Shown one piece after another: positions 1-64,000 of a stretch of 64,000 nt of DNA. The translations under genes were made by a program, and so were the position numbers. Under the pieces are notes generated by a model that saw only the letters and a program-made list of their open reading frames with translations, searched no databases and was not told the DNA's origin. Each line of letters begins with the position of its first letter. Positions within the stretch are counted from its first letter, which is position 1. The stretch covers positions 391,823 through 455,822 of the forward strand of contig JAJLTO010000014.1 in NCBI GenBank assembly GCA_030568195.1, in the 5' to 3' direction. Origin of the DNA: Dipodascopsis uninucleata var. uninucleata. Its lineage: Eukaryota > Ascomycota > Lipomycetes > Lipomycetales > Lipomycetaceae.

Positions 1-153
1 GCTATGCCACTCTGCATCTTTCGCCATGAAGGTAAGGTACTGCTCTTTGAGCTCATCAGAAACTCCTTTTAGCTCATCAGCGTTATTTTCGTGTTCTTTA
101 TTTTCGCAGTCTGCCTTTTCCTGGCTGAAGGAAGTTCTTTCATCCATAGCCAT
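1..153 (-). CDS. 5' end of an unidentified protein gene, cut by the window edge
   Basis: An open frame of 51 codons starts at the ATG at 153 and runs off the left edge without a stop. The N-terminus is hydrophilic and acidic (MAMDERTSF, then many Glu, Asp and Lys), as in the cytosolic leader of a transporter or an intracellular protein. A second in-frame ATG lies two codons in. I cannot assign a family from 51 residues. The start is preferred because no upstream in-frame ATG is apparent and the upstream bases are AT-rich. Confidence 0.5.
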   Translation of the reverse strand, partial: MAMDERTSFSQEKADCENKEHENNADELKGVSDELKEQYLTFMAKDAEWHS

Positions 154-2506
154 TCTGATGAAAATATATGTTATGCAGCGATCAAGAAAGTAGCGAGTAT
201 GCGTTACTGTTCAGTTTTCTAGATAAGTCAATATATGGTATCAGATATTTTTCGCTAAGATTAATATTTTTTTAGCAATCACGCATAATGGGGGAGGGAC
301 TATTTATCATTTTTATACTGTGTATACTTCTCAGTGCCAAGTAGTTTCATCTGAAGTATCCATAGTACTGATAACTCTTCGCCCCTCTGGGAGCCAATGG
401 GCGTATAATACGAGCTAGATGAGTTGAAGAATATCATTTAGATCACATGCGGGAAACATAGTTTGCTAGGCGTATGTGTTTTTACTTGATTGCGGCGAAA
501 TCAGAAGTTTAGTTTTTGGCTCCATTCATGCAGATTCTACTACAGTTCTTCGCGTCATGTGTGTCGTGAATATCGGTCATTTAGCGATATAGCACATGCG
601 TGTATTATATGGGAACTAGTTGGATTGTCTTCTCCCGTTTGTATTTTCCTCTATACAGAAGTGGAGCTACCACACGGGCAACCTTCGAGACGACGGAAGT
701 CATGATGACGAGATACTTTGCTCGGCAATTGCCAGTTAGTATCCAAGCAAACTGTCGCTCTGATCGCCGGCTCATTTATCACGCGAAGATCGTGTATTGC
801 GGGGTTCGCGGCGGTAATTACAAAATAAGTATGCGTCGCTCCCTTTAAATTTAGATTTGTGGTAAAACTTGGTGGTGTCTATAATATCACTTAGTTGATC
901 TACTCTATGTCTCGGAATCTGGCCGAGGACACCAGTTCGAAGTAAAAGGTAAGTATGGGGATATTATTATGCGGAGAAGCCGTGTATAGATCTAGTAGAT
1001 TTTCTTTTTGAGCACATGCCAAGATGAATTCAAACGCAAATAAAGATTAGTGAACAATGTTCTTTATAGTTCAGTAGTTTAGTAGCGCCACAAATGTCTA
1101 TTTGTGATTCAAAGGAGATCATGAGATTCGTGAGCAGTTTCAGGTAGTTATGCTTGCAGTAGATAAGCATTCCGTTGGCAGCTCTTTGCGAACGAGTTCA
1201 TGGATTATGGCCATGAATTGGCTAATATAAGCATGGTACATGAACACATCAAGAAGTGTGCGGGGCGACAAGGCGAGTCTGCAGGCTACGCGTTTCAGCG
1301 GACTCGTGACTTGGTTAGGTCTTCTACCACTCTACATTATATATAGTAGCTAGCATAGTAGCTGGCATCTTTTGCAGTCGTGCCAACACCGAAGTCACCC
1401 CATTCAGTCATCTCACCTCGGTCTCATTAGGTAGTCTCATTCTAGACTCTATAGCTGCTGCCATCTACTGCCTAGTGCATTTTTTACTAGCCATTGTAGT
1501 AGTTAACTTAACTAGCTGGCTTGGCTATACTGCGGAAACGCAAAAGTGGAAACAAAAAACCGTCTTTGCTTACGGACCCCAAGCCCTATTGCGCCAGAAC
1601 TTGAGATATCGCGGGACCTACCTCTCAGGACCGTCTTATACTAGGAAGTGGGAGACAGAATCCTGATCTGAACACTAAGACGCATATAGATGCTGGAGAT
1701 GTCACTGTAGTATGTAATGTATCACTGGACTTTCCTCGCCAATTGGATAAGTTTTGGCTACCTAATCTTTTCTGTGATGGTGTGTTCGGTAGATTACTTT
1801 TGTTAGCGCACTAATAGGATGCATTACATGAAGGAGGCATACATTGAGTCAATGTACGCCATAGATAAAAACCATCTCACAGTTAATCATTTTATCGCAT
1901 CTTGTAATTTCGAAGCATCAATTCATACAAGATTTCTGTACCATCGTAATTATCGTGGTGTAATTTGCGGTTAGTGGCTTTAAGGCGCCTGTTGCGATGA
2001 CTACTGGGACGTCGTTTGAATTACGCTACATGAGCCGTAGTAGGCAGCCCCGCATTTCTGGAAATACTCAAAAACAGAAAGTCATAATTCTACAGACAAC
2101 CAAACAATTCAATCATGGACCGGTTGCTAGAACTACAGCAACAGCTGCCGTCGTCGTCTACTACGTGGCATTGTGCTCCCGTCAATGGCCCGCTAAGCCG
2201 TTAGATATGCCATATGAAACCAGCAGGTAAGGTGCGCTCTCGCGATAGTGTGTATCCAAATGGTTGTTAATGATCGATCAATACACACCTGCGTGCAGAA
2301 AGCGTGCAGTATTGTAATCATTGTGTTATGATAGTTGGTATCCATTTGACCTCGGGTGCAGAGAAAAGTAGACTGTATAGCCGATTTGGGTATGGTTCTT
2401 GCTGGGATAATGACAAAGGTAATTCAGTCAGCCCTCTTCACTTGTGGAATTTACACAGGCAAGACGTATCGACATATAAACGAAGCTGGAACGATAGTAT
2501 CTCACA
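154..2506. other. Intergenic region, about 2.35 kb, no gene recognised
   Basis: Only short open frames (under 85 codons) that overlap one another and resemble no family. The stretch separates the partial minus-strand gene from the first zinc-cluster regulator and must hold both promoters. I see no tRNA, transposon or telomere-like repeat in it. Confidence 0.5.
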
Positions 2507-4528
2507 ATGAATGAGACTATAGGTGAAGGATCAGATAATACAGATGGAGAATGCTCATCGCAGAGAAAAAGAATAAGACAGCCTTCTAAAAAAATTATTA
2601 AGCGGCGGAGGCAGGTCACAGTCTGCCTAACTTGCGCTCGGAGACGAGTAAAATGCGACAAACAGAAACCTCGGTGCGGTCAATGTAAATATGTGAATGC
2701 AGTTTGTAAATATGCTGAGCCATCGGCTGAGGAATCTGATAAGCGTCATGTAGATGGCGCTGACTGCGAAAAGACAACTGAGGAATACGATGAATGGAAA
2801 TTTATGATCGATATTGGTGGCGATTATAAGCAATATTCTGTTAGTTCGATTAATTGGATGACAGATTTGAAGCAGGACAAAGACATTGAGATATTTGTGC
2901 CTGCGGAAACCAAGGAGATGCCGCAGGCACTGGCACAGAGAGATATAGAAATTCGCAATCTTTTGAGAAAGTATCTACCGATTAAAGAACAAGTAGATCA
3001 GCTAATTGAGACTTACATGTATGCAATACATCCTGGACTGCCAATATTCGAACGTCAATATATAGCGAAAGAATACGCCCTGTTTTGGGAAGTTTACGAA
3101 AAGGGCCAACCTGGGACTCTAGGACACTTTGTTTGCGAGCTTTTCGCGATGCTCTACGCTGCTCATATAACGCTTGATGATCAGTCTAAGTATGATCCAG
3201 AAACGAAGTGGTTTACAAGACCTAGTAAATTCTCGGCGCAAATTCAACATTACCGGCGTGCGGTTGATCTGTCGCTAGAAATATTTCAATTCTTGAATAG
3301 ACCATCTGTTAGGTGTTTTGCTGCCGCACTAATTGTCCAGCTAATGGCCAACAGGAATGCCGGAATTGAGATGGTTATCGAAGCTGCAAGATTAATGCGC
3401 ATAGCAGAGATTTTGGGTCTGCACCGTGATCCTGAGAACTTCAAGTCAGCAAATTTAAGCTATCGAGAAAAACAGTTTCGTCGCAAGTTATGGTGGATGG
3501 TCAATCAGCTGGATTTACTTTCTTCATCATCAAATGGAGTACCTGCTATAACCAGACCTTCACAAGAAAATGTGAAGTTGCCTGAATGGCATAGCACAAC
3601 GGAGATAGAGCATGTGTCGTATATGATAAATGAGAGACATATAATCCTTGCCAATTTTATGCGAAGTTTGTATCAAGATGTTTACGAGAAATCGTCAACG
3701 GAACTTCTCAGCGGCAGTTTAATGGAAGATATGAGGAGTGAGACTCTAGAGAAGGTTGAAGAGCTGAAAAAATTGTCATATGACCACGTTGAAGAGCAGT
3801 TTCTCCGGGAATACCTTGAAGTATTGAGGGACATTGGTATTTTATCAATACAAATTCAGCTATCTAAGACTGATTTATTGTATTACAAAGCTTGCCATGT
3901 CATAGATAGCAATAATTCTGAGGAATGGTATCGAAGGCATCGTGACGTAGTAAAAGCCGCTATTACTACTATAAAGTTCTATCTCAAAATTGCAAACGAT
4001 CCTAAATATTTAATATTTTCTTGGAAGCTCCGAATGTTTAATCAGTTTGCTGCGACTGCGGAGCTCATTCGTGACATATATAGGTTTCCCGATGATCGTA
4101 TAAACGATCCTGATGAAAGAATTTATTATGCGAAAGAAGCTATAAACTGTGCTAAGCGTCTTAATATTGGCGAGCTTAGTACTTCGGTCAGTTGGCAGCT
4201 GACTGTGCTATCGAATTTGGCTGACAAAGTCTTCAAATTCATAGCGGAACATTCAGCGAAGGCTGCAGAGACAGCATTAGATGAGAATGGGTTGGAGGTA
4301 GCGAAGAAAGGAAAGGTTAAAGATAGACAAACAAGTTCCGGCCAGTCTACGGAGATTTTAGAAACCACTGTTCCAGATGACGATTGTGAGAAGTATTGGT
4401 CGTTGCCTTTTGTAGTGCAAGACCAGTCAGAGCAGTTTGAAAATATTATGAATGAGTTTCTTAATTCTAGCGACTGGAACGCTGATTTGTCGAGTTATCC
4501 ATTTGACACTTTGGATATTGTCTTTTAG
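2507..4528 (+). CDS. Zn2Cys6 (Gal4-type) fungal transcription factor
   Basis: Intronless frame of 673 residues from ATG 2507. Residues 40-67 form the binuclear zinc cluster C-x2-C-x6-C-x6-C-x2-C-x6-C (C40, C43, C50, C57, C60, C67) after a basic stretch (KKIIKRRR) that could be a nuclear signal. The middle region has the fungal-specific transcription factor domain, with the hallmark RRKLWWMVNQLD near residues 325-336. The C-terminus is acidic and hydrophobic and may activate. The length fits the family. The target is unknown; neighbours are a second regulator, an MFS exporter and a PDR pump, so a role in drug or xenobiotic response is plausible but inferred. Confidence 0.88.
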   Translation: MNETIGEGSDNTDGECSSQRKRIRQPSKKIIKRRRQVTVCLTCARRRVKCDKQKPRCGQCKYVNAVCKYAEPSAEESDKRHVDGADCEKTTEEYDEWKFMIDIGGDYKQYSVSSINWMTDLKQDKDIEIFVPAETKEMPQALAQRDIEIRNLLRKYLPIKEQVDQLIETYMYAIHPGLPIFERQYIAKEYALFWEVYEKGQPGTLGHFVCELFAMLYAAHITLDDQSKYDPETKWFTRPSKFSAQIQHYRRAVDLSLEIFQFLNRPSVRCFAAALIVQLMANRNAGIEMVIEAARLMRIAEILGLHRDPENFKSANLSYREKQFRRKLWWMVNQLDLLSSSSNGVPAITRPSQENVKLPEWHSTTEIEHVSYMINERHIILANFMRSLYQDVYEKSSTELLSGSLMEDMRSETLEKVEELKKLSYDHVEEQFLREYLEVLRDIGILSIQIQLSKTDLLYYKACHVIDSNNSEEWYRRHRDVVKAAITTIKFYLKIANDPKYLIFSWKLRMFNQFAATAELIRDIYRFPDDRINDPDERIYYAKEAINCAKRLNIGELSTSVSWQLTVLSNLADKVFKFIAEHSAKAAETALDENGLEVAKKGKVKDRQTSSGQSTEILETTVPDDDCEKYWSLPFVVQDQSEQFENIMNEFLNSSDWNADLSSYPFDTLDIVF

Positions 4529-6087
4529 TTCTATCTTTTGAATAATATAGGATAGCCGACTAACTCGCTGAGTTGAAACTGGTAATGTATTAATTTTTGT
4601 TCATTGTAGATATATTGGATATTTAGGGATTGTGAATGGTGTTTCATTTTATTTCTTCTTTTACTTTAAAAAAGCTCACGAGCAGGCATCACTACTCAGC
4701 ATGTATTTTATGAATTTATGACTCCTCTCTAGGAGGTGTAATCAAAACACTCCTATGTATTTTGTAAATAAAAAGTTGATGTTAAATATATTATATACTA
4801 AGACGGCCCTCACTGTCTCTGCAATCTAGTCACTTGCTACCGCCACATGGCAGTTCATATCCTCGCATCTTTCTACATAGCTGCGTGGTCAAGTTGTTTA
4901 CTAACGGAACGCCCATACTGTAATCCAATAACTAACTTTACGTATAAATCGCACCAGCAGTATCTTAAAATGATACAGAAAATGAGTTACTTTGTTATCG
5001 CCGCTTTCTTTGATCAAGCAATCATTATTCAAATAATCGGCAAACATATAGCTAGCGTCACAGACAGGGAATTCCACATAATGGTAGAAACGAAATATAG
5101 CTACGCTATTCTTGAATATAAGTTACTTTCTATATACTTAAAAATACTACTAAACTGCTCTTAGTTTTATTTTTCAAAAAATCTAGTTTTAAGAGAGAAT
5201 GGTCTATGTTGAATTGATAATCTACGGAAGTTTGCTGATGCTGGAAACCAAAATACAACGGTAGAAATTTTATATTATTAGATCTTATTCAAACCGATAA
5301 AGTTCCAGGCCAATACTTTTTATCCGACAAATTAACATGAAAAAATCATCGGAAAATAGTGAACCTCTCTATATTGTCTTAACAGAAGGCATCTAGGTGA
5401 AATATTTCATTCAGCTTCTGTAGAAATATTAATCTGCTGAATGAAGCGTATGCAGAATGATATTCAGTCTCCAAGTAAATACAATTTCGACTTCTTATTC
5501 CTGGCAACGATCTAATATACATGAGCCATAATAACTGCAATAACTGCAGTCAGTTGCTAAGGAGAACTTAATTTTTAGGACTATATCTACGGAGATCAGC
5601 TATCTAAACCTCAGGGCAGAGTCGTTATAATTGTGACTCATAGTGAATCCAAGATCAAGTCTAGCATCGAAAAATGCAAAGTTCAGATGTCAGATGTAAT
5701 ACGCACTAGATTCATACTTGACTATTCAAGTCTCTGTACTACCAAACTTGGTGGAAAAGCTTTTTAGATAAGAGCCATTACTAAATTGTGCCATTTATAA
5801 TGCTGGTATCATGGTTGCGCAGCAATCTCTATGACAGGGCAAGGCTCTGAACTATAGCGGCACTCGATGAACTTGCCAGATGAACGAGAATCTGTAAAAT
5901 ATTAGCTATAGTATTACCTAAACTGAAATGAATATATAAATCAATCGAAAGATTAGCTTATATTTATTACTGGAATTAGTTATGTGATCGCCTGTCAAGT
6001 AAGATGGACGTCGTTTATAATACAGTGGCCAAGCTATATATATATATTGTACGCACACATATTAACTTCGACACTGAATGCATATCA
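4529..6087. other. Intergenic region between two convergent regulator genes
   Basis: About 1.56 kb between the stop codons of the two Zn2Cys6 genes. It holds one ATG-initiated frame of 105 codons (4847-5164) with no recognisable motif and ordinary intergenic base composition, which I regard as chance, and a perfect inverted repeat at 5406-5445 listed separately. Confidence 0.5.
5406..5445. repeat. Perfect 10-bp inverted repeat with 20-nt loop
   Basis: TTCATTCAGC at 5406-5415 is the exact reverse complement of GCTGAATGAA at 5436-5445. It lies between two convergent genes, 1.3 kb and 0.4-0.6 kb from their stops. It could form a hairpin or be a dyad protein site; no poly-T follows. Confidence 0.5.
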
Positions 6088-8383
6088 CTAAAAATTTGTT
6101 AAAAAATCTGTCCATTGCTCATTACCACAGACGCCGAGGCCCTCAAGGTATTGTGGCTCTGAGAAATTCAGAAGATCCATTGATAACTGCGACACAAAAT
6201 CTTCGGCGTTGCCATCGTCGTTTGCATTAGTAGATCTATCGTTGTCTTTAGAATTCTTGCCTCTAGAGTCTCTGCTAAACTCAAATATACTATACGGCGG
6301 AGGGCTTTGGGTGATCTCGCCTGCAAATGGTTGTGGCATGCCTGCTATAATTCCATTTATAAATAAGTCAACTTTAATAGACAAATCTCGAAGGACATTA
6401 GCAGCACTTGACGCAATCGCAAAGCTATTTCCAAAGAGCACGAATATATCGATCGCCTTATCAATAATCTGTCTCGCCGAGATAGTTGCCGCATTTAGAG
6501 GATAGGCAAAGCAAAATCCTACAAGAGATAATGAAGCGTTCCATTGGAACTTATAAACATCATACCATCCGTTAAAAATGTCTGTTTCACTAACAATTTG
6601 ATGAATTATTTGTGTGATAGCAATTGCATGTGCCATACTAGATAGAGCGTGACCATCCGTCAAAGGTGTTATAGACTGCTGCTTCGATTGAAATCGAATG
6701 AAAGGAGTGAAAAGATTCATCATCTGATCATGATAATTAATTTCCATCAGGATCTGTTGTCTCTTAAGCCATACAGGGACTCTGGGATCAAGCTGTAAGA
6801 GCGATTTGTCAGTAGAATATGAAGTTCCATCATTCTTTCGCTTGATTTTCATTCCTTCAGGTAAATTTTGTTCCCATTCCTGAAGTCTATAAATGTCCTG
6901 CGAAAGAGAACTGGCTAACGATTCTGATATTTCTGCCTGCGACAAGCCATTGCCATTTGCTATTGAATTTAGTCTTCTTCTAAAACTTGTATGTATTTCC
7001 CTTACTGCTACAACAAACTTAACACAAACAAAATGATATGTGAGCCAACTTATATTTTGGATTGGAGATAGCAGTCTTACACTGGATTGACTTGTTACTT
7101 CATTGTCTGGAGTCGGCGGTCGACAGGATATAATTGACATATCGATCATCCATGGCCGTCCCAAATAAATACCAGTTTTGGCTTCTAAAGTAAATATTAT
7201 CCACCACAGGCGCCGGCGTAATTCTTGCTCAAGTAATGGAAGATCTTTTGGCGGTTCACGGTGTAGTCCGAATAAGAAAGCTGTCCTTACAGCAACTGCC
7301 AACGTTTGTTGTGCCGTATTCTGAAATGAGGCATTCATTAAGTACACTACACATAAAATATGACACTGTAAGGTAGTTAAGGAAGGACGCTCAAGTTCAA
7401 AGGTAAGAAGTATCTGACATCGACGATAATAGCTTCGACCGGCAACGCTAGGATCGCTCATGTCTAGATCGGTCTTTGAAGACTTATTTTGACGAACTCT
7501 AGGAAAGAGAGCTGTACCATACTGAAGACAAAGAGCTAGTATAATATCAACAATAGGGGATGGCTTTCGATGCCTTTTTTCCTGCGAGGCATTCCATAAT
7601 GAATTGTAAAGATCCGTGATTATCTGCTCGTCTATGAGGGGGAATGTGCAGTTGTACGTTTCCCAAAAAAGATTAAGAAAGTAGTCTTCCTGAGATCGAG
7701 TGAGGTAATCGCTGTCAACGTACATTCCATCAATAACTGATAGCTCGGCAGGATCATCTCGTCTGGGCCCATTTGGACTACTGAACACTTTACTAGGCGC
7801 AAGTGGCTGAATATATTGATGGTAGTTTTTCTGTTGCATCGCAGAATCAAAGTATCTGCTTAGTCTATTGATGAAAAATGTAAGTGAAGAAGGTCCATGA
7901 AAATACCTAGTCTGGTGCTCAATGTTGTTTGTCCAAACACCATCGACTCCCCATTCTTCACATTGTGAATCAATTCGCATAGAAGACACTGCCACAATAC
8001 TATTCGATCGAGAAGAAGGATCAATGTTATCTGATGAAGAAGATTCTGTCTGGTCACTAACAGCTTTCTCGAGCTGCTGTTCGAGACCTTTGATCCGCTC
8101 TCTTAGACTAAATATTTCTCTATATCGTATCAATTAGATGGCCATCAAATTAATTAATCTGTAGCAATACTTACTTAGCAGCAGAAGAGGGGACTGTATC
8201 CCGGTTGCCAATTGATATGCCAATATTTGTGCAGTGGCAACCTTTGGTTTTGCAGTTCTTACAAGGTATATCATTATCACACTTAATACGGTATTGTCGA
8301 CAGCGATCACAGGCTCTCGACACCTGTGCACGTTTTGACTTTGTAGCGGCCTCTGGTCTGCTCTTCGTTATTTTCCGCTGCAT
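6088..8383 (-). CDS. Zn2Cys6 transcription factor with one intron, XlnR/AmyR-like layout
   Basis: Two exons: 8383-8175 and 8119-6088, 746 residues. The 55-base intron (8174-8120) has GTAAGT, a CTAAT branch site and TAG; splicing turns GCT GCT AA + A into Lys and joins SSAA-K-EIFSLRERIKGLEQ. Exon 1 carries the zinc cluster (C25, C28, C35, C41, C44, C51) and exon 2 starts with a short leucine-rich coiled coil, then the fungal-specific factor domain with RRRLWWIIFTLEA and a following GRP motif. The gene is divergent from the MFS exporter at 9124 across a 740-base shared promoter with repeated CGGAG sites, so it is a good candidate for that exporter's regulator (inference). The apparent stop at 8171 lies inside the intron and is not a mutation. 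Confidence 0.87.
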
Positions 8384-9123
8384 TCCGCTTTACAGACTAA
8401 ATAACCGTTTATGATCCTGTACGATATATCGATGTCCGTTAGATCACGTGTATTGGAGATTTCGTTACAATATCAAAGATCAATAAAAATTTTGATCAGC
8501 GCATGTAGTCTTCAGTGAAATACGGTAATCATTTGTGACGAGAGTGATTGATAAGCAGAATTTGTCACCGAGAAGTGGGCATCTATCTGCAGTGTCCAGA
8601 AAGAAAGGAAATACACATGCTAATGACTACTTCATGAAACTGTTTTAATTCTTTCAGATTTTGTATTCTGAACCCTATTTAAATTAAACTCCGACAATTC
8701 AGCGCATAGCGGTTGCGTTACCGGAGTTTATAGGAGTTTGTTTAGCATTGTCATTCTGCTACGGCTGAATTTCGCACAATCTGTATAGATAATTTTAATC
8801 GTTTTGGTCCAAGGGCCAAAAGGATATCACGGAGTATTATCCCATTAACTCAAGGGATAGAAACCTTTTATCCAATGGACACACCCTTAGTTGGTAAGAA
8901 CTCTCCTGTTAGTAGTAATTGTACCGATATAGGTAGGCCCTGTAGACCAGGAATTCAAATGCACCTACGGAGTGTCCGAGATCATGCGCACGCGTCATTG
9001 TACTCTTTGCAATTCAGACCGTTATTATGATATAAGCGATATTAAGATGGTCTATTTAAGCTCGATATGTCGCTCTATTGACGTGTCCAGACAAGGCAAA
9101 GTATGCTTTAACTATATGTCTAT
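8384..9123. promoter_or_regulatory. Divergent promoter with four CGGAG zinc-cluster-type sites
   Basis: The region between the Zn2Cys6 gene (minus) and the MFS gene (plus) contains CTCCG at 8689-8693 and CGGAG at 8722-8726, 8830-8834 and 8968-8972. The first two are part of a perfect 9-base inverted repeat, TAAACTCCG (8685-8693) and CGGAGTTTA (8722-8730). The last forms CGG-N5-CCG (8968-8978). CGG triplets in inverted or everted arrangement are the known half-sites of Zn2Cys6 factors; binding here is inferred. Confidence 0.5.
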
Positions 9124-9133
9124 ATGTCTGTAG
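9116..9133 (+). promoter_or_regulatory. Overlapping five-codon upstream ORF at the MFS start
   Basis: ATG at 9116 opens a frame of five codons ending in TAG at 9131-9133. It overlaps, out of frame, the proposed start codon of the exporter at 9124. If included in the mRNA it would reduce initiation at 9124 or favour a later in-frame ATG at 9139. Transcript start is unknown. Confidence 0.35.
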
Positions 9134-10969
9134 TCGATATGGAATGCAAATCCCCCAATACTACAAATGTTCTACAAGATGGAGGAAGTACAGAGCAGCA
9201 AAATGAGCAGCAAAATGAGCAGCCAGGAATGGAGGAAAGCCAAGAGAAATTGGATGCGAACTCATCTAACGGGACCAATGACCGAAAAATCAGAGGGGTG
9301 CGCTGGGTATTGGTATGTATCGGGATTTTCTCTGCCAATATCTTGTATGGTCTCGACAACACGATAGCTGCAGATCTACAGGGTCCAATTGGAGAAACTT
9401 TTAGCGATTACCACCGTATAGGATGGCTAGGAATTGGATTCTGCTTGGGAGCAACTGCTTTCATTCTCCCACTTGGTAAAGCATATACTGTGTTTGATAA
9501 CAAGTGGATGTTTGTTGGTTGTCTAGCTATGTTTGCTGCAGGAAGTGCTCTATGTGGCGGGGCACCAAATATGAACGCTATTATTATTGGTCGTGTGTGG
9601 GCAGGTGCTGGAGGCGCTGGAATGTACTTGGGGTGAGTGTGACTTGATATTGAATACAAAATGCATATGCTAACAAAGAACGAGGCACTGCCTGCCAATT
9701 ATCTGTTGATCCATAGAAATCTAAATCTTCTTACAGCCCTTACTACGCCAAAAGAGCAACCACTGTATATCGCGATCATCGGACTCATATACGGAGTCGG
9801 TAGTATTCTTGGTCCAATCGTTGGAGGTTGCTTCGCCGATAGTTCTGCGACCTGGAGATGGGTATGTTGTATTTTGATTATCTTTTGATCTGGACGTGCA
9901 CACCACTAACATTCTACACTACCTGAAGGGATTCTATATAAATCTTCTGATCTTCGGTGTTATGGTTCCGATATACGTATTCTTAGTCCCTTCGCTTCCT
10001 CAGCAGATAAATCTGACGCTAGCACAAAAGATTCGAAACTTCGACTGGCTCGGTATAATCCTTTCTATTGGCGTTAATGTATCATTCGTGCTTATTTTTG
10101 CGTTTGGTGGCATTATATGGCCATGGAATGACGGTCGTACGATTGCGCTATTTGTCGTATTTGGATTGGTCACTATAGCATTTGCAGTTACTCAGTATTT
10201 CTGTATTTTAACCACCAAAGAAGATCGGTTATTCCCAGGGCAGTTTCTTCGAAGACGTACGCTAGTGGTACTATATGTACTAATGTCATGTGGTGGAGCA
10301 GCATTATTTGTCGCTGTTTACTATATTCCACTTTTCTTTCAGTTTGTTCATGGCGACAGTGGAACGCAGTCCGCCGTTCGATTGCTACCATTTATTTGCT
10401 TTTATGTGACATCTATTCTACTTTGTGGATATTTTATGCCCAAAACAGGCTACTATATGCTATGGTATCTTGCGAGCGGTATCTTGATTACGATAGGTGC
10501 TGCTTTGATGTATACGGTGCGTAGCTATACTAATCCTGCAAAAATATATGGCTATTCGATTGTTTTAGGACTTGGCATGGCGACCACACAAGCAGGATAT
10601 GCTGTGGCCACAAAAATGGTTACTCCAGATCAGATAGTAACATGTATTCAGTTTATGAATATTTCTCAAGGTCAAAGTCAACTTATAGGTCTCACAGTAG
10701 CCAGTACAATATTTCAGAATTTGACATTTCGAGGCATTAAAAATGTCTTGGACAAAGTTACTGCTAGTACTGGTGTCACTTATTCAAACGCAGACATTGA
10801 ATCAGCTATCGCAGGTGCTAAAAGTAGTATTTTCTCGGAAGTGACTGCAGATGTAAAGAGTAAGCTAATAGACGTCATCGTTCGTAGTATTAACGATGCA
10901 TACATATTAGCACTATCTGCAGGTGCACTGTATATAGTAGCTTCATGTCTGTTAATAAGAGAAAATTAA
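9124..10969 (+). CDS. MFS drug:H+ antiporter, DHA2 (14-TM) type, two introns
   Basis: Exons 9124-9632, 9717-9861 and 9929-10969 give 564 residues. Intron 1 (9633-9716, GTGAGT...TAG) and intron 2 (9862-9928, GTATGT, ACTAAC branch, AAG) restore the family string: GAGGAGMYLG-NLNLLTALTTP, and TWRW-GFYINLL. A hydrophilic, Gln/Glu-rich N-tail of about 55 residues is followed by the first helix, the D-N-T-I-A motif after it, the GRVWAGAGGAG loop and the antiporter-like GSILGPIVGG motif, all typical of plasma or vacuolar membrane multidrug exporters. It is divergent from a zinc-cluster regulator and convergent with the PDR pump. A decayed copy of its 3' end lies at 41250-41470. Confidence 0.9.
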
Positions 10970-11350
10970 CTAGAATTTATTTTTATTAGGGCAGAATTAC
11001 ATAAACTATAAACTATGACGTTCTACAAAATGAAAAATGTGCTCAAAACAAATATTAGCATTATTACACTTAACATGCTCAGAATTACAATATTTGGTAA
11101 GAACTAAGTTAAATAATGAAAATTAAAATATTCATAATGTCTATTTATTCATTTTAATATATTTCAAAATATCAAGTCCTGCCATAACTTGAGATAATCA
11201 GCAGTAGGCTTACATTCAGTTTCTTAAAACCTATGACCCCAGAACATCTGCTTAAACAATGAATCGCGCTACTCTTTCAATACCAAAAATATAAGAGAGC
11301 GATCAATTAATAAATGTATATAACCTTCGATAATTTAAGTATTATATGCC
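10970..11350. other. Convergent 3' flank between MFS and ABC genes
   Basis: 380 AT-rich bases between two stop codons. Its left part is matched by bases following the MFS relic near 41430-41470, so it belongs to the duplicated block. No gene seen. Confidence 0.5.
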
Positions 11351-14300
11351 TCAGTTATTCTTCTTAACTAGTACGTTGCCATCACCAGGCTTCATGGCAA
11401 ATACATTCGATTCGGGTTCGTGACGGTCTTTTCTTGGTCCATTGAACCACTTCTTGAAATCTAAAATAGATTTTAATGACCATACCTTAACTCTCATGTA
11501 ATAATAGCAAATGAGCATTGCTGCAAAGTTGAATCCGATATAAGCGAACATGAGTCCAAAGTTTCTCCATCTGTATGACCATTTGATGTTCACAGCTTCC
11601 ATAGGTTGAGATTGTAATGTATACTGACAATATTGACAGCCCTCTGTAGCATTTGGATTATTCAAATAACCACCCTTATCCTGAATATACTGATCAAAGT
11701 AACCCCCACATGATAGACCATTTGGAGGATCAACAACCAAATACTCTTGCGGCTTACAGATGAGTTCTCTTTTATCAACGAGCGGAGCAACGAAAGACTG
11801 CACGAAGTATGTGAATGGTGATACCTTATACATAAACGTCCAGAAACCAGGCATCAAATCGTAAGGCTGAAGGATACCGCAGAAAAGCATCATAGCCGCG
11901 AAAATATTAGAATTGATCATAGCTGCTGAAGGAACGTTTGGTGAAAAATATAAAATCCACAATCCGTAAGAACAATAATATGCCGGGAACATTAATACAT
12001 ATACCAAAAAGTAGTAACCAGCATGTTCAGGAGTTGCAGAGAATCCCGCAGGGAAATAATAACAGCAGAAACATAAGAATTGGCAAATTGAACTCCAAAT
12101 AATTTCCCAACCAGTATGTGACAACAGAAGTGTACTCCAATGGAACGTATTTGAAGCAGATTCTCGGACTTCGAATAATTCTCTACTATCATAGGCATAA
12201 ACGTGCAACTGGTTGATCATTGCAAGTGCAATGATCAGCATCATGAAAGTAGAAAGGAGACCAAACTCGGAATCTGCTAAAGAGTGATTAACCTTGACAA
12301 ATGAGAAACCAACGAGCAACGCACACAGAATAGTTTCCAAAAATTTGGCTCTAATATAAATTGGCGATCTCCAGAACTGAATCATTGTTCTTTTGAAAAC
12401 AACTCTATACTGATGGAACCAAGGTGTAGCAAACTTCGACTTGAGATCCTCCGCATTTTCCGATACAGGACGGGAAGGAAGATCATGATGCATCTGTGCA
12501 ATTTCAGCTGTGAGCTTCTCACACTCAGGAGAATTATTCCATAGATCAGCCCAATCGGCTTCTGTGCTAGCAGTAGCACCGGCACCAATACAATTCAATA
12601 TATATTCTGCAGGATTTTCTGAAACACCACACTTAACACCAGATTGACGCTCAAAATATGATAACATAGTAGCCGAATTAGGACCAATGTCACCGCAATA
12701 GACCATCTGACCACCCTTCTTCAAAAGCAATAGACGATCGAAAACCTCAAACAAAGTTGCCGATGGCTGATGGATAGTGCAAAGGATTGCCTGTCCAGAA
12801 TCAGCGAGTGCTCGCAAAAATTGAACAATAGACCACGCAGACTGCGAATCAAGACCAGAAGTAGGTTCATCAAGGAAAAGCAAGAGAGAAGGCTTAGCCA
12901 CCAACTCAACAGCAATAGACAATTTCTTTCTCTGTTCAACGTTCAAGCCACGGCCTGTTTTACCAATGATAGCTTCTGCATAATTCTGCATACCAAGGAG
13001 ATCGATAATTTTTTCCACATACTCATATTTCTCCTTTCGAGGAACCGTAAGGGGCTGACGTAAGTCAGCGGCAAATCGAAGAGACTCTCGTACGGAATAT
13101 TCAGCTAAATGAAGATCCTGCTGTTGGACATATCCAGTTCGTCGCTTGAACGAAGCATCAACCGGTCTGCCGTTTACAAGCATATCACCTGTAATAACAC
13201 CAAAATTGATTCTCTGAGCAAGGACATTAAGTAAGGTAGTCTTACCAGCACCAGACTCACCCATAAGAGCAGTCATAGTACCTGGCTTAACGAAACCTTG
13301 AACATTATTAAGCAACTGACGAGTTGCACCGTCGTATGGGATAACATAATCCAAATGCTGCCATGAAAATATATCACGACTTGCTATAACTGCATCAAGA
13401 TCTACGCCAGGACCATTCAGGGCAAGCATCATTTCATCTCTGCTAGCAACACGACCATCCACAGTTTCTAAACTCTCCGTTGGTAAATGACCTCGCTTGT
13501 AGAGAAGCATATCACCACCACCTTCAACGTTCTTAACAAATTCAGAGAGACCGACATTCATAAGAATAAAGCCAGCAGTCCACGCAATATTAATTCCAAA
13601 GTTTCTCCAGACGTGATGCCACTCAAAATTCCAGTATGCTTTCATATAAGCATCGCCAGAAACATAAGCTTGACCAGCAATAGATCCAGCAACAGAGCAA
13701 ATCTTATGAGCAATTGACACGCTATCATATCCGGGGCCACTGGGAACAAGACTAGCACATTCCATGATACGTCCATGCAACTCTGATCCGATCAAACTTT
13801 CGTAACAATATCTCATAGGATTTAACCAATTAATCCACTTAATCCAATGATGCATTAACGGCAACGGAAGAATGAAACCAGTGTAAATACAAAGCGCCAA
13901 AACCCATAAACCTGCAATAGCATGAGCAGTACCACCATCTCGTGTGATTGCAGCAACAACTTTGAAAATGAATGACATACACTGCTGAACCGTAAGCAAG
14001 AAAAGAATGAACATGAAAAAAGCTCCAGCATTATGCTTCAAATGAGGCATCCAATAACTGGTAAGTGCTAGAATAACCACAGCAACAACCTTGATAGGAA
14101 TCTCCGTAACAATTTCCTGTAAAGCTTCAGCTGATTGATGGTACATAGAATAAGACTTATGCTTCAAAATGATAGGACGATGAGCAAAAGAATGTGAAAT
14201 TTCAGCGAGCGAAGTAACAGCGCAGAAAACAAGATCATAAAAGAGAAGACCACCGCGAGAGAATAAACCTCTCGTAGATTCAGGGATATTGTAAAACATA

Positions 14301-15838
14301 GATCCCACGATGAGACCTTTAATCAAGAAGGATGATAAGTAAATACATTGATAGGTCATCTCTCCCCTGGCTCTCTGGAAACCGCGAACCATTGAGTATT
14401 TTACTTGGTTGAAATAGGAGGCGATATATCTAGATTGTTGTCGCACACCTCTCTGCTGCCTCTGTCTCTTGGAACTGTCGAGTCGCTCTTTTGTTTCCGT
14501 ACCACTATGACGTCTACAATAATCGTCATATTCCGCAAGACAGTCTTGATAATCTTGCGAAGCTAACCAGTAGCTCTCGAATTGTTCCGATGTTTCAGGA
14601 ACCTTGCCCGTAAATCCTTCTTGTACAAAACGACCATTTGGATCCGTGATAGAAGTCAAAAACTCAGGTGTAGTCATTCGAGGGGGCTTATAATATCCCA
14701 TCCGTTCAAAATATGCCTGCGCCTTCTGTGCAGGACCAAAGTAAATCTGCTTACCAAGGTAAATAACAGTCACCTTATCAAATAATTCGTAAATATTTTG
14801 ACCTGCTTGATAGATGGCAACCAATGCAGAGTTGTTCAGCATATTTGTCGCAGTACGAATTGCCTGAGAAAATTCTAAAGCAGTCGAGGCATCGAGACCA
14901 CGGGTAGCATTATCCCATGCATATATGGAAGCGTTACATGACAGGGCTTCAACGATAGAGACACGCTTTCTTTCACCACCGGACACTCCACGGACGAAAT
15001 CATTGCCGACATTAGTGTTGTAAGTATGTCGCAAGCCGAAAACAGTACACCATAAATCCCTCATAATACTAATATACTTCGAACGGGGAAGACTGTCTAT
15101 ACGAGTCCTTGGAGTTTTCATTTTAAGAGCGAAGTCAACTGTATTCTTCACAGTGATCATAGGAAAATGAGTGTCCAACTCAGGATTGTAGACGACATAT
15201 CCCTTATAATTCTCCATCATTTCTTTCTGAGGTACACCGCTGTAGTTAATATCACCTTCAACGCCCAATAGTTCACTAGTTTCGCCAGTCAAGCACTTAA
15301 GAAGTGTAGAACAACCGGCTCCAGGACGACCGACGACAAAGCACATTTCACCTGCCTCGACAGTACCCGTGAAGCCAGTGATGATTTGACGGGTTGGCTT
15401 GCGATCCTTGCGAAATAATTTAACAGGAAAACTAAAGAAGCCTCGAACCATCTCTTCAACAGAGGGGCCATAGGCGGCAGATACGTCGACACCTGTAGCT
15501 GTTAGATCTTTAAATGCAACGCCTGCGTCAGATGTTACAATTCCTTGCTCTTCAGACCTTGCATGAAGATAGTCCAACAATACTCTCAAATCGAAATTTG
15601 ATACGTCGACCTCAAACTTATCTAAGTCCCGCTTTGGTAATCTAGCTATGGAACGCGCGTAAGATTGAATACGTTCGATTGCATCCTCGCTTGAAAGCAC
15701 TCTGGACAGCTCATCAGCATAGATATCAGTAGCATTTTGATGCTCAACATCCTCAATGCTTTGAGGATGTCTACTCAATGTGTCTTCATCTGACGATCGA
15801 TCGCCAGACGAACTCTCAGATTTATATTTACTAGCCAT
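11351..15838 (-). CDS. PDR-type full-size ABC multidrug transporter (copy A)
   Basis: Intronless, 1495 residues, in the family's usual (NBD-TMD)2 order. NBD1: Walker A GRPGAGCST at about 170-178 with the PDR-typical Cys in place of Lys, signature VSGGERKR near 285, Walker B IYAWDN near 305. TMD1 about 495-780. NBD2: Walker A GESGAGKTT at about 860-868, degenerate signature LNVEQRKK near 965, Walker B LLLFLDEPTSGLD near 985. TMD2 about 1160-1460. The asymmetric sites match Cdr1/Pdr5/Snq2-like pumps that export drugs and lipids across the plasma membrane. The start ATG is the first in frame. It is convergent with an MFS exporter. The paralogue at 41776-46263 has exactly the same length. Confidence 0.96.
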   Translation of the reverse strand: MASKYKSESSSGDRSSDEDTLSRHPQSIEDVEHQNATDIYADELSRVLSSEDAIERIQSYARSIARLPKRDLDKFEVDVSNFDLRVLLDYLHARSEEQGIVTSDAGVAFKDLTATGVDVSAAYGPSVEEMVRGFFSFPVKLFRKDRKPTRQIITGFTGTVEAGEMCFVVGRPGAGCSTLLKCLTGETSELLGVEGDINYSGVPQKEMMENYKGYVVYNPELDTHFPMITVKNTVDFALKMKTPRTRIDSLPRSKYISIMRDLWCTVFGLRHTYNTNVGNDFVRGVSGGERKRVSIVEALSCNASIYAWDNATRGLDASTALEFSQAIRTATNMLNNSALVAIYQAGQNIYELFDKVTVIYLGKQIYFGPAQKAQAYFERMGYYKPPRMTTPEFLTSITDPNGRFVQEGFTGKVPETSEQFESYWLASQDYQDCLAEYDDYCRRHSGTETKERLDSSKRQRQQRGVRQQSRYIASYFNQVKYSMVRGFQRARGEMTYQCIYLSSFLIKGLIVGSMFYNIPESTRGLFSRGGLLFYDLVFCAVTSLAEISHSFAHRPIILKHKSYSMYHQSAEALQEIVTEIPIKVVAVVILALTSYWMPHLKHNAGAFFMFILFLLTVQQCMSFIFKVVAAITRDGGTAHAIAGLWVLALCIYTGFILPLPLMHHWIKWINWLNPMRYCYESLIGSELHGRIMECASLVPSGPGYDSVSIAHKICSVAGSIAGQAYVSGDAYMKAYWNFEWHHVWRNFGINIAWTAGFILMNVGLSEFVKNVEGGGDMLLYKRGHLPTESLETVDGRVASRDEMMLALNGPGVDLDAVIASRDIFSWQHLDYVIPYDGATRQLLNNVQGFVKPGTMTALMGESGAGKTTLLNVLAQRINFGVITGDMLVNGRPVDASFKRRTGYVQQQDLHLAEYSVRESLRFAADLRQPLTVPRKEKYEYVEKIIDLLGMQNYAEAIIGKTGRGLNVEQRKKLSIAVELVAKPSLLLFLDEPTSGLDSQSAWSIVQFLRALADSGQAILCTIHQPSATLFEVFDRLLLLKKGGQMVYCGDIGPNSATMLSYFERQSGVKCGVSENPAEYILNCIGAGATASTEADWADLWNNSPECEKLTAEIAQMHHDLPSRPVSENAEDLKSKFATPWFHQYRVVFKRTMIQFWRSPIYIRAKFLETILCALLVGFSFVKVNHSLADSEFGLLSTFMMLIIALAMINQLHVYAYDSRELFEVRESASNTFHWSTLLLSHTGWEIIWSSICQFLCFCCYYFPAGFSATPEHAGYYFLVYVLMFPAYYCSYGLWILYFSPNVPSAAMINSNIFAAMMLFCGILQPYDLMPGFWTFMYKVSPFTYFVQSFVAPLVDKRELICKPQEYLVVDPPNGLSCGGYFDQYIQDKGGYLNNPNATEGCQYCQYTLQSQPMEAVNIKWSYRWRNFGLMFAYIGFNFAAMLICYYYMRVKVWSLKSILDFKKWFNGPRKDRHEPESNVFAMKPGDGNVLVKKNN

Positions 15839-16160
15839 TATTCTGTAAGATATCTAGATGTCTATAGGCAGAGATGTCCATATGTCTTCAATCAATAAGT
15901 AAAATTAAGATGCAGAGCGAACAACGGCATTATATAAGATAGAGAATTGCCATCATGGAATTACGGCACTCTTGCCTCGGCCGATAATTATCCACTGCAT
16001 TTTGAATTGTAAATATGTATAGAAATATTTAATATTAGAGAATATCCTTGCCTCAATACTGTATTAGACGAAGCCGTTAATACGGGGTACTGGTTTAGAG
16101 AGGAAATATTCCGGATTCGATACATAACAGTTGATCCGCTTAGCCGGATTACAACGCGTA
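15839..16160 (-). promoter_or_regulatory. ABC gene promoter (copy A) with elements conserved in copy B
   Basis: Blocks kept between the two ABC promoters: a TATA-like TTATATAA at 15930-15937, about 95 bases before the start; GAGGAAATATTCCGGA ending near 16115; and the core CCGGCTAAGCGGA (gene sense) at about 16136-16148, followed by GACGG. The core contains CGG triplets spaced like zinc-cluster factor sites, plus GGCTAA. Conservation against a drifted background suggests function; the binding factor is not known. Confidence 0.55.
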
Positions 16161-18167
16161 GACGGCAAAATCACTCTGAATAGAATATCTGAGTTAACTG
16201 ACCTTCCAAATACAGTTTTAAAAGTTCAGTGTTAGTGTTCTTGAGTGTAAACAAGAAGATCGACGGTATGTTGCAACAATAAGCTATTAGAAATTGCCAG
16301 TATAATACGTGTGGCTCAAGGTATAATAACGTGTATCCCCTATTTCAGTTCGATTTATTACTAATTACAGCTATATCATACTGAGCATGGCATATGGAAA
16401 CTAGTGTGGTTTGCTTACAATGGGAAAAAAAAAAAAATTGGTTGGCTACACTATGGCTTTTTGTGCCGAATGCCGAAACCTGGCCGTGTTATCCGAAAAT
16501 ATTGTAAACAAAGATAGTGTTCGCAAACACTAACTACTCGCTTAAGCATGCAGACTACAGCGTACGAGAATAATATAAGTACAATTACGACACTAACAAG
16601 CACATATCAGACACACCACTAAGCGTAAGAGTAAGAAGAGAGATATATATATACAAGAATATAAAAAATCAGTTCATAGAGGACACCATGGTAATAGTGC
16701 ATTCTGTTCGAGATATTTCTCTGCTCGTCACATAGGACTCATGGGTTAAGGGTTCGGCGATCGGTAAGAAAAAAATAAAACTTAAATTGAGCGGCGAATA
16801 CCATTGTTTAGCGATGTTCGCAGCTTTTGGTAGCTGAGTATAGTAGCGCATGAAAATTCGTTCTTAATTTTATTGGCAAGTTTGGTATTTCGTTTAAACA
16901 CAGAGTTCGCGTTGCTTACTGGAGTGTATGCAGCATACTGCGAGAAATAATCTTTTTTGTGCAGGTGTAGAGCAGGAGAGTGGCCAACAGAACCATGAAG
17001 TGATCATTGCTGAATTCGAATTTGAACTGTTGAACTCATTTTCATTTTAAGTTTTGTCTCATTCTCAATGTGTTGCCAAAATAGTCAGACGTCTTTTCAC
17101 CATATCAATAGTGACTGATTATCGTGCTCTTGTCAAGGAGCACCGAAAAGGTATGCAATTTCAGGACGAGTATCTCTTCACTGGCTCTAACAGAGTCTAG
17201 CTCGCAGCATATATTGCGATGGCCATTGGCGTGAATTAGGTAAATTAACGAAGATTTTTTCGTGGATTCTGTCTGAGCTGGATATGTTCCGTCCCTATCT
17301 GATAATTGGTCGTATTTCGACTTAATGTATTGTATTCTTAGAAAGCAGACGGATGTTATAGAATTTCCATGCGTTAATATACACCACTGTGGCTTTGTAT
17401 TGCCATTCTACAAATGTGGACTCTCTTATTACACGAGATCTGACTGCAAGTTCGGCTACCATGGCCTTAGATCCGAACAATGGGATTTATTTACAACCAA
17501 TATGTAAGCTTAGTAATGTATGTCTCACCGATCAAAAGCTGAAATGCGAGTACTAGCTCTAAATATTACTGACTGTATCGTATCCGGAGCTAGTCTCGTC
17601 ATATTCATGATTTTGAATTTATGAATGGACGAATGGACGACTATTTAGATAACAAAACCTTCGGAGATTATGGATTTTATGTATTGGTGCCATAGTAGAG
17701 ACACTGATGGCGATTTCGTATGTTAGGGCTTCTCGGAATTAATGAGTATGGACAAACATCTGTCAGGATAACGCGGCCAAAAATCAGCGCAGCCCTTATG
17801 GCATATAAAGTTTTAACGCATCTTGTAGCACGCTTAAAATAGTTCGCCATCGGCTTGATTACTAATATATGATCAAGAATTATGTACAAACAACTGAGAA
17901 CACACTTTTTTTTTGTCATCAAACTACTTCTAGTTCCTGTACTTCTAGTTACAGTCACTTGCGTGACTGTTCAAAGCTACGTCAATGATGTACTGTAACT
18001 AATTCTAACTTACCACGAGGCCAGTAACTACGTATAGCACATGCAGTAATATATTGTGAAAAGGAGTTCGCAACAGCCATATCAGAATATTCGTCGGGTT
18101 TCTATGATATTCCGCTTGCGTTGAGATGTAATTAAAAAGTAATATAATTTTAAAGGCAAAAAAGAAA
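16161..18167. other. Intergenic region upstream of ABC copy A
   Basis: About 2 kb without a recognisable gene. The left 600 bases are weakly similar to the region 46600-47180. It contains a run of 13 A residues near 16426 and short chance frames only. Confidence 0.5.
18157..18164 (-). terminator. RNA polymerase III terminator of the tRNA-Ser gene
   Basis: On the transcribed strand CTTTTTTG follows the tRNA 3' end by about four bases. A run of six T residues is the standard Pol III stop signal. Confidence 0.8.
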
Positions 18168-18249
18168 CGACGCCAGCAGGACTCGAACCTGCGCTCCCAA
18201 AGGGAAAGAGATTTCTAATCTCTCGCCTTAACCGCTCGGCCATAGCGCC
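18168..18249 (-). tRNA. tRNA-Ser, anticodon AGA
   Basis: 82 bases, minus strand. Acceptor stem GGCGCTA pairs with TGGCGTC (two G-T pairs). The D arm contains GGCCGAGCGGTTAAGGCG, the anticodon arm is AGAGA-TTAGAAA-TCTCT with AGA as anticodon, a long variable arm follows as in class II tRNAs, and the T arm is GCAGG-TTCGAGT-CCTGC. No intron and no encoded CCA. All stems pair, so it should be functional. Internal A and B boxes are intact. Confidence 0.96.
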
Positions 18250-19393
18250 TATTGTTGTGACTTAAGCCGCGGCTAGTACAGTTGGCTGGATTACATCCTA
18301 CGCTAGCCACTAACGGATTTCACTATAGGTCGACTAGTAACATACTGTCCTTCACTATATACACTGATCAGTCGTAGCAACAAGCTCAGAGCTCAGCTTA
18401 TATGTAAAGAAGATATTCACATCAATATTACCTTAGGTTCCCTCACAATGAACATATATACTAAGTGCTGTAAGTACTTTTATGCGAAAATACGGTAGAC
18501 AATGAATATCTGTTCCCAGTAGTGCAGTTCGCAGTCAACAACACGGGACTCTGGTTTATAGAGTAATGAAGTAACCTCATCGGAATTATGCTATTATATG
18601 GCAAACTGATAATACTTTCATGACCAAATGACATATTTTGGCTATCATCACTGTCTGGATCGTGGTAGTCAGACCAGATAATGTAGATTATGTTCGATCT
18701 GATGTAACTGCTGTTACATATTACGCTACTTCTGGGAAGAAATAATCTCTCTACGCTAACGCCATTTTAGCCATATGCGTACGCCTTACAGTTTAACGTC
18801 TTTCTTGAAGAATCAAAATAATGGAAGTGCACCTGCAGCCTTACTGAAGCACAACTATGCTTAGCTCGCTGAGATTTCTCTTTACAATCGCAAGCGTTCA
18901 AGATAACAGAATGTTGAAAACTAGACGAAGACTCACAATGATGTCACTGACATAGATGTGTTTCTTCAACTACTTTGGTCGTATACTTTTGTTATGCGAT
19001 ATCTTAAATATATGTATTCTCAACCATGGAGCATATGAATTGTCGATACTTGGTTTGGAATTCTTGCGTTATGCGATAAAGGAGTTCTCATTAATCGAAG
19101 CACCAGATCACTTAAATATGCTACTTGACTGATAAGACAAGATAATTATATACGAATTCCATAGTTCTGCAAATTTTCGCAGGACAAGCTGGTATCAAAT
19201 TGGCTTACTAGATAAGTCCAGTTCCTGTTCCTACTGCAGCTTTAATGTTGATCGAGAAGTCAGACCATGGAAAAGGGTAATATATTTTAACTCTGTGGGG
19301 AGTGACTTCTCAAGTAGCTCTGCTCATACTTCCACTAATCCATGTACTGAAAACCACGGAAGCGCATATACATCTTATGTTCTTTCATTGATC
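18250..19393. other. Intergenic region before the TFIIIA-like gene
   Basis: 1.1 kb with no recognised gene. A stretch near 18535-18600 resembles one near 49275-49330 on the far side of the dead tRNA, hinting that the segmental duplication once extended here. An ATG at 19267 opens only a seven-codon frame. Confidence 0.45.
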
Positions 19394-20035
19394 ATGCTCG
19401 AAGGCGCCACAAATACCGAATTATGTCGCAAAAAAGAGCCAATGCGATCGAAAAAGTATATATGCACCTTAGATGGATGCGATAAAAGGTACACTAGACC
19501 GAGCCTTCTAGAGCAACACATCAGAAGCCATACTGATGAGCGTCCTTTTAAATGTGATATTCCAAACTGTTCAAAGGCCTTCAGACGGGTTTCCCACTTA
19601 CGCGTGCATCTTCTAAGTCACTCATCACTAAAGCCACACGTCTGTGAGATTTGTAGGAAGAGTTTCAGTACGAATCAGCAGATTACGCGTCATATGAATA
19701 CGCATTTTCCTAGCATACCGTGCACTTACGAAGAATGCGATGAGAAATTTTTCAGACACAGTCAGTTAAGGGATCATGTACTCGAGCGTCATATTCAGAA
19801 CGAAATTATGACAGCTAGTAGTGAGGGCGAGCAAATTTCGCCAGACGTTTTCTACGGCTTCCGCGAAGGAGTAGACTATACTGATTTAGCGGGACCAAAT
19901 GGTCTGGAAGAAAAGTGGCTATGCCAGGAGACAAACTGTCAAACTCACGCTGGGTGGGATTCTCTTGGTATTTTGATGAACCACTACGATTATCGTCATC
20001 AATTTGTGCCTGAATCATTGTTTGATCTTCTATAG
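19394..20035 (+). CDS. TFIIIA-like C2H2 zinc-finger protein with a reduced finger array
   Basis: 213 residues from the first in-frame ATG (19394); the frame is open further upstream but without ATG. Four consecutive C2H2 fingers match fingers 1-4 of yeast TFIIIA in order: [44 protein letters not shown] and [15 protein letters not shown] linker of about 50 residues follows, then one last finger-like unit (KWLCQETNC with two His, ending PESLFDLL) that resembles the last yeast TFIIIA finger. The four middle fingers expected in a nine-finger TFIIIA are absent and nothing after the stop supplies them. TFIIIA binds 5S rRNA genes and 5S RNA; whether this shortened form does so is unknown. It may be a paralogue with a new role or a non-functional remnant with an intact frame. 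Confidence 0.75.
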
Positions 20036-20158
20036 AAATGTGCGTCTGGAATCTTTACTTTGGAAAACAACATAATTTCGATTCGATCGATAGATAATTA
20101 GTATTTCCTCCAATTACAGTATAATAATATTGAAGGTGTTCGAATTAAAAATATTCCA

Positions 20159-21031
20159 TTAAATTCGACTAGAAAGAAATTCGATAATGTCTTGGGCAAT
20201 CTTGACGACATACTCTTCAAGGGCAAAGTGTCCGGTGTTGTAGTACTTCACAACAATATCCTTAACATCACGTTTATAGGCTTCTGCGCCAGCTACTGTA
20301 AATGTGAAATCATTTTTACCCCAAGTCAGGAGAACTGGTACGTTAGACATACGGAAATATTCATGAAACTTGTCATAGATAGCGACATTGTTTTGATAAT
20401 CATAAAACAGAGATAGCTGTTTTTCGATTTGGCCAGGTCTCGCCAAAAGTGCCTCATCAAGTAAATAGACAGTTGGCTCGACGGCATTTGGATTTGTAGT
20501 ACCGTCTAGATACATTTTTCGAATAGAGAGATAATCATGAAGATAGTCTGTAAGAATTTCAACGTATTTTGCGTTACTTTCGCCTGCATTCCAATACTCC
20601 TTAACTGGAGTCCAGAAACGATCATCAAGTCCCTCTTTGTATGCATTTCCATTCTGAGTTATAATAGCTTTGACCTTGGTTGGGTTATTCAGAGCAAGAC
20701 GGTATCCGACTGGAGCACCATAATCGAAAACGTACATTGCAAATTTTTGTAGGTCGATCTTATTAATAAAATATTCGACCGATTTATACAGATTGTCAAA
20801 CTTGTAGTCGTAACCTTCTTCCACTTCCGTAAATCCAAATCCTGGAAGATCAGGCGCGATAACATAGTAATGTGGAGCTAAGAGAGTAATTAAATATCTG
20901 AACATATGTGAAGAAGACGGAAAACCATGAAGCAAGAGTATCGCAGGATTGCTGCGGTTTCCAGCTTCGCGATACCACATCTGTACTCCATCCTCGAGTT
21001 TTACTTGATTAAAATTTGGAATGACGCTCAT
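20159..21031 (-). CDS. Alpha/beta hydrolase, epoxide hydrolase/haloalkane dehalogenase-like
   Basis: Intronless, 290 residues, ATG at 21031. Motifs in order: oxyanion HGFP at 35-38, PDLPGFG at 60-66, nucleophile Asp103 in VFDYGAPVG, acid Asp241 in GKNDF, and base His268 in TGHFALEE. An Asp nucleophile marks the epoxide hydrolase/dehalogenase branch rather than esterases. The layout, including YVFDYGAPVG and ITQNGNAY, is very close to a family I know chiefly from bacteria, so transfer from bacteria is possible. No signal peptide, so probably cytosolic. It is convergent with the zinc-finger gene, 123 bases apart. Substrate unknown. Confidence 0.9.
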   Translation of the reverse strand: MSVIPNFNQVKLEDGVQMWYREAGNRSNPAILLLHGFPSSSHMFRYLITLLAPHYYVIAPDLPGFGFTEVEEGYDYKFDNLYKSVEYFINKIDLQKFAMYVFDYGAPVGYRLALNNPTKVKAIITQNGNAYKEGLDDRFWTPVKEYWNAGESNAKYVEILTDYLHDYLSIRKMYLDGTTNPNAVEPTVYLLDEALLARPGQIEKQLSLFYDYQNNVAIYDKFHEYFRMSNVPVLLTWGKNDFTFTVAGAEAYKRDVKDIVVKYYNTGHFALEEYVVKIAQDIIEFLSSRI

Positions 21032-22429
21032 TGGTACTCAATTGATCTCTTACTTATATATAGCACACAGCCTGTTTCATATAGAAACACTGATATCCGA
21101 TAGTAGAGCTTGAGTTTATTTATAGATATCTAATAGATGGTAGACTACTAGCATTTATGATATTTACCTACGTGTATCCTATCAATGGAATACTATCACT
21201 GAAATTTTGTCCCAGAAATAGTACATATATTCCGCTGATCTACTATTATTAAGATGCCGATACACATGTGCTGCATAATTCCCAAACAGGCAGTTTTATA
21301 GTCATGCAGTCTGAATTATGGAACATGATCTAGTCATAAAACCTCGAATGTAACCTATCACCATAAATTTGCATTGTGTTATTTCACCCAAGAAATGTAT
21401 CCTATCACGAAAAATAAGTTGAAAATGGTAATCTATCACCAAAAGCCTGAACTTAGAGAATGGCGCCGCACGTATATAAATTTCACTCTCCACTTCCATT
21501 AATGATAGTAACCCAAATATTCTAGCAAACTACCAGATATTCTGTAAATGCTCACATTATATTCCATTAGGAATATTTCCTCGAATCGCGCAACACAGAA
21601 AAATAGCGCTAGCTTCTAAATAGGTGTCGGAAATGATCTAGATCGCATATATTAACCTTTGAGAGAGAATTTCTCGCCATACTAGAGTAATATAATATTT
21701 AGAAAAATTAATAGCAGTCACTGCTGTACTGGACAGTATGGATTCAATTGTAGACATTCTGTAGCCACCAGTGATCTGTTGTAGATAAGTTACGGAGCAC
21801 CAGCACAGAGATCGACCACGTCATGTCTCAACGAATATAATGTCAATCGTACCTAAATAACTACTGTAGTTGTACAAAGTTATATCAGATACTCTAGCTT
21901 CGGAAATGCCTTGAAGAATACATCAGTTTAATCAGTGACGACGTATTCAAGGTGAAGCCGTTGAGTAGGAGTTCAGAGTAGGTCAGTAAACACCGTCCAA
22001 AGCAAGTGAATCAGGCAAAGTTTATTCTAACTGACTAATAATAAGGAATTACAATAATAACTTTTGGAAGTAGGTTACATTCTATATAAAAGTCGTCTTT
22101 ACTGAAGACATACGTTGGCCCGTACTATCTCATACAGGAGCATTTTAACGCTATTTCATACTTAGCAAATATACCTTATACCGTTGCATCATAGATATAA
22201 TAGATGAGCATTTATTAGAAGAGAATTGCTAATTCCAGCCATAACTCTTGAGATATTAGTTTGTTTCAACCAAATTAGTTTCTCGTGGCTTAGATCGACT
22301 TCTAATTATTTATATGACCATTCAGCCATACGTGCCACGATTAAATAAGAGTTAGAACTCTAGCACATATCCTTAGCTATTGAATTCACATATTTGTATA
22401 CTAGAATATATTGTTAGTAATCTAGTACA
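21032..22429. other. Intergenic region between divergent hydrolase and SSU1-like genes
   Basis: 1.4 kb of AT-rich DNA holding both promoters. No reading frame, repeat or RNA gene stands out. Confidence 0.5.
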
Positions 22430-23728
22430 ATGGCAATCAACCTGCTGACTGGCATCCAGATGTGGGATCTAATAGCAAACTTTAGTCCAGTGTAAGATAA
22501 AGAGTCATATTGACATATGCTAAAGTCGCGCAGGAATTACTAACTTAATGGAGATGGTTTGGAAGCTCAATGGGAATGGGTGTTTCAGCTCTAATTCTCA
22601 TTGAGTACCCTTTTGAAGCGCGTTGGTTGAAGTGTATCGGCATAGTTTACTGGAGCGTGGCTGCATTATTGATGATATTCCTCAGTGTATTATTTATTTT
22701 GCGTCATATTATCTATAAAGACACCTTGATAAAGATATGGAAAAACCCACTTCAGGCTCCTTTATGTGGCTATATACCTATGGCCCTGGGATCTATAATA
22801 GTTTGCATCACCTCGATTTTTGGAGAGAGAGCTATTTGGATTAGCTATGTTCTTTGGTGGGTAGATGTAATATTATCGGTGTATTGCACTTGGATTATAC
22901 TATTTGTCGAATTCGCTTTTCACGATAGAACTGAGCCGAACCAACTGAATGCTGTGATTCTCTTGCCGATTGTTGCTATGGTTGTCAATTCTACTACTGG
23001 GGCAGCTATTGTGAAAGACCTTCCTCTGAACTGGCAGCCACATGTTATGGTCATATCATTATTGGAATGGGGAAATGGTGAGCTACTTGCATTTGCTACA
23101 ACCTGTATCTACCTTTGGCGATTATACACAAGCAACTTACCAACCAGCCATGCAATGATTACTTGTTTCATTCCAATCGGCCCGCTAGGACAAGGGGCCT
23201 ATGGCATTATCCTAAATGGACAGAACATACAAAACTATTTTGCTAGGGTTTACAGCACCGACGCAAGCGAATACGAAAGCTACTCATACCTATGCATTGG
23301 CATCGCACTAGTACTGGTTGGCTTTGCTTCCTTTTGGATATTTTGTGCAGTCTCAGGCTGTATATTCTTTCCTCCACGAAAATTTGGTATTGGATGGTGG
23401 GCACTGACTTTTCCTTTGGTATGTGATGGATTCATCATAAACAGCAGCGCCTATTTTTTATTCACAATTGACTAACGTCTCATAGGGAACATACGGATTG
23501 GCTACTACTGAACTAGGACGTTTGCTCAATACAGAGAGTTTCAAAGTTGTCGGTGCCATCGTGGGAACTACGGTGACATTAATCGCGTTGATTCTATTCT
23601 TTACCACATTGTATTATACGTTCCTTACAGACAATATAGTAGAAGCTCTAAAAAATGAAGCGACAATTGTATTGAAACAGTCGGGTGAGAAATGCGCGAC
23701 ATCTGAAGCAGCGGCTCTAGATGTTTAA
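22430..23728 (+). CDS. SSU1: SSU1-like sulfite exporter (TDT family), two introns
   Basis: Exons 22430-22491, 22554-23418 and 23486-23728 give 389 residues. Intron 1 (62 bases, GTAAGA, TACTAAC, GAG acceptor) joins a 20-codon first exon ending IANFSPV to WFGSSMGMGVS, as in the SSU1 N-terminus. Intron 2 (67 bases, GTATGT, GACTAAC, TAG) joins ALTFPL to GTYGLATTELG. Other family marks: EYPFEARWLK, LWWVDVILSVY, PIGPLGQGAYG and GWWALTFPLG. About ten membrane helices are expected. SSU1 exports sulfite at the plasma membrane; other members of the family carry malate, but the GPLGQG and FPLG context fits SSU1 best. The gene would be misread as two broken frames without the introns. Confidence 0.88.
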
Positions 23729-24518
23729 TTATATGTCAGTCTGCGAAAGATAGTTTCATGATTTAATGGTAGTGTGGCTATTAGAGCTTAATTACCCCTG
23801 AATAAGGGTCCTCCTCTTCGGTTAAGGTAACTGATTCGCAGTATAGATGCAGTTCAAAATATGTCTAATATTGTCAAAAACGATTTTAAGACAGCGGCAA
23901 TACAGTGATATATAGAATTTAATCCAGACCAATTGATGTGATACAATATATTTAAAGAGAATTTTTTGATTGAGCGATTTAAGATAATTCTATATTGTAA
24001 AAAGAATCAGCTTTAGCCTGTGAATTCTTCACGAGGAGCTGTAAACTCTTAGAACTTTTCTTTTCATCCCACAATTTTATTGCCAGAACAAAAAGATCGG
24101 TTAGTCCAAATAGATAGCTTTGCTTTGATTTAAGCTATATACTGTGCAAAAACACAAAATAGAAGCGTTTACAGCTTGTTAAGTGAATCATCGCACATAC
24201 GGAGCAGAGTGCTGAGATTAATATGTGCTTATTGAAATCTGCTCAAATAATAATACTTACACTTATAACTGTCAGCTAATTTCCAGAGAATTATGATTCT
24301 CTCCCTTCATAAAGTTGAAATAGTAACATTTGTTAGACAATGTATGTAAATCTTTAAATAATAACAACTCCGTATACCAAAATTAAAGGTAGAGCCATGA
24401 TTGACGAGCGAATGTCATTAAGGTGAAGATACTTTAAAAGAACTAAGTAGAAGCTTGGTATAATAGCATCAAATAGAAGAAACTAAAATTTTTTAATTTG
24501 TTTTATATATGGATCTTT
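23729..24518. other. Intergenic region, no gene recognised
   Basis: About 790 AT-rich bases between the SSU1-like gene and the 3' end of the sugar permease pseudogene. Nothing recognised. Confidence 0.5.
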
Positions 24519-25960
24519 TTAATTATCTATATTCTCGGCCATGTTTGCAATGTCGGGACTCTCATCATCAAAATATTTTGCTTTCTTTTCTAGCAGAATA
24601 TATCTAGTCCCAACAATAAATAGATAGACCACAAAAGACTTTGATTAGCCAGAAGCAGGAATAGAACATGTAATATTTTCAGCAGATGACCTCAAACGCA
24701 ATTGAATTAACATATTGGTTGAAAAATAGAGTAGCCGTTTGGCAAATATTAAGCGGAGTGAGACCTTTGGCGTGGAGGCCGTATGGAGGATTTGTGTATA
24801 TATGATGAGAGTAGATCTATTCCCACATTAGTGAAATTCACGACGTATATGCTATAAACTTACTTAATTTGTATAATAGAAGCCATATACAAAAATCATT
24901 ACTACGGCGGGAATACCAATGCCACTCGTTTTTGCAATTTCGTAGCGTGTGGAAAAGATAGTCCACAATGTGAAAGATGTCAGCATACCCACAGCGGCAG
25001 CCATATATAGTCGCCCACCACCAGACCTGTCAGCACAAAAACAGAAGTATGTGTTGATGATTAGTTAAAATTGGTAAGGCATACATTAATGATCAACTGA
25101 GTGTTTGAACTTTTAGTGCAAATACTATTACGAACCTGTACCAAATAGTATGAAAGCAAACCATTCCGGACCATTGATTAAAGACACCAACCAGGCGTCT
25201 TCTGTTTTCCTCTAGTTCTGGAAAAATCTAACAATTTTTTCGAGTGGTTTGTGTCTTGGTCCAGCGTGATGGTCACAAGGTCCATTAAAGTCAATGCAAA
25301 TAAACTCGAAAGATTCGTCGCCATTCGCATGAAATTTCACCAGTATATTACGAGCATCCTCGGTCTTGTTCTCGCTTATTAAGTACCGTTGGCTTTCTGG
25401 TGTACTCCTAACAAAGAAAGAAACCTTACAGTAAAAATTACATGGACAGAGAAGGCGTTCTCCATAATCAGCTGTTCTGTAATGTTAAAGTTAGTAATGT
25501 TACAAAATTCGCGTAGTTTGATAGCATAGAATACCAGAATCTTCAGAATCCCGTTGGTAGTCAAAGCAGCAACCAGTATCGTCATTTTACGGCAGAGAGT
25601 ATTACAGCAATTACTCAACCTTAATATGAGCAATCTCACAATTAGCAAAGACGAAGTCGTAACAACAGGCTGATTACCGAATCCCAGTAAAAATTTAGCG
25701 GCTTGAAGATGCCAAAGTTCCTAGCGCCTGCTTGAGGGCCAATACCGAGCAACATTAAGTTGATCCAAAAATTGGACACTGCATTCGATCATATTTATCA
25801 TAAAACATGGAAGGAACGTGAGCTCAATCAAAGAACCAATACTCATGCTACAATTGAAGAGACCGAACATGGATCCATGGGGATTGTTAAAATATAGGTA
25901 CAAGGTTAGGTTCATTTGCTATGACACCCAATAAAATATTCTGGTTCGAATTTTAATCAG
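24519..25960 (-). pseudogene. Decayed MFS sugar permease (lactose/hexose permease-like)
   Basis: Fragments in family order but in shifting frames. From 5' to 3': YFNNPHGSMFGLFNCSMSIG (around 25870-25820), ARNFGIF and AAKFLLGFG (around 25700), KTEDARNILVKFHANGDE (around 25350), NQWSGMV (around 25165), GMLTSFTLWTIF (around 24965), FNQYVNSIAFE (around 24720-24690), and the normal-looking C-terminus AKYFDDESPDIANM ending in TAA at 24519-24521. At least one in-frame stop (TAG at 25212-25214) and several frameshifts separate them, and the N-terminus before YFNNP is not recovered. Introns do not explain the shifts, because homologous residues continue across them. Such proteins carry lactose, hexoses or related sugars. 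Confidence 0.8.
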
Positions 25961-27732
25961 ATTCTATATCTAAACCGTTGATTGTACGAATGTCGAAATT
26001 ACCCCAGTGTCTCAATTCCATTATTTGACGACTTGTATTGATGATTACACTATTGCGAATTGGATGTTTTCACTGCGTATGATAATAAGAATAATCTCTA
26101 CCATGATAGCATTATATCTACATAATTAAAATCAAATGAGAGTTATTGACTGTATACTGAGTAAATAGATAGGAGTTGTGTACCCAAGAAAATGAGCAGA
26201 TAAGACCTGCATCAAGACTCCAAATTATATCAGTTAGAATAATCATCCCCGAGATGATTTTATCTTTATATTGCTCGATTCAGGAAGCTTCTCTGGAGTA
26301 TTATATGAAGAGCTCATTATATTGAATCAATTTGTAGTACGCTCTTATAGTAATTATTACTAAGCACATTTGACTTCGACCACGCTAACTCATTTAGAAA
26401 ATTCATGCAGAATATCAAGATAGTGTGTATGTACTAAAAGAATTGCTTACGGAATATTATTATCATATTCAAAGAACGATAAAATGACAATTGATTTGCT
26501 GGAATAGACAATAACTATAGTTCTATGTAAATATTAATAATTGCTAGATATTTAATATCCGGAACACTTATCATATGAGTGCAAGAATGATTTAGAGACC
26601 ATGTCGTGCTAGAGTCATCTCTTCGCTGTTGTAGAGAGCATCCAGCTGTCATAATTTTAATAGTTCTTCTGCAGAATGTGCATCTTTAGTTACCTCATAC
26701 TCATGCAAATGTACTCAAACCTAGTATGATATACCAAGTAAGAATAATAAACACGAGAACTGCAGCAATTGTTACAAAACAGAAATATACATTTTTGGAA
26801 CTGACATTAGTTTTCAGAATTGCTTCAGGAATAGGCATTAATGAGTAATCCGGTTCCATTAATGGAAACTCGTATCAATATGAGTACTAATAAATATCTC
26901 AGTCTTCAGTCTGAGAAACCATCAGAGATGCTGGAAGTAGCGTGAATTCTCCTGAAAAGTAGCCATATGAAGAATAGAACATGATCAAGCCTCCTGCTTC
27001 CTTCACTGTGAATCAGCAGAATGGACAAATCAATGCACGGACTTCGAAAGTAAAATGATATTTAATGAATCAATAACTTCATTTAGAGTGAAGCTGGATC
27101 CGACCCACACAGCACCACTCATAGTAATCAAATAAATACAACGCCGCTTACAGTTCATTGAGCAAGAAATACAAGTTAGTTGTCCGTGGCGAAACGAAGC
27201 AACATCATTTTAGAACTGTGAATATTATGCCTGCCAATGGCAGTTATCTGAAAAAGTGGCCTTTAACAAACACCGACTGATAAGCAGGGAGGAATGATTC
27301 AATTGAACGCCCAATGGAAATGGTAACTTAGATGACAAACTATGACTTTAAAAATGTTCTCTAAACGAAGCAATATTATTGTGACAGTGTAGCATTTTTT
27401 TCTTGGCCATCTTATAAACACGATTCTACTATATAGAATTGAAATCAAGAATATCGCCACATTTTCATTGAAGCTACATAGGGTATGCAAAAAATTATTC
27501 AAATATTATGCTTAAATATTATGCTGTCAAATAATTTCAAAAGCTTTACAGGCGTTACGACATCAAGATCAAAATCAAACTCCTTAGAAAACGATAGTCA
27601 TATGAAACAGGAGATAGAAACCATTTATTGTATAGACTAAAAGAAAACGTGAGAAGAAAGGAAAATTTCTATAAAATAGTTTAACGAGACGAACTTCTCT
27701 GCGACCAGTTGTCAAGTAAAAATTTCGATAGG
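25961..27732. other. Intergenic region with possible transporter debris
   Basis: 1.8 kb without an intact gene. On the minus strand near 26900-26985 a frame reads YSSYGYFSGEFTLLPASL, which recalls a helix of monocarboxylate-type MFS carriers, but nothing else supports it. A 52-codon membrane-segment frame at 26701-26859 is listed separately. Confidence 0.3.
26701..26859 (-). CDS. Small single-membrane-segment ORF, or the tail of a dead transporter
   Basis: ATG at 26859 to TGA at 26701-26703, 52 residues. The N-terminal half is polar (MEPDYSLMPIPEAILKTN) and the C-terminal half is one hydrophobic stretch of about 23 residues (VYFCFVTIAAVLVFIILTWY). A stop precedes the ATG. It may be a real small membrane protein or the leftover last helix of a decayed carrier; I do not recognise it. 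Confidence 0.2.
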   Translation of the reverse strand: MEPDYSLMPIPEAILKTNVSSKNVYFCFVTIAAVLVFIILTWYIILGLSTFA

Positions 27733-29181
27733 TTAAATTTTCTTAGTTAAGAGTACGCGATACGGCGATACAGGGAGATTGGTGCCAACGGAACTATCTC
27801 GGCTTGGGAAAGAGCTAACCGGCTGAATATCAAAATGTCTGAACATATAAGCAATAGTGATTACCGTTTCAATAATAGCGAGGTGCCGTCCAGGACACAT
27901 TAGGGCGCCGCCTCCGAATGCGTTCAATACACGCCAGTCCTTAGAATGGTTCATTAATATGCCATCGTTGGAAGACAAAAATCGACGTCCCATCCACTCC
28001 TGTGGATTGGGATATATTTCTTCATCATAATGAATAGTAGTTGCGCTGGTCATGATGACCTCGCCCTTCTTAATAGAGATTTTTTTTGTAGAAGCATCGT
28101 CTCTGTTGAAAATATCGAGAGTAGTATCAGCAGTAGCTATCCTAGCAGGAGACACATTCGAGACCATGCGCACTGTTTCTTTGAAACAAGAGTTAATAAG
28201 TTCATTATCATAGAGCTTATTCCAGTCGAATTCATCAGTATCCGAGTCGTAACTATCAGAAACAACTTCTTGTATTTCTTTCTTTATTTCTGGATCATTG
28301 ACGATGTGCGCTAAGGTCCAGAAAGCAGTCGGAATAGAATTTGACTTGCTACCGAAAAGCATCCCAAGAAAAAATCCAGGTACGTCCTTTGAATTATATA
28401 CCGAATCCCGCTTCTTAAAAGCATCCACAAGACCCAACAAGAGACTAGAGGAGGATTCCATCTTCTGTTCGTCAGTGAGATACCTTCCTAGGATCTCAAG
28501 AAGTCTGTCACGTCTTTGAATATGAGTTTTTGCGAATATACCCGGCATCACCAACAGAGGGAAAAAGTTGTCTTGGAACTCAAAGTAGTCTTTGGTTATC
28601 TCCTCCAGTGGAAATTCTGAACCGAAGACGGACAAAGCGGAAGCCTTATAAAGACTGAGTCTGACGAATTCCTCTAAGTTGACTTCACTATTAGTCGATT
28701 CACCTACACCAATATTTGAGTTTTCAAGGATTGTGTTCTCGAAAACAGTTCTCATCTGCAAAATAATATCTTCCATTGATTTTCTACTCGTCAATTTTAT
28801 AGTAATAGTTCGCATGAGCTCTTGTTGAAGATCGTGGTCGTTCATTACAACGTCCGTAAATCCGAAGCATTTGATTTTGATTTCATCTAGACTGTCTCTA
28901 AAGACGCGATGTCGCGAATACATCTGTTTAAGTCCAAGAACAGGATCCATTACATGCGTGAGTTGGTTTCCTGCGACATATAATCTGAAAACAGATCCAT
29001 GCTTCCTCATAGCATCTTTTATCAGTCCTACAGGGTCCTTGAAGTACGAGATTGCGACCCCCAAGAATGGCACGTTGCCTTTAATTAGTACAACTTCTTT
29101 CGAGGAACTAGTGACAACGGCATGATAGCAAAGCACAGAGGAAATCGCAATTCCGAAGGCCGCAGCTATATATTGAATCAT
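27733..29181 (-). CDS. Cytochrome P450, CYP7/CYP8-like (E-class group IV)
   Basis: Intronless, 482 residues. A hydrophobic N-terminal anchor (about residues 2-22) suggests an ER membrane protein. The I-helix region reads GSKSNSIPTAFW, lacking the usual oxygen-activation Thr and matching the N-x-x-P-x-x-FW form of CYP7, CYP8 and CYP39 enzymes. ExxR is ETVR at 335-338, the PERF-like segment contains GRRF, and the heme loop is FGGGALMCPGRHLA with Cys429. Length is normal. Known relatives act on sterols, oxysterols or prostanoids; the substrate here is unknown. A P450 reductase is not in the window. It is divergent from the DsbA-like gene with 1.8 kb between them. Confidence 0.92.
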   Translation of the reverse strand: MIQYIAAAFGIAISSVLCYHAVVTSSSKEVVLIKGNVPFLGVAISYFKDPVGLIKDAMRKHGSVFRLYVAGNQLTHVMDPVLGLKQMYSRHRVFRDSLDEIKIKCFGFTDVVMNDHDLQQELMRTITIKLTSRKSMEDIILQMRTVFENTILENSNIGVGESTNSEVNLEEFVRLSLYKASALSVFGSEFPLEEITKDYFEFQDNFFPLLVMPGIFAKTHIQRRDRLLEILGRYLTDEQKMESSSSLLLGLVDAFKKRDSVYNSKDVPGFFLGMLFGSKSNSIPTAFWTLAHIVNDPEIKKEIQEVVSDSYDSDTDEFDWNKLYDNELINSCFKETVRMVSNVSPARIATADTTLDIFNRDDASTKKISIKKGEVIMTSATTIHYDEEIYPNPQEWMGRRFLSSNDGILMNHSKDWRVLNAFGGGALMCPGRHLAIIETVITIAYMFRHFDIQPVSSFPSRDSSVGTNLPVSPYRVLLTKKI

Positions 29182-30987
29182 TCTGCTGAATATAATAACG
29201 GTTTTGCTTCGCGCAGGCTACTGGAATTACGAAATATTGGTAAGACTTCGCCCTTCTATCTCCCATTATCTACAAATGTTGGCTCGTCGAACAATCCTGA
29301 TAGTATCACGTGATCCAATCGGACCGAGAGCCTTAGCATCCGTTTGGCTAATCTACCTAGGCTAGTTCTGAGCGCATCTCATTTCAGCTACTGTCAGCCT
29401 CTTGGATAGTATTCGTATTTGCACCTGTTCAACTTGAATGGGACTGTTTTTGTGTCATAATATGTACCACTGATGTGAAAAACGAGTGTTTTTGACTCTA
29501 GTAGAATATTGTCGGTTTCGGCATGCATGCTTAGGGATATGTCTAGCTAGTAGCGCAATATTACTATGGAAAATTTATAGATTTATATTTGCCTGCATTG
29601 ATACTGGAAGTCTGTACATTATGTGGCTATAGAAACTATGATATATATCTGTAAATAGTGCTAATAACATCTATTTCTATTGAATGACGATCATACGCAA
29701 CAGCCAGCTATAATCAAAGCAGCAAGTAATTTAATCAACCTGCTAATTCAATAACAAGCAATGGGAAGCAGAACGTGTAGATGACATAAACTACTATATT
29801 TTATACATAAGAAACTTTTCCAATAGACTTGTTCTTATTCAGTTCCTTCGCTGAGCCCTGAATACAATTTACTTCTTCGTATTAATGGTACGAATTCTCA
29901 TCAAGGTAGCCAGCAAAGTTCTTATAAGCTGGCAGCTCGATTCGTTCAAGCACATAACTATGGCATTAGTGTGGCATGCACTGTCTATTCTTATATAGCT
30001 GCGTTCTTGAAACACCAACCCTCATCGGATTACAAGGCATGTGCCAATTTGCGCTTTAGACATTAACTTGTTAGGAGACCTTTCCGAGTCTTGAATATTG
30101 GAAGCTCTTGATTCACCTAAAATAAAATCTAACGAAATGTATAAATTAAACTTTATTATTCTCTCATCGCACTGTATTTCATACAGTAAACATATTTTGA
30201 AGACATATTATGATTGATTTCGATCATATTGTATCGTCATATTCTCAAGTGTACATACTAAACTCGTGAAAAGTGATGAACAGTACTGAGCAGACTCCAC
30301 TCCATAACAAGCTTCTCTTACATTGCTTAATCATAAATACGAAACAATTTCTACAGATAAACAGCTCATTCATGCTCCCAGTCTGCATATCGACCTATCC
30401 GCACTTGGTTCTCAAAAATAGATATGGGCTTTAAATTAAATAGAATTTTCATCTGATGCAAGACATGACAGAATACTATATTCACGCCACATTGAGAGCC
30501 GCCTTGAACATAGCACCATAGTTCATACGACTGCGTTTAGTGCCAATAAAATATGATATTATCTCTGCTCCTTTCAGGTTGGACGGATTATATCCTACAG
30601 TGAATCACGTAGGCATACCAAAAACGCACTATTGATTATAGCATGAATCTGGCATAGTCGCATTTGGGTTTTGACTGCCATCAAATGTAAGCATAGAATT
30701 GGGCTTACAAACAGGAAGAGAAAGAAGAACATGAATAAGAATAACTACTTCATAATATGCAGATGCTGCACTAGGTGTAGAGTGGCCAGATACGAACGTA
30801 GAGATGATGCGCATGAAGCAGTGTATTTAGTCTCAGAATATGTGTATTAATAATACACCGGATATATGTACTTTAAACTTTCATCGACATTTTGATATCA
30901 ACGAGACGATTACCAATATCGATTTGTTGTTACATATTTTTTCTATCTATACATGAACCACTTATGTTAAGAAGACCGATACTCACA
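29182..30987. other. Intergenic region between P450 and DsbA-like genes
   Basis: 1.8 kb, divergent promoters. The reading frame of the DsbA-like gene is open back to about 30892, but its upstream part is not conserved. No other gene or repeat seen. Confidence 0.5.
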
Positions 30988-31629
30988 ATGGCAATGAAAA
31001 TTGAAGTGTGGTCTGATTACGCTTGTCCGTACTGTTACATTGGAAAAAGGGGATTGTCTCTTGCGCTAGAGGAGTTTGAACATAAGGACAAGACAGAAGT
31101 GACGTTCAGGGCTTTCGAGCTCGATCCATCAGCTCCGAAGGAAGTAATTACAACAATTCCAGATAAGTTTGCTAAAAAATATGGCAAATCTTTAGAAGAG
31201 ACTATGCAGATTATTTCTAGAATGGAAAAATACGCAAAAGAAGTGGGAATCGATATGCACTACGAAACTGCTAAATCTTCTAATACATTTGATGCTCATA
31301 GGCTGACGAAGTTTGCAGAAAGCAAGAATCTTGGTCTTCAGATGACAGAACAACTTTTCAAAGGATACTTCGTCGATAACATAGTTCTGGCAGATCATAG
31401 TTCTCTTACTAAAGCAGCAAAAGATACTGGCTTGGATGAGACTGAAGTCAAGGCGGTTCTCGAGTCAGATCAGTACGCAGCTGAAGTTCGTCGCGATGAG
31501 ATGCAAGCCAACAGGGCTGGTATTCACGCTGTCCCTTTCTTTCTTATCAATGGGCGCTATGCGGTGTCGGGGGCTCAGCCAAAAGAAGAACTACTCTCTA
31601 CGCTCCAACAAGTATGGAGTACAATGTAA
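30988..31629 (+). CDS. FrnE/DsbA-like thiol oxidoreductase
   Basis: 213 residues from ATG 30988 (MAMKIEVWSDYACPYC). An upstream in-frame ATG at 30964 would add eight residues, but the family normally begins just before K-I-E-x-W. The thioredoxin-type active site is CPYC at about residues 13-16, inside SDYACPYCYIGKRG. Later marks are SNTFDAHRL and the cis-Pro loop AVPFFLINGRYAVSGAQP, both hallmarks of the FrnE branch of DsbA/2-hydroxychromene-2-carboxylate isomerase-like proteins. No signal peptide, so cytosolic. The sequence reads very like Firmicutes homologues, so lateral origin deserves a test. Role probably in thiol redox or stress. Confidence 0.9.
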   Translation: MAMKIEVWSDYACPYCYIGKRGLSLALEEFEHKDKTEVTFRAFELDPSAPKEVITTIPDKFAKKYGKSLEETMQIISRMEKYAKEVGIDMHYETAKSSNTFDAHRLTKFAESKNLGLQMTEQLFKGYFVDNIVLADHSSLTKAAKDTGLDETEVKAVLESDQYAAEVRRDEMQANRAGIHAVPFFLINGRYAVSGAQPKEELLSTLQQVWSTM

Positions 31630-32570
31630 GTGAGAATTATGGTGCTAAAGTAATATGGTCAAAAATGGCGCAGCTGTAATTACTATGTCGTCTTTAATGT
31701 AACATCTCAGCTCGGAAATATTTTTCCGTGAGCACTATCTCCCCTCTGAATACTACGTGTACAGGTTCTACGACCGGATGCAAGGTACGTAGGGAATTTG
31801 TAGAGAGAATGGAGAAGCTGTCCCCCCTGGACCGTAAGATCAGTCACAGTAGAAAAGACTGCAGATTTCAAGACAAAAAAATCAGTAGTTATATCACTGA
31901 GATATCCTAAACGACTGGATATACGAATAAGAACTGGTTAGTAGAATTATCGTCAATTTGAAGATCATATAGTATTGCTTGCTACACGTAAACTGAGCAA
32001 CGCCAACACTTCTAAAAGCAATAGGACATCACAGTGGTCAATGGGCAGTAGTCCATCGCTTTTGCGATGAGTTAGCGCGCAAGTGGATTTATTGTGCCCT
32101 TAAGTGGAAAGATCGACTACATATGCTTAGCCTACATTGATTAGTCAACAATTAGACCTTCCTGGTCCAAAGTATTAATAATTCCTAATGTTAATATATT
32201 ATCTCAAAGTTTATTTGTCAGCTCTAGTCTCTTCATATAGATGTCCACGTGATATATGCAGTGAGCATTCTGTGAGAGAGAGATAGAGCGATTATATTCC
32301 TTGATCTAGGGCTTGCTACAGCAATAAGGCTTCATTCGGCGCCATATAACTAGGCATGGTTTAGTAGTAACAACAAGATCCACTAAAAGAGGAATTGAAC
32401 AGAAACGGGAACTATTATTTACAGAAGCAAAAGAGGCAGCGAGACCAATTCTCGCATAGGTCAATTGTTAGTCGAATGGCTGCAAATCATGTCAAGACCA
32501 TCCCTTATTTTTTCAAATATACGTAGTCTAGGAGAGTCGCTATTTCACCTGCAGTCTTGTAGTCTATAAC
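31630..32570. other. Intergenic region upstream of the 5S gene
   Basis: About 940 bases with no recognised gene; only chance frames. Confidence 0.5.
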
Positions 32571-32689
32571 AGTTGCGGCCATACCTGGAAGAAAATACAG
32601 TTCCCCGTCCGATCAACACCCGTCAAGCTTCTATGGGCCTGCTTAGTACTGCGGTGGGAGACCACGCTGGAATCGCAGGTGTTGCAATT
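32571..32689 (+). rRNA. 5S ribosomal RNA, isolated copy
   Basis: 119 bases beginning AGTTGCGGCCATACC and ending GGTGTTGCAATT. The 5' and 3' ends pair as helix I. CCCGTCCGATCAAC, TCAAGCTTC (A box) and AGTACTGCGGTGGGAGACC (C box) match yeast 5S at the same spacing. It stands alone between protein genes rather than in an rDNA repeat, as is known for Yarrowia and some filamentous fungi. The conserved boxes suggest an active gene. Confidence 0.93.
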
Positions 32690-32703
32690 ATTTTAATTTT
32701 TTC
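32690..32703 (+). terminator. Pol III terminator of the 5S gene
   Basis: ATTTTAATTTTTTC directly after the 5S 3' end supplies runs of four and six T residues, the usual Pol III stop. Confidence 0.75.
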
Positions 32704-34564
32704 TTCTCTGTAAGGCTGATCAAATTATAAAACCAATTAATTAACTCTGAGATATTTCTAAGCACAGAAGAGCTCAAAATTATATCCGCCAAACCCGATA
32801 GCAAGGGTGATAAGGTCTATCACAAACGATTGGCGCGTAGTTTCTATACATTAGTCGTTCCGTTTCATACTGAAGTGATCTTGGTCTTTGAACAAGTGAT
32901 GACTGGTCAAGACACTGACAAATTTCGTTTTCTCTTTACCTACACTTGCCAAGCGCATCTATTCTGGAGACAACGATTTTGTTTCTTCTGGATTCACACT
33001 AAGTACGTGAAGCATATCTACTTTTTGGTAAATACTGGCTTGCAAACGATCAATTGTCTTACAAACAATTAATAGGCTTTAGTCGCTGCTTCCAATAGTG
33101 AGCTGCTGCTCGAAGAATTTTATGATTTCCGCATGATTCTCAATGTGTATGCAGACTTCAGTTTACAACTTCACGATGCACCTTCAGCAAATCTCCACTT
33201 AAATGAAATCCTTGAGCAGCGAATGTGTCAGGTTGCCTTAAATATCTTCTGATTGCTCTATTTGTGTCTCTACTTCCCGTCGGAACTCGATTTTCGACAT
33301 CCACAGAAGTCGTTATACATAAATGCTACTACTAAAATATAGTACCTTTATCGGTAACACAACGTCATAGTCGCATATTGTTTTATAGCTCACGACAAGA
33401 CATCACAAAGCGTGCATTACGCATATATTAGTCAGCATTACAACTTGAATTTCACCAAACTACGTCATTGTGATTATAAATAAACTCACTGACGCGACTT
33501 TACATTGAACTAATCATCACTAAATTAATAGTGGCTCCGGTACAACGACGATTAGGATGCTCTATTTCCAACGACCTGAGCTGGCACAATGACTACAAAA
33601 AGACGAGATAGCTGACAGGAAAAAAACATTCTATAAAAGATATGATCAAGCACCTAAAAGTTCAGATCTATACTTAAATCAATATACATCAGCCTTTCAA
33701 ATAACCAGTTCGTAGATTTGTCATGCGTCCATAAAAATAGAGTTCATTATAGTAAACTGCTTAAAAGTTTTGGAACGCGTACGATATATTGATAGCTTCG
33801 AGAAGTCTCTGAAGGCTCAATTCCTACGTAAGAAATGGCAGTCGCGGGAACGATAGTCACGAGAACGGCAGATTTAATCAAGCGACAGGTCGGTCCTTCA
33901 CCAGGTTTTACACCTTCACGATGGTGCTCTCAAGTTTATTTACGTCCAGATTAACAAATTTTCCCTGATGTAGAAGCGATCGTCTGTGATTTATGCGAGT
34001 CAATTGTATATTTTCCAGTACGCTATATATGCAATGCTTTAAAATACTAGGCAGTGAGCATTTGTTACCACTGGCAAGCATTGAGGGGCAGTCAGCAATA
34101 TTTCCATCGTAAAATCATGCATGTCAAGAGAGGAATGAGTTAGATACAATAGCTAATCGTGATTCCGGCAGCATTCTATTAACTCCGCTCTCGTTAAAGG
34201 CCGTCTTATCAAAGGAGTGGACTTAAACAATCTCTCCGCTTTACATCTATAGACTGCACGTTCAACTGTTTTTGGCAGAACAACCGATCGTCTCCTTTAT
34301 CGGGAACAGTATAGCTGTAGAACATGTAAACCGCAGTTCTACGAGATGTACCACATGCTTATAATCTCTTATAACCCTATTCGTGCATCAACTCTCTCTA
34401 TATATAGTCGTCCAATCTCTCTGGTAGTCAGATTTATTTTGATTCATATCGATTTGAAGGTTCACAGCATAGTTTATTACTGTGTTGACTATAGTAGTGG
34501 ATAATAGTTTCGTTGATACACATATACATAGTATTTTATCGTTGACTGTGAAAGCATATTCACT
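32704..34564. other. Intergenic region, no gene recognised
   Basis: 1.86 kb between the 5S gene and the aldo/keto reductase. One frame at 32830-33072 begins with TTG rather than ATG and has no motif. Nothing else stands out. Confidence 0.5.
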
Positions 34565-35957
34565 ATGTCCTTTTTCTTTGCTCCACCGAAACCAAAAAGT
34601 CTCCTTGGATATCACAGATATCTTTCTCCTACGGCTGGTGTGAAAGTATCTCCATTATGTCTGGGAGCAATGAATTTTGGAGAGAAATGGTAAGAATTTG
34701 GCATGCTTCGTGATGCTGAGAGAGCTTCAATTAACTAATTATATCAAGGAAATCTATGATGGGAGAATGCGACAAGGACCAATCGTTCGCTATTTTGGAT
34801 GAGTTCTATTATCTTGGTGGTAACTTCATTGATACGTATGTGTGGTTTTTGTATTTTGCCGTGGACATCTTACTAATTAATTATGATAGAGCTAACAACT
34901 ACCAAGACGAAGATTCAGAGACCTGGATTGGTGAATGGATGAAGAAGAGGAATAATAGAGACCAGTTAGTGTAAGTATATAGAAATTCTAAAATCGCGTC
35001 GTGATTTAACAATGTTTGTATTATATAGTATCGCTACAAAATATACATCTGGATATCGTTCAGCTGCAAGGAATGAGGAGCCGATCCAGTCAAATTTTGT
35101 TGGGAACTCTATGAAGTCTATGCATGTTTCTGTGGACGCAAGCTTAAAAAAGCTTCAGACCGATTACATAGATCTCCTATATGTTCACTGGTGGGATTTT
35201 ACAACTTCTGTTGAGGAGGTGATGTATGGCTTAAACAGTCTTGTATCGTCAGGGAAGGTATTATACCTAGGCATATCCGACACACCTGCTTGGGTAGTAG
35301 TAAAGGCAAATGATTATGCTCGTGCAAATGGCTTCCGCCCTTTCTCGGTTTATCAGGGAAAATGGAATGCTAGCTATAGAGATATGGAGAGGGAGATTGT
35401 TCCTATGTGTAGAGATCAAGGCATGGGCATTGCACCGTGGGCACCGTTAGGAGGCGGCAAGTTCAAGAGTGCAGAGGCTCGAGAATCACATGAACTGGGA
35501 TCTGCCAGAGGAAGCGACTTGTCTGAATCGGATATAAAGATTAGCGATGCATTGGAAGAAGTTGCTAAGGAGAAAGGAACGAACCTGCATGCAGTGGTAA
35601 GTGACTGTGAGTATATCTATGAGTAAATATTTGCTAATAATTGACAAACAGGCATTGGCTTATATTATGCATAAAGCGCCATTCGTATTCCCTATTGTTG
35701 GCCAGCGTAAAGTGGAGCATTTGAAAGCTAATGTTGCTTCGTTAAGTGTCAAGCTGACCCCCGAAGACGTGGACAAAATTGACTCTGCAGTTCCTTTTGA
35801 TCCAGGCTTTCCAATGTCATTCCTATTCAGAGACATGAAGTATGATTTGACTCTCGGAGCTCATGACGTATGGCTCACAAAGCTATCAGCACACGTTGAT
35901 GCTCCACCTCAACCTCAACCTTTTGTGGTGCGAAGTGCCAGTGATGCAGATCCATGA
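34565..35957 (+). CDS. Aldo/keto reductase, aryl-alcohol dehydrogenase (AAD)-like, four introns
   Basis: Exons 34565-34689, 34749-34835, 34890-34970, 35029-35596 and 35652-35957 give 388 residues. Introns are 59, 54, 58 and 55 bases with GTAAGA, GTATGT, GTAAGT and GTAAGT donors and AG acceptors; every join restores the AAD string (FGEKW, NFIDTANNYQ, RDQLVIATKY, LHAVALAY). The AKR tetrad is present: Asp70, Tyr75, Lys102 and His151 (LYVHWWD). LGISDTPAW and SVYQGKWN are AAD marks. Family members are cytosolic NADPH-dependent reductases of aryl and short-chain aldehydes, and related norsolorinate reductases. Full length. This is the most intron-rich gene in the window. Confidence 0.93.
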
Positions 35958-36532
35958 TTTATGTCCAAACGAGTTAATATGTTTATAAAATGAGCAAAAA
36001 TTCAATTTTTTCTTTTGAGATCACGTGTGGCTCATTACTTGTGCTGCTTACAAAAATTTCGATTTCCTAGTTCGACCATAACTAAACTTAGAAGTAAAAA
36101 ACTATCCCATAGTTAAATCGTGTAAGAATATTGATGTCCTTAATTGGCTATAGCGGATGGAACATAAAAATCAAGTGAAATGACAACAATTGTGGTCTGT
36201 TTCGCCCTGGGAAAACTAAATATGATAATTCATATAGATAGATATAAATAAGGTATTTTTAAAGGAATATCAACTAATTGGGTTTTACTCGCTTAAAGAT
36301 AAACAAAAGGTAGATCCTATTGATAGCACAGCGTTTTAACCAATAAAGATCAATTTTTCTACATGATTATTATTTCGATTGCATAACTACGGGACTAAAG
36401 CTCTTATTGCTAGCTCCTTCAGGTAGACGTATGTGTTAAATGACTTTGCTGTTAGAGTACGATTATCACTAGGAGGAAACTTAAATAAAATTGAATCATA
36501 TGGAAGACTAGTTGGAGCAGATGTTGAGAATA
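35958..36532. other. Convergent 3' flank, no gene recognised
   Basis: About 575 AT-rich bases after the aldo/keto reductase. Nothing seen. Confidence 0.5.
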
Positions 36533-37012
36533 TCAGATGTTGAGAATATCAACATCCACGATATCACTAATGGTTTTGTAGGATAGATTCAGTTCTGCAT
36601 ATTTCGCCTGACACGTGTGATCGTAGGATCCATCTTCGATACGAATGAGCTGTCCTTCGGGCTTCAGACTACGAACTAAAAAGATAATCCAGTCTAATAA
36701 ATCTGCCGTAAATCGGCTCTTACAAACTCCACCAAGCACTATTATTGCACTGAACGAGACGATAACCCGGAATATCTTGACAGGCGCATCTAATGTCACA
36801 AATTCATATCGCGAACTTTTGAGGAATTTGCGACTTTCCTGTGTCTGCTTCACGTAAATAGGTGTCTGCAAGCTCTGCATTTTCAACAGCCTTAGCTGGT
36901 AGGAAATATCGATACTTCGCTGATCGTTAAGAACTGCAGATATTAGGATTTTATATCCAAAACTGATCTGCTTGTCAAAACCGAGAGTAGAATATTCGCA
37001 GCATAATACCAT
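36533..37012 (-). CDS. Hypothetical protein, 159 residues, possibly a gene remnant
   Basis: ATG at 37012 to a stop at 36533. I do not recognise the family. The C-terminal half has alternating hydrophobic and polar segments and the string SLKPEGQLIRIED, which loosely recalls the late beta strand of Rossmann-type methyltransferases, but no SAM-binding glycine motif precedes it. Frames immediately upstream on the same strand (36975-37166, 37171-37422) are also open for 60-80 codons, so the ORF could be the tail of a decayed larger gene. Confidence 0.3.
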   Translation of the reverse strand: MVLCCEYSTLGFDKQISFGYKILISAVLNDQRSIDISYQLRLLKMQSLQTPIYVKQTQESRKFLKSSRYEFVTLDAPVKIFRVIVSFSAIIVLGGVCKSRFTADLLDWIIFLVRSLKPEGQLIRIEDGSYDHTCQAKYAELNLSYKTISDIVDVDILNI

Positions 37013-39819
37013 AATAAGTGATCTTCAGACCTAAATGTCCAAGTCGATAATAATGTGTAATATAGAAGGCATACACAGAAAACGCAAGACAATACCTCCA
37101 AGAAATCACTACACGAATAATAGGGTCTTTGGATATATCCGAGATATAGCTGCTTCTATCTTCCATGAATTTACTGCAAACCTAGTATGTCAGGAATCCT
37201 GCTGTGACCAACGAACGAGTAACTAGGATTTGGCATATGTTTTCCAGCAAAATCCTTCAGTAACTTGATTGTACACGCTAGAATGCATCTAAAGACCAAT
37301 AGAGAGCGCCAGTTTCGAACTCTACAGTAAAATTGCCGCATCCCTAATCTCGTTCTCATATGCGTGGACCATGGAGTTGCTGATCTTGTTGCAATTATGA
37401 CTGCAGTGCTATTCAGTTCCATGCGACGGTATATCTGTTATTGGACCTTTGATCATTGCAGCATTTGGACTCACAAGTCTTGGAAAGTTTGGCTTAATAT
37501 ACTGTGCGGGAGCGCTATTCAAATTATCCCTATTCTTATAACTTGATATCTAGCGACAGAGCTTAATCGGAAATCTCCTATACTTTTGATTTCCTCTGTT
37601 TTCCCGACTATGGGATGCCATATGCTATTGAAAATTCCACATGTATATCCCTACAAAGGTGCCCTTCCTTAAGCATACTATATAGCAGCTAATTCTACAG
37701 CGCCATTATCACGTGGTCCTCTCAAAATACTACCGGAGACAAAGAAATAATGCATTGCTGGCACATATTTATTGCTAGCAGAGGTGAATCATCGTTGGGC
37801 TTCTGAGTGCTCTGTTTAATAGAAGAGAAAAGCCGTATTATCGAACTGGTATACTGTCTAATAATGTACTTCTTTCTAGTGTTAATGGCTTTGATCTGTA
37901 TGGATTGTGCTTCTGATTACGCATTTCAACAAGGGACGCCAGAAGCGTATCGATGTTGATTAAGAACGGAGAGCTTGAAGGTAGATCTTTCTGTGATGAC
38001 AGCAAAACGGCTAGGTCAAGACGGTACTGCTATGGAGGAGTCTAGAATCTCGGATATAAGGAACTGAATGGCAAGACTTGAATAATGTAGTTTGCATATC
38101 CACTTTAAGGCAATATTTGTATGTTTTACTCATGGTTTGTATGGAACATTAGTATCAAATCCCTTTTGCATTGGTCGCGTTCGGTGATATGATTGAAGTG
38201 GACTGCTGTAATAATGTGCCCTCGCTGAGATTTATTCTGCAGTGCTAAATGACCGAGCGCTTTTCTGATTTGGGAGTAAGCAGATTTCTTAGTAGATTAA
38301 GGTTTGAAGTTAAATTTGTTTGTGTTGGAGCACAAAGCAGCATTGACTTTTGTCAACATTTAAGCTTAAGTTGGAAATTATCTAAATGTGGATTAGTTTA
38401 GAATCGCAAGATGGTCTTTCCGTATTTGGGAAGCCTTGAAAGTAAATTTGTAGCAACAAGCTACGCAAAGTAGTATGTTGACCATAAGCAGGGCGCAAAT
38501 TCATATATAAATGAGGTAAGAGATGCATGTATGAGGAGATATAGTCATTGGAATAGAAGTGAGATGTTTAAGGCTTATTTGAAACAGATATAATCTTAGA
38601 AAAATCTAGTAGCTGAAGATAGGATAGGCATAAAGAATGGGGATGTGAGTTTCCTTAATAGGGAACGAAGAGGATCTTTTTGTGGCTATGATGGAAGTTG
38701 GCGAATACAGTACGCTTAAATGGAGATAATAGCTCATAAAGATTAAAAAGTGCGGCTCAAAGACAGTCGTGAATATGGATGATGACGATACAATCAATTT
38801 CAATTTATGTTATGCTAGCGGGCAGGATTGACAAGCTATACTAAATGCTTACAGATTGGTTTCCTAGCATTATATTAATATTGACATATCTGTAAAGACA
38901 AGTGCTTTTGTAGCTGTTGAATTTGCCAACTTTAGCTTTAAATCTACGAACTCTTCAAAGTTTAGATTTTTAAATAACGTAGAATGAGCGACTTCTAGGT
39001 GTTTAGAATATACAAGCTACCATACAATTAGACAACGAATAAGAGCTGAGCAAGATCAATAAAATTCTAAGCTTAGAGGATTTGGAAGCCACTTATTGGT
39101 AATTCTTACTCTAGATTTGATTTTGAGTTGATTAATCGTGCCGATAATGTACGTTTTGCAATCATATGAAATAGATTTTCAATTCAGTTCAGTTTGATAA
39201 ACAATAGCAAGCATGTCTACCGCACCTTCTCGTTAGAGCCTTCGATTGAAATCATAGTTTGTTCTACGATCACCTTCGCTATGAACGATACATTTTCATG
39301 TTGACATCATTAGAAATAAAGTGCTCAAATGACCGGGCCACAGAGAACATTATTAGGGTATACTGGAAAATAATTTAACGCAGCAACTTTACAAAAAAGT
39401 ATAAATAATCGGAGATTTTTTTACTCTAAAAAGCATAGACTATCTATAATAAACTATCGCTAAATAGGATATTCCTGTCATCTTATTTATGTTAAAATAA
39501 ATCTAGAATTGGTCCTGATAATGTAGTAAGTATATTAGAATTTTAAGATGCTCGACCTTAAGTGGGATAGCACAGATACTAGTTTTGATTTACATTTAAT
39601 AATAAAAATTCGGAATACGAAATATATGCTTAACTAGGGTTGATGGCGGATGGCGGATTACGCGAAAATTATGGAAGGTATTTTGACAAAAAACAACAAT
39701 TATTACCTAATGACGGCATTTCAATTAAATTTTGAAGCTAATAATTATATTTCTAGAAATAAATTTATAGCTGGTATGTTAGAAAAGAAAACAGATGCCT
39801 GTCACAATATTCAGTGGAA
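37013..39819. other. Gene-poor region of 2.8 kb with possible coding debris
   Basis: No intact gene. On the plus strand near 37430-37540 a frame reads GISVIGPLIIAAFG and further hydrophobic residues, which could be debris of a membrane transporter, but it is too short to assign. The rest is AT-rich with chance frames. Confidence 0.3.
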
Positions 39820-40707
39820 CTATGATTTTGGTACGATCTCAGACACAGCAATAGCATCATACTGAAAATCGACGAGCTCGGTATTATAGAGAAAGTCATC
39901 GGTGTTTTCAGGGATACCTTTCTTGACATAGTCGACGTACTCTATGATGCCACTATCTGCCAGGGCTCTGTCGGGTCTGAGAGCAGGACCACAATTATCT
40001 GCAAAGATGATCGAGCCAGTCTTCAGGAGGCTCAAGCGCTCCATGACTTTAAGATCAGGTAGATAAAAGTTCTTAAAGTGGTCGAGGAGTATAAAGTCAA
40101 CCTGACCAGGCTCTAGCACTCCCTGTTCGACAAGACTTGTGAGCGAGTCCGCAGCGGAGCCAACAAAGACCTGGACAACAGACTGTAGTCCGGCAAGCTC
40201 TATGAAGCTAGATGTGATAGCCGCATTGACGGGATTGACCTCCAGACTGTAGTATTTGACAGGATAGCCTTTGTTGAGGTCACGGAGGGCGCCGGCCAGG
40301 ATAGTGGCAGAGTAGCCCACGTAGGCACCGAACTCGATGAAGGTCTTTGGACCAGGCGGGAGCTTTGCCATCTTGTTAATGATATATTCCGCTTTGACAG
40401 GGCCGATAGTCATGAGACGCTCACCCTTGACACTTTTGAACAACTCGATAGTGCTGGCGACATTGGTGGGAGAATCACCGAGGTGGTTGATCGATGGATG
40501 CTCGTGAACGAATTCGAGGACGCTAAGCTCTTTCTTGTTCTCTTCCTATCATCACAATGACCGGCCAGAGCCAAGGGGAAAAAATTAGCTTATTCATTTA
40601 TTCATCTAATATTTTTAAGTAGAAAAGATCGAATTGTTACTTACGCTCTGACCGCCGCCAGTGCGGCGCGGAGCGATGCTGGAGACGTTGCGAGAATTAG
40701 CAGACAT
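39820..40707 (-). CDS. Catechol O-methyltransferase-like SAM methyltransferase, one intron
   Basis: Exons 40707-40645 and 40545-39820 give 262 residues; the 99-base intron has GTAAGT and GATAG. The ATG at 40707 gives MSANSRNVSSIAPRRTGGGQ, then EENKKELSVLEFVHEHP. SAM motif I is EFGAYVGYSAT at 92-102, followed by SLEVNPVNAAIT. Metal and substrate residues match animal COMT: LLDHFKNFYLPD and ADNCGP. The enzyme should methylate catechol-type hydroxyls with Mg2+. The gene is clearly richer in G+C than its surroundings: 37 of 60 bases at 40261-40320 are G or C against 23 of 60 in the ABC gene at 12241-12300. That may reflect strong codon bias or foreign origin. Confidence 0.9.
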
Positions 40708-41249
40708 GTAGGAGATTCGATGAGACAAACGAAATTGCCTATAAAACGAGGAGATGTAATAGTTTCGCTGGCACAAAAAACGCATGGTGGACAAGACGTA
40801 TGCTACTCGATTTATAGGCGATGAGGTGCTTTTAATACGGCAAGAGGCTTACGCGTCGAGCTGGGAGCACTTTGCAAGCTTGGCGCTTGGAACAATGGAC
40901 AGATTCGGGAAAAGGTATCGTTTTCCTTTTAAGCATAGTTGTTAGGGCAAACCACTAAGCGTAGAAGAAGGAAAAGAGACTAAGATTACATAGGGTTACA
41001 TAGGGCTATCTGGAATAGGACTTTAGCTTGAAGATCGATTCGACAATATTTCTAGAACGGCGTGGTTTTATGTTGCATTTTTGGAATGATTGATTTACTG
41101 AAAGAATACTAGGAGTAGGACGTCATCTATGGAACAGTGAAGTGATGTTGCTGTTTATAAGATCATTTGAAGTAGTTGAGACACATGAAGAATTTAGCTA
41201 ACTCGAGGACAAAATGTCGCAATTTCAATTTCAATGACTATTCATTTTT
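40708..41249. other. Spacer between the methyltransferase and the duplicated block
   Basis: About 540 bases that hold the methyltransferase promoter and the two interstitial telomere units (40986-41005). No homology to copy A is visible until about 41250. Confidence 0.5.
40986..41005 (+). repeat. Interstitial telomeric repeat, two perfect units
   Basis: TTACATAGGG occurs twice in tandem, identical to the terminal array and in the same orientation. It lies 280 bases upstream of the methyltransferase start and about 245 bases before the left edge of the duplicated MFS-ABC block. Confidence 0.92.
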
Positions 41250-41470
41250 GCGGTTCTAAATATCTCGTAGTTACCAGTACAATATTTCAAAACTTGGCAT
41301 TGAAAAACATTAAAATTTCCTGAAGGACCTTACTGTAGTGACACAGTTTGCGCATAGTCGGACATTGAATCAGCTGTCGCAAGTGCATTGCATATAGAAG
41401 CGTCATGTCTGTTAATGATGCTAAACTAGCTAGAATATATTTCTATAGGTAACAGAATTACATAATAAAT
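41250..41470 (+). pseudogene. Relic of the 3' end of an MFS drug exporter
   Basis: Matches the exporter's last exon and 3' flank (10690-11005). Shared stretches: CCAGTACAATATTTC, GACATTGAATCAGCT, TCATGTCTGTTAAT and CAGAATTACATAA. About 108 bases are missing relative to the intact gene, exactly between two copies of GCAGGTGC (10811-10818 and 10919-10926 in the intact gene). The 5' four fifths of the gene are absent and frames are broken. Confidence 0.85.
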
Positions 41471-41775
41471 ATATATATGCCACCCTTAAGTGCGTGAACT
41501 GCTTGAGAACACATGCATTATTGCATTACATTCTTACAAGTGCAACATTTAAACAAGAATCAAGTTGAATAATAATATTAAAAATTCCATAATCTCTATA
41601 AATTTATTTAAGTTCAAAAAATGTCAAACTGAATCATAATTTGAAATAATCACTAGTATACTAACATTTGTCTAGGACTCTAAACTCATAATCTTGAGAA
41701 CGCCATCACCTGTTAGCCGCCCCTTTAATACCAAATATAAAAAACAGAGCTGTCGATTAGTTAGTAATATTACGT

Positions 41776-44700
41776 TTAGTTCTTCTTCTTTTTCAGAAAA
41801 TTGCCATCGCCAGGCTTCATAGCAAATACATTCGATTCGGGTTCGTGACGGTCTTTTCTTGGTCCATTGAACCACTTCTTGAAATCTAAAATAGATTTTA
41901 ATGACCACACTTTAACTCTCATGTAATAATAGCAAATAAGCATTGCTGCAAAGTTGAATCCAATATAAGCGAACATGAGTCCAAAGTTTCTCCATCTGTA
42001 CGACCATTTGATGTTCACAGCTTCCATAGGTTGAGCTTGCAGAGTATACTCGCAATATTCACAACTCTGCGTAGCATTTGGATTATTCAAATAACCACCG
42101 TTATCCTGAATATATCGATCAAAGTAACTCTCACACGATAGCCCATTTGGAGGATCAACAACAAAGAACTCTCCCGTTCTACAGATAAGCTGTCTCTTAT
42201 CAACGAGAGGAGCAACGAAAGACTGCACAAAGTATGTGAATGGTGATACCTTATACATAAACGTCCAGAAACCAGGCATCAAATCGTAAGGCTGAAGGAT
42301 ACCACAGAAAAGCATCATAGCGGCGAAGACATTCGAGTTGATCATTGATGCAGATGGCACATTTGGTGAAAAATATAAAATCCACAATCCGTAAGAACAA
42401 TAATATGCCGGGAACATACAAACGTATACCAAAAAGTAGTAACCAGCATGCTCAGGAGTCGCGGAGAACCCACCGGGGAAATAATAACAGCAGAAACATA
42501 AGAATTGGCAAATTGAACTCCAAATAATTTCCCAACCAGTATGTGACAACAGAAGTGTACTCCAATGGAACGTATTTGAAGCAGATTCTCGGACTTCGAA
42601 TAATTCTCTACTATCATAGGCATAAACGTGCAACTGGTTGATCATTGCAAGTGCAATAAGAAGCATCATGAAAGTAGAAAGTAGACCAAACTGAGCATCT
42701 GATAGGGAGTGATTAACCTTGACAAATGAGAAACCAACGAGCAACGCACACAGAATAGTTTCCAAAAATTTGGCTCTAATATAAACAGGAGATCTCCAGA
42801 ATTGGATCATTGTTCTCTTGAACACGATCTTATATTGATGGAACCAAGGTGTAGCAAACTTCGACTTGAGATTCTCCGCATTGTCCGATACAGGACGGGA
42901 AGCAAGTTCATGATGCAGCTGGGCAATTTCAGCTGTGAGCTTCTCACACTCAGGAGAATTATTCCATAGGTCAGCCCAATCTGCTTCTGCACTTGCAGTA
43001 GCACCGGCACCAATACAGTTCAATATATACTCTGCAGGATTCTCTGAAACACCACACTTAACACCAGATTGACGCTCAAAGTATGATAACATAGTAGCCG
43101 AATTAGGACCAATGTCACCGCAGTAGACCATTTTACCACCCTTCTTCAAAAGCAATAGACGATCGAAAACCTCAAACAAAGTTGCCGATGGCTGATGGAT
43201 AGTGCAGAGGATTGCCTGTCCAGAATCAGCGAGTGCTCGCAAAAATTGAACAATAGACCACGCAGACTGCGAATCAAGACCAGAAGTAGGTTCATCAAGG
43301 AAAAGCAAGAGAGAAGGCTTAGCCACCAACTCAACAGCAATAGACAATTTCTTTCTCTGTTCAACGTTCAAGCCACGGCCTGTTTTACCAATGATAGCTT
43401 CTGCATAATTCTGCATACCAAGGAGATCGATAATTTTTTCCACATACTCATATTTCTCCTTTCGAGGAACCGTAAGGGGCTGACGTAAGTCAGCGGCAAA
43501 TCGAAGAGACTCTCGTACGGAATATTCAGCTAAATGAAGATCCTGCTGTTGGACATATCCAGTTCGTCGCTTGAACGAAGCATCAACCGGTCTGCCGTTT
43601 ACAAGCATATCACCTGTAATAACACCAAAATTGATTCTCTGAGCAAGGACATTAAGTAAAGTAGTCTTACCAGCACCAGACTCACCCATAAGAGCAGTCA
43701 TAGTACCTGGCTTAACGAAACCTTGTACATCATTAAGCAACTGACGAGTTGCACCGTCGTATGGAATAACATAATCCAAATGCTGCCATGAAAATATATC
43801 ACGCTTAGCTATAACTGTTTCAAGATCTACATCAGGACCATTGAGAGAAAGCATCATCTCTTCTCTGCTAGCAACACGACCGTCCACAGATTCCATGCCT
43901 TTCTTTGGTAAATGACCTCGCTTGTAGAGAAGCATATCACCACCACCTTCAACGTTCTTAACAAATTCAGAGAGACCGACATTCATAAGAATAAAGCCAG
44001 CAGTCCACGCAATATTAATTCCAAAGTTTCTCCAGACATGCTTCCACTCAAAGTTCATATATGCTTTCATGTAAGCGTCACCAGAAACATAAGCTTCACC
44101 AGCAACTGCACCAACAACTGTACAGATTTTATTTGCGATAGGAACATCCTCATAACCAGGACCACTGGGAACCAGACTAGCACATTCCATCATACGTCCA
44201 TGCAACTCTGATCCGATCAAACTTTCGTAACAATATCTCATAGGATTTAGCCAATTAATCCACTTAATCCAATGATGCATTTTAGGCAATGGAAGGATAA
44301 AACCGGTATAAATACAAAGCGACAAAACCCATAAACCTGCAATAGCATGAGCAGTACCACCATCTTTCGTAATTGTAGCAACAACTTTGAAAATGAATGA
44401 CATACACTGCTGAACCGTAAGCAAGAAAAGAATGAACATAAAAAAAGCTCCAGCGGTATGCTTCAAATGAGGCATCCAATAACTGGTAAGTGCGAGAATA
44501 ATCACAGCAACGACCTTAACAGGAATCTCCGTAACAATTTCCTGTAAAGCTTCAGCTGATTGATGGTACATAGAATAAGACTTCTGCTTCAAAATAATAG
44601 GACGATGAGCAAAAGAATGCGCAATTTCAGCAAGAGATGTAACAGCACAAAACAAGAGATCATAAAACAGAAGTCCACCTCTGGAAAATAGACCTCTAGT

Positions 44701-46263
44701 AGATTCTGGTATACTGTAAAACATAGATCCAACAATAAGACCTTTGATTAAGAAAGAAGACAGATAAATGGATTGATAAGTCATTTCTCCTCTGGTCCTC
44801 TGGAAACCACGAACCATCAAATACTTTACTTGATTGAAGTAAGACGCAACAAATCGAGAACCTTGTCTCACACCTCTCTGCTTCCTCTGTTGCTTAGAAT
44901 GGTCAAAATGCTCTTTCGTTTCCGATTCATTATAACGTCTGCAATAATTGTCATATTCCGCAATGCAATCCTGATAATCTTGTGAAGCTAACCAATAACT
45001 CTCAAATTCTTCCGATGTTTCAGGAATCTTTCCTTTGAATCCTTCTTTCACAATGCGACCATTTGGATCCGTAATTGAGGTCAAAAACTCAGGTGTTGTC
45101 ATTCGTGGGGGTTTGTAGTATCCCATCTTCTCGAAGTAGCCACGCGCCTTCTGAGCAGGACCAAAGTAGATCTGCTTACCAAGATATATGACAGTGACTT
45201 TATCAAACAGCTCGTAAATATTCTCACCAGCCTGATAGATAGCAACTAATGCAGAATTGTTCAGCATATTTGTTGCGGTACGAATTGCCTGGGAAAATTC
45301 CAAGGCAGTCGAGGCATCAAGACCACGAGTAGCGTTATCCCATGCATATATGGAAGCGTTACATGCCAGAGCTTCAACGATAGAGACACGCTTTCTTTCA
45401 CCACCGGACACTCCACGGACGAAATCATTGCCGACATTAGTGCTGTAAGTATGTCGCAAGCCGAAAACAGTGCACCATAAATCCCTCATAGTATTAATAT
45501 ACTTTGAACGAGGAAGACTGTCTATACGCGTCCTTGGAGTTTTCATTTTGAGAGCAAAATCAATCGTTTGCTTCACAGAAATCATAGGGAAATGAGTGTC
45601 CAACTCAGGATTATACACTACATATCCCTTGTAGTTTTTCATCATTTCGTGCTGAGGTACACCACTATAATTAATGTCACCTTCAACAGATACCAGCTCA
45701 CTAGTCTCACCAGTCAAGCACTTGAGAAGTGTAGAACAACCAGCTCCAGGACGACCAACGACAAAGCACATTTCACCTGCTTCAACAACACCATTAAAGC
45801 CGCTGATAATTTTACGAACTGGGGTATGTTTCTTAAGGAAAATCTTAGCTGGTAAACCGATCCATCCTCGAACCATCTCTTCAACAGTGGGGCCATAAGC
45901 AGCCGAAACATCAACGCCAGTAGCAGTTAATTCTCTGAAAGCAACACCAGCGTCGGAAGTTTCAATTCCTTGATCAACAGACCTTGCATGAAGATAGTCT
46001 AATAAAACTCTCAAATCGAAATTGGAATCATCGATTTCAAACTTCTCCAACTCACGCTTTGGCATTCGAGATAGGGAACGCGCGAGAGACTGGATGCGTT
46101 CAATTGCATCTGCATCCGAGAGCACCCTGGATAATTCATCAGCATAGATATCGCGCGTATTTTGGTGCTCTATGTCATCAATGCTTTGAGGATGTCTGCT
46201 CAATGTGTCTTCGTCCGATGACTGTTCACCAGACGAAGCCTCGCGGTTGTAGTTACTAGCCAT
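41776..46263 (-). CDS. PDR-type full-size ABC multidrug transporter (copy B)
   Basis: 1495 residues, intronless, paralogue of 11351-15838 and aligned without gaps. Both nucleotide-binding domains keep the same motifs: GRPGAGCST and VSGGERKR in NBD1, GESGAGKTT, LNVEQRKK and DEPTSGLD in NBD2. Residue changes cluster in the N-terminus (1-170), the 400-470 linker, an external loop near 700-735, the 785-825 linker, 1080-1150 and 1385-1420. Other stretches are nearly identical even at silent sites, pointing to recent gene conversion. The intact frame and conserved promoter argue that both copies work, perhaps with different substrate range or timing. Confidence 0.96.
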   Translation of the reverse strand: MASNYNREASSGEQSSDEDTLSRHPQSIDDIEHQNTRDIYADELSRVLSDADAIERIQSLARSLSRMPKRELEKFEIDDSNFDLRVLLDYLHARSVDQGIETSDAGVAFRELTATGVDVSAAYGPTVEEMVRGWIGLPAKIFLKKHTPVRKIISGFNGVVEAGEMCFVVGRPGAGCSTLLKCLTGETSELVSVEGDINYSGVPQHEMMKNYKGYVVYNPELDTHFPMISVKQTIDFALKMKTPRTRIDSLPRSKYINTMRDLWCTVFGLRHTYSTNVGNDFVRGVSGGERKRVSIVEALACNASIYAWDNATRGLDASTALEFSQAIRTATNMLNNSALVAIYQAGENIYELFDKVTVIYLGKQIYFGPAQKARGYFEKMGYYKPPRMTTPEFLTSITDPNGRIVKEGFKGKIPETSEEFESYWLASQDYQDCIAEYDNYCRRYNESETKEHFDHSKQQRKQRGVRQGSRFVASYFNQVKYLMVRGFQRTRGEMTYQSIYLSSFLIKGLIVGSMFYSIPESTRGLFSRGGLLFYDLLFCAVTSLAEIAHSFAHRPIILKQKSYSMYHQSAEALQEIVTEIPVKVVAVIILALTSYWMPHLKHTAGAFFMFILFLLTVQQCMSFIFKVVATITKDGGTAHAIAGLWVLSLCIYTGFILPLPKMHHWIKWINWLNPMRYCYESLIGSELHGRMMECASLVPSGPGYEDVPIANKICTVVGAVAGEAYVSGDAYMKAYMNFEWKHVWRNFGINIAWTAGFILMNVGLSEFVKNVEGGGDMLLYKRGHLPKKGMESVDGRVASREEMMLSLNGPDVDLETVIAKRDIFSWQHLDYVIPYDGATRQLLNDVQGFVKPGTMTALMGESGAGKTTLLNVLAQRINFGVITGDMLVNGRPVDASFKRRTGYVQQQDLHLAEYSVRESLRFAADLRQPLTVPRKEKYEYVEKIIDLLGMQNYAEAIIGKTGRGLNVEQRKKLSIAVELVAKPSLLLFLDEPTSGLDSQSAWSIVQFLRALADSGQAILCTIHQPSATLFEVFDRLLLLKKGGKMVYCGDIGPNSATMLSYFERQSGVKCGVSENPAEYILNCIGAGATASAEADWADLWNNSPECEKLTAEIAQLHHELASRPVSDNAENLKSKFATPWFHQYKIVFKRTMIQFWRSPVYIRAKFLETILCALLVGFSFVKVNHSLSDAQFGLLSTFMMLLIALAMINQLHVYAYDSRELFEVRESASNTFHWSTLLLSHTGWEIIWSSICQFLCFCCYYFPGGFSATPEHAGYYFLVYVCMFPAYYCSYGLWILYFSPNVPSASMINSNVFAAMMLFCGILQPYDLMPGFWTFMYKVSPFTYFVQSFVAPLVDKRQLICRTGEFFVVDPPNGLSCESYFDRYIQDNGGYLNNPNATQSCEYCEYTLQAQPMEAVNIKWSYRWRNFGLMFAYIGFNFAAMLICYYYMRVKVWSLKSILDFKKWFNGPRKDRHEPESNVFAMKPGDGNFLKKKKN

Positions 46264-46620
46264 AATGTCTTCAGGTGTCTAGAGATATCCGGAGAGTAGC
46301 TGACCATACGTCTTCTTTACATTAAATATGAAAAGTGCGAAATATAGTACAAGTAGCGACATTATATAGGAAAGCAGATGTTGCCTTTCGGTATAATCAC
46401 GGCATTCATAACTTGGCCGAGAAATCTCCAATTGCGTATTCACTCGTAAACAAATATTGAAATATTTAATATTTATGAAACTTCCATGCCTCTAAACCCA
46501 ATTATACCTAAGCCGTGGACACAGGCGTTGATCTCAGAGAGGAAATAATCCGGAGCCAGTATGTGTACAATGGTCGGCTTAGCCGGGTCACAGCGTGTGG
46601 ACGGTACAATCACTTTGAAG
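46264..46620 (-). promoter_or_regulatory. ABC gene promoter (copy B)
   Basis: Blocks shared with copy A: ATTATATAGG at 46371-46380, about 110 bases from the start; GAGGAAATAATCCGGA ending at 46554; and CGGCTTAGCCGG at 46574-46585, an inverted CGGCT/AGCCG pair, followed by GGACGG near 46600. Spacing to the start codon is about the same as in copy A (roughly 310-320 bases for the CGG core). Confidence 0.55.
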
Positions 46621-47180
46621 AGAGCATCTTTATTTACTTTGGTTTCCTATTATAGTCTATAATAAGATTGGTGAGTAGTCTTGTTGAGTATAAAATCAAA
46701 TTGGACGGTATGATGTCGGAGCATTCCTTAAGAGCCGCGAGCACCTCCTATTTATTCCCCTTAACTACCGATTGCTGCCATACCCTATGGTGTAATGAAT
46801 ATGTAAAAAGTACTATACTCCCTCAGTAAAAAACTCGCATTGCGGGACTATAGTATGGCCTCTCGCCGCGTCCCGAGAGATGGCCGCGATATCTCCGAAA
46901 AGGAGTAGACAGAGATAATGATCGTAAACACTAGGATATACGGTTAAGATGCAGCTTACAGTACACATAGACTAGGCAGAGAGGAGCTGAGATATCTATA
47001 GAAATATATCAGTATTCTTATTGACCATAAAGGCAGTTTATTTGGCTCATATAGAAGATGACGTTTATATCGAATTCTCAATCAAGATGTTTTTCGTCAG
47101 TCGTCAGCATAACTGGGCTCATCGGCTAAGGGTTAATTTCATCCAATGCGGCAGTCAACCGAATAATATCATCGGCTTTT

Positions 47181-49194
47181 ACTGCCCTTTTCGATCGAAT
47201 TATTAACATATATTATCAGAGAGACATTGCAAGTGAGGCAGTAGGCATATATTTATTTCAATTTGAAATATACAATTGTTTGCATGTAAATTCAGTGTCG
47301 ATATGAGGAAAAATAGTACTACAGGAGACATGATCGAGAGGTATCATTGTCACGGTAGTACGAATTTGAAAACATCCCAATCAACAACGAATCAATAGCA
47401 ACACATTGTACTATATTAGCTGGAATTTAGTGGCTACCTCATAGGCAACTTTAATCCCACTTTAGGCTTTTTTGGACCATTTGTCAAGGATGACATCAGG
47501 AATTTGTCCTGTATCGCTACAGCTCGATTCTTAATCATGACTTCAACACAATTTATCGACTACTTAGTACCCAAGTCAATATACTCGCACACTAACTTTA
47601 TATTTGCTCGCGTAGAGAAAATCCAGACACGCTAGTAGCTGTTGCTAATCTCTTACGGTCATAAATGGCTTTATATTTAGTGGCTAAGTGGAATGGAGAG
47701 CTACGGATGGGCATCTAGAGTACCAATACTCAGAAGTCCAGTTTCTACTCTACTTTTAACATAGGATATTTTGACGGAATGTTATTCGAATTTTTATCTT
47801 TATCATATAGTTCTATATTGAGACTTTCCGTTAAATCTACGACTCCGTCATTGCCTCCGCAACGTTGTCTTCTGGTGATACAAAATCATTGAGATCATCA
47901 TTTACCCCTCTCGATAAAAGATCGAGTTCTATTTTCGCATTTTCACCTATTCATAGCTAACTGGAACACAGTTCAACTTCGATTTTGGAGGTGTTTACAA
48001 TTTTATGGTCAAAGCTGAGATATTCTGTATCCAGTACGCGTAAAGCATGAGGCTTTGTACTTGTACACTATAAGATACCCATTTTTTCGAGTAGTTTTGA
48101 TTTTTTATGCAGAAGTAGAGAGCGAGGAACCGCTCTAGCCAACTGCCCATCATATGGTACTGAATAATGATTTCAGCTTAACGAAATAGCAGCTGAATCA
48201 TCAACATAGCTATGATATACTTCAATGTAAGTTTCGACTTGAATAACCAGTCCAGTTCTGTATATGTCTTGATAGTCTTCCTAATACCTATAAATCTCGA
48301 TCTGTAAGTTATTGAACTTATTTCCATAATAAGGAGTACGAGCTCGTTGCGAATATACTTGTAAACGTTAAGACCTTATAAACAAGCTGATGATGCAGCA
48401 CTGCTTCCTCCGTATGCACTTACAGCCGGTACGATTTACAAAGTAATGTTTACCTGAGCTGAAGTCAGTCGTATATAGCGGATCTAAATATTATTTATTG
48501 ATCTGGATAATGTCCATTCTGACCAAGATAAACATGCTGTAGATTCATCCAAACTAGCGAATACCATCGCAGCGAGAATTTTAATATCTTTTGAAATAAT
48601 GACTTTACCAGGCTGAAGAATCTATAAATTATAGCTATTCTAATCCCAATCAACACTCTACAGGGCTTGCATGTGTAGAGACTTAGTTACAGTAGTTTGC
48701 TGAGAATATACGGACTATAAAACAAACTTCGGCCAAACACAATCAAATGGCGCACAATCATATTGGTATTATGTAGGCTAAAAGTTTAAACCGATTTTGT
48801 GACATAGTACTCCTTAAAATACTACACCTTCCGAAGGTTTACCGGGGATACAAGTACATGTTACTTTACACCAACATATATATTACGTTATTGTACTTAT
48901 CGCTCGAGCCTTGTACCAAGTTATCGTAATATATACCATGCGACCGTTTGGTAACATATATAATAACTTTGGTACCGCGATTCAATTGTCATGTAGGATG
49001 GCTATGAATAGCAGACGTATAAATGTCGAATCGACAATCGCCTTCATAAAAATAATAGATATTAATTATAACCAGACATAAATATAAATCAGATACTATA
49101 AGTTCATGAAAATTTAATATTCGTGGATTGAACGATAATTGTATAAAGCAACTAATGCTGAAGTATTAGTTTTGGATCTGAGTTCCTTATAGAG
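47181..49194. other. Gene-poor region upstream of ABC copy B
   Basis: About 2 kb with no intact gene. A short minus-strand frame ending at 47837 reads DLLSRGVNDDLNDFVSPED, which looks like an acidic C-terminus but is bounded by a stop 38 codons upstream. The inverted repeats at 48877-48976 are listed separately. Confidence 0.4.
48877..48976. repeat. Two overlapping inverted repeats in AT-rich DNA
   Basis: TATATATTACG (48877-48887) is the exact reverse complement of CGTAATATATA (48925-48935). Between them starts a second pair, GTACCAAGTTAT (48913-48924) against ATAACTTTGGTAC (48963-48975), with one extra base. The two stems are interlocked, so they could form alternative hairpins. Confidence 0.5.
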
Positions 49195-49239
49195 AAAGCA
49201 ATTTCTAGTCTGCCGCCTTAACCGCTTGGCCATTCTTTC
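49195..49239 (-). pseudogene. Dead tRNA-Ser(AGA), 5' half only
   Basis: Reading the minus strand from 49239, GAAAGAA-TGGCCAAGCGGTTAAGGCG matches the acceptor and D arm of the intact tRNA-Ser (18168-18249), and CTAGAAA matches its anticodon loop with AGA kept. The anticodon stem no longer pairs (GCAGA against TTGCT), and the variable arm, T arm and 3' acceptor strand are missing. Confidence 0.8.
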
Positions 49240-52200
49240 TCTTATTAATATTCCTGTATATCAAGGTTTACTGGACGACAACCCGGAGACTCTAGTGCTG
49301 CTCAATTTTATTATATAGATGGGTTGGCAACCTGCTGCAGTTTCTTTTAAGCATACCAATTTATCATGCTACCATTCGCTCCGCTTACATAGCTAACAGA
49401 TATTAATGCAGGTCACTGGGAAAATCTTGCATTGGAATAGAGCGCACATATTATACAAGCATTCATATAATCTGTATGTAATTAGATGCTACCATTGTAA
49501 TAATGAAAGCGTTTTAATCTGCTACCTACATCGCAAATTTATTATTCAGGTAGGACAAGGATTCTTAGCATTTTCGCCTTGATGGAGTTTGCTTTGATAA
49601 TTGACGATATAATATATTTTTATAGCTACTAATGCTATTATATATACTAATTGTATAGTAGATTTCGCTATTCTATTTCCACAAGCAATTGTTACTATTT
49701 ATATTTCGTCGGATTAATGCTGATTTTGTTTGTTTGTTTTGTTCTACAATACATTTTACGTGTCGCTCTGTTGATTCTCTCTAATTATTCCAGCGGTGGT
49801 TAATTACCCTAAGTGGCGATTCTTAAATCAAATTAACTTCAAAAATTATCCAACTTTAAGAGTTAACAATAAATTTATGTCGAATTTATGGTTCCAACAC
49901 ACAGAGTAGCTGCAGTCAGTATTGTACTATTGTTACACTGATGTGGAGTGGCATTCATTTCTTGCATTGAGACTATCTGTGAGGAAATAAATTTATTTTG
50001 ATTTTATATTCGTTTCGGAGCTTCTAAAGAGAAAACTTGGTGTTACTCTGCGCTAATCCATTATTATCTAGGAAATATAGTAAGGTATTGCCGCTATATA
50101 TATAATTAAGTACAATGACAATGATGCCAATTAATACTTAATCGTCGAGTCATGACCTCACAAATATAGATTCAGTACAGTTGGCAGAATATTGTTATGA
50201 ATAATACCATATTGTACATAGTCAAATCTGCCAGGAAACTTCTTCTTGAAACACTCTAATTAATATTCCTCTGGTCAAGAGACATGCGAATGCCTATATA
50301 CTTATTAATGTAATGAAAAATGATCTTTTGATTTGGAAATATATGCTAACTTAAAAGTGTAAGTATTCAGTGGGTCAATTTATAGTCAATGCCATTATAA
50401 ATGTATACGTATCAAGGATAGAGGTAGTATTTCACGATAATGGTTTCTACTGAATTTAAGGCAGGTCACAATGGTGTTCTAAAGTCAGATAATTAAAAGG
50501 CCAAGAGGACCATGTGACACTCTGGATGTGGGCACTGATGAAATACTGAATATGATATAAATCCCTTGTAACTAGGGCTTCGAAAGTTATTGAACCTGAC
50601 TGCCGGTCTTTGAAAAAGAACTGAGAAGATTACTGCTGAAGCCCTGAGAGATGACTCAAGACGTAGTTATTATAGAAGTCTTGTATTATAGAAATTTTAT
50701 ATGCATGCAATCGCTTAGAAGTCTATATGAAACAAAATACTTTTATGCTAGATATGCAACTGAAATGCTACAGTGGCGACGAGAAAGTGACGAAATGAAG
50801 ATCCTTCGACTACACCATTATAGGTGTAGAAGTGTCTAATTTAATTAGATGCATTTTTGAAGCACTCGAGATTCGTTATCCAGCGCTTAGAAGGTACTTG
50901 GCTGGTAATTCGATGAATGAATCCAAAAGAAATTTCATTTGAATCTCAAGTGACGATCTCGCCTTTTATGAGTGATTTTCATGAATCGGACCAAATATTA
51001 ATTGACCTTAAATCCAGTTCCCGTCAACCAGTCTAGTCCTGTAGATATAATTCTACGTCTATTGATACTGTCATAGGACTTCCATTTGAAACACAAACAG
51101 AGACAAATATTGGAAGCTATTTACGATATTTAAAAATTTCTAACTGTAATCGTCTATCTCGAATATACCGCGGAGCAGTGTCATGACTAAACGCGTTCCC
51201 ATGCTTAATAAAGGATAGAGGAAGGCCAGAAAAGAGAAATACTAAAAGGTACATACGGAACAAAGTGATTTATATTTGCTCAGAAAACCAGAAGGCTCAT
51301 AGGATTTGCTAGGCGTTTGAAGTTCGATGATGTCGGCGGAATGTTTTGTTTGTGCACTATTGTTGAATCCATTATTTCATTCTAACAGTGTTGAATTAGA
51401 GGCAAGAGGCGTTGGCATCTATATCAACAGATCTATTGCCTTCATCAATAATTGAGAATAACAGCTTAATACTAAGAAGAATGTGTAGTGCTCTTCAATC
51501 CGGAGAGGCTTCTCAACAGACACGTAGATGAAATTGGTTTCTCGATAATTTTTAGAAGAATAGTAAGATATCAGTGCAACAGTGAGCTATGTATTGACTC
51601 TTAGCAGCCTTGAAGCAGCGGAGAGTTATTTTTTATAGCTATACAGTTTGATTGCTTTATCTTGTATAGTAGTCTCATATGTTCAACTGCGTGATTCAAT
51701 TTTGTGGAACGACATACAGCTTTATATTTCGTTTATTGTAGGTCATGTCGACCCCGCTAAGCTTTCATGAGTTTGTATATTTGAAACTCTACATCATCGA
51801 ATGCATTAACTAGAAGCCTAAGATAACGTGATCGAAGCTTTAGGATAGTCGTTATGAAAGAAAAAATCAGAATATGCATTATAAAGCTTTGAGAAGTCAT
51901 TCATTCTGATAGCAAGATGCAACTTTTTGAGACTACAAAACACATACCTTTCGTACGTCGCACGTCCTTTGAATACTATACTTCTCATAGGATGAGTGAG
52001 CCCAAACACTAATTTTTCAGCCCCTGAGCATTTATGAATCTTATTAAAATAAGTTGTCTGGTCATTGTAAGATTGACCGACAATAGGACCAGTTTTGACT
52101 CGTCTATGTTAGAACATAAAGCTAGTCTGGTTATCGAATTTAAATATCATTTGTGCAGTTCCTTCACGAACGATAATTGTCTCGTGAAATCTATTTTATG

Positions 52201-55200
52201 AGTATTTATCGATGAATCTAGCTCTGGATATTGTAAAAGTAGACGGAAAGCAAAAAAAGTAGCAATATAGTTTTGAAATCATGTTAAAAATGGTGTATCA
52301 TACATATTACAAACAATCTGGAATTTGGAATGATACGAAAGATTCAGTTTATATGCTCTACTTTATGTACATTTCTAACAAGTTAGCTACTAGTACGTAG
52401 AGCCCGAAATAGCAGTAAAATGATCTTAAATACAAGTTACAGGTCTTGCTGCTTTGCGTCGCAACAGAACAAAAGTATCATAGCAGCGACTTTTTCCAAA
52501 GTCTTTTCTAATATTGATAGACAGCGGCTGTTACGCTCCATAAGAAAGTTCACTCTAGATTACATCATTTATATTCCAACTCTGCTCGAAAACAAAATAT
52601 GATGAATATAGACGACTAGAACTAGTAATAAGATTACGTGATTATTATCGTATTGTTCTTAATAAGATTGAAAACCAAATATTAGGACAATGGACATCCG
52701 AATGACAAAGCCGAACGTATTTCAAAAGAAGGCGGTTTATCTTAGAAAAGCTAGCGCTTTTCCAAAAATTAACAATTTGATGATAAAAGCTTGCTAAAAC
52801 TACATGATTTTTTATTTCGAAAATAAGATTGTCATAGATATACAGGTAGCCTTCGTGTGCCACAGCGGCCTAAAAACACCAAGGTTCTTTGAAAATTGAT
52901 CGAGATCAGTGGACAAAATGATTTTTAGAAATGTGCCCAAAATTGATCGAGGGTGAGGACTTGTTGAGCCTAATAGTTGAAAGTCTCAGAAAATACTCTT
53001 TTATTTCCTAACGAGCTCCATGACTACGATGTCGACGTAGAAATCTAATTTTGCGCAAACTGTGGATTGGCTTCCATATTATAAAGGAAAACTAAGATAT
53101 ATAAATATACCAATGGTTGTTGGACGTGGAATTATGGCAAGATTGTGAAAGTGGTGCAAGAGCAAAAATTGAGATCAAGCTCGGTGATCGAGTAGGAATT
53201 GGTTCTCAGCATGATTCCTATGGTCCATGCTCAAGATAGTACAAGCCATCGGGAGAATAGCCCCCAAATATCACTAAGATTTATTCGAGTACCCGAAGGG
53301 CAGCAGGATTCAGAGTGGCAATGCTTCTTCACATTTATATGGAATCTAAGTCTGCATTCAAGGTCCCGGATAGCATTCCATGTAAGCTGCTTGTACCATG
53401 GATAGGCGGAAATGTTACCAGCGTCTCTCTTTATTTTAGGAAAAATGCTAGCAAAGCCACGAAAGCCCGTATCAGGACTGTATTGGACGCATTATTGTTC
53501 TTGGTTCCGTAGTTACTGCCATTTTCCGCTTATCGTCAAAGAAAGAGTCACCAAAGAGTTGGGCGCGGACCATACATTACTACTTCCCATTGGCTTAGTA
53601 TCAAGAATATAAGGCAGTCTTGATTAATTATTGCCACGTCTAATTTGGTCCGATTGTGAGTAAAAAAGCTAAGATTTTTGTCTTCTAACAAGGTCGCAGA
53701 ATGTACTTCATCTACTGCTCCATCACCAAGGAAAAACTATCTATAGGCCCCATAGATATCCTGCTGGGTAACTACTCTATCAATAGTCGTCATGTTATTG
53801 GTCTGTCGATATTGAGCATCTGTTTGATGTGGTTTCCATGTTCAACGTCGAGGCATGAGCCGAGACTCTGATATTAGCAAGAAGAGTCTATTCGACACAG
53901 GAGTATGATAAATCTGGTAAATCACGATTTAGGGTTACGATGGTTCTCTATATGAAAAATACTTTAAGAGGTTCTTTTGTTATTGCTAGTATATGGACGA
54001 TAAAGAAATATAGGAAATTTAATATTATATTTGTGTAATAAACCAAGATACTCTGCTGAGCCGAGCATTCTCAGCCTTTAGTGACGTTATGAAATGACTT
54101 TTTTTTGTAGAAGATTATGATAAACGTACGTGAGTTAGTATAGCATACTATCCATGATGGATGAAGCGAGGGTCCTTATGACAAGCATTCAAAATATATT
54201 AGAATAATTAAGTATTTGATAAAGATGTGGAAAAGTAATCTTTTTAGACGGGAAACAAATAACCAATTGTAGTGAATAAAATAGAATTGATCGCGTCTGT
54301 CATTGCTAGACGATGCTTAGTAAATGCTTATCTTGATTTAAGATTTAAGGTTTAAATACTGCTATCCTAGATGGATTAATTTATTAACAAACTTAAATAG
54401 CATAAAGAGGACCCTTTTATGGCAAGGTTTATTGGTGCTCTCAAACCCTACTCCCATTGTGATCAATGTACTTATATCTATATAGTGCACCTATTTCTAT
54501 CGAGTGTTCAGCTTTAGATAGTCGGGTAGTTGCAGATGAATATGATGTGTGGCTCCTTGCAGCTCGTCCTTATACCTTTTGATTGATATATTAGTGATAG
54601 TCCTATCGACAGGTCGAAGCAATCAAAAAATATGTATGGTTGTACAGAAAATCTGATAAGCAAGCACATTAAAAGTACTTCACAGATTATCTATCGCTAT
54701 CAAAGAAATCTGAATCATGCTTTGAGAGTCTCCAGTAGAATCGATTACTCGAGGGCATAAAAATTTCTAGCGCATTCGTACTCAACCAAATAGAATAAAG
54801 AGCTGGTACGATAACGAGAAAATGGTTCGAACTATTCGTTCCAAGGAAGTGGCGTGTCGACAGTCGTTGAAGTTTCGGTCTAACTAACAGCTAAGGTAGA
54901 CCATATCATTGCCTTGGTTAATGGTACCCCTCACAAGATAAATGGACTAGGAGGGTTCACCAATGATTGCATTTTCAGGCATTGGATCCATTTTCGTATA
55001 AATTGGGACAGCGATTGGATTATTTGAAAATTAAAGGAGACATCAATTCCTCTGTCCTTAACATTATCAATCTATCGATCAACCAACACAATCGGCTATT
55101 CGAGGAGGTAACCACAAGATCTTAGTACCTCATTTCCTTCATTTGGATTCTAAATATAAGATACTGCATATGTTATATTCTTACGAGCAAGAAAGCTGTC

Positions 55201-55570
55201 TTGTTATGAACTTGCCTGTAGCTAGAGATCACAAAGTTTCGATATCATTAGAGACCTTTAATATTAAATTGAGCTTTATTGCAAGAATCGTCGCATTTAG
55301 TTGTAAGCATATACTATAACATCTATATGGCTTACAGTTGATATGCCGCAGGATAAAAACTCGGGAAGGGTATAGAAAATATTATTTAGCTTGCTTAATT
55401 TTACTCGTAACTAGTAGAATAACAGCAACGCAGTTGGATAGTCTCCCAGGCTGTATACATGACCATTCGAAGCCTAAAAATACTACAGCATAAATCATAA
55501 AAAAGCATTATACAGAATAAATTCGGCAACAGAAATACTAGTCAATCGGAAAGAATTGAAGCAATATAGT
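49240..55570. other. Gene desert of about 6.3 kb
   Basis: No intact gene on either strand; the longest frames are 60-75 codons and resemble nothing I know. Near 49270-49330 there is weak similarity to 18535-18600. Around 53200-53620 three plus-strand frames overlap and around 53700-53800 one reads YCSITKEKLSIGPIDILLG, possibly old debris of a carrier, but I cannot assign it. Confidence 0.45.
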
Positions 55571-56349
55571 TTACAGAGCGTTAAAAGCCTTGACAGCAGC
55601 GACTGCTGTGACCGTTGCACTAGCAGGATTGGCACCCGTCACAATACGACCATCAGTATAAGTGAATGCATCCCAAGGACCTGGAGGAGCAATGTACTCA
55701 GCACCGGAGGCAGCAGCGCTAGATTCGATGGTCTGAGCGTGCCAGCTCTTGATTGTGTCAAGAACGCCCTCTTCTTCTTCGCCTTTTGTAGTAAAGCCCG
55801 TGACCTTCTTTCCATCGATAATAGACTTGTTGGTCTTACTCTCTACTGTATTGGGAAAGATTGCACCACCATGGCAGACAGCAGACACAATACCATTATT
55901 TGCATATATCGCAGAAGCAATTTTCTGTAATCCTATAAAAAAGGTGTAAGAGAATTGAAGAAATCATGAAGACCAAGAGAGAAGAATTACTTACCCTTTG
56001 CTGTGGGATAGTCAATCAGAGATGCATGACCTGCGGAAGCAAAAAATAGACCATAGTCATCAGGATTGATGTCTGAGGGCTTTTTGAGATGATCGATTTT
56101 ATATCGGAATTCACTGGAATGGTCTTCCCATACTTTGCGGTCTTCCTCAGGGAGCCAATCTGGCTGGGTGGAGAGCCAATCGGCTTGGCAAGTGCCAGTT
56201 TCAGAAACAAGATCGGCTTCAAAATTGTTTTCTTTGAAAACATCAAAAGGATGCAGGCCCTCAGTGATAAAGAAACCAGTTTCTTTATTTTCTGGATAGA
56301 GGGGAGCGTGAGCGGAAGTAACGGCAATAAGAGCTTTTCTGGGGACCAT
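55571..56349 (-). CDS. HSP31: HSP31-like DJ-1/PfpI protein (glyoxalase III type), one intron
   Basis: Exons 56349-55995 and 55932-55571 give 238 residues; the 62-base intron has GTAAGT and TATAG and joins TAKG to LQKIASAIYA. The DJ-1 triad sits at the same numbers as in yeast Hsp31: Glu30 (FFITEGLHPFDVF), Cys138 and His139 (AVCHGGA), and Glu170 in TKGEEEE. Length is nearly that of Hsp31 (237). Family members convert methylglyoxal to lactate without glutathione and act as stress chaperones in the cytosol. A 31-base near-perfect palindrome lies 176 bases upstream of the start. Confidence 0.93.
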
Positions 56350-56524
56350 GATTCATAAGAGGACTACAAAGAAATGGGGGAGAAAATTTATATTTATTGT
56401 AGTTTGCACATATATTGTATAAAGAGGGTAAGAGAACTCCGTTAAATATCTTGAAAGGAATATCCAAGAGGATTCTGCGATATTTATACAAATGTCTATA
56501 TAACGCAAATCCGGTTTCATCACA

Positions 56525-56555
56525 ATGCTTAGAATTCGAGTCGAATTCTGAGCAT
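56525..56555. repeat. 31-base near-perfect palindrome
   Basis: Arms ATGCTTAGAATTCGA (56525-56539) and TCGAATTCTGAGCAT (56541-56555) around a single G at 56540. They are reverse complements except for one position; the inner nine bases on each side pair perfectly. It lies in the upstream region of the HSP31-like gene. Confidence 0.7.
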
Positions 56556-59103
56556 GCGGCTTATGGTTGTGCAGGATGTGGTAAGAATCAACGAGCTCGT
56601 AGGGTATTTTAATGATCTACACTATTAGAATTAACTACACGTGCCGCAAAATTATAATGTAAACAAAAATAGTAACGAGCAGCACTTACACCGAATAGAT
56701 GTAGAGATAGTGCTAGAGACTAATAATAGTCGTAAAACTTCAGACCCATGCTCCTGTAATAATGAACTACTTCTCTTGGGTTAGGAAAATAGAGAAACAA
56801 AGATGTGAAGGCTATGCTCTGCTTTTATAAGTAAGCACAACATGCCTTATAGATAGCCGATGTTAGTAACAAGTTTCTAGAATTATAATATCAAACAAGT
56901 TTGTTTAGGAATTGACAGGGCAGGAAATGTAAAATCGAAATCTTTATAGTTCCAGGCGTGCGTTCATCCCCAAAAATATCGTCCTTGTTGATAAATTGGA
57001 TCGTCGAGTTGCTGATTTTCCTAATTTCTTTCTTTCATCGAGGAAGTATAATACAATAATAATACTAAAGTAATATTTGTAGCGATGTGGACTATGTATT
57101 ACTTTCCAAGCAACAGTTAGATATTTTAGAGATCCCAAATGGAGTACTAAGAGGACCCAAGTTTATCCACATCTTTAAACAGGCTTCTCTGCGTAATATT
57201 AGATAGCGATTCATTACTAGTTCTCACTCTTTTTTGTAGCATTATTAGCTCTGTTTGATCTCTATCGCTAGAAAAAAATGAACCAATTTCATGTTGATAG
57301 TCGAGCGGACAGAGTGGACCATACCCTCAAATTAGCCACAAAGGCTTCCTGCATGGGAAAGACCTCTATTTGCCTGATAAAAGCTTTTGAAGCAGCTTTA
57401 GTTCTTATAGTAGACTAATCCTCTTCTCCAGAATAGGTATAATAATGCGTAGAGTTGGCTCAGTCATAATAGTCAGCAGAGAGCTAATTGTCAGCGCAAT
57501 GGCATCACCATCGCTTATCTCAAATTCCACGTTGTTAAATAGATTGCACGTCCATAAGTAGCTTTAAAAGTTAGCAGACCCAATTATTCAAAAAACTGTT
57601 CTAGCAACGTGAAGTTAAAGGTTCTTGAAATGAATCATTAAAATTGATGTTAGCCTTAACCAAGTATCAACTGTTAAATCGACCTAGTTTTTCAGGTAGT
57701 GAGGGCGGAATATTGTCCAAAAAGACGTTGCACGTGCTCTTGGGATGACGGGACACATGTGCCCCTGATTTAGTAGAGGAGCGCAAAACATCTGACATCT
57801 GAATCCATCAACTATTTAATCATTTTAGATATCAGCTAAGCTTAATAAAATTTCAGATTGGTGTCATTTTTATATAAATATAAAAGTCAGTTAACACTTA
57901 TATTTATTCGAAACAATTGTGGCAGAGACAATTGACAACACTACAAGGCTGTAAATTTCTCTGGCAGTTTTCAGGTGGAATGTCTCGCGATAGAGCAACT
58001 TGCTTACCGATTTCTTCATATAAGCATAAATTCATTGCGTAGGATTGATGAAATCACTGTAATAGAACTCTCTACTTCTATGCATTTTGTTTGCAAAACT
58101 AAATTTGGCTGATTGGCATTTTAATCGGATGTTTTGGGCTGAGTTATGCGTATGCTCAAGGTATTAGTTCATATCCAACTCATGAAGGTTGATCATACAA
58201 ACAATCAATTGGCTTTCTCCTTATCCCGACAGAAGGAAGGTACACGTAAAAATTACCGCAATAATGATTTCTACTTTTAATATGAGAATCCAGATTATTC
58301 AGGTTTCCCAGCAGACGCCTAATTGAATTATACGAGAATCGACCGAGATATGGAAACAAGAATAAAGATGAAAGTCTAAGTTTTGTACAATTTAAGAGCA
58401 TGCATGTGTCTTGCGTAGATAGACTATTCCGCTGCGGAAAAAAGTCATCCGCTGTAATTTTAACTTTGGTCATCGAGTAGTTTTTTTCTGAAAGCATGAA
58501 TTAGATTCTAGTAAATATAGATTTAGGAAAGAAAGTAGACTAGTGAGATGGAATTTAGTTGAATTCTGGAGATGAAAGCGAGATTATAATAAGCTAAATA
58601 TCTACGAGCAGGAATGATAAATTAAAAGAGAATCGCAAGCAGAAGATATTACTTATATTTCTGAAAATGGAATATAAGTTTATTGAGCCGAGAAGCTGCC
58701 TAATTTCGTTGGTAGCCAAACTGGGGTAAGTATCTAGCCATCTATATAATAAATATGCCATTGCATAGAGTTGGATATGATGAAATGAAGTTTGCTCTTC
58801 CACCTTAATCGTAATAAAATATTATCAATAATCATGGCGATCATATATCGGCTTATAAGTTACATTGACTGTCTCATGATTATGTATCAGACCAGCTGAA
58901 GACTAGAGATATAGAATCTAAATTATTGTAAAAGAAGTCATTTGGTTTATTTTAGCTGAAACGGATGCATTATCCACACTTAGAGCTATTTCATTGACAT
59001 TTTTAGGGAATGTCAATGTCGAAACACTATATTACCATGCATATTTAAAACGTCTATAGAATATTAATTATGTTATATAGGTTGCTCCTGCGATTCATCT
59101 TTG

Positions 59104-59727
59104 CACGTGGCATGTGCCTGAGTGTTATTTGACGAAATGTTCACATCACGTGCAAGAAGTAGACCGCATATATGGGCGTAACGGTCAATAGAACAAGGTT
59201 TAGGTTAATTAGCATTGAACTAGCGAACAAAGAAATTTGTGAGAGCGTTGTCGTAAACGCTTCCAAGATAATATGTGAACTCAGAAGTGGACGAATGAAA
59301 CATTTGACGCGTGACATTGTGTAGAGAACAGTGTCATGATATGCTACATAGCGTAAAAATCTGTAGCATATGTATACGAGGAAACAAAGATGCTCGGAAT
59401 CGATTTGGTAGTAAGTAGCACTAGAATTGAAGATAGGAGCGAAGGTTGATAATTAAAGCGAGAGTAAATGAAGCTAAATAAGGACATATATGGCCATAGT
59501 AAACCTATTAAATCAAATGTAGTCTGTAAATTTAATAATTCTATGCAGTTCATTGGTTATAAAAGTAATAAAGTAAACCGGATGTGTCGGACGAAACGAA
59601 TCTAAGCTGTAATGAGGAGTAATAATATGAATAAAATGTAATTCTGTATAGAATTTGTACTACTGATTATTGACATGACTCCATGTTTTCCGTCTCAGGG
59701 ACTCTGAGCGAGGAATACAAACACGTG
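59104..59727. promoter_or_regulatory. Three CACGTG (Pho4-type E-box) sites upstream of the phosphatase
   Basis: CACGTG at 59104-59109 (in GCACGTGGC), 59147-59152 and 59722-59727, that is about 1115, 1070 and 495 bases before ATG 60219. CACGTG followed by G is the preferred Pho4 site in yeast. The downstream gene belongs to a family often induced by phosphate starvation. Binding is inferred; other bHLH factors also use this core. Confidence 0.4.
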
Positions 59728-60134
59728 AAGAAAGCTATCGCGGAGTTGCATATTTAAGGTTATTTTAGATAAATAACCATAAGTTCAGCTTATATTTTAC
59801 CTAACTTGAGAGAACATTTGCACTAGCCGTAACTAGCTAAATGGATCTGCCGAAAAAGTAACCCATATGATAATAAAAGTGATAAACGTAGACCCGGATA
59901 AATTGACATAACAGAGAGCATTGTAGATATAGTAATAGTAAAACTTTGACAAGAACATACACTGGAAAACCAAGACTAAATGTAAGCTTTACGTGAAGCT
60001 AAATAGAGTCAAATGGCTGACCTTGGCAGCTGAGCTAGTTATGGACCCAATAATGAAGCTATCCAGAGAAATTACGGATACAGAAACTCATTTTAGAAAG
60101 TGTCAAAGTGATTTTCAGCGAAAATAGAGAGCTG

Positions 60135-60142
60135 TATAAATA
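60135..60142 (+). promoter_or_regulatory. TATA box of the phosphatase/phospholipase gene
   Basis: TATAAATA, 77 bases before ATG 60219, a canonical TATA element at a normal distance for yeast. TATA promoters are typical of inducible genes. Confidence 0.55.
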
Positions 60143-60218
60143 GCTGCTGAAATTCCGAACTTTCAGCTAACACTCAGACGAATTCTGAGCTGCAAAAGAA
60201 GGACAATTGGAATTTACA

Positions 60219-61631
60219 ATGAGACTTAGCAATATTATTAGTGCTGTTATCATTGCTAGCGCAGTTGGTGCTACTGCTGCGAGCTCAAAGTCAAGCAGCC
60301 AGTCTAAGAAGTTTAATGAGCTCCGTAAGAATATCAAGCATGTTGTTTACTTGATGTTTGAAAACAGATCCTTTGATAACATTGCTGGATACTGGACATA
60401 CAACAAGAAGATCAATAATCTTGTTGGAAAAAAGTACTGCAATGACTACTCTTATTACAAGTACACTGTTTACAATGAATCTATGTCTATTTGTGCAAGC
60501 CCATGGGCACAGGAGGTCCCACTATATGATCCGGACCATAACTTTGGTGGTGTAATGTACCAAATTTATGAGAAATGGAATGTTACGAAGGACGACGAAC
60601 CAACTATGGGTGGATTTGTGCAAAGAGAAGCCGAGCAAAATGATGTGTCCCCTAACAAGGCCGCCTTCGTTATGAAAGGATTCCGCGAAGAAGAGACAAA
60701 TGTTCTTGAGACCTTAGCCGAGAACTTTGCCTTTTTTGACAACTATTTTTCAGAGCATCCCGGATCTACTCACCCTAATCGTGAATTTGCAACCTCTGGA
60801 TCTTCCTGTGGAACAGTCGACAATGTTGCTTCTCAACCAAGTGGTTGGAACAACAATGGTACTGGATTCAATTGCAGCGTTTCTGTTTTTGAAGCATTAT
60901 CAAAGAAGGGAATTTCTTGGAAGAACTACTATGAGGGTTATTTGATGGATGCTAAGACTTATCAATATGTTCAGGACCATGACATGGACAAGATTGTACA
61001 TGCTGATCAATTCTACAAAGATTTAGAGGAAGGAACTCTTCCGACGTTTTCGTACATCAATCCAGAGTGTTGCAATGTTGATTCTATGCACCCAACTAGC
61101 AGTCTTGCAACAGGCCAGCAAATGTTGAAACATCTGTATGATTCTATTAGAAAGTCAAAGTACTGGGATAATGTGTTATTAATTATCAATTTTGATGAGC
61201 ACGGAGGTTTTGCTGATCACGTGAAGACACCTAGAAACATTCCTGCGCCTGAGGACGGAATCATATTCAATGGCACCTCTGACGGTCACCAATTGGTATA
61301 TGATTTTACCCAACTTGGTATTCGTGTGCCAGCCATGGCGATCTCTAAGTGGATTAAGCCTAATACGTTGGTTCATGATGATGGTACTAGCTATGCTCAT
61401 AACTCAGAATATACGCATACCTCGTTTCTACATTTTTTGCAAGAGTTGTGGGAGCTGGAAGGTCTTAATAATCGTGTTCAGTGGGCAAAGACTTTTGAGC
61501 ATATCTTCCAGAGTACTCCACAGAAGAATGCTATTAAAGAAATGCCTAAGCCTTTATGGACAGGTGATGACTACAATAATGAGCCAGCGGTTTTGCAATT
61601 GCTTAATCAGGATTATCCATATTATCTGTAG
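60219..61631 (+). CDS. Secreted phosphoesterase (acid phosphatase / phospholipase C-like)
   Basis: 470 residues from ATG 60219; the frame is open slightly further upstream but only from a TTG. Residues 1-20 form a signal peptide (MRLSNIISAVIIASAVGATA). Family marks of the bacterial phospholipase C/AcpA-type phosphoesterases are ENRSFD at 48-53, GSTHPNREF and NFDEHGGFADHV, which carry the metal and phosphate ligands. At least five N-glycosylation sequons (for example NES, NVT, NGT, NCS) fit secretion to the wall or medium. It probably releases phosphate from phospholipids or other esters. CACGTG sites and a TATA box lie upstream. Confidence 0.92.
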   Translation: MRLSNIISAVIIASAVGATAASSKSSSQSKKFNELRKNIKHVVYLMFENRSFDNIAGYWTYNKKINNLVGKKYCNDYSYYKYTVYNESMSICASPWAQEVPLYDPDHNFGGVMYQIYEKWNVTKDDEPTMGGFVQREAEQNDVSPNKAAFVMKGFREEETNVLETLAENFAFFDNYFSEHPGSTHPNREFATSGSSCGTVDNVASQPSGWNNNGTGFNCSVSVFEALSKKGISWKNYYEGYLMDAKTYQYVQDHDMDKIVHADQFYKDLEEGTLPTFSYINPECCNVDSMHPTSSLATGQQMLKHLYDSIRKSKYWDNVLLIINFDEHGGFADHVKTPRNIPAPEDGIIFNGTSDGHQLVYDFTQLGIRVPAMAISKWIKPNTLVHDDGTSYAHNSEYTHTSFLHFLQELWELEGLNNRVQWAKTFEHIFQSTPQKNAIKEMPKPLWTGDDYNNEPAVLQLLNQDYPYYL

Positions 61632-62141
61632 TTATCCAAGAGTTGTTGTAAGGATTATCTAATATAATGAAATTTCTGTTGAGATTGTGTGTGAAAGAAA
61701 ATTAGATAGATTAAACAAATGATTGAACATACTATAAATGCTAGCATATTTAGGGCGAATTAAATTAGAACTACTATAGAAGGCTGTAATAATATCCAAA
61801 GAAGACAATAGGATTAGCGATAGAGTAAAAATTGTGAATATGTATGAGCTAGACAGGTGGAATGTGTATGAGTCTCATCAGCTAACAGCATTTTGCAGCG
61901 TTCTAACCGTGTGTTGCTCTTGAACCAAAAGATGAGTAATTACGCTACGTCAGTCTCAATATAATATTGTATATCTGGAATTTTGCACTAGAGCAAGCAA
62001 GTTATAACACCTGAGAGTTGTATTTGTTAGGTTAATTATAATCAAGCTTTTCAGATTGACACAATAGCAATATAGTATTTAAAGTTATTAGCTTATATTC
62101 AGGCACTGCATAAATTATGCGAAATTCAAGGAACTAAAAAT
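61632..62141. other. Convergent 3' flank, no gene recognised
   Basis: About 510 AT-rich bases between the phosphoesterase stop and the end of the SDR pseudogene. Confidence 0.5.
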
Positions 62142-63230
62142 TTAAATAGCTTTGATTCCTGTAATGGCTGTAAAGGTTGTCTCTAAATCTTTGCGTAATG
62201 CATCAGTGTTCCTAGTTCTTAAACCGTCTAAGCGATTAGTCACTTTAGCAGTAGCAGGTTCACCATCGGAATTAGTGGAATATACTCCACCACCAATATT
62301 ATTATTTGTTGCAGTAGCAGTAGTTGTGCCATCTATCATCGGTACGCCGCACGCAACTCCTGAACTAGATACGTATCTTGAGCTAGTTGCAAAAACATTT
62401 GTCAACCTCCGCATTCCTCGCCAGGCATATAGACAAAAGGACCCATGACTACAAAAAAAACCTTGACGAGGAACATGATAATACCTGTGGCCTCCCTTAA
62501 CAAGCCTGACTTCACTGCACCAGGGAATTAATGAGTAAATGTTACCTCAGGTGCACTACGGGCTACTACTTCTAGCATCAAGGTGACCATTGAGGCAGTT
62601 TGTCCGCGATATGCGGTCAATGGAATATTCCAAGCCTGAATGTTATGCATGCCGATTGGACCTTCGTGAGCACCAACAAATGCGTTTACAACCCTGCGGA
62701 GATGACTGGCTTTCCGTAACAGTGGGATCATATTAACAATGAATCGCAGTCTACAGTAATAGATGACAGCCACCGACAAATGCAGACCATCTTCGGTCTC
62801 TAGAAAAGAAATGGGAAGATATCAGTGAGTCATACACGAAGCAAATTTAAAATTGAACATACTGCCATTTGCGAGAATCCCAGCAGAGATAAAAAGAAGA
62901 TTAAGTGTGGTCTCCTTATTTTTTATATCCTGACAGACCTTATCTATTCTTTTGGGTGAAGTGATGTCACATTTGATGAATATATATTCTCCAGTGGGAT
63001 TGATAACCTCACAATCGCTCACGATCTGATTGCCAGCTTCCTGTGAACGACCGATGAAGTATATGCAAGGTTTGTTAAAGTACTTTGCAAATGCTTTCAG
63101 GCTTTGCTCTCCTATGCCACTTGTGGCACCCACGAAAAAAGCCACAAGACCGGCAGGAAAAGTAGTAGGGTTATGTGCATTGGACTGTCTGATTAAGTCG
63201 ATAGAAAGTATTGTAACGACTAATGGGACA
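62142..63230 (-). pseudogene. Decayed short-chain dehydrogenase/reductase gene
   Basis: N-terminal nucleotide-binding part is well kept: PAGLVAFFVGATSGIGE, YFIGRSQEAG, DITSPKRIDKV and LLFISAGILANG. A normal intron (62862-62800, GTATGT...CTAG) joins ANGK to TEDGLHLSVAVIYYCRLRF. Then the frame hits TAA at 62528-62530 just before FPGAVKSGLLRE, where the family reads straight through, and a one-base frameshift occurs near 62415 between GEECG and RLTNVFATSSRY. No in-frame ATG is found at the 5' end; an ATG at about 63230 is out of frame with VPLVVTIL. Three lesions make a pseudogene. It is the last gene before the telomere. Confidence 0.83.
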
Positions 63231-63870
63231 TAATAAGCTGAGGCACAGATATTATGAAGGTTATAAATTGAGTAGGGCCCGGTATAAAGCAGAGTCGCTT
63301 CTATTCTCTCACAGTGAGTAAAGTTAAGAGTTTTAGTTTCAGGAGTAAATTATGAGAAGAGTAAAAGTAGTTAATAAATTGAAGATTGGAGACAAGTATA
63401 TGAAAAGATGGATGGTATTTTATATAATAAAGGAACGGATGCAATGAATAATGGTCCGAGAACAGAGTTGTGCGTAGTAAATTGAGGACGAATATAAGAA
63501 GGCGTGAGAACAAGATCCGCAGATCAGGGGTTACGTAAAATAATTTACAATGCAGGATGGTCGGACGGAGTAAAACAAGCATAAGGTACGGGCAAAAGAC
63601 AATTTAAATAAGACAGGATGGTCGGATGGAGTTAAAGAATCATAGTACATGAGGGTTAGATAAAACTAGATAATAAATAGACAGTTATGAGAGGAAGATG
63701 AAGCGAAAAATTAGGTGGTTATAGGTAGATATGTATTGATTAGCTTATAAAGTGCAATTGTTTCATTCGTGTAGGAAGCAATAGGCACGCTTGAATTTGC
63801 TTTCGGGGGTGTTTTCAGGGATTTGAGGAAAGTAGAGGACAGACAGAAGAGGTGGGTATTTGAGCGGTAG
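63231..63870. other. Telomere-adjacent unique sequence
   Basis: About 640 bases between the SDR pseudogene and the telomere, increasingly purine-rich on the plus strand. It contains a diverged tandem duplication (63543-63660, separate entry) and no gene. Confidence 0.5.
63543..63660 (+). repeat. Diverged tandem duplication of about 60 bases
   Basis: CAGGATGGTCGGACGGAG near 63553 recurs as CAGGATGGTCGGATGGAG near 63614. Flanks also match: AATTTA before and CATA-GTAC after each copy. The unit is about 58-61 bases. Confidence 0.65.
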
Positions 63871-64000
63871 TTACATAGGGTTACATAGGGTTACATAGGG
63901 TTACATAGGGTTACATAGGGTTACATAGGGTTACATAGGGTTACATAGGGTTACATAGGGTTACATAGGGTTACATAGGGTTACATAGGGTTACATAGGG
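63871..64000 (+). repeat. Telomere, 13 units of TTACATAGGG
   Basis: Perfect head-to-tail 10-base repeats to the last base of the window, with the G-rich strand 5' to 3' toward the end, as in a right chromosome end. The unit shares length and 7 of 10 positions with the Yarrowia lipolytica unit TTAGTCAGGG. Confidence 0.97.

Follow-up and report, generated by a model that had tools for sequence, protein, structure and literature searches.

To our knowledge, short internal patches of telomere repeat have been well studied in vertebrates and little in early-branching yeasts, the Lipomycetes being one such early-branching lineage. In vertebrates, comparison with empty sites has revealed telomere repeats inserted at double-strand breaks, together with small deletions, fillers or microhomology (PMC8537989, in excerpt). 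Among yeasts, the repeats of the Yarrowia clade have, with one exception among the species studied, the form TTNNNNAGGG, and a query of 1.5 repeats led to a single intergenic locus for the telomerase RNA of Yarrowia lipolytica (PMC6746865, in excerpt). A telomerase RNA template is described as spanning more than one and not above two repeats, and the yeast Sm consensus as AU5-6GR (PMC3603654, in excerpt). Here, a pair of telomere units is described from Dipodascopsis uninucleata (Lipomycetaceae, Lipomycetes). Features of this kind are known, but the lineage has received little study. The repeat, TTACATAGGG, conforms to the TTNNNNAGGG form.

A telomere pair inside the chromosome

The window, i.e., the whole stretch of 64,000 nucleotides that was analysed, is the right end of contig C14 (455,822 bases) in an assembly of 16.2 Mb and 25 contigs, and the features that frame the pair are the following:

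39820..40545, minus strand: O-methyltransferase exon 2, same gene as exon 1
40645..40707, minus strand: O-methyltransferase exon 1, ATG at 40707
40986..41005, plus strand: short interstitial telomeric sequence, two perfect TTACATAGGG units
41006..41262, no strand: spacer from the telomere units to a duplicated block, no match in the genome search
63640..63869, plus strand: terminal subtelomeric element of about 200 bp, whole or part common to 9 other telomeric ends
63870..64000, plus strand: terminal telomere array, 13.1 units of TTACATAGGG

The two units make up 20 nt, and the flanking base on each side breaks the repeat. A pattern match finds TTACATAGGG 15 times in the window, namely twice in the pair and 13 times at 63871-64000, always on the plus strand; dinucleotide shuffles of the window contain single units at a mean of 0.07. 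The first-pass annotation had described two perfect units 23 kb inside the chromosome, oriented as the terminal array and very unlikely to match by chance, and all of this was borne out, as the pair is 22,865 bases internal to the array start in the same orientation, and base composition predicts 0.0003 perfect stretches of at least 20 nt, in any phase, for the whole genome. The pair is thus made of the host telomere repeat, chromosome-internal and above chance expectation; this excess, together with the poor fit of the pair as a telomerase RNA template (discussed below), identifies it on sequence grounds as a genuine short interstitial telomeric sequence (s-ITS). Over 262 aa, the spliced O-methyltransferase model and a deposited D. 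uninucleata protein are 100% identical. The start codon at 40707 can therefore be trusted, and 279 bp separate it from the pair on its upstream side.

Perfect telomere stretches across the genome

The genome-wide census was directed at perfect stretches and used patterns in all ten start phases whose first base breaks the repeat. Outside the bases excluded from the search, it is complete for perfect stretches of at least 15 nt; below this length it covers phase 0 from 10 nt and phases 1, 2, 4, 6 and 7 from 12 nt, with phases 3, 5, 8 and 9 left out. Eight non-terminal perfect stretches of at least 15 nt were observed, compared with 0.32 expected from base composition over the whole genome:

C17:167659, 25 nt
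C5:1342598, 23 nt
window pair (C14), 20 nt
C3:152184, 18 nt
C5:216902, 16 nt
C12:534059, 16 nt, near a contig end
C3:1476572, 15 nt
C11:331, 15 nt, near a contig end

The window pair had seemed to be unique in a search confined to a single end phase, which returned one two-unit stretch before a non-T base, and this was overturned by the all-phase census. Five of the eight stretches (25, 23, 20, 18, and 15 nt) are dispersed across unrelated settings, and the flanks of six, taken up to 500 nt per side, have no similarity among themselves. The stretch at locus L031 sits within a 2.8-kb intergenic region, and the 18-nt stretch at L033:5001-5018 coincides with an apparent intron 5' splice site in a DCAF4-like WD40 gene, the splice signals having been read by eye.

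Relation to the duplicated ABC transporter block

To the right of the pair lies one copy of a duplicated block, the other copy of which is found further inside the window:

9962-10969, plus strand: MFS ORF overlapping the left edge of copy A
10690..16273, no strand: copy A of the duplicated block, from the window self-comparison
11351-15838, minus strand: ABC ORF of copy A
41263..46715, no strand: copy B of the duplicated block, starting with a piece that matches the 3' part of the MFS ORF beside copy A
41776..46263, minus strand: PDR-type ABC transporter ORF of copy B, intact, 1495 aa

In the window self-comparison, strong homology links 10919-16273 (copy A) with 41379-46715 (copy B) at 85% over 5.4 kb, and a weak extension links 10690-10818 with 41263-41386 (69% over 132), with realignment placing the edge again at 41263. 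The first-pass annotation was therefore right about the proximity of the pair to this homology and slightly off in its figure of about 245 bases, the measured distance being 258. In copy A, the weak extension falls within the MFS ORF, and its counterpart in copy B seems to be a retained, decayed 3' fragment of this ORF, which is intact beside copy A; hence copy B may be the derived copy.

The two ABC copies share 90% of their amino acids (1346/1495), with a dS of 0.41 (NG86) or 0.45 (YN00) and a fourfold-site distance of 0.25; in the noncoding flanks, identity is 64-70%. For copies of this age, the probability that a neutral 20-mer has remained unchanged since the duplication is 0.011-0.027, or about 0.08 if the fourfold-site distance is used (calculated by hand), so that the pair probably postdates the ABC duplication, or is under selection. 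The fourfold-site value weakens the age argument, and selection on the site would void it. Given the 258 bp that separate it from the homology and the age of the copies, the pair probably does not mark the duplication and is probably not linked to it.

A possible origin by break repair

The best-supported explanation, which is held here with middling confidence, is that break repair left the pair as a small patch of telomere repeat, probably later than the ABC duplication and independently of it. A double-strand break would have occurred in intergenic DNA and would have been closed with about 20 bp of telomere repeat, supplied either by telomerase copying from its RNA template or by a captured telomere fragment, whereupon the broken ends would have been joined. 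The patch would probably have arisen after the duplication of the ABC block and without connection to its edge, and it would have no function at present. Capture of telomere DNA during break repair had been the second suggestion of the first-pass annotation, and it is preferred because the pair is perfect and short, because its flanks have no paralogous copy in the genome search (40406-60405) and because it is one of several scattered patches, of which the apparently intronic one at L033 is also counted toward break repair; the insertion itself is deduced from these features. The TERT domain encoded in the genome and the documented entry of telomere repeats at breaks in vertebrates are counted in its favor as well. 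However, three of the five scattered stretches (window, L032, and L035) are located 110-280 bp upstream of a start codon, two of these starts being our own reading, and this counts against break repair, as a random process would not favor sites near starts.

Binding site or former chromosome end

Tbf1 and Rap1 act as promoter-binding proteins in other yeasts, and the two units could correspondingly be the place where a Myb protein that recognizes telomere repeats, similar to Tay1/Tbf1, binds upstream of the O-methyltransferase gene, which is considered rather unlikely. The position of the pair relative to an ATG confirmed by a deposited protein would suit such a site, as would the 15-nt stretch at L035:4992-5006, which precedes the start of ribosomal protein L3 by about 189 bp and has a near-copy (11/12) at about L035 5067-5078, likewise upstream of this gene, and the 23-nt stretch at L032, about 110 bp upstream of an apparent DUF924 gene start (both starts as read by us), yet a binding site would not require both spacers to be perfect. 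YlTay1 binds TTNNNNAGGG repeats in vitro (PMC6746865, in excerpt), but single units are not clearly in excess genome-wide in D. uninucleata, with 22 matches, including three terminal array starts and the window pair, vs. 17 in the reversed control. Likewise, within 150 kb the repeat heptamers are not clearly in excess (the best, TAGGGTT, with 16 observed vs. 9.6 expected), and 16-mers within three mismatches number 3 vs. 7 in the control.

More doubtful still is the proposal that the chromosome once ended at 41.0 kb and that the distal 23 kb were gained by fusion or break-induced replication, which has to be judged against the organization of the present ends. Telomere arrays are found at 15 contig ends (nine right and six left), ten of which carry the ~200-bp element, whole or in part, adjoining the array (C5R, C11L, C12R, C14R, C15R, C16L, C18L, C22R, C23L, and C25R). 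The position within the element at which the array starts differs among ends, and at C15R two copies of the element stand in tandem. Telomere-bounded terminal elements are known, e.g., yeast Y', and the ~200-bp element resembles those of the Y' type. Among the arrays themselves, that at the left end of C9 (L080) contains the rare variant unit ACAGAGGG twice and measures about 380 bp, as opposed to 121-195 bp at the 14 other ends, and that at the left end of C11 (L082) contains the rare variant unit GCATAGGG once.

The last 2 kb of the 15 ends (30 kb) hold five extra perfect stretches of at least 11 nt, all in terminal orientation, with none in the opposite orientation and none for the reversed repeat. 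This would agree with a former end at the pair, which has the same orientation as the present end and is no more than 23 kb from it, although an orientation match alone has a prior of one half. Four of the five extra stretches border an element copy on its proximal side (C11L, C12R, C15R, and C16L), and decayed telomere remnants were seen by eye at other element edges, including that of the window at about 63650. At end-extensions in this genome, then, a telomere remnant adjoins a multi-copy terminal element, and no such element was found to the right of 41005. Compared with the 15 ends, neither the spacer nor the flanks of the three longest stretches gave anything above a 21-nt match (E 0.017), and the 600-nt flanks of the pair, searched for an X/Y'-type remnant, matched the ends, besides the repeat, over at most 21 nt at the same E.

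To the right of the pair, there are diverged relatives of sequences near other ends (C21, C16, and C18). In a search that ignores simple and very common words, 40406-60405 matched copy A closely (85%) and five other places, four at 66-70% and one over 56 bases at 86%. The first-pass annotation had proposed a former end that was lengthened with a copy of a block of the same arm; this is not supported, since only the 5.4-kb ABC block was copied, it begins 258 bp away and is 15% diverged, and the remaining sequence to 60405 has only diverged or very short matches, unlike real end-extensions. In addition, there is no lasting GC shift at 41 kb, and of four other scattered stretches, i.e., with the window pair, the telomerase RNA candidate and two element-linked stretches set aside, a single one is no more than 25 kb from a telomeric end, an enrichment that is not significant (P 0.087).

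Little credence is given to a variant in which the few perfect patches were kept by selection as Myb promoter or boundary sites (L3, O-methyltransferase, and DUF924), and 41.0 kb would also serve as a healing site after loss of the distal 23 kb. Break repair thus remains the favored origin of the pair.

A candidate telomerase RNA gene

The RNA-binding domain of TERT is encoded at C11:428442-428828 (E 2.8e-36; matches in none of 14 control genomes), hence a telomerase RNA template is expected in the genome. The C-rich strand of the pair, with the gene on the minus strand, was initially favored as this template, a choice that was rejected after the full-phase census and a comparison of loci comprising six of the eight stretches (near-end C12 and C11 were left out). 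A better candidate is found on C5:

L034:4700-5760 (C5 about 216.6-217.7 kb), plus strand: telomerase RNA gene candidate with template, TATA-like sequence and Sm site

The putative template is the 16-nt AACCCTATGTAACCCT at L034:4991-5006, which spans 1.6 repeats and has AACCCT at both ends. It is preceded by a TATA-like TTATATAATC at about L034 4710 and followed at +748 (L034 about 5739) by the Sm site AAUUUUUGG, and the sense strand of L034 4700-5760 holds no ORF over 72 aa. AU5-6GG has a background density of 0.06 per kb and occurs within 1 kb downstream only in the C5 locus out of six; at L033 it occurs at +1492, just past the end of the WD40 ORF. The C5 locus has about 2.4 kb of its own intergenic space, divergent from a PRMT5 gene and convergent on a kinase gene. 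At L034, three of the 19 sense windows fold more strongly than shuffles (two between -300 and 0, with z -2.7 and -2.1, and one between +600 and +800, with z -2.8), and z is +1.6 over the template itself (-100 to +100); in antisense, 15 of 16 windows have z between -1 and +1.3 and the remaining one -1.1. The window locus and C17 likewise have one window each with z below -2 (1/21, at +1000 in both), and folding of a 600-nt span fails to separate the loci (z +0.4 for L034 and -0.6 for the window), all z-scores being based on 30-40 shuffles. Taken together, the locus at 216.9 kb of C5 is quite probably the telomerase RNA gene of D. uninucleata.

Rfam was searched with the six 10-kb loci L031-L036, the C5 candidate, the C17 locus and window positions 39500-42500; none of them gave a telomerase family, and sub-threshold matches, such as CLRN1-AS1 at L033 (E 0.0059, 26.4 bits vs. 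48), were taken as chance. No description of a telomerase RNA of Lipomycetes was found in the literature searched.

It is very unlikely that the window pair is the template instead: its length of exactly 2.0 repeats is inside the stated range (PMC3603654, in excerpt), an 8-nt U-rich tract with its complement (a U-rich/purine 8-bp pair) follows 10 nt after the units as the sole such case among the six candidates, albeit by a criterion picked after seeing it and present in 15 of 2632 background pieces, and its best general pseudoknot score of 19.5 is the highest of the six (null 95% value, 18.5; L034, 15), yet that match is part of the methyltransferase gene (exon 1 and the intron), no AU4-6GR site exists within 1.5 kb downstream on the sense strand (the same holds at C17 and L035), folding just upstream of the pair has a z of +3.3, and the methyltransferase ATG and copy B leave only 556 bp between them. 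Generic pseudoknot scoring left the choice of template among the loci unsettled.

Significance and comparison with known systems

As the repeat is an exact 10-bp unit, every perfect patch can be found by a simple search, so that comparison with empty sites in relatives could show how often, and by what rules, breaks capture telomere DNA. A candidate telomerase RNA for the Lipomycetes has emerged from the same census. Literature matches to the letters of the repeat were, among the matches listed and by title, unrelated to telomeres, and the repeat may already be in print.

Budding yeast subtelomeric ITS (X and Y') are likewise internal repeats in terminal orientation, and their analogue here is at the proximal edge of the ~200-bp element; the window pair differs from them in being 23 kb inside the chromosome with no ~200-bp element after it. 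In Saccharomyces cerevisiae, a telomere-like sequence also lies tens of kb from the end and could prime telomere addition after a distal break (PMC12709191, in excerpt). Vertebrate s-ITS and TERC-ITS likewise comprise few internal repeats, which are scattered and ascribed to double-strand break repair (PMC8537989 and PMC6410037, in excerpt). The insertion of the pair is proposed here from its sequence, and the repeat is a 10-bp yeast unit, unlike that of the vertebrate s-ITS and TERC-ITS. TERC-ITS are defined by a flank derived from telomerase RNA, and the flanks of six of the eight stretches (up to 500 nt per side) gave no match to the C5 candidate at E 0.1, a comparison that presumes the candidate to be correct. 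Like the telomerase RNA locus of Yarrowia, the pair is intergenic, exceeds one repeat and was found by the same type of search, but it differs in having no Sm site, upstream structure or space, and the C5 locus is the better fit to this system (PMC6746865, in excerpt).
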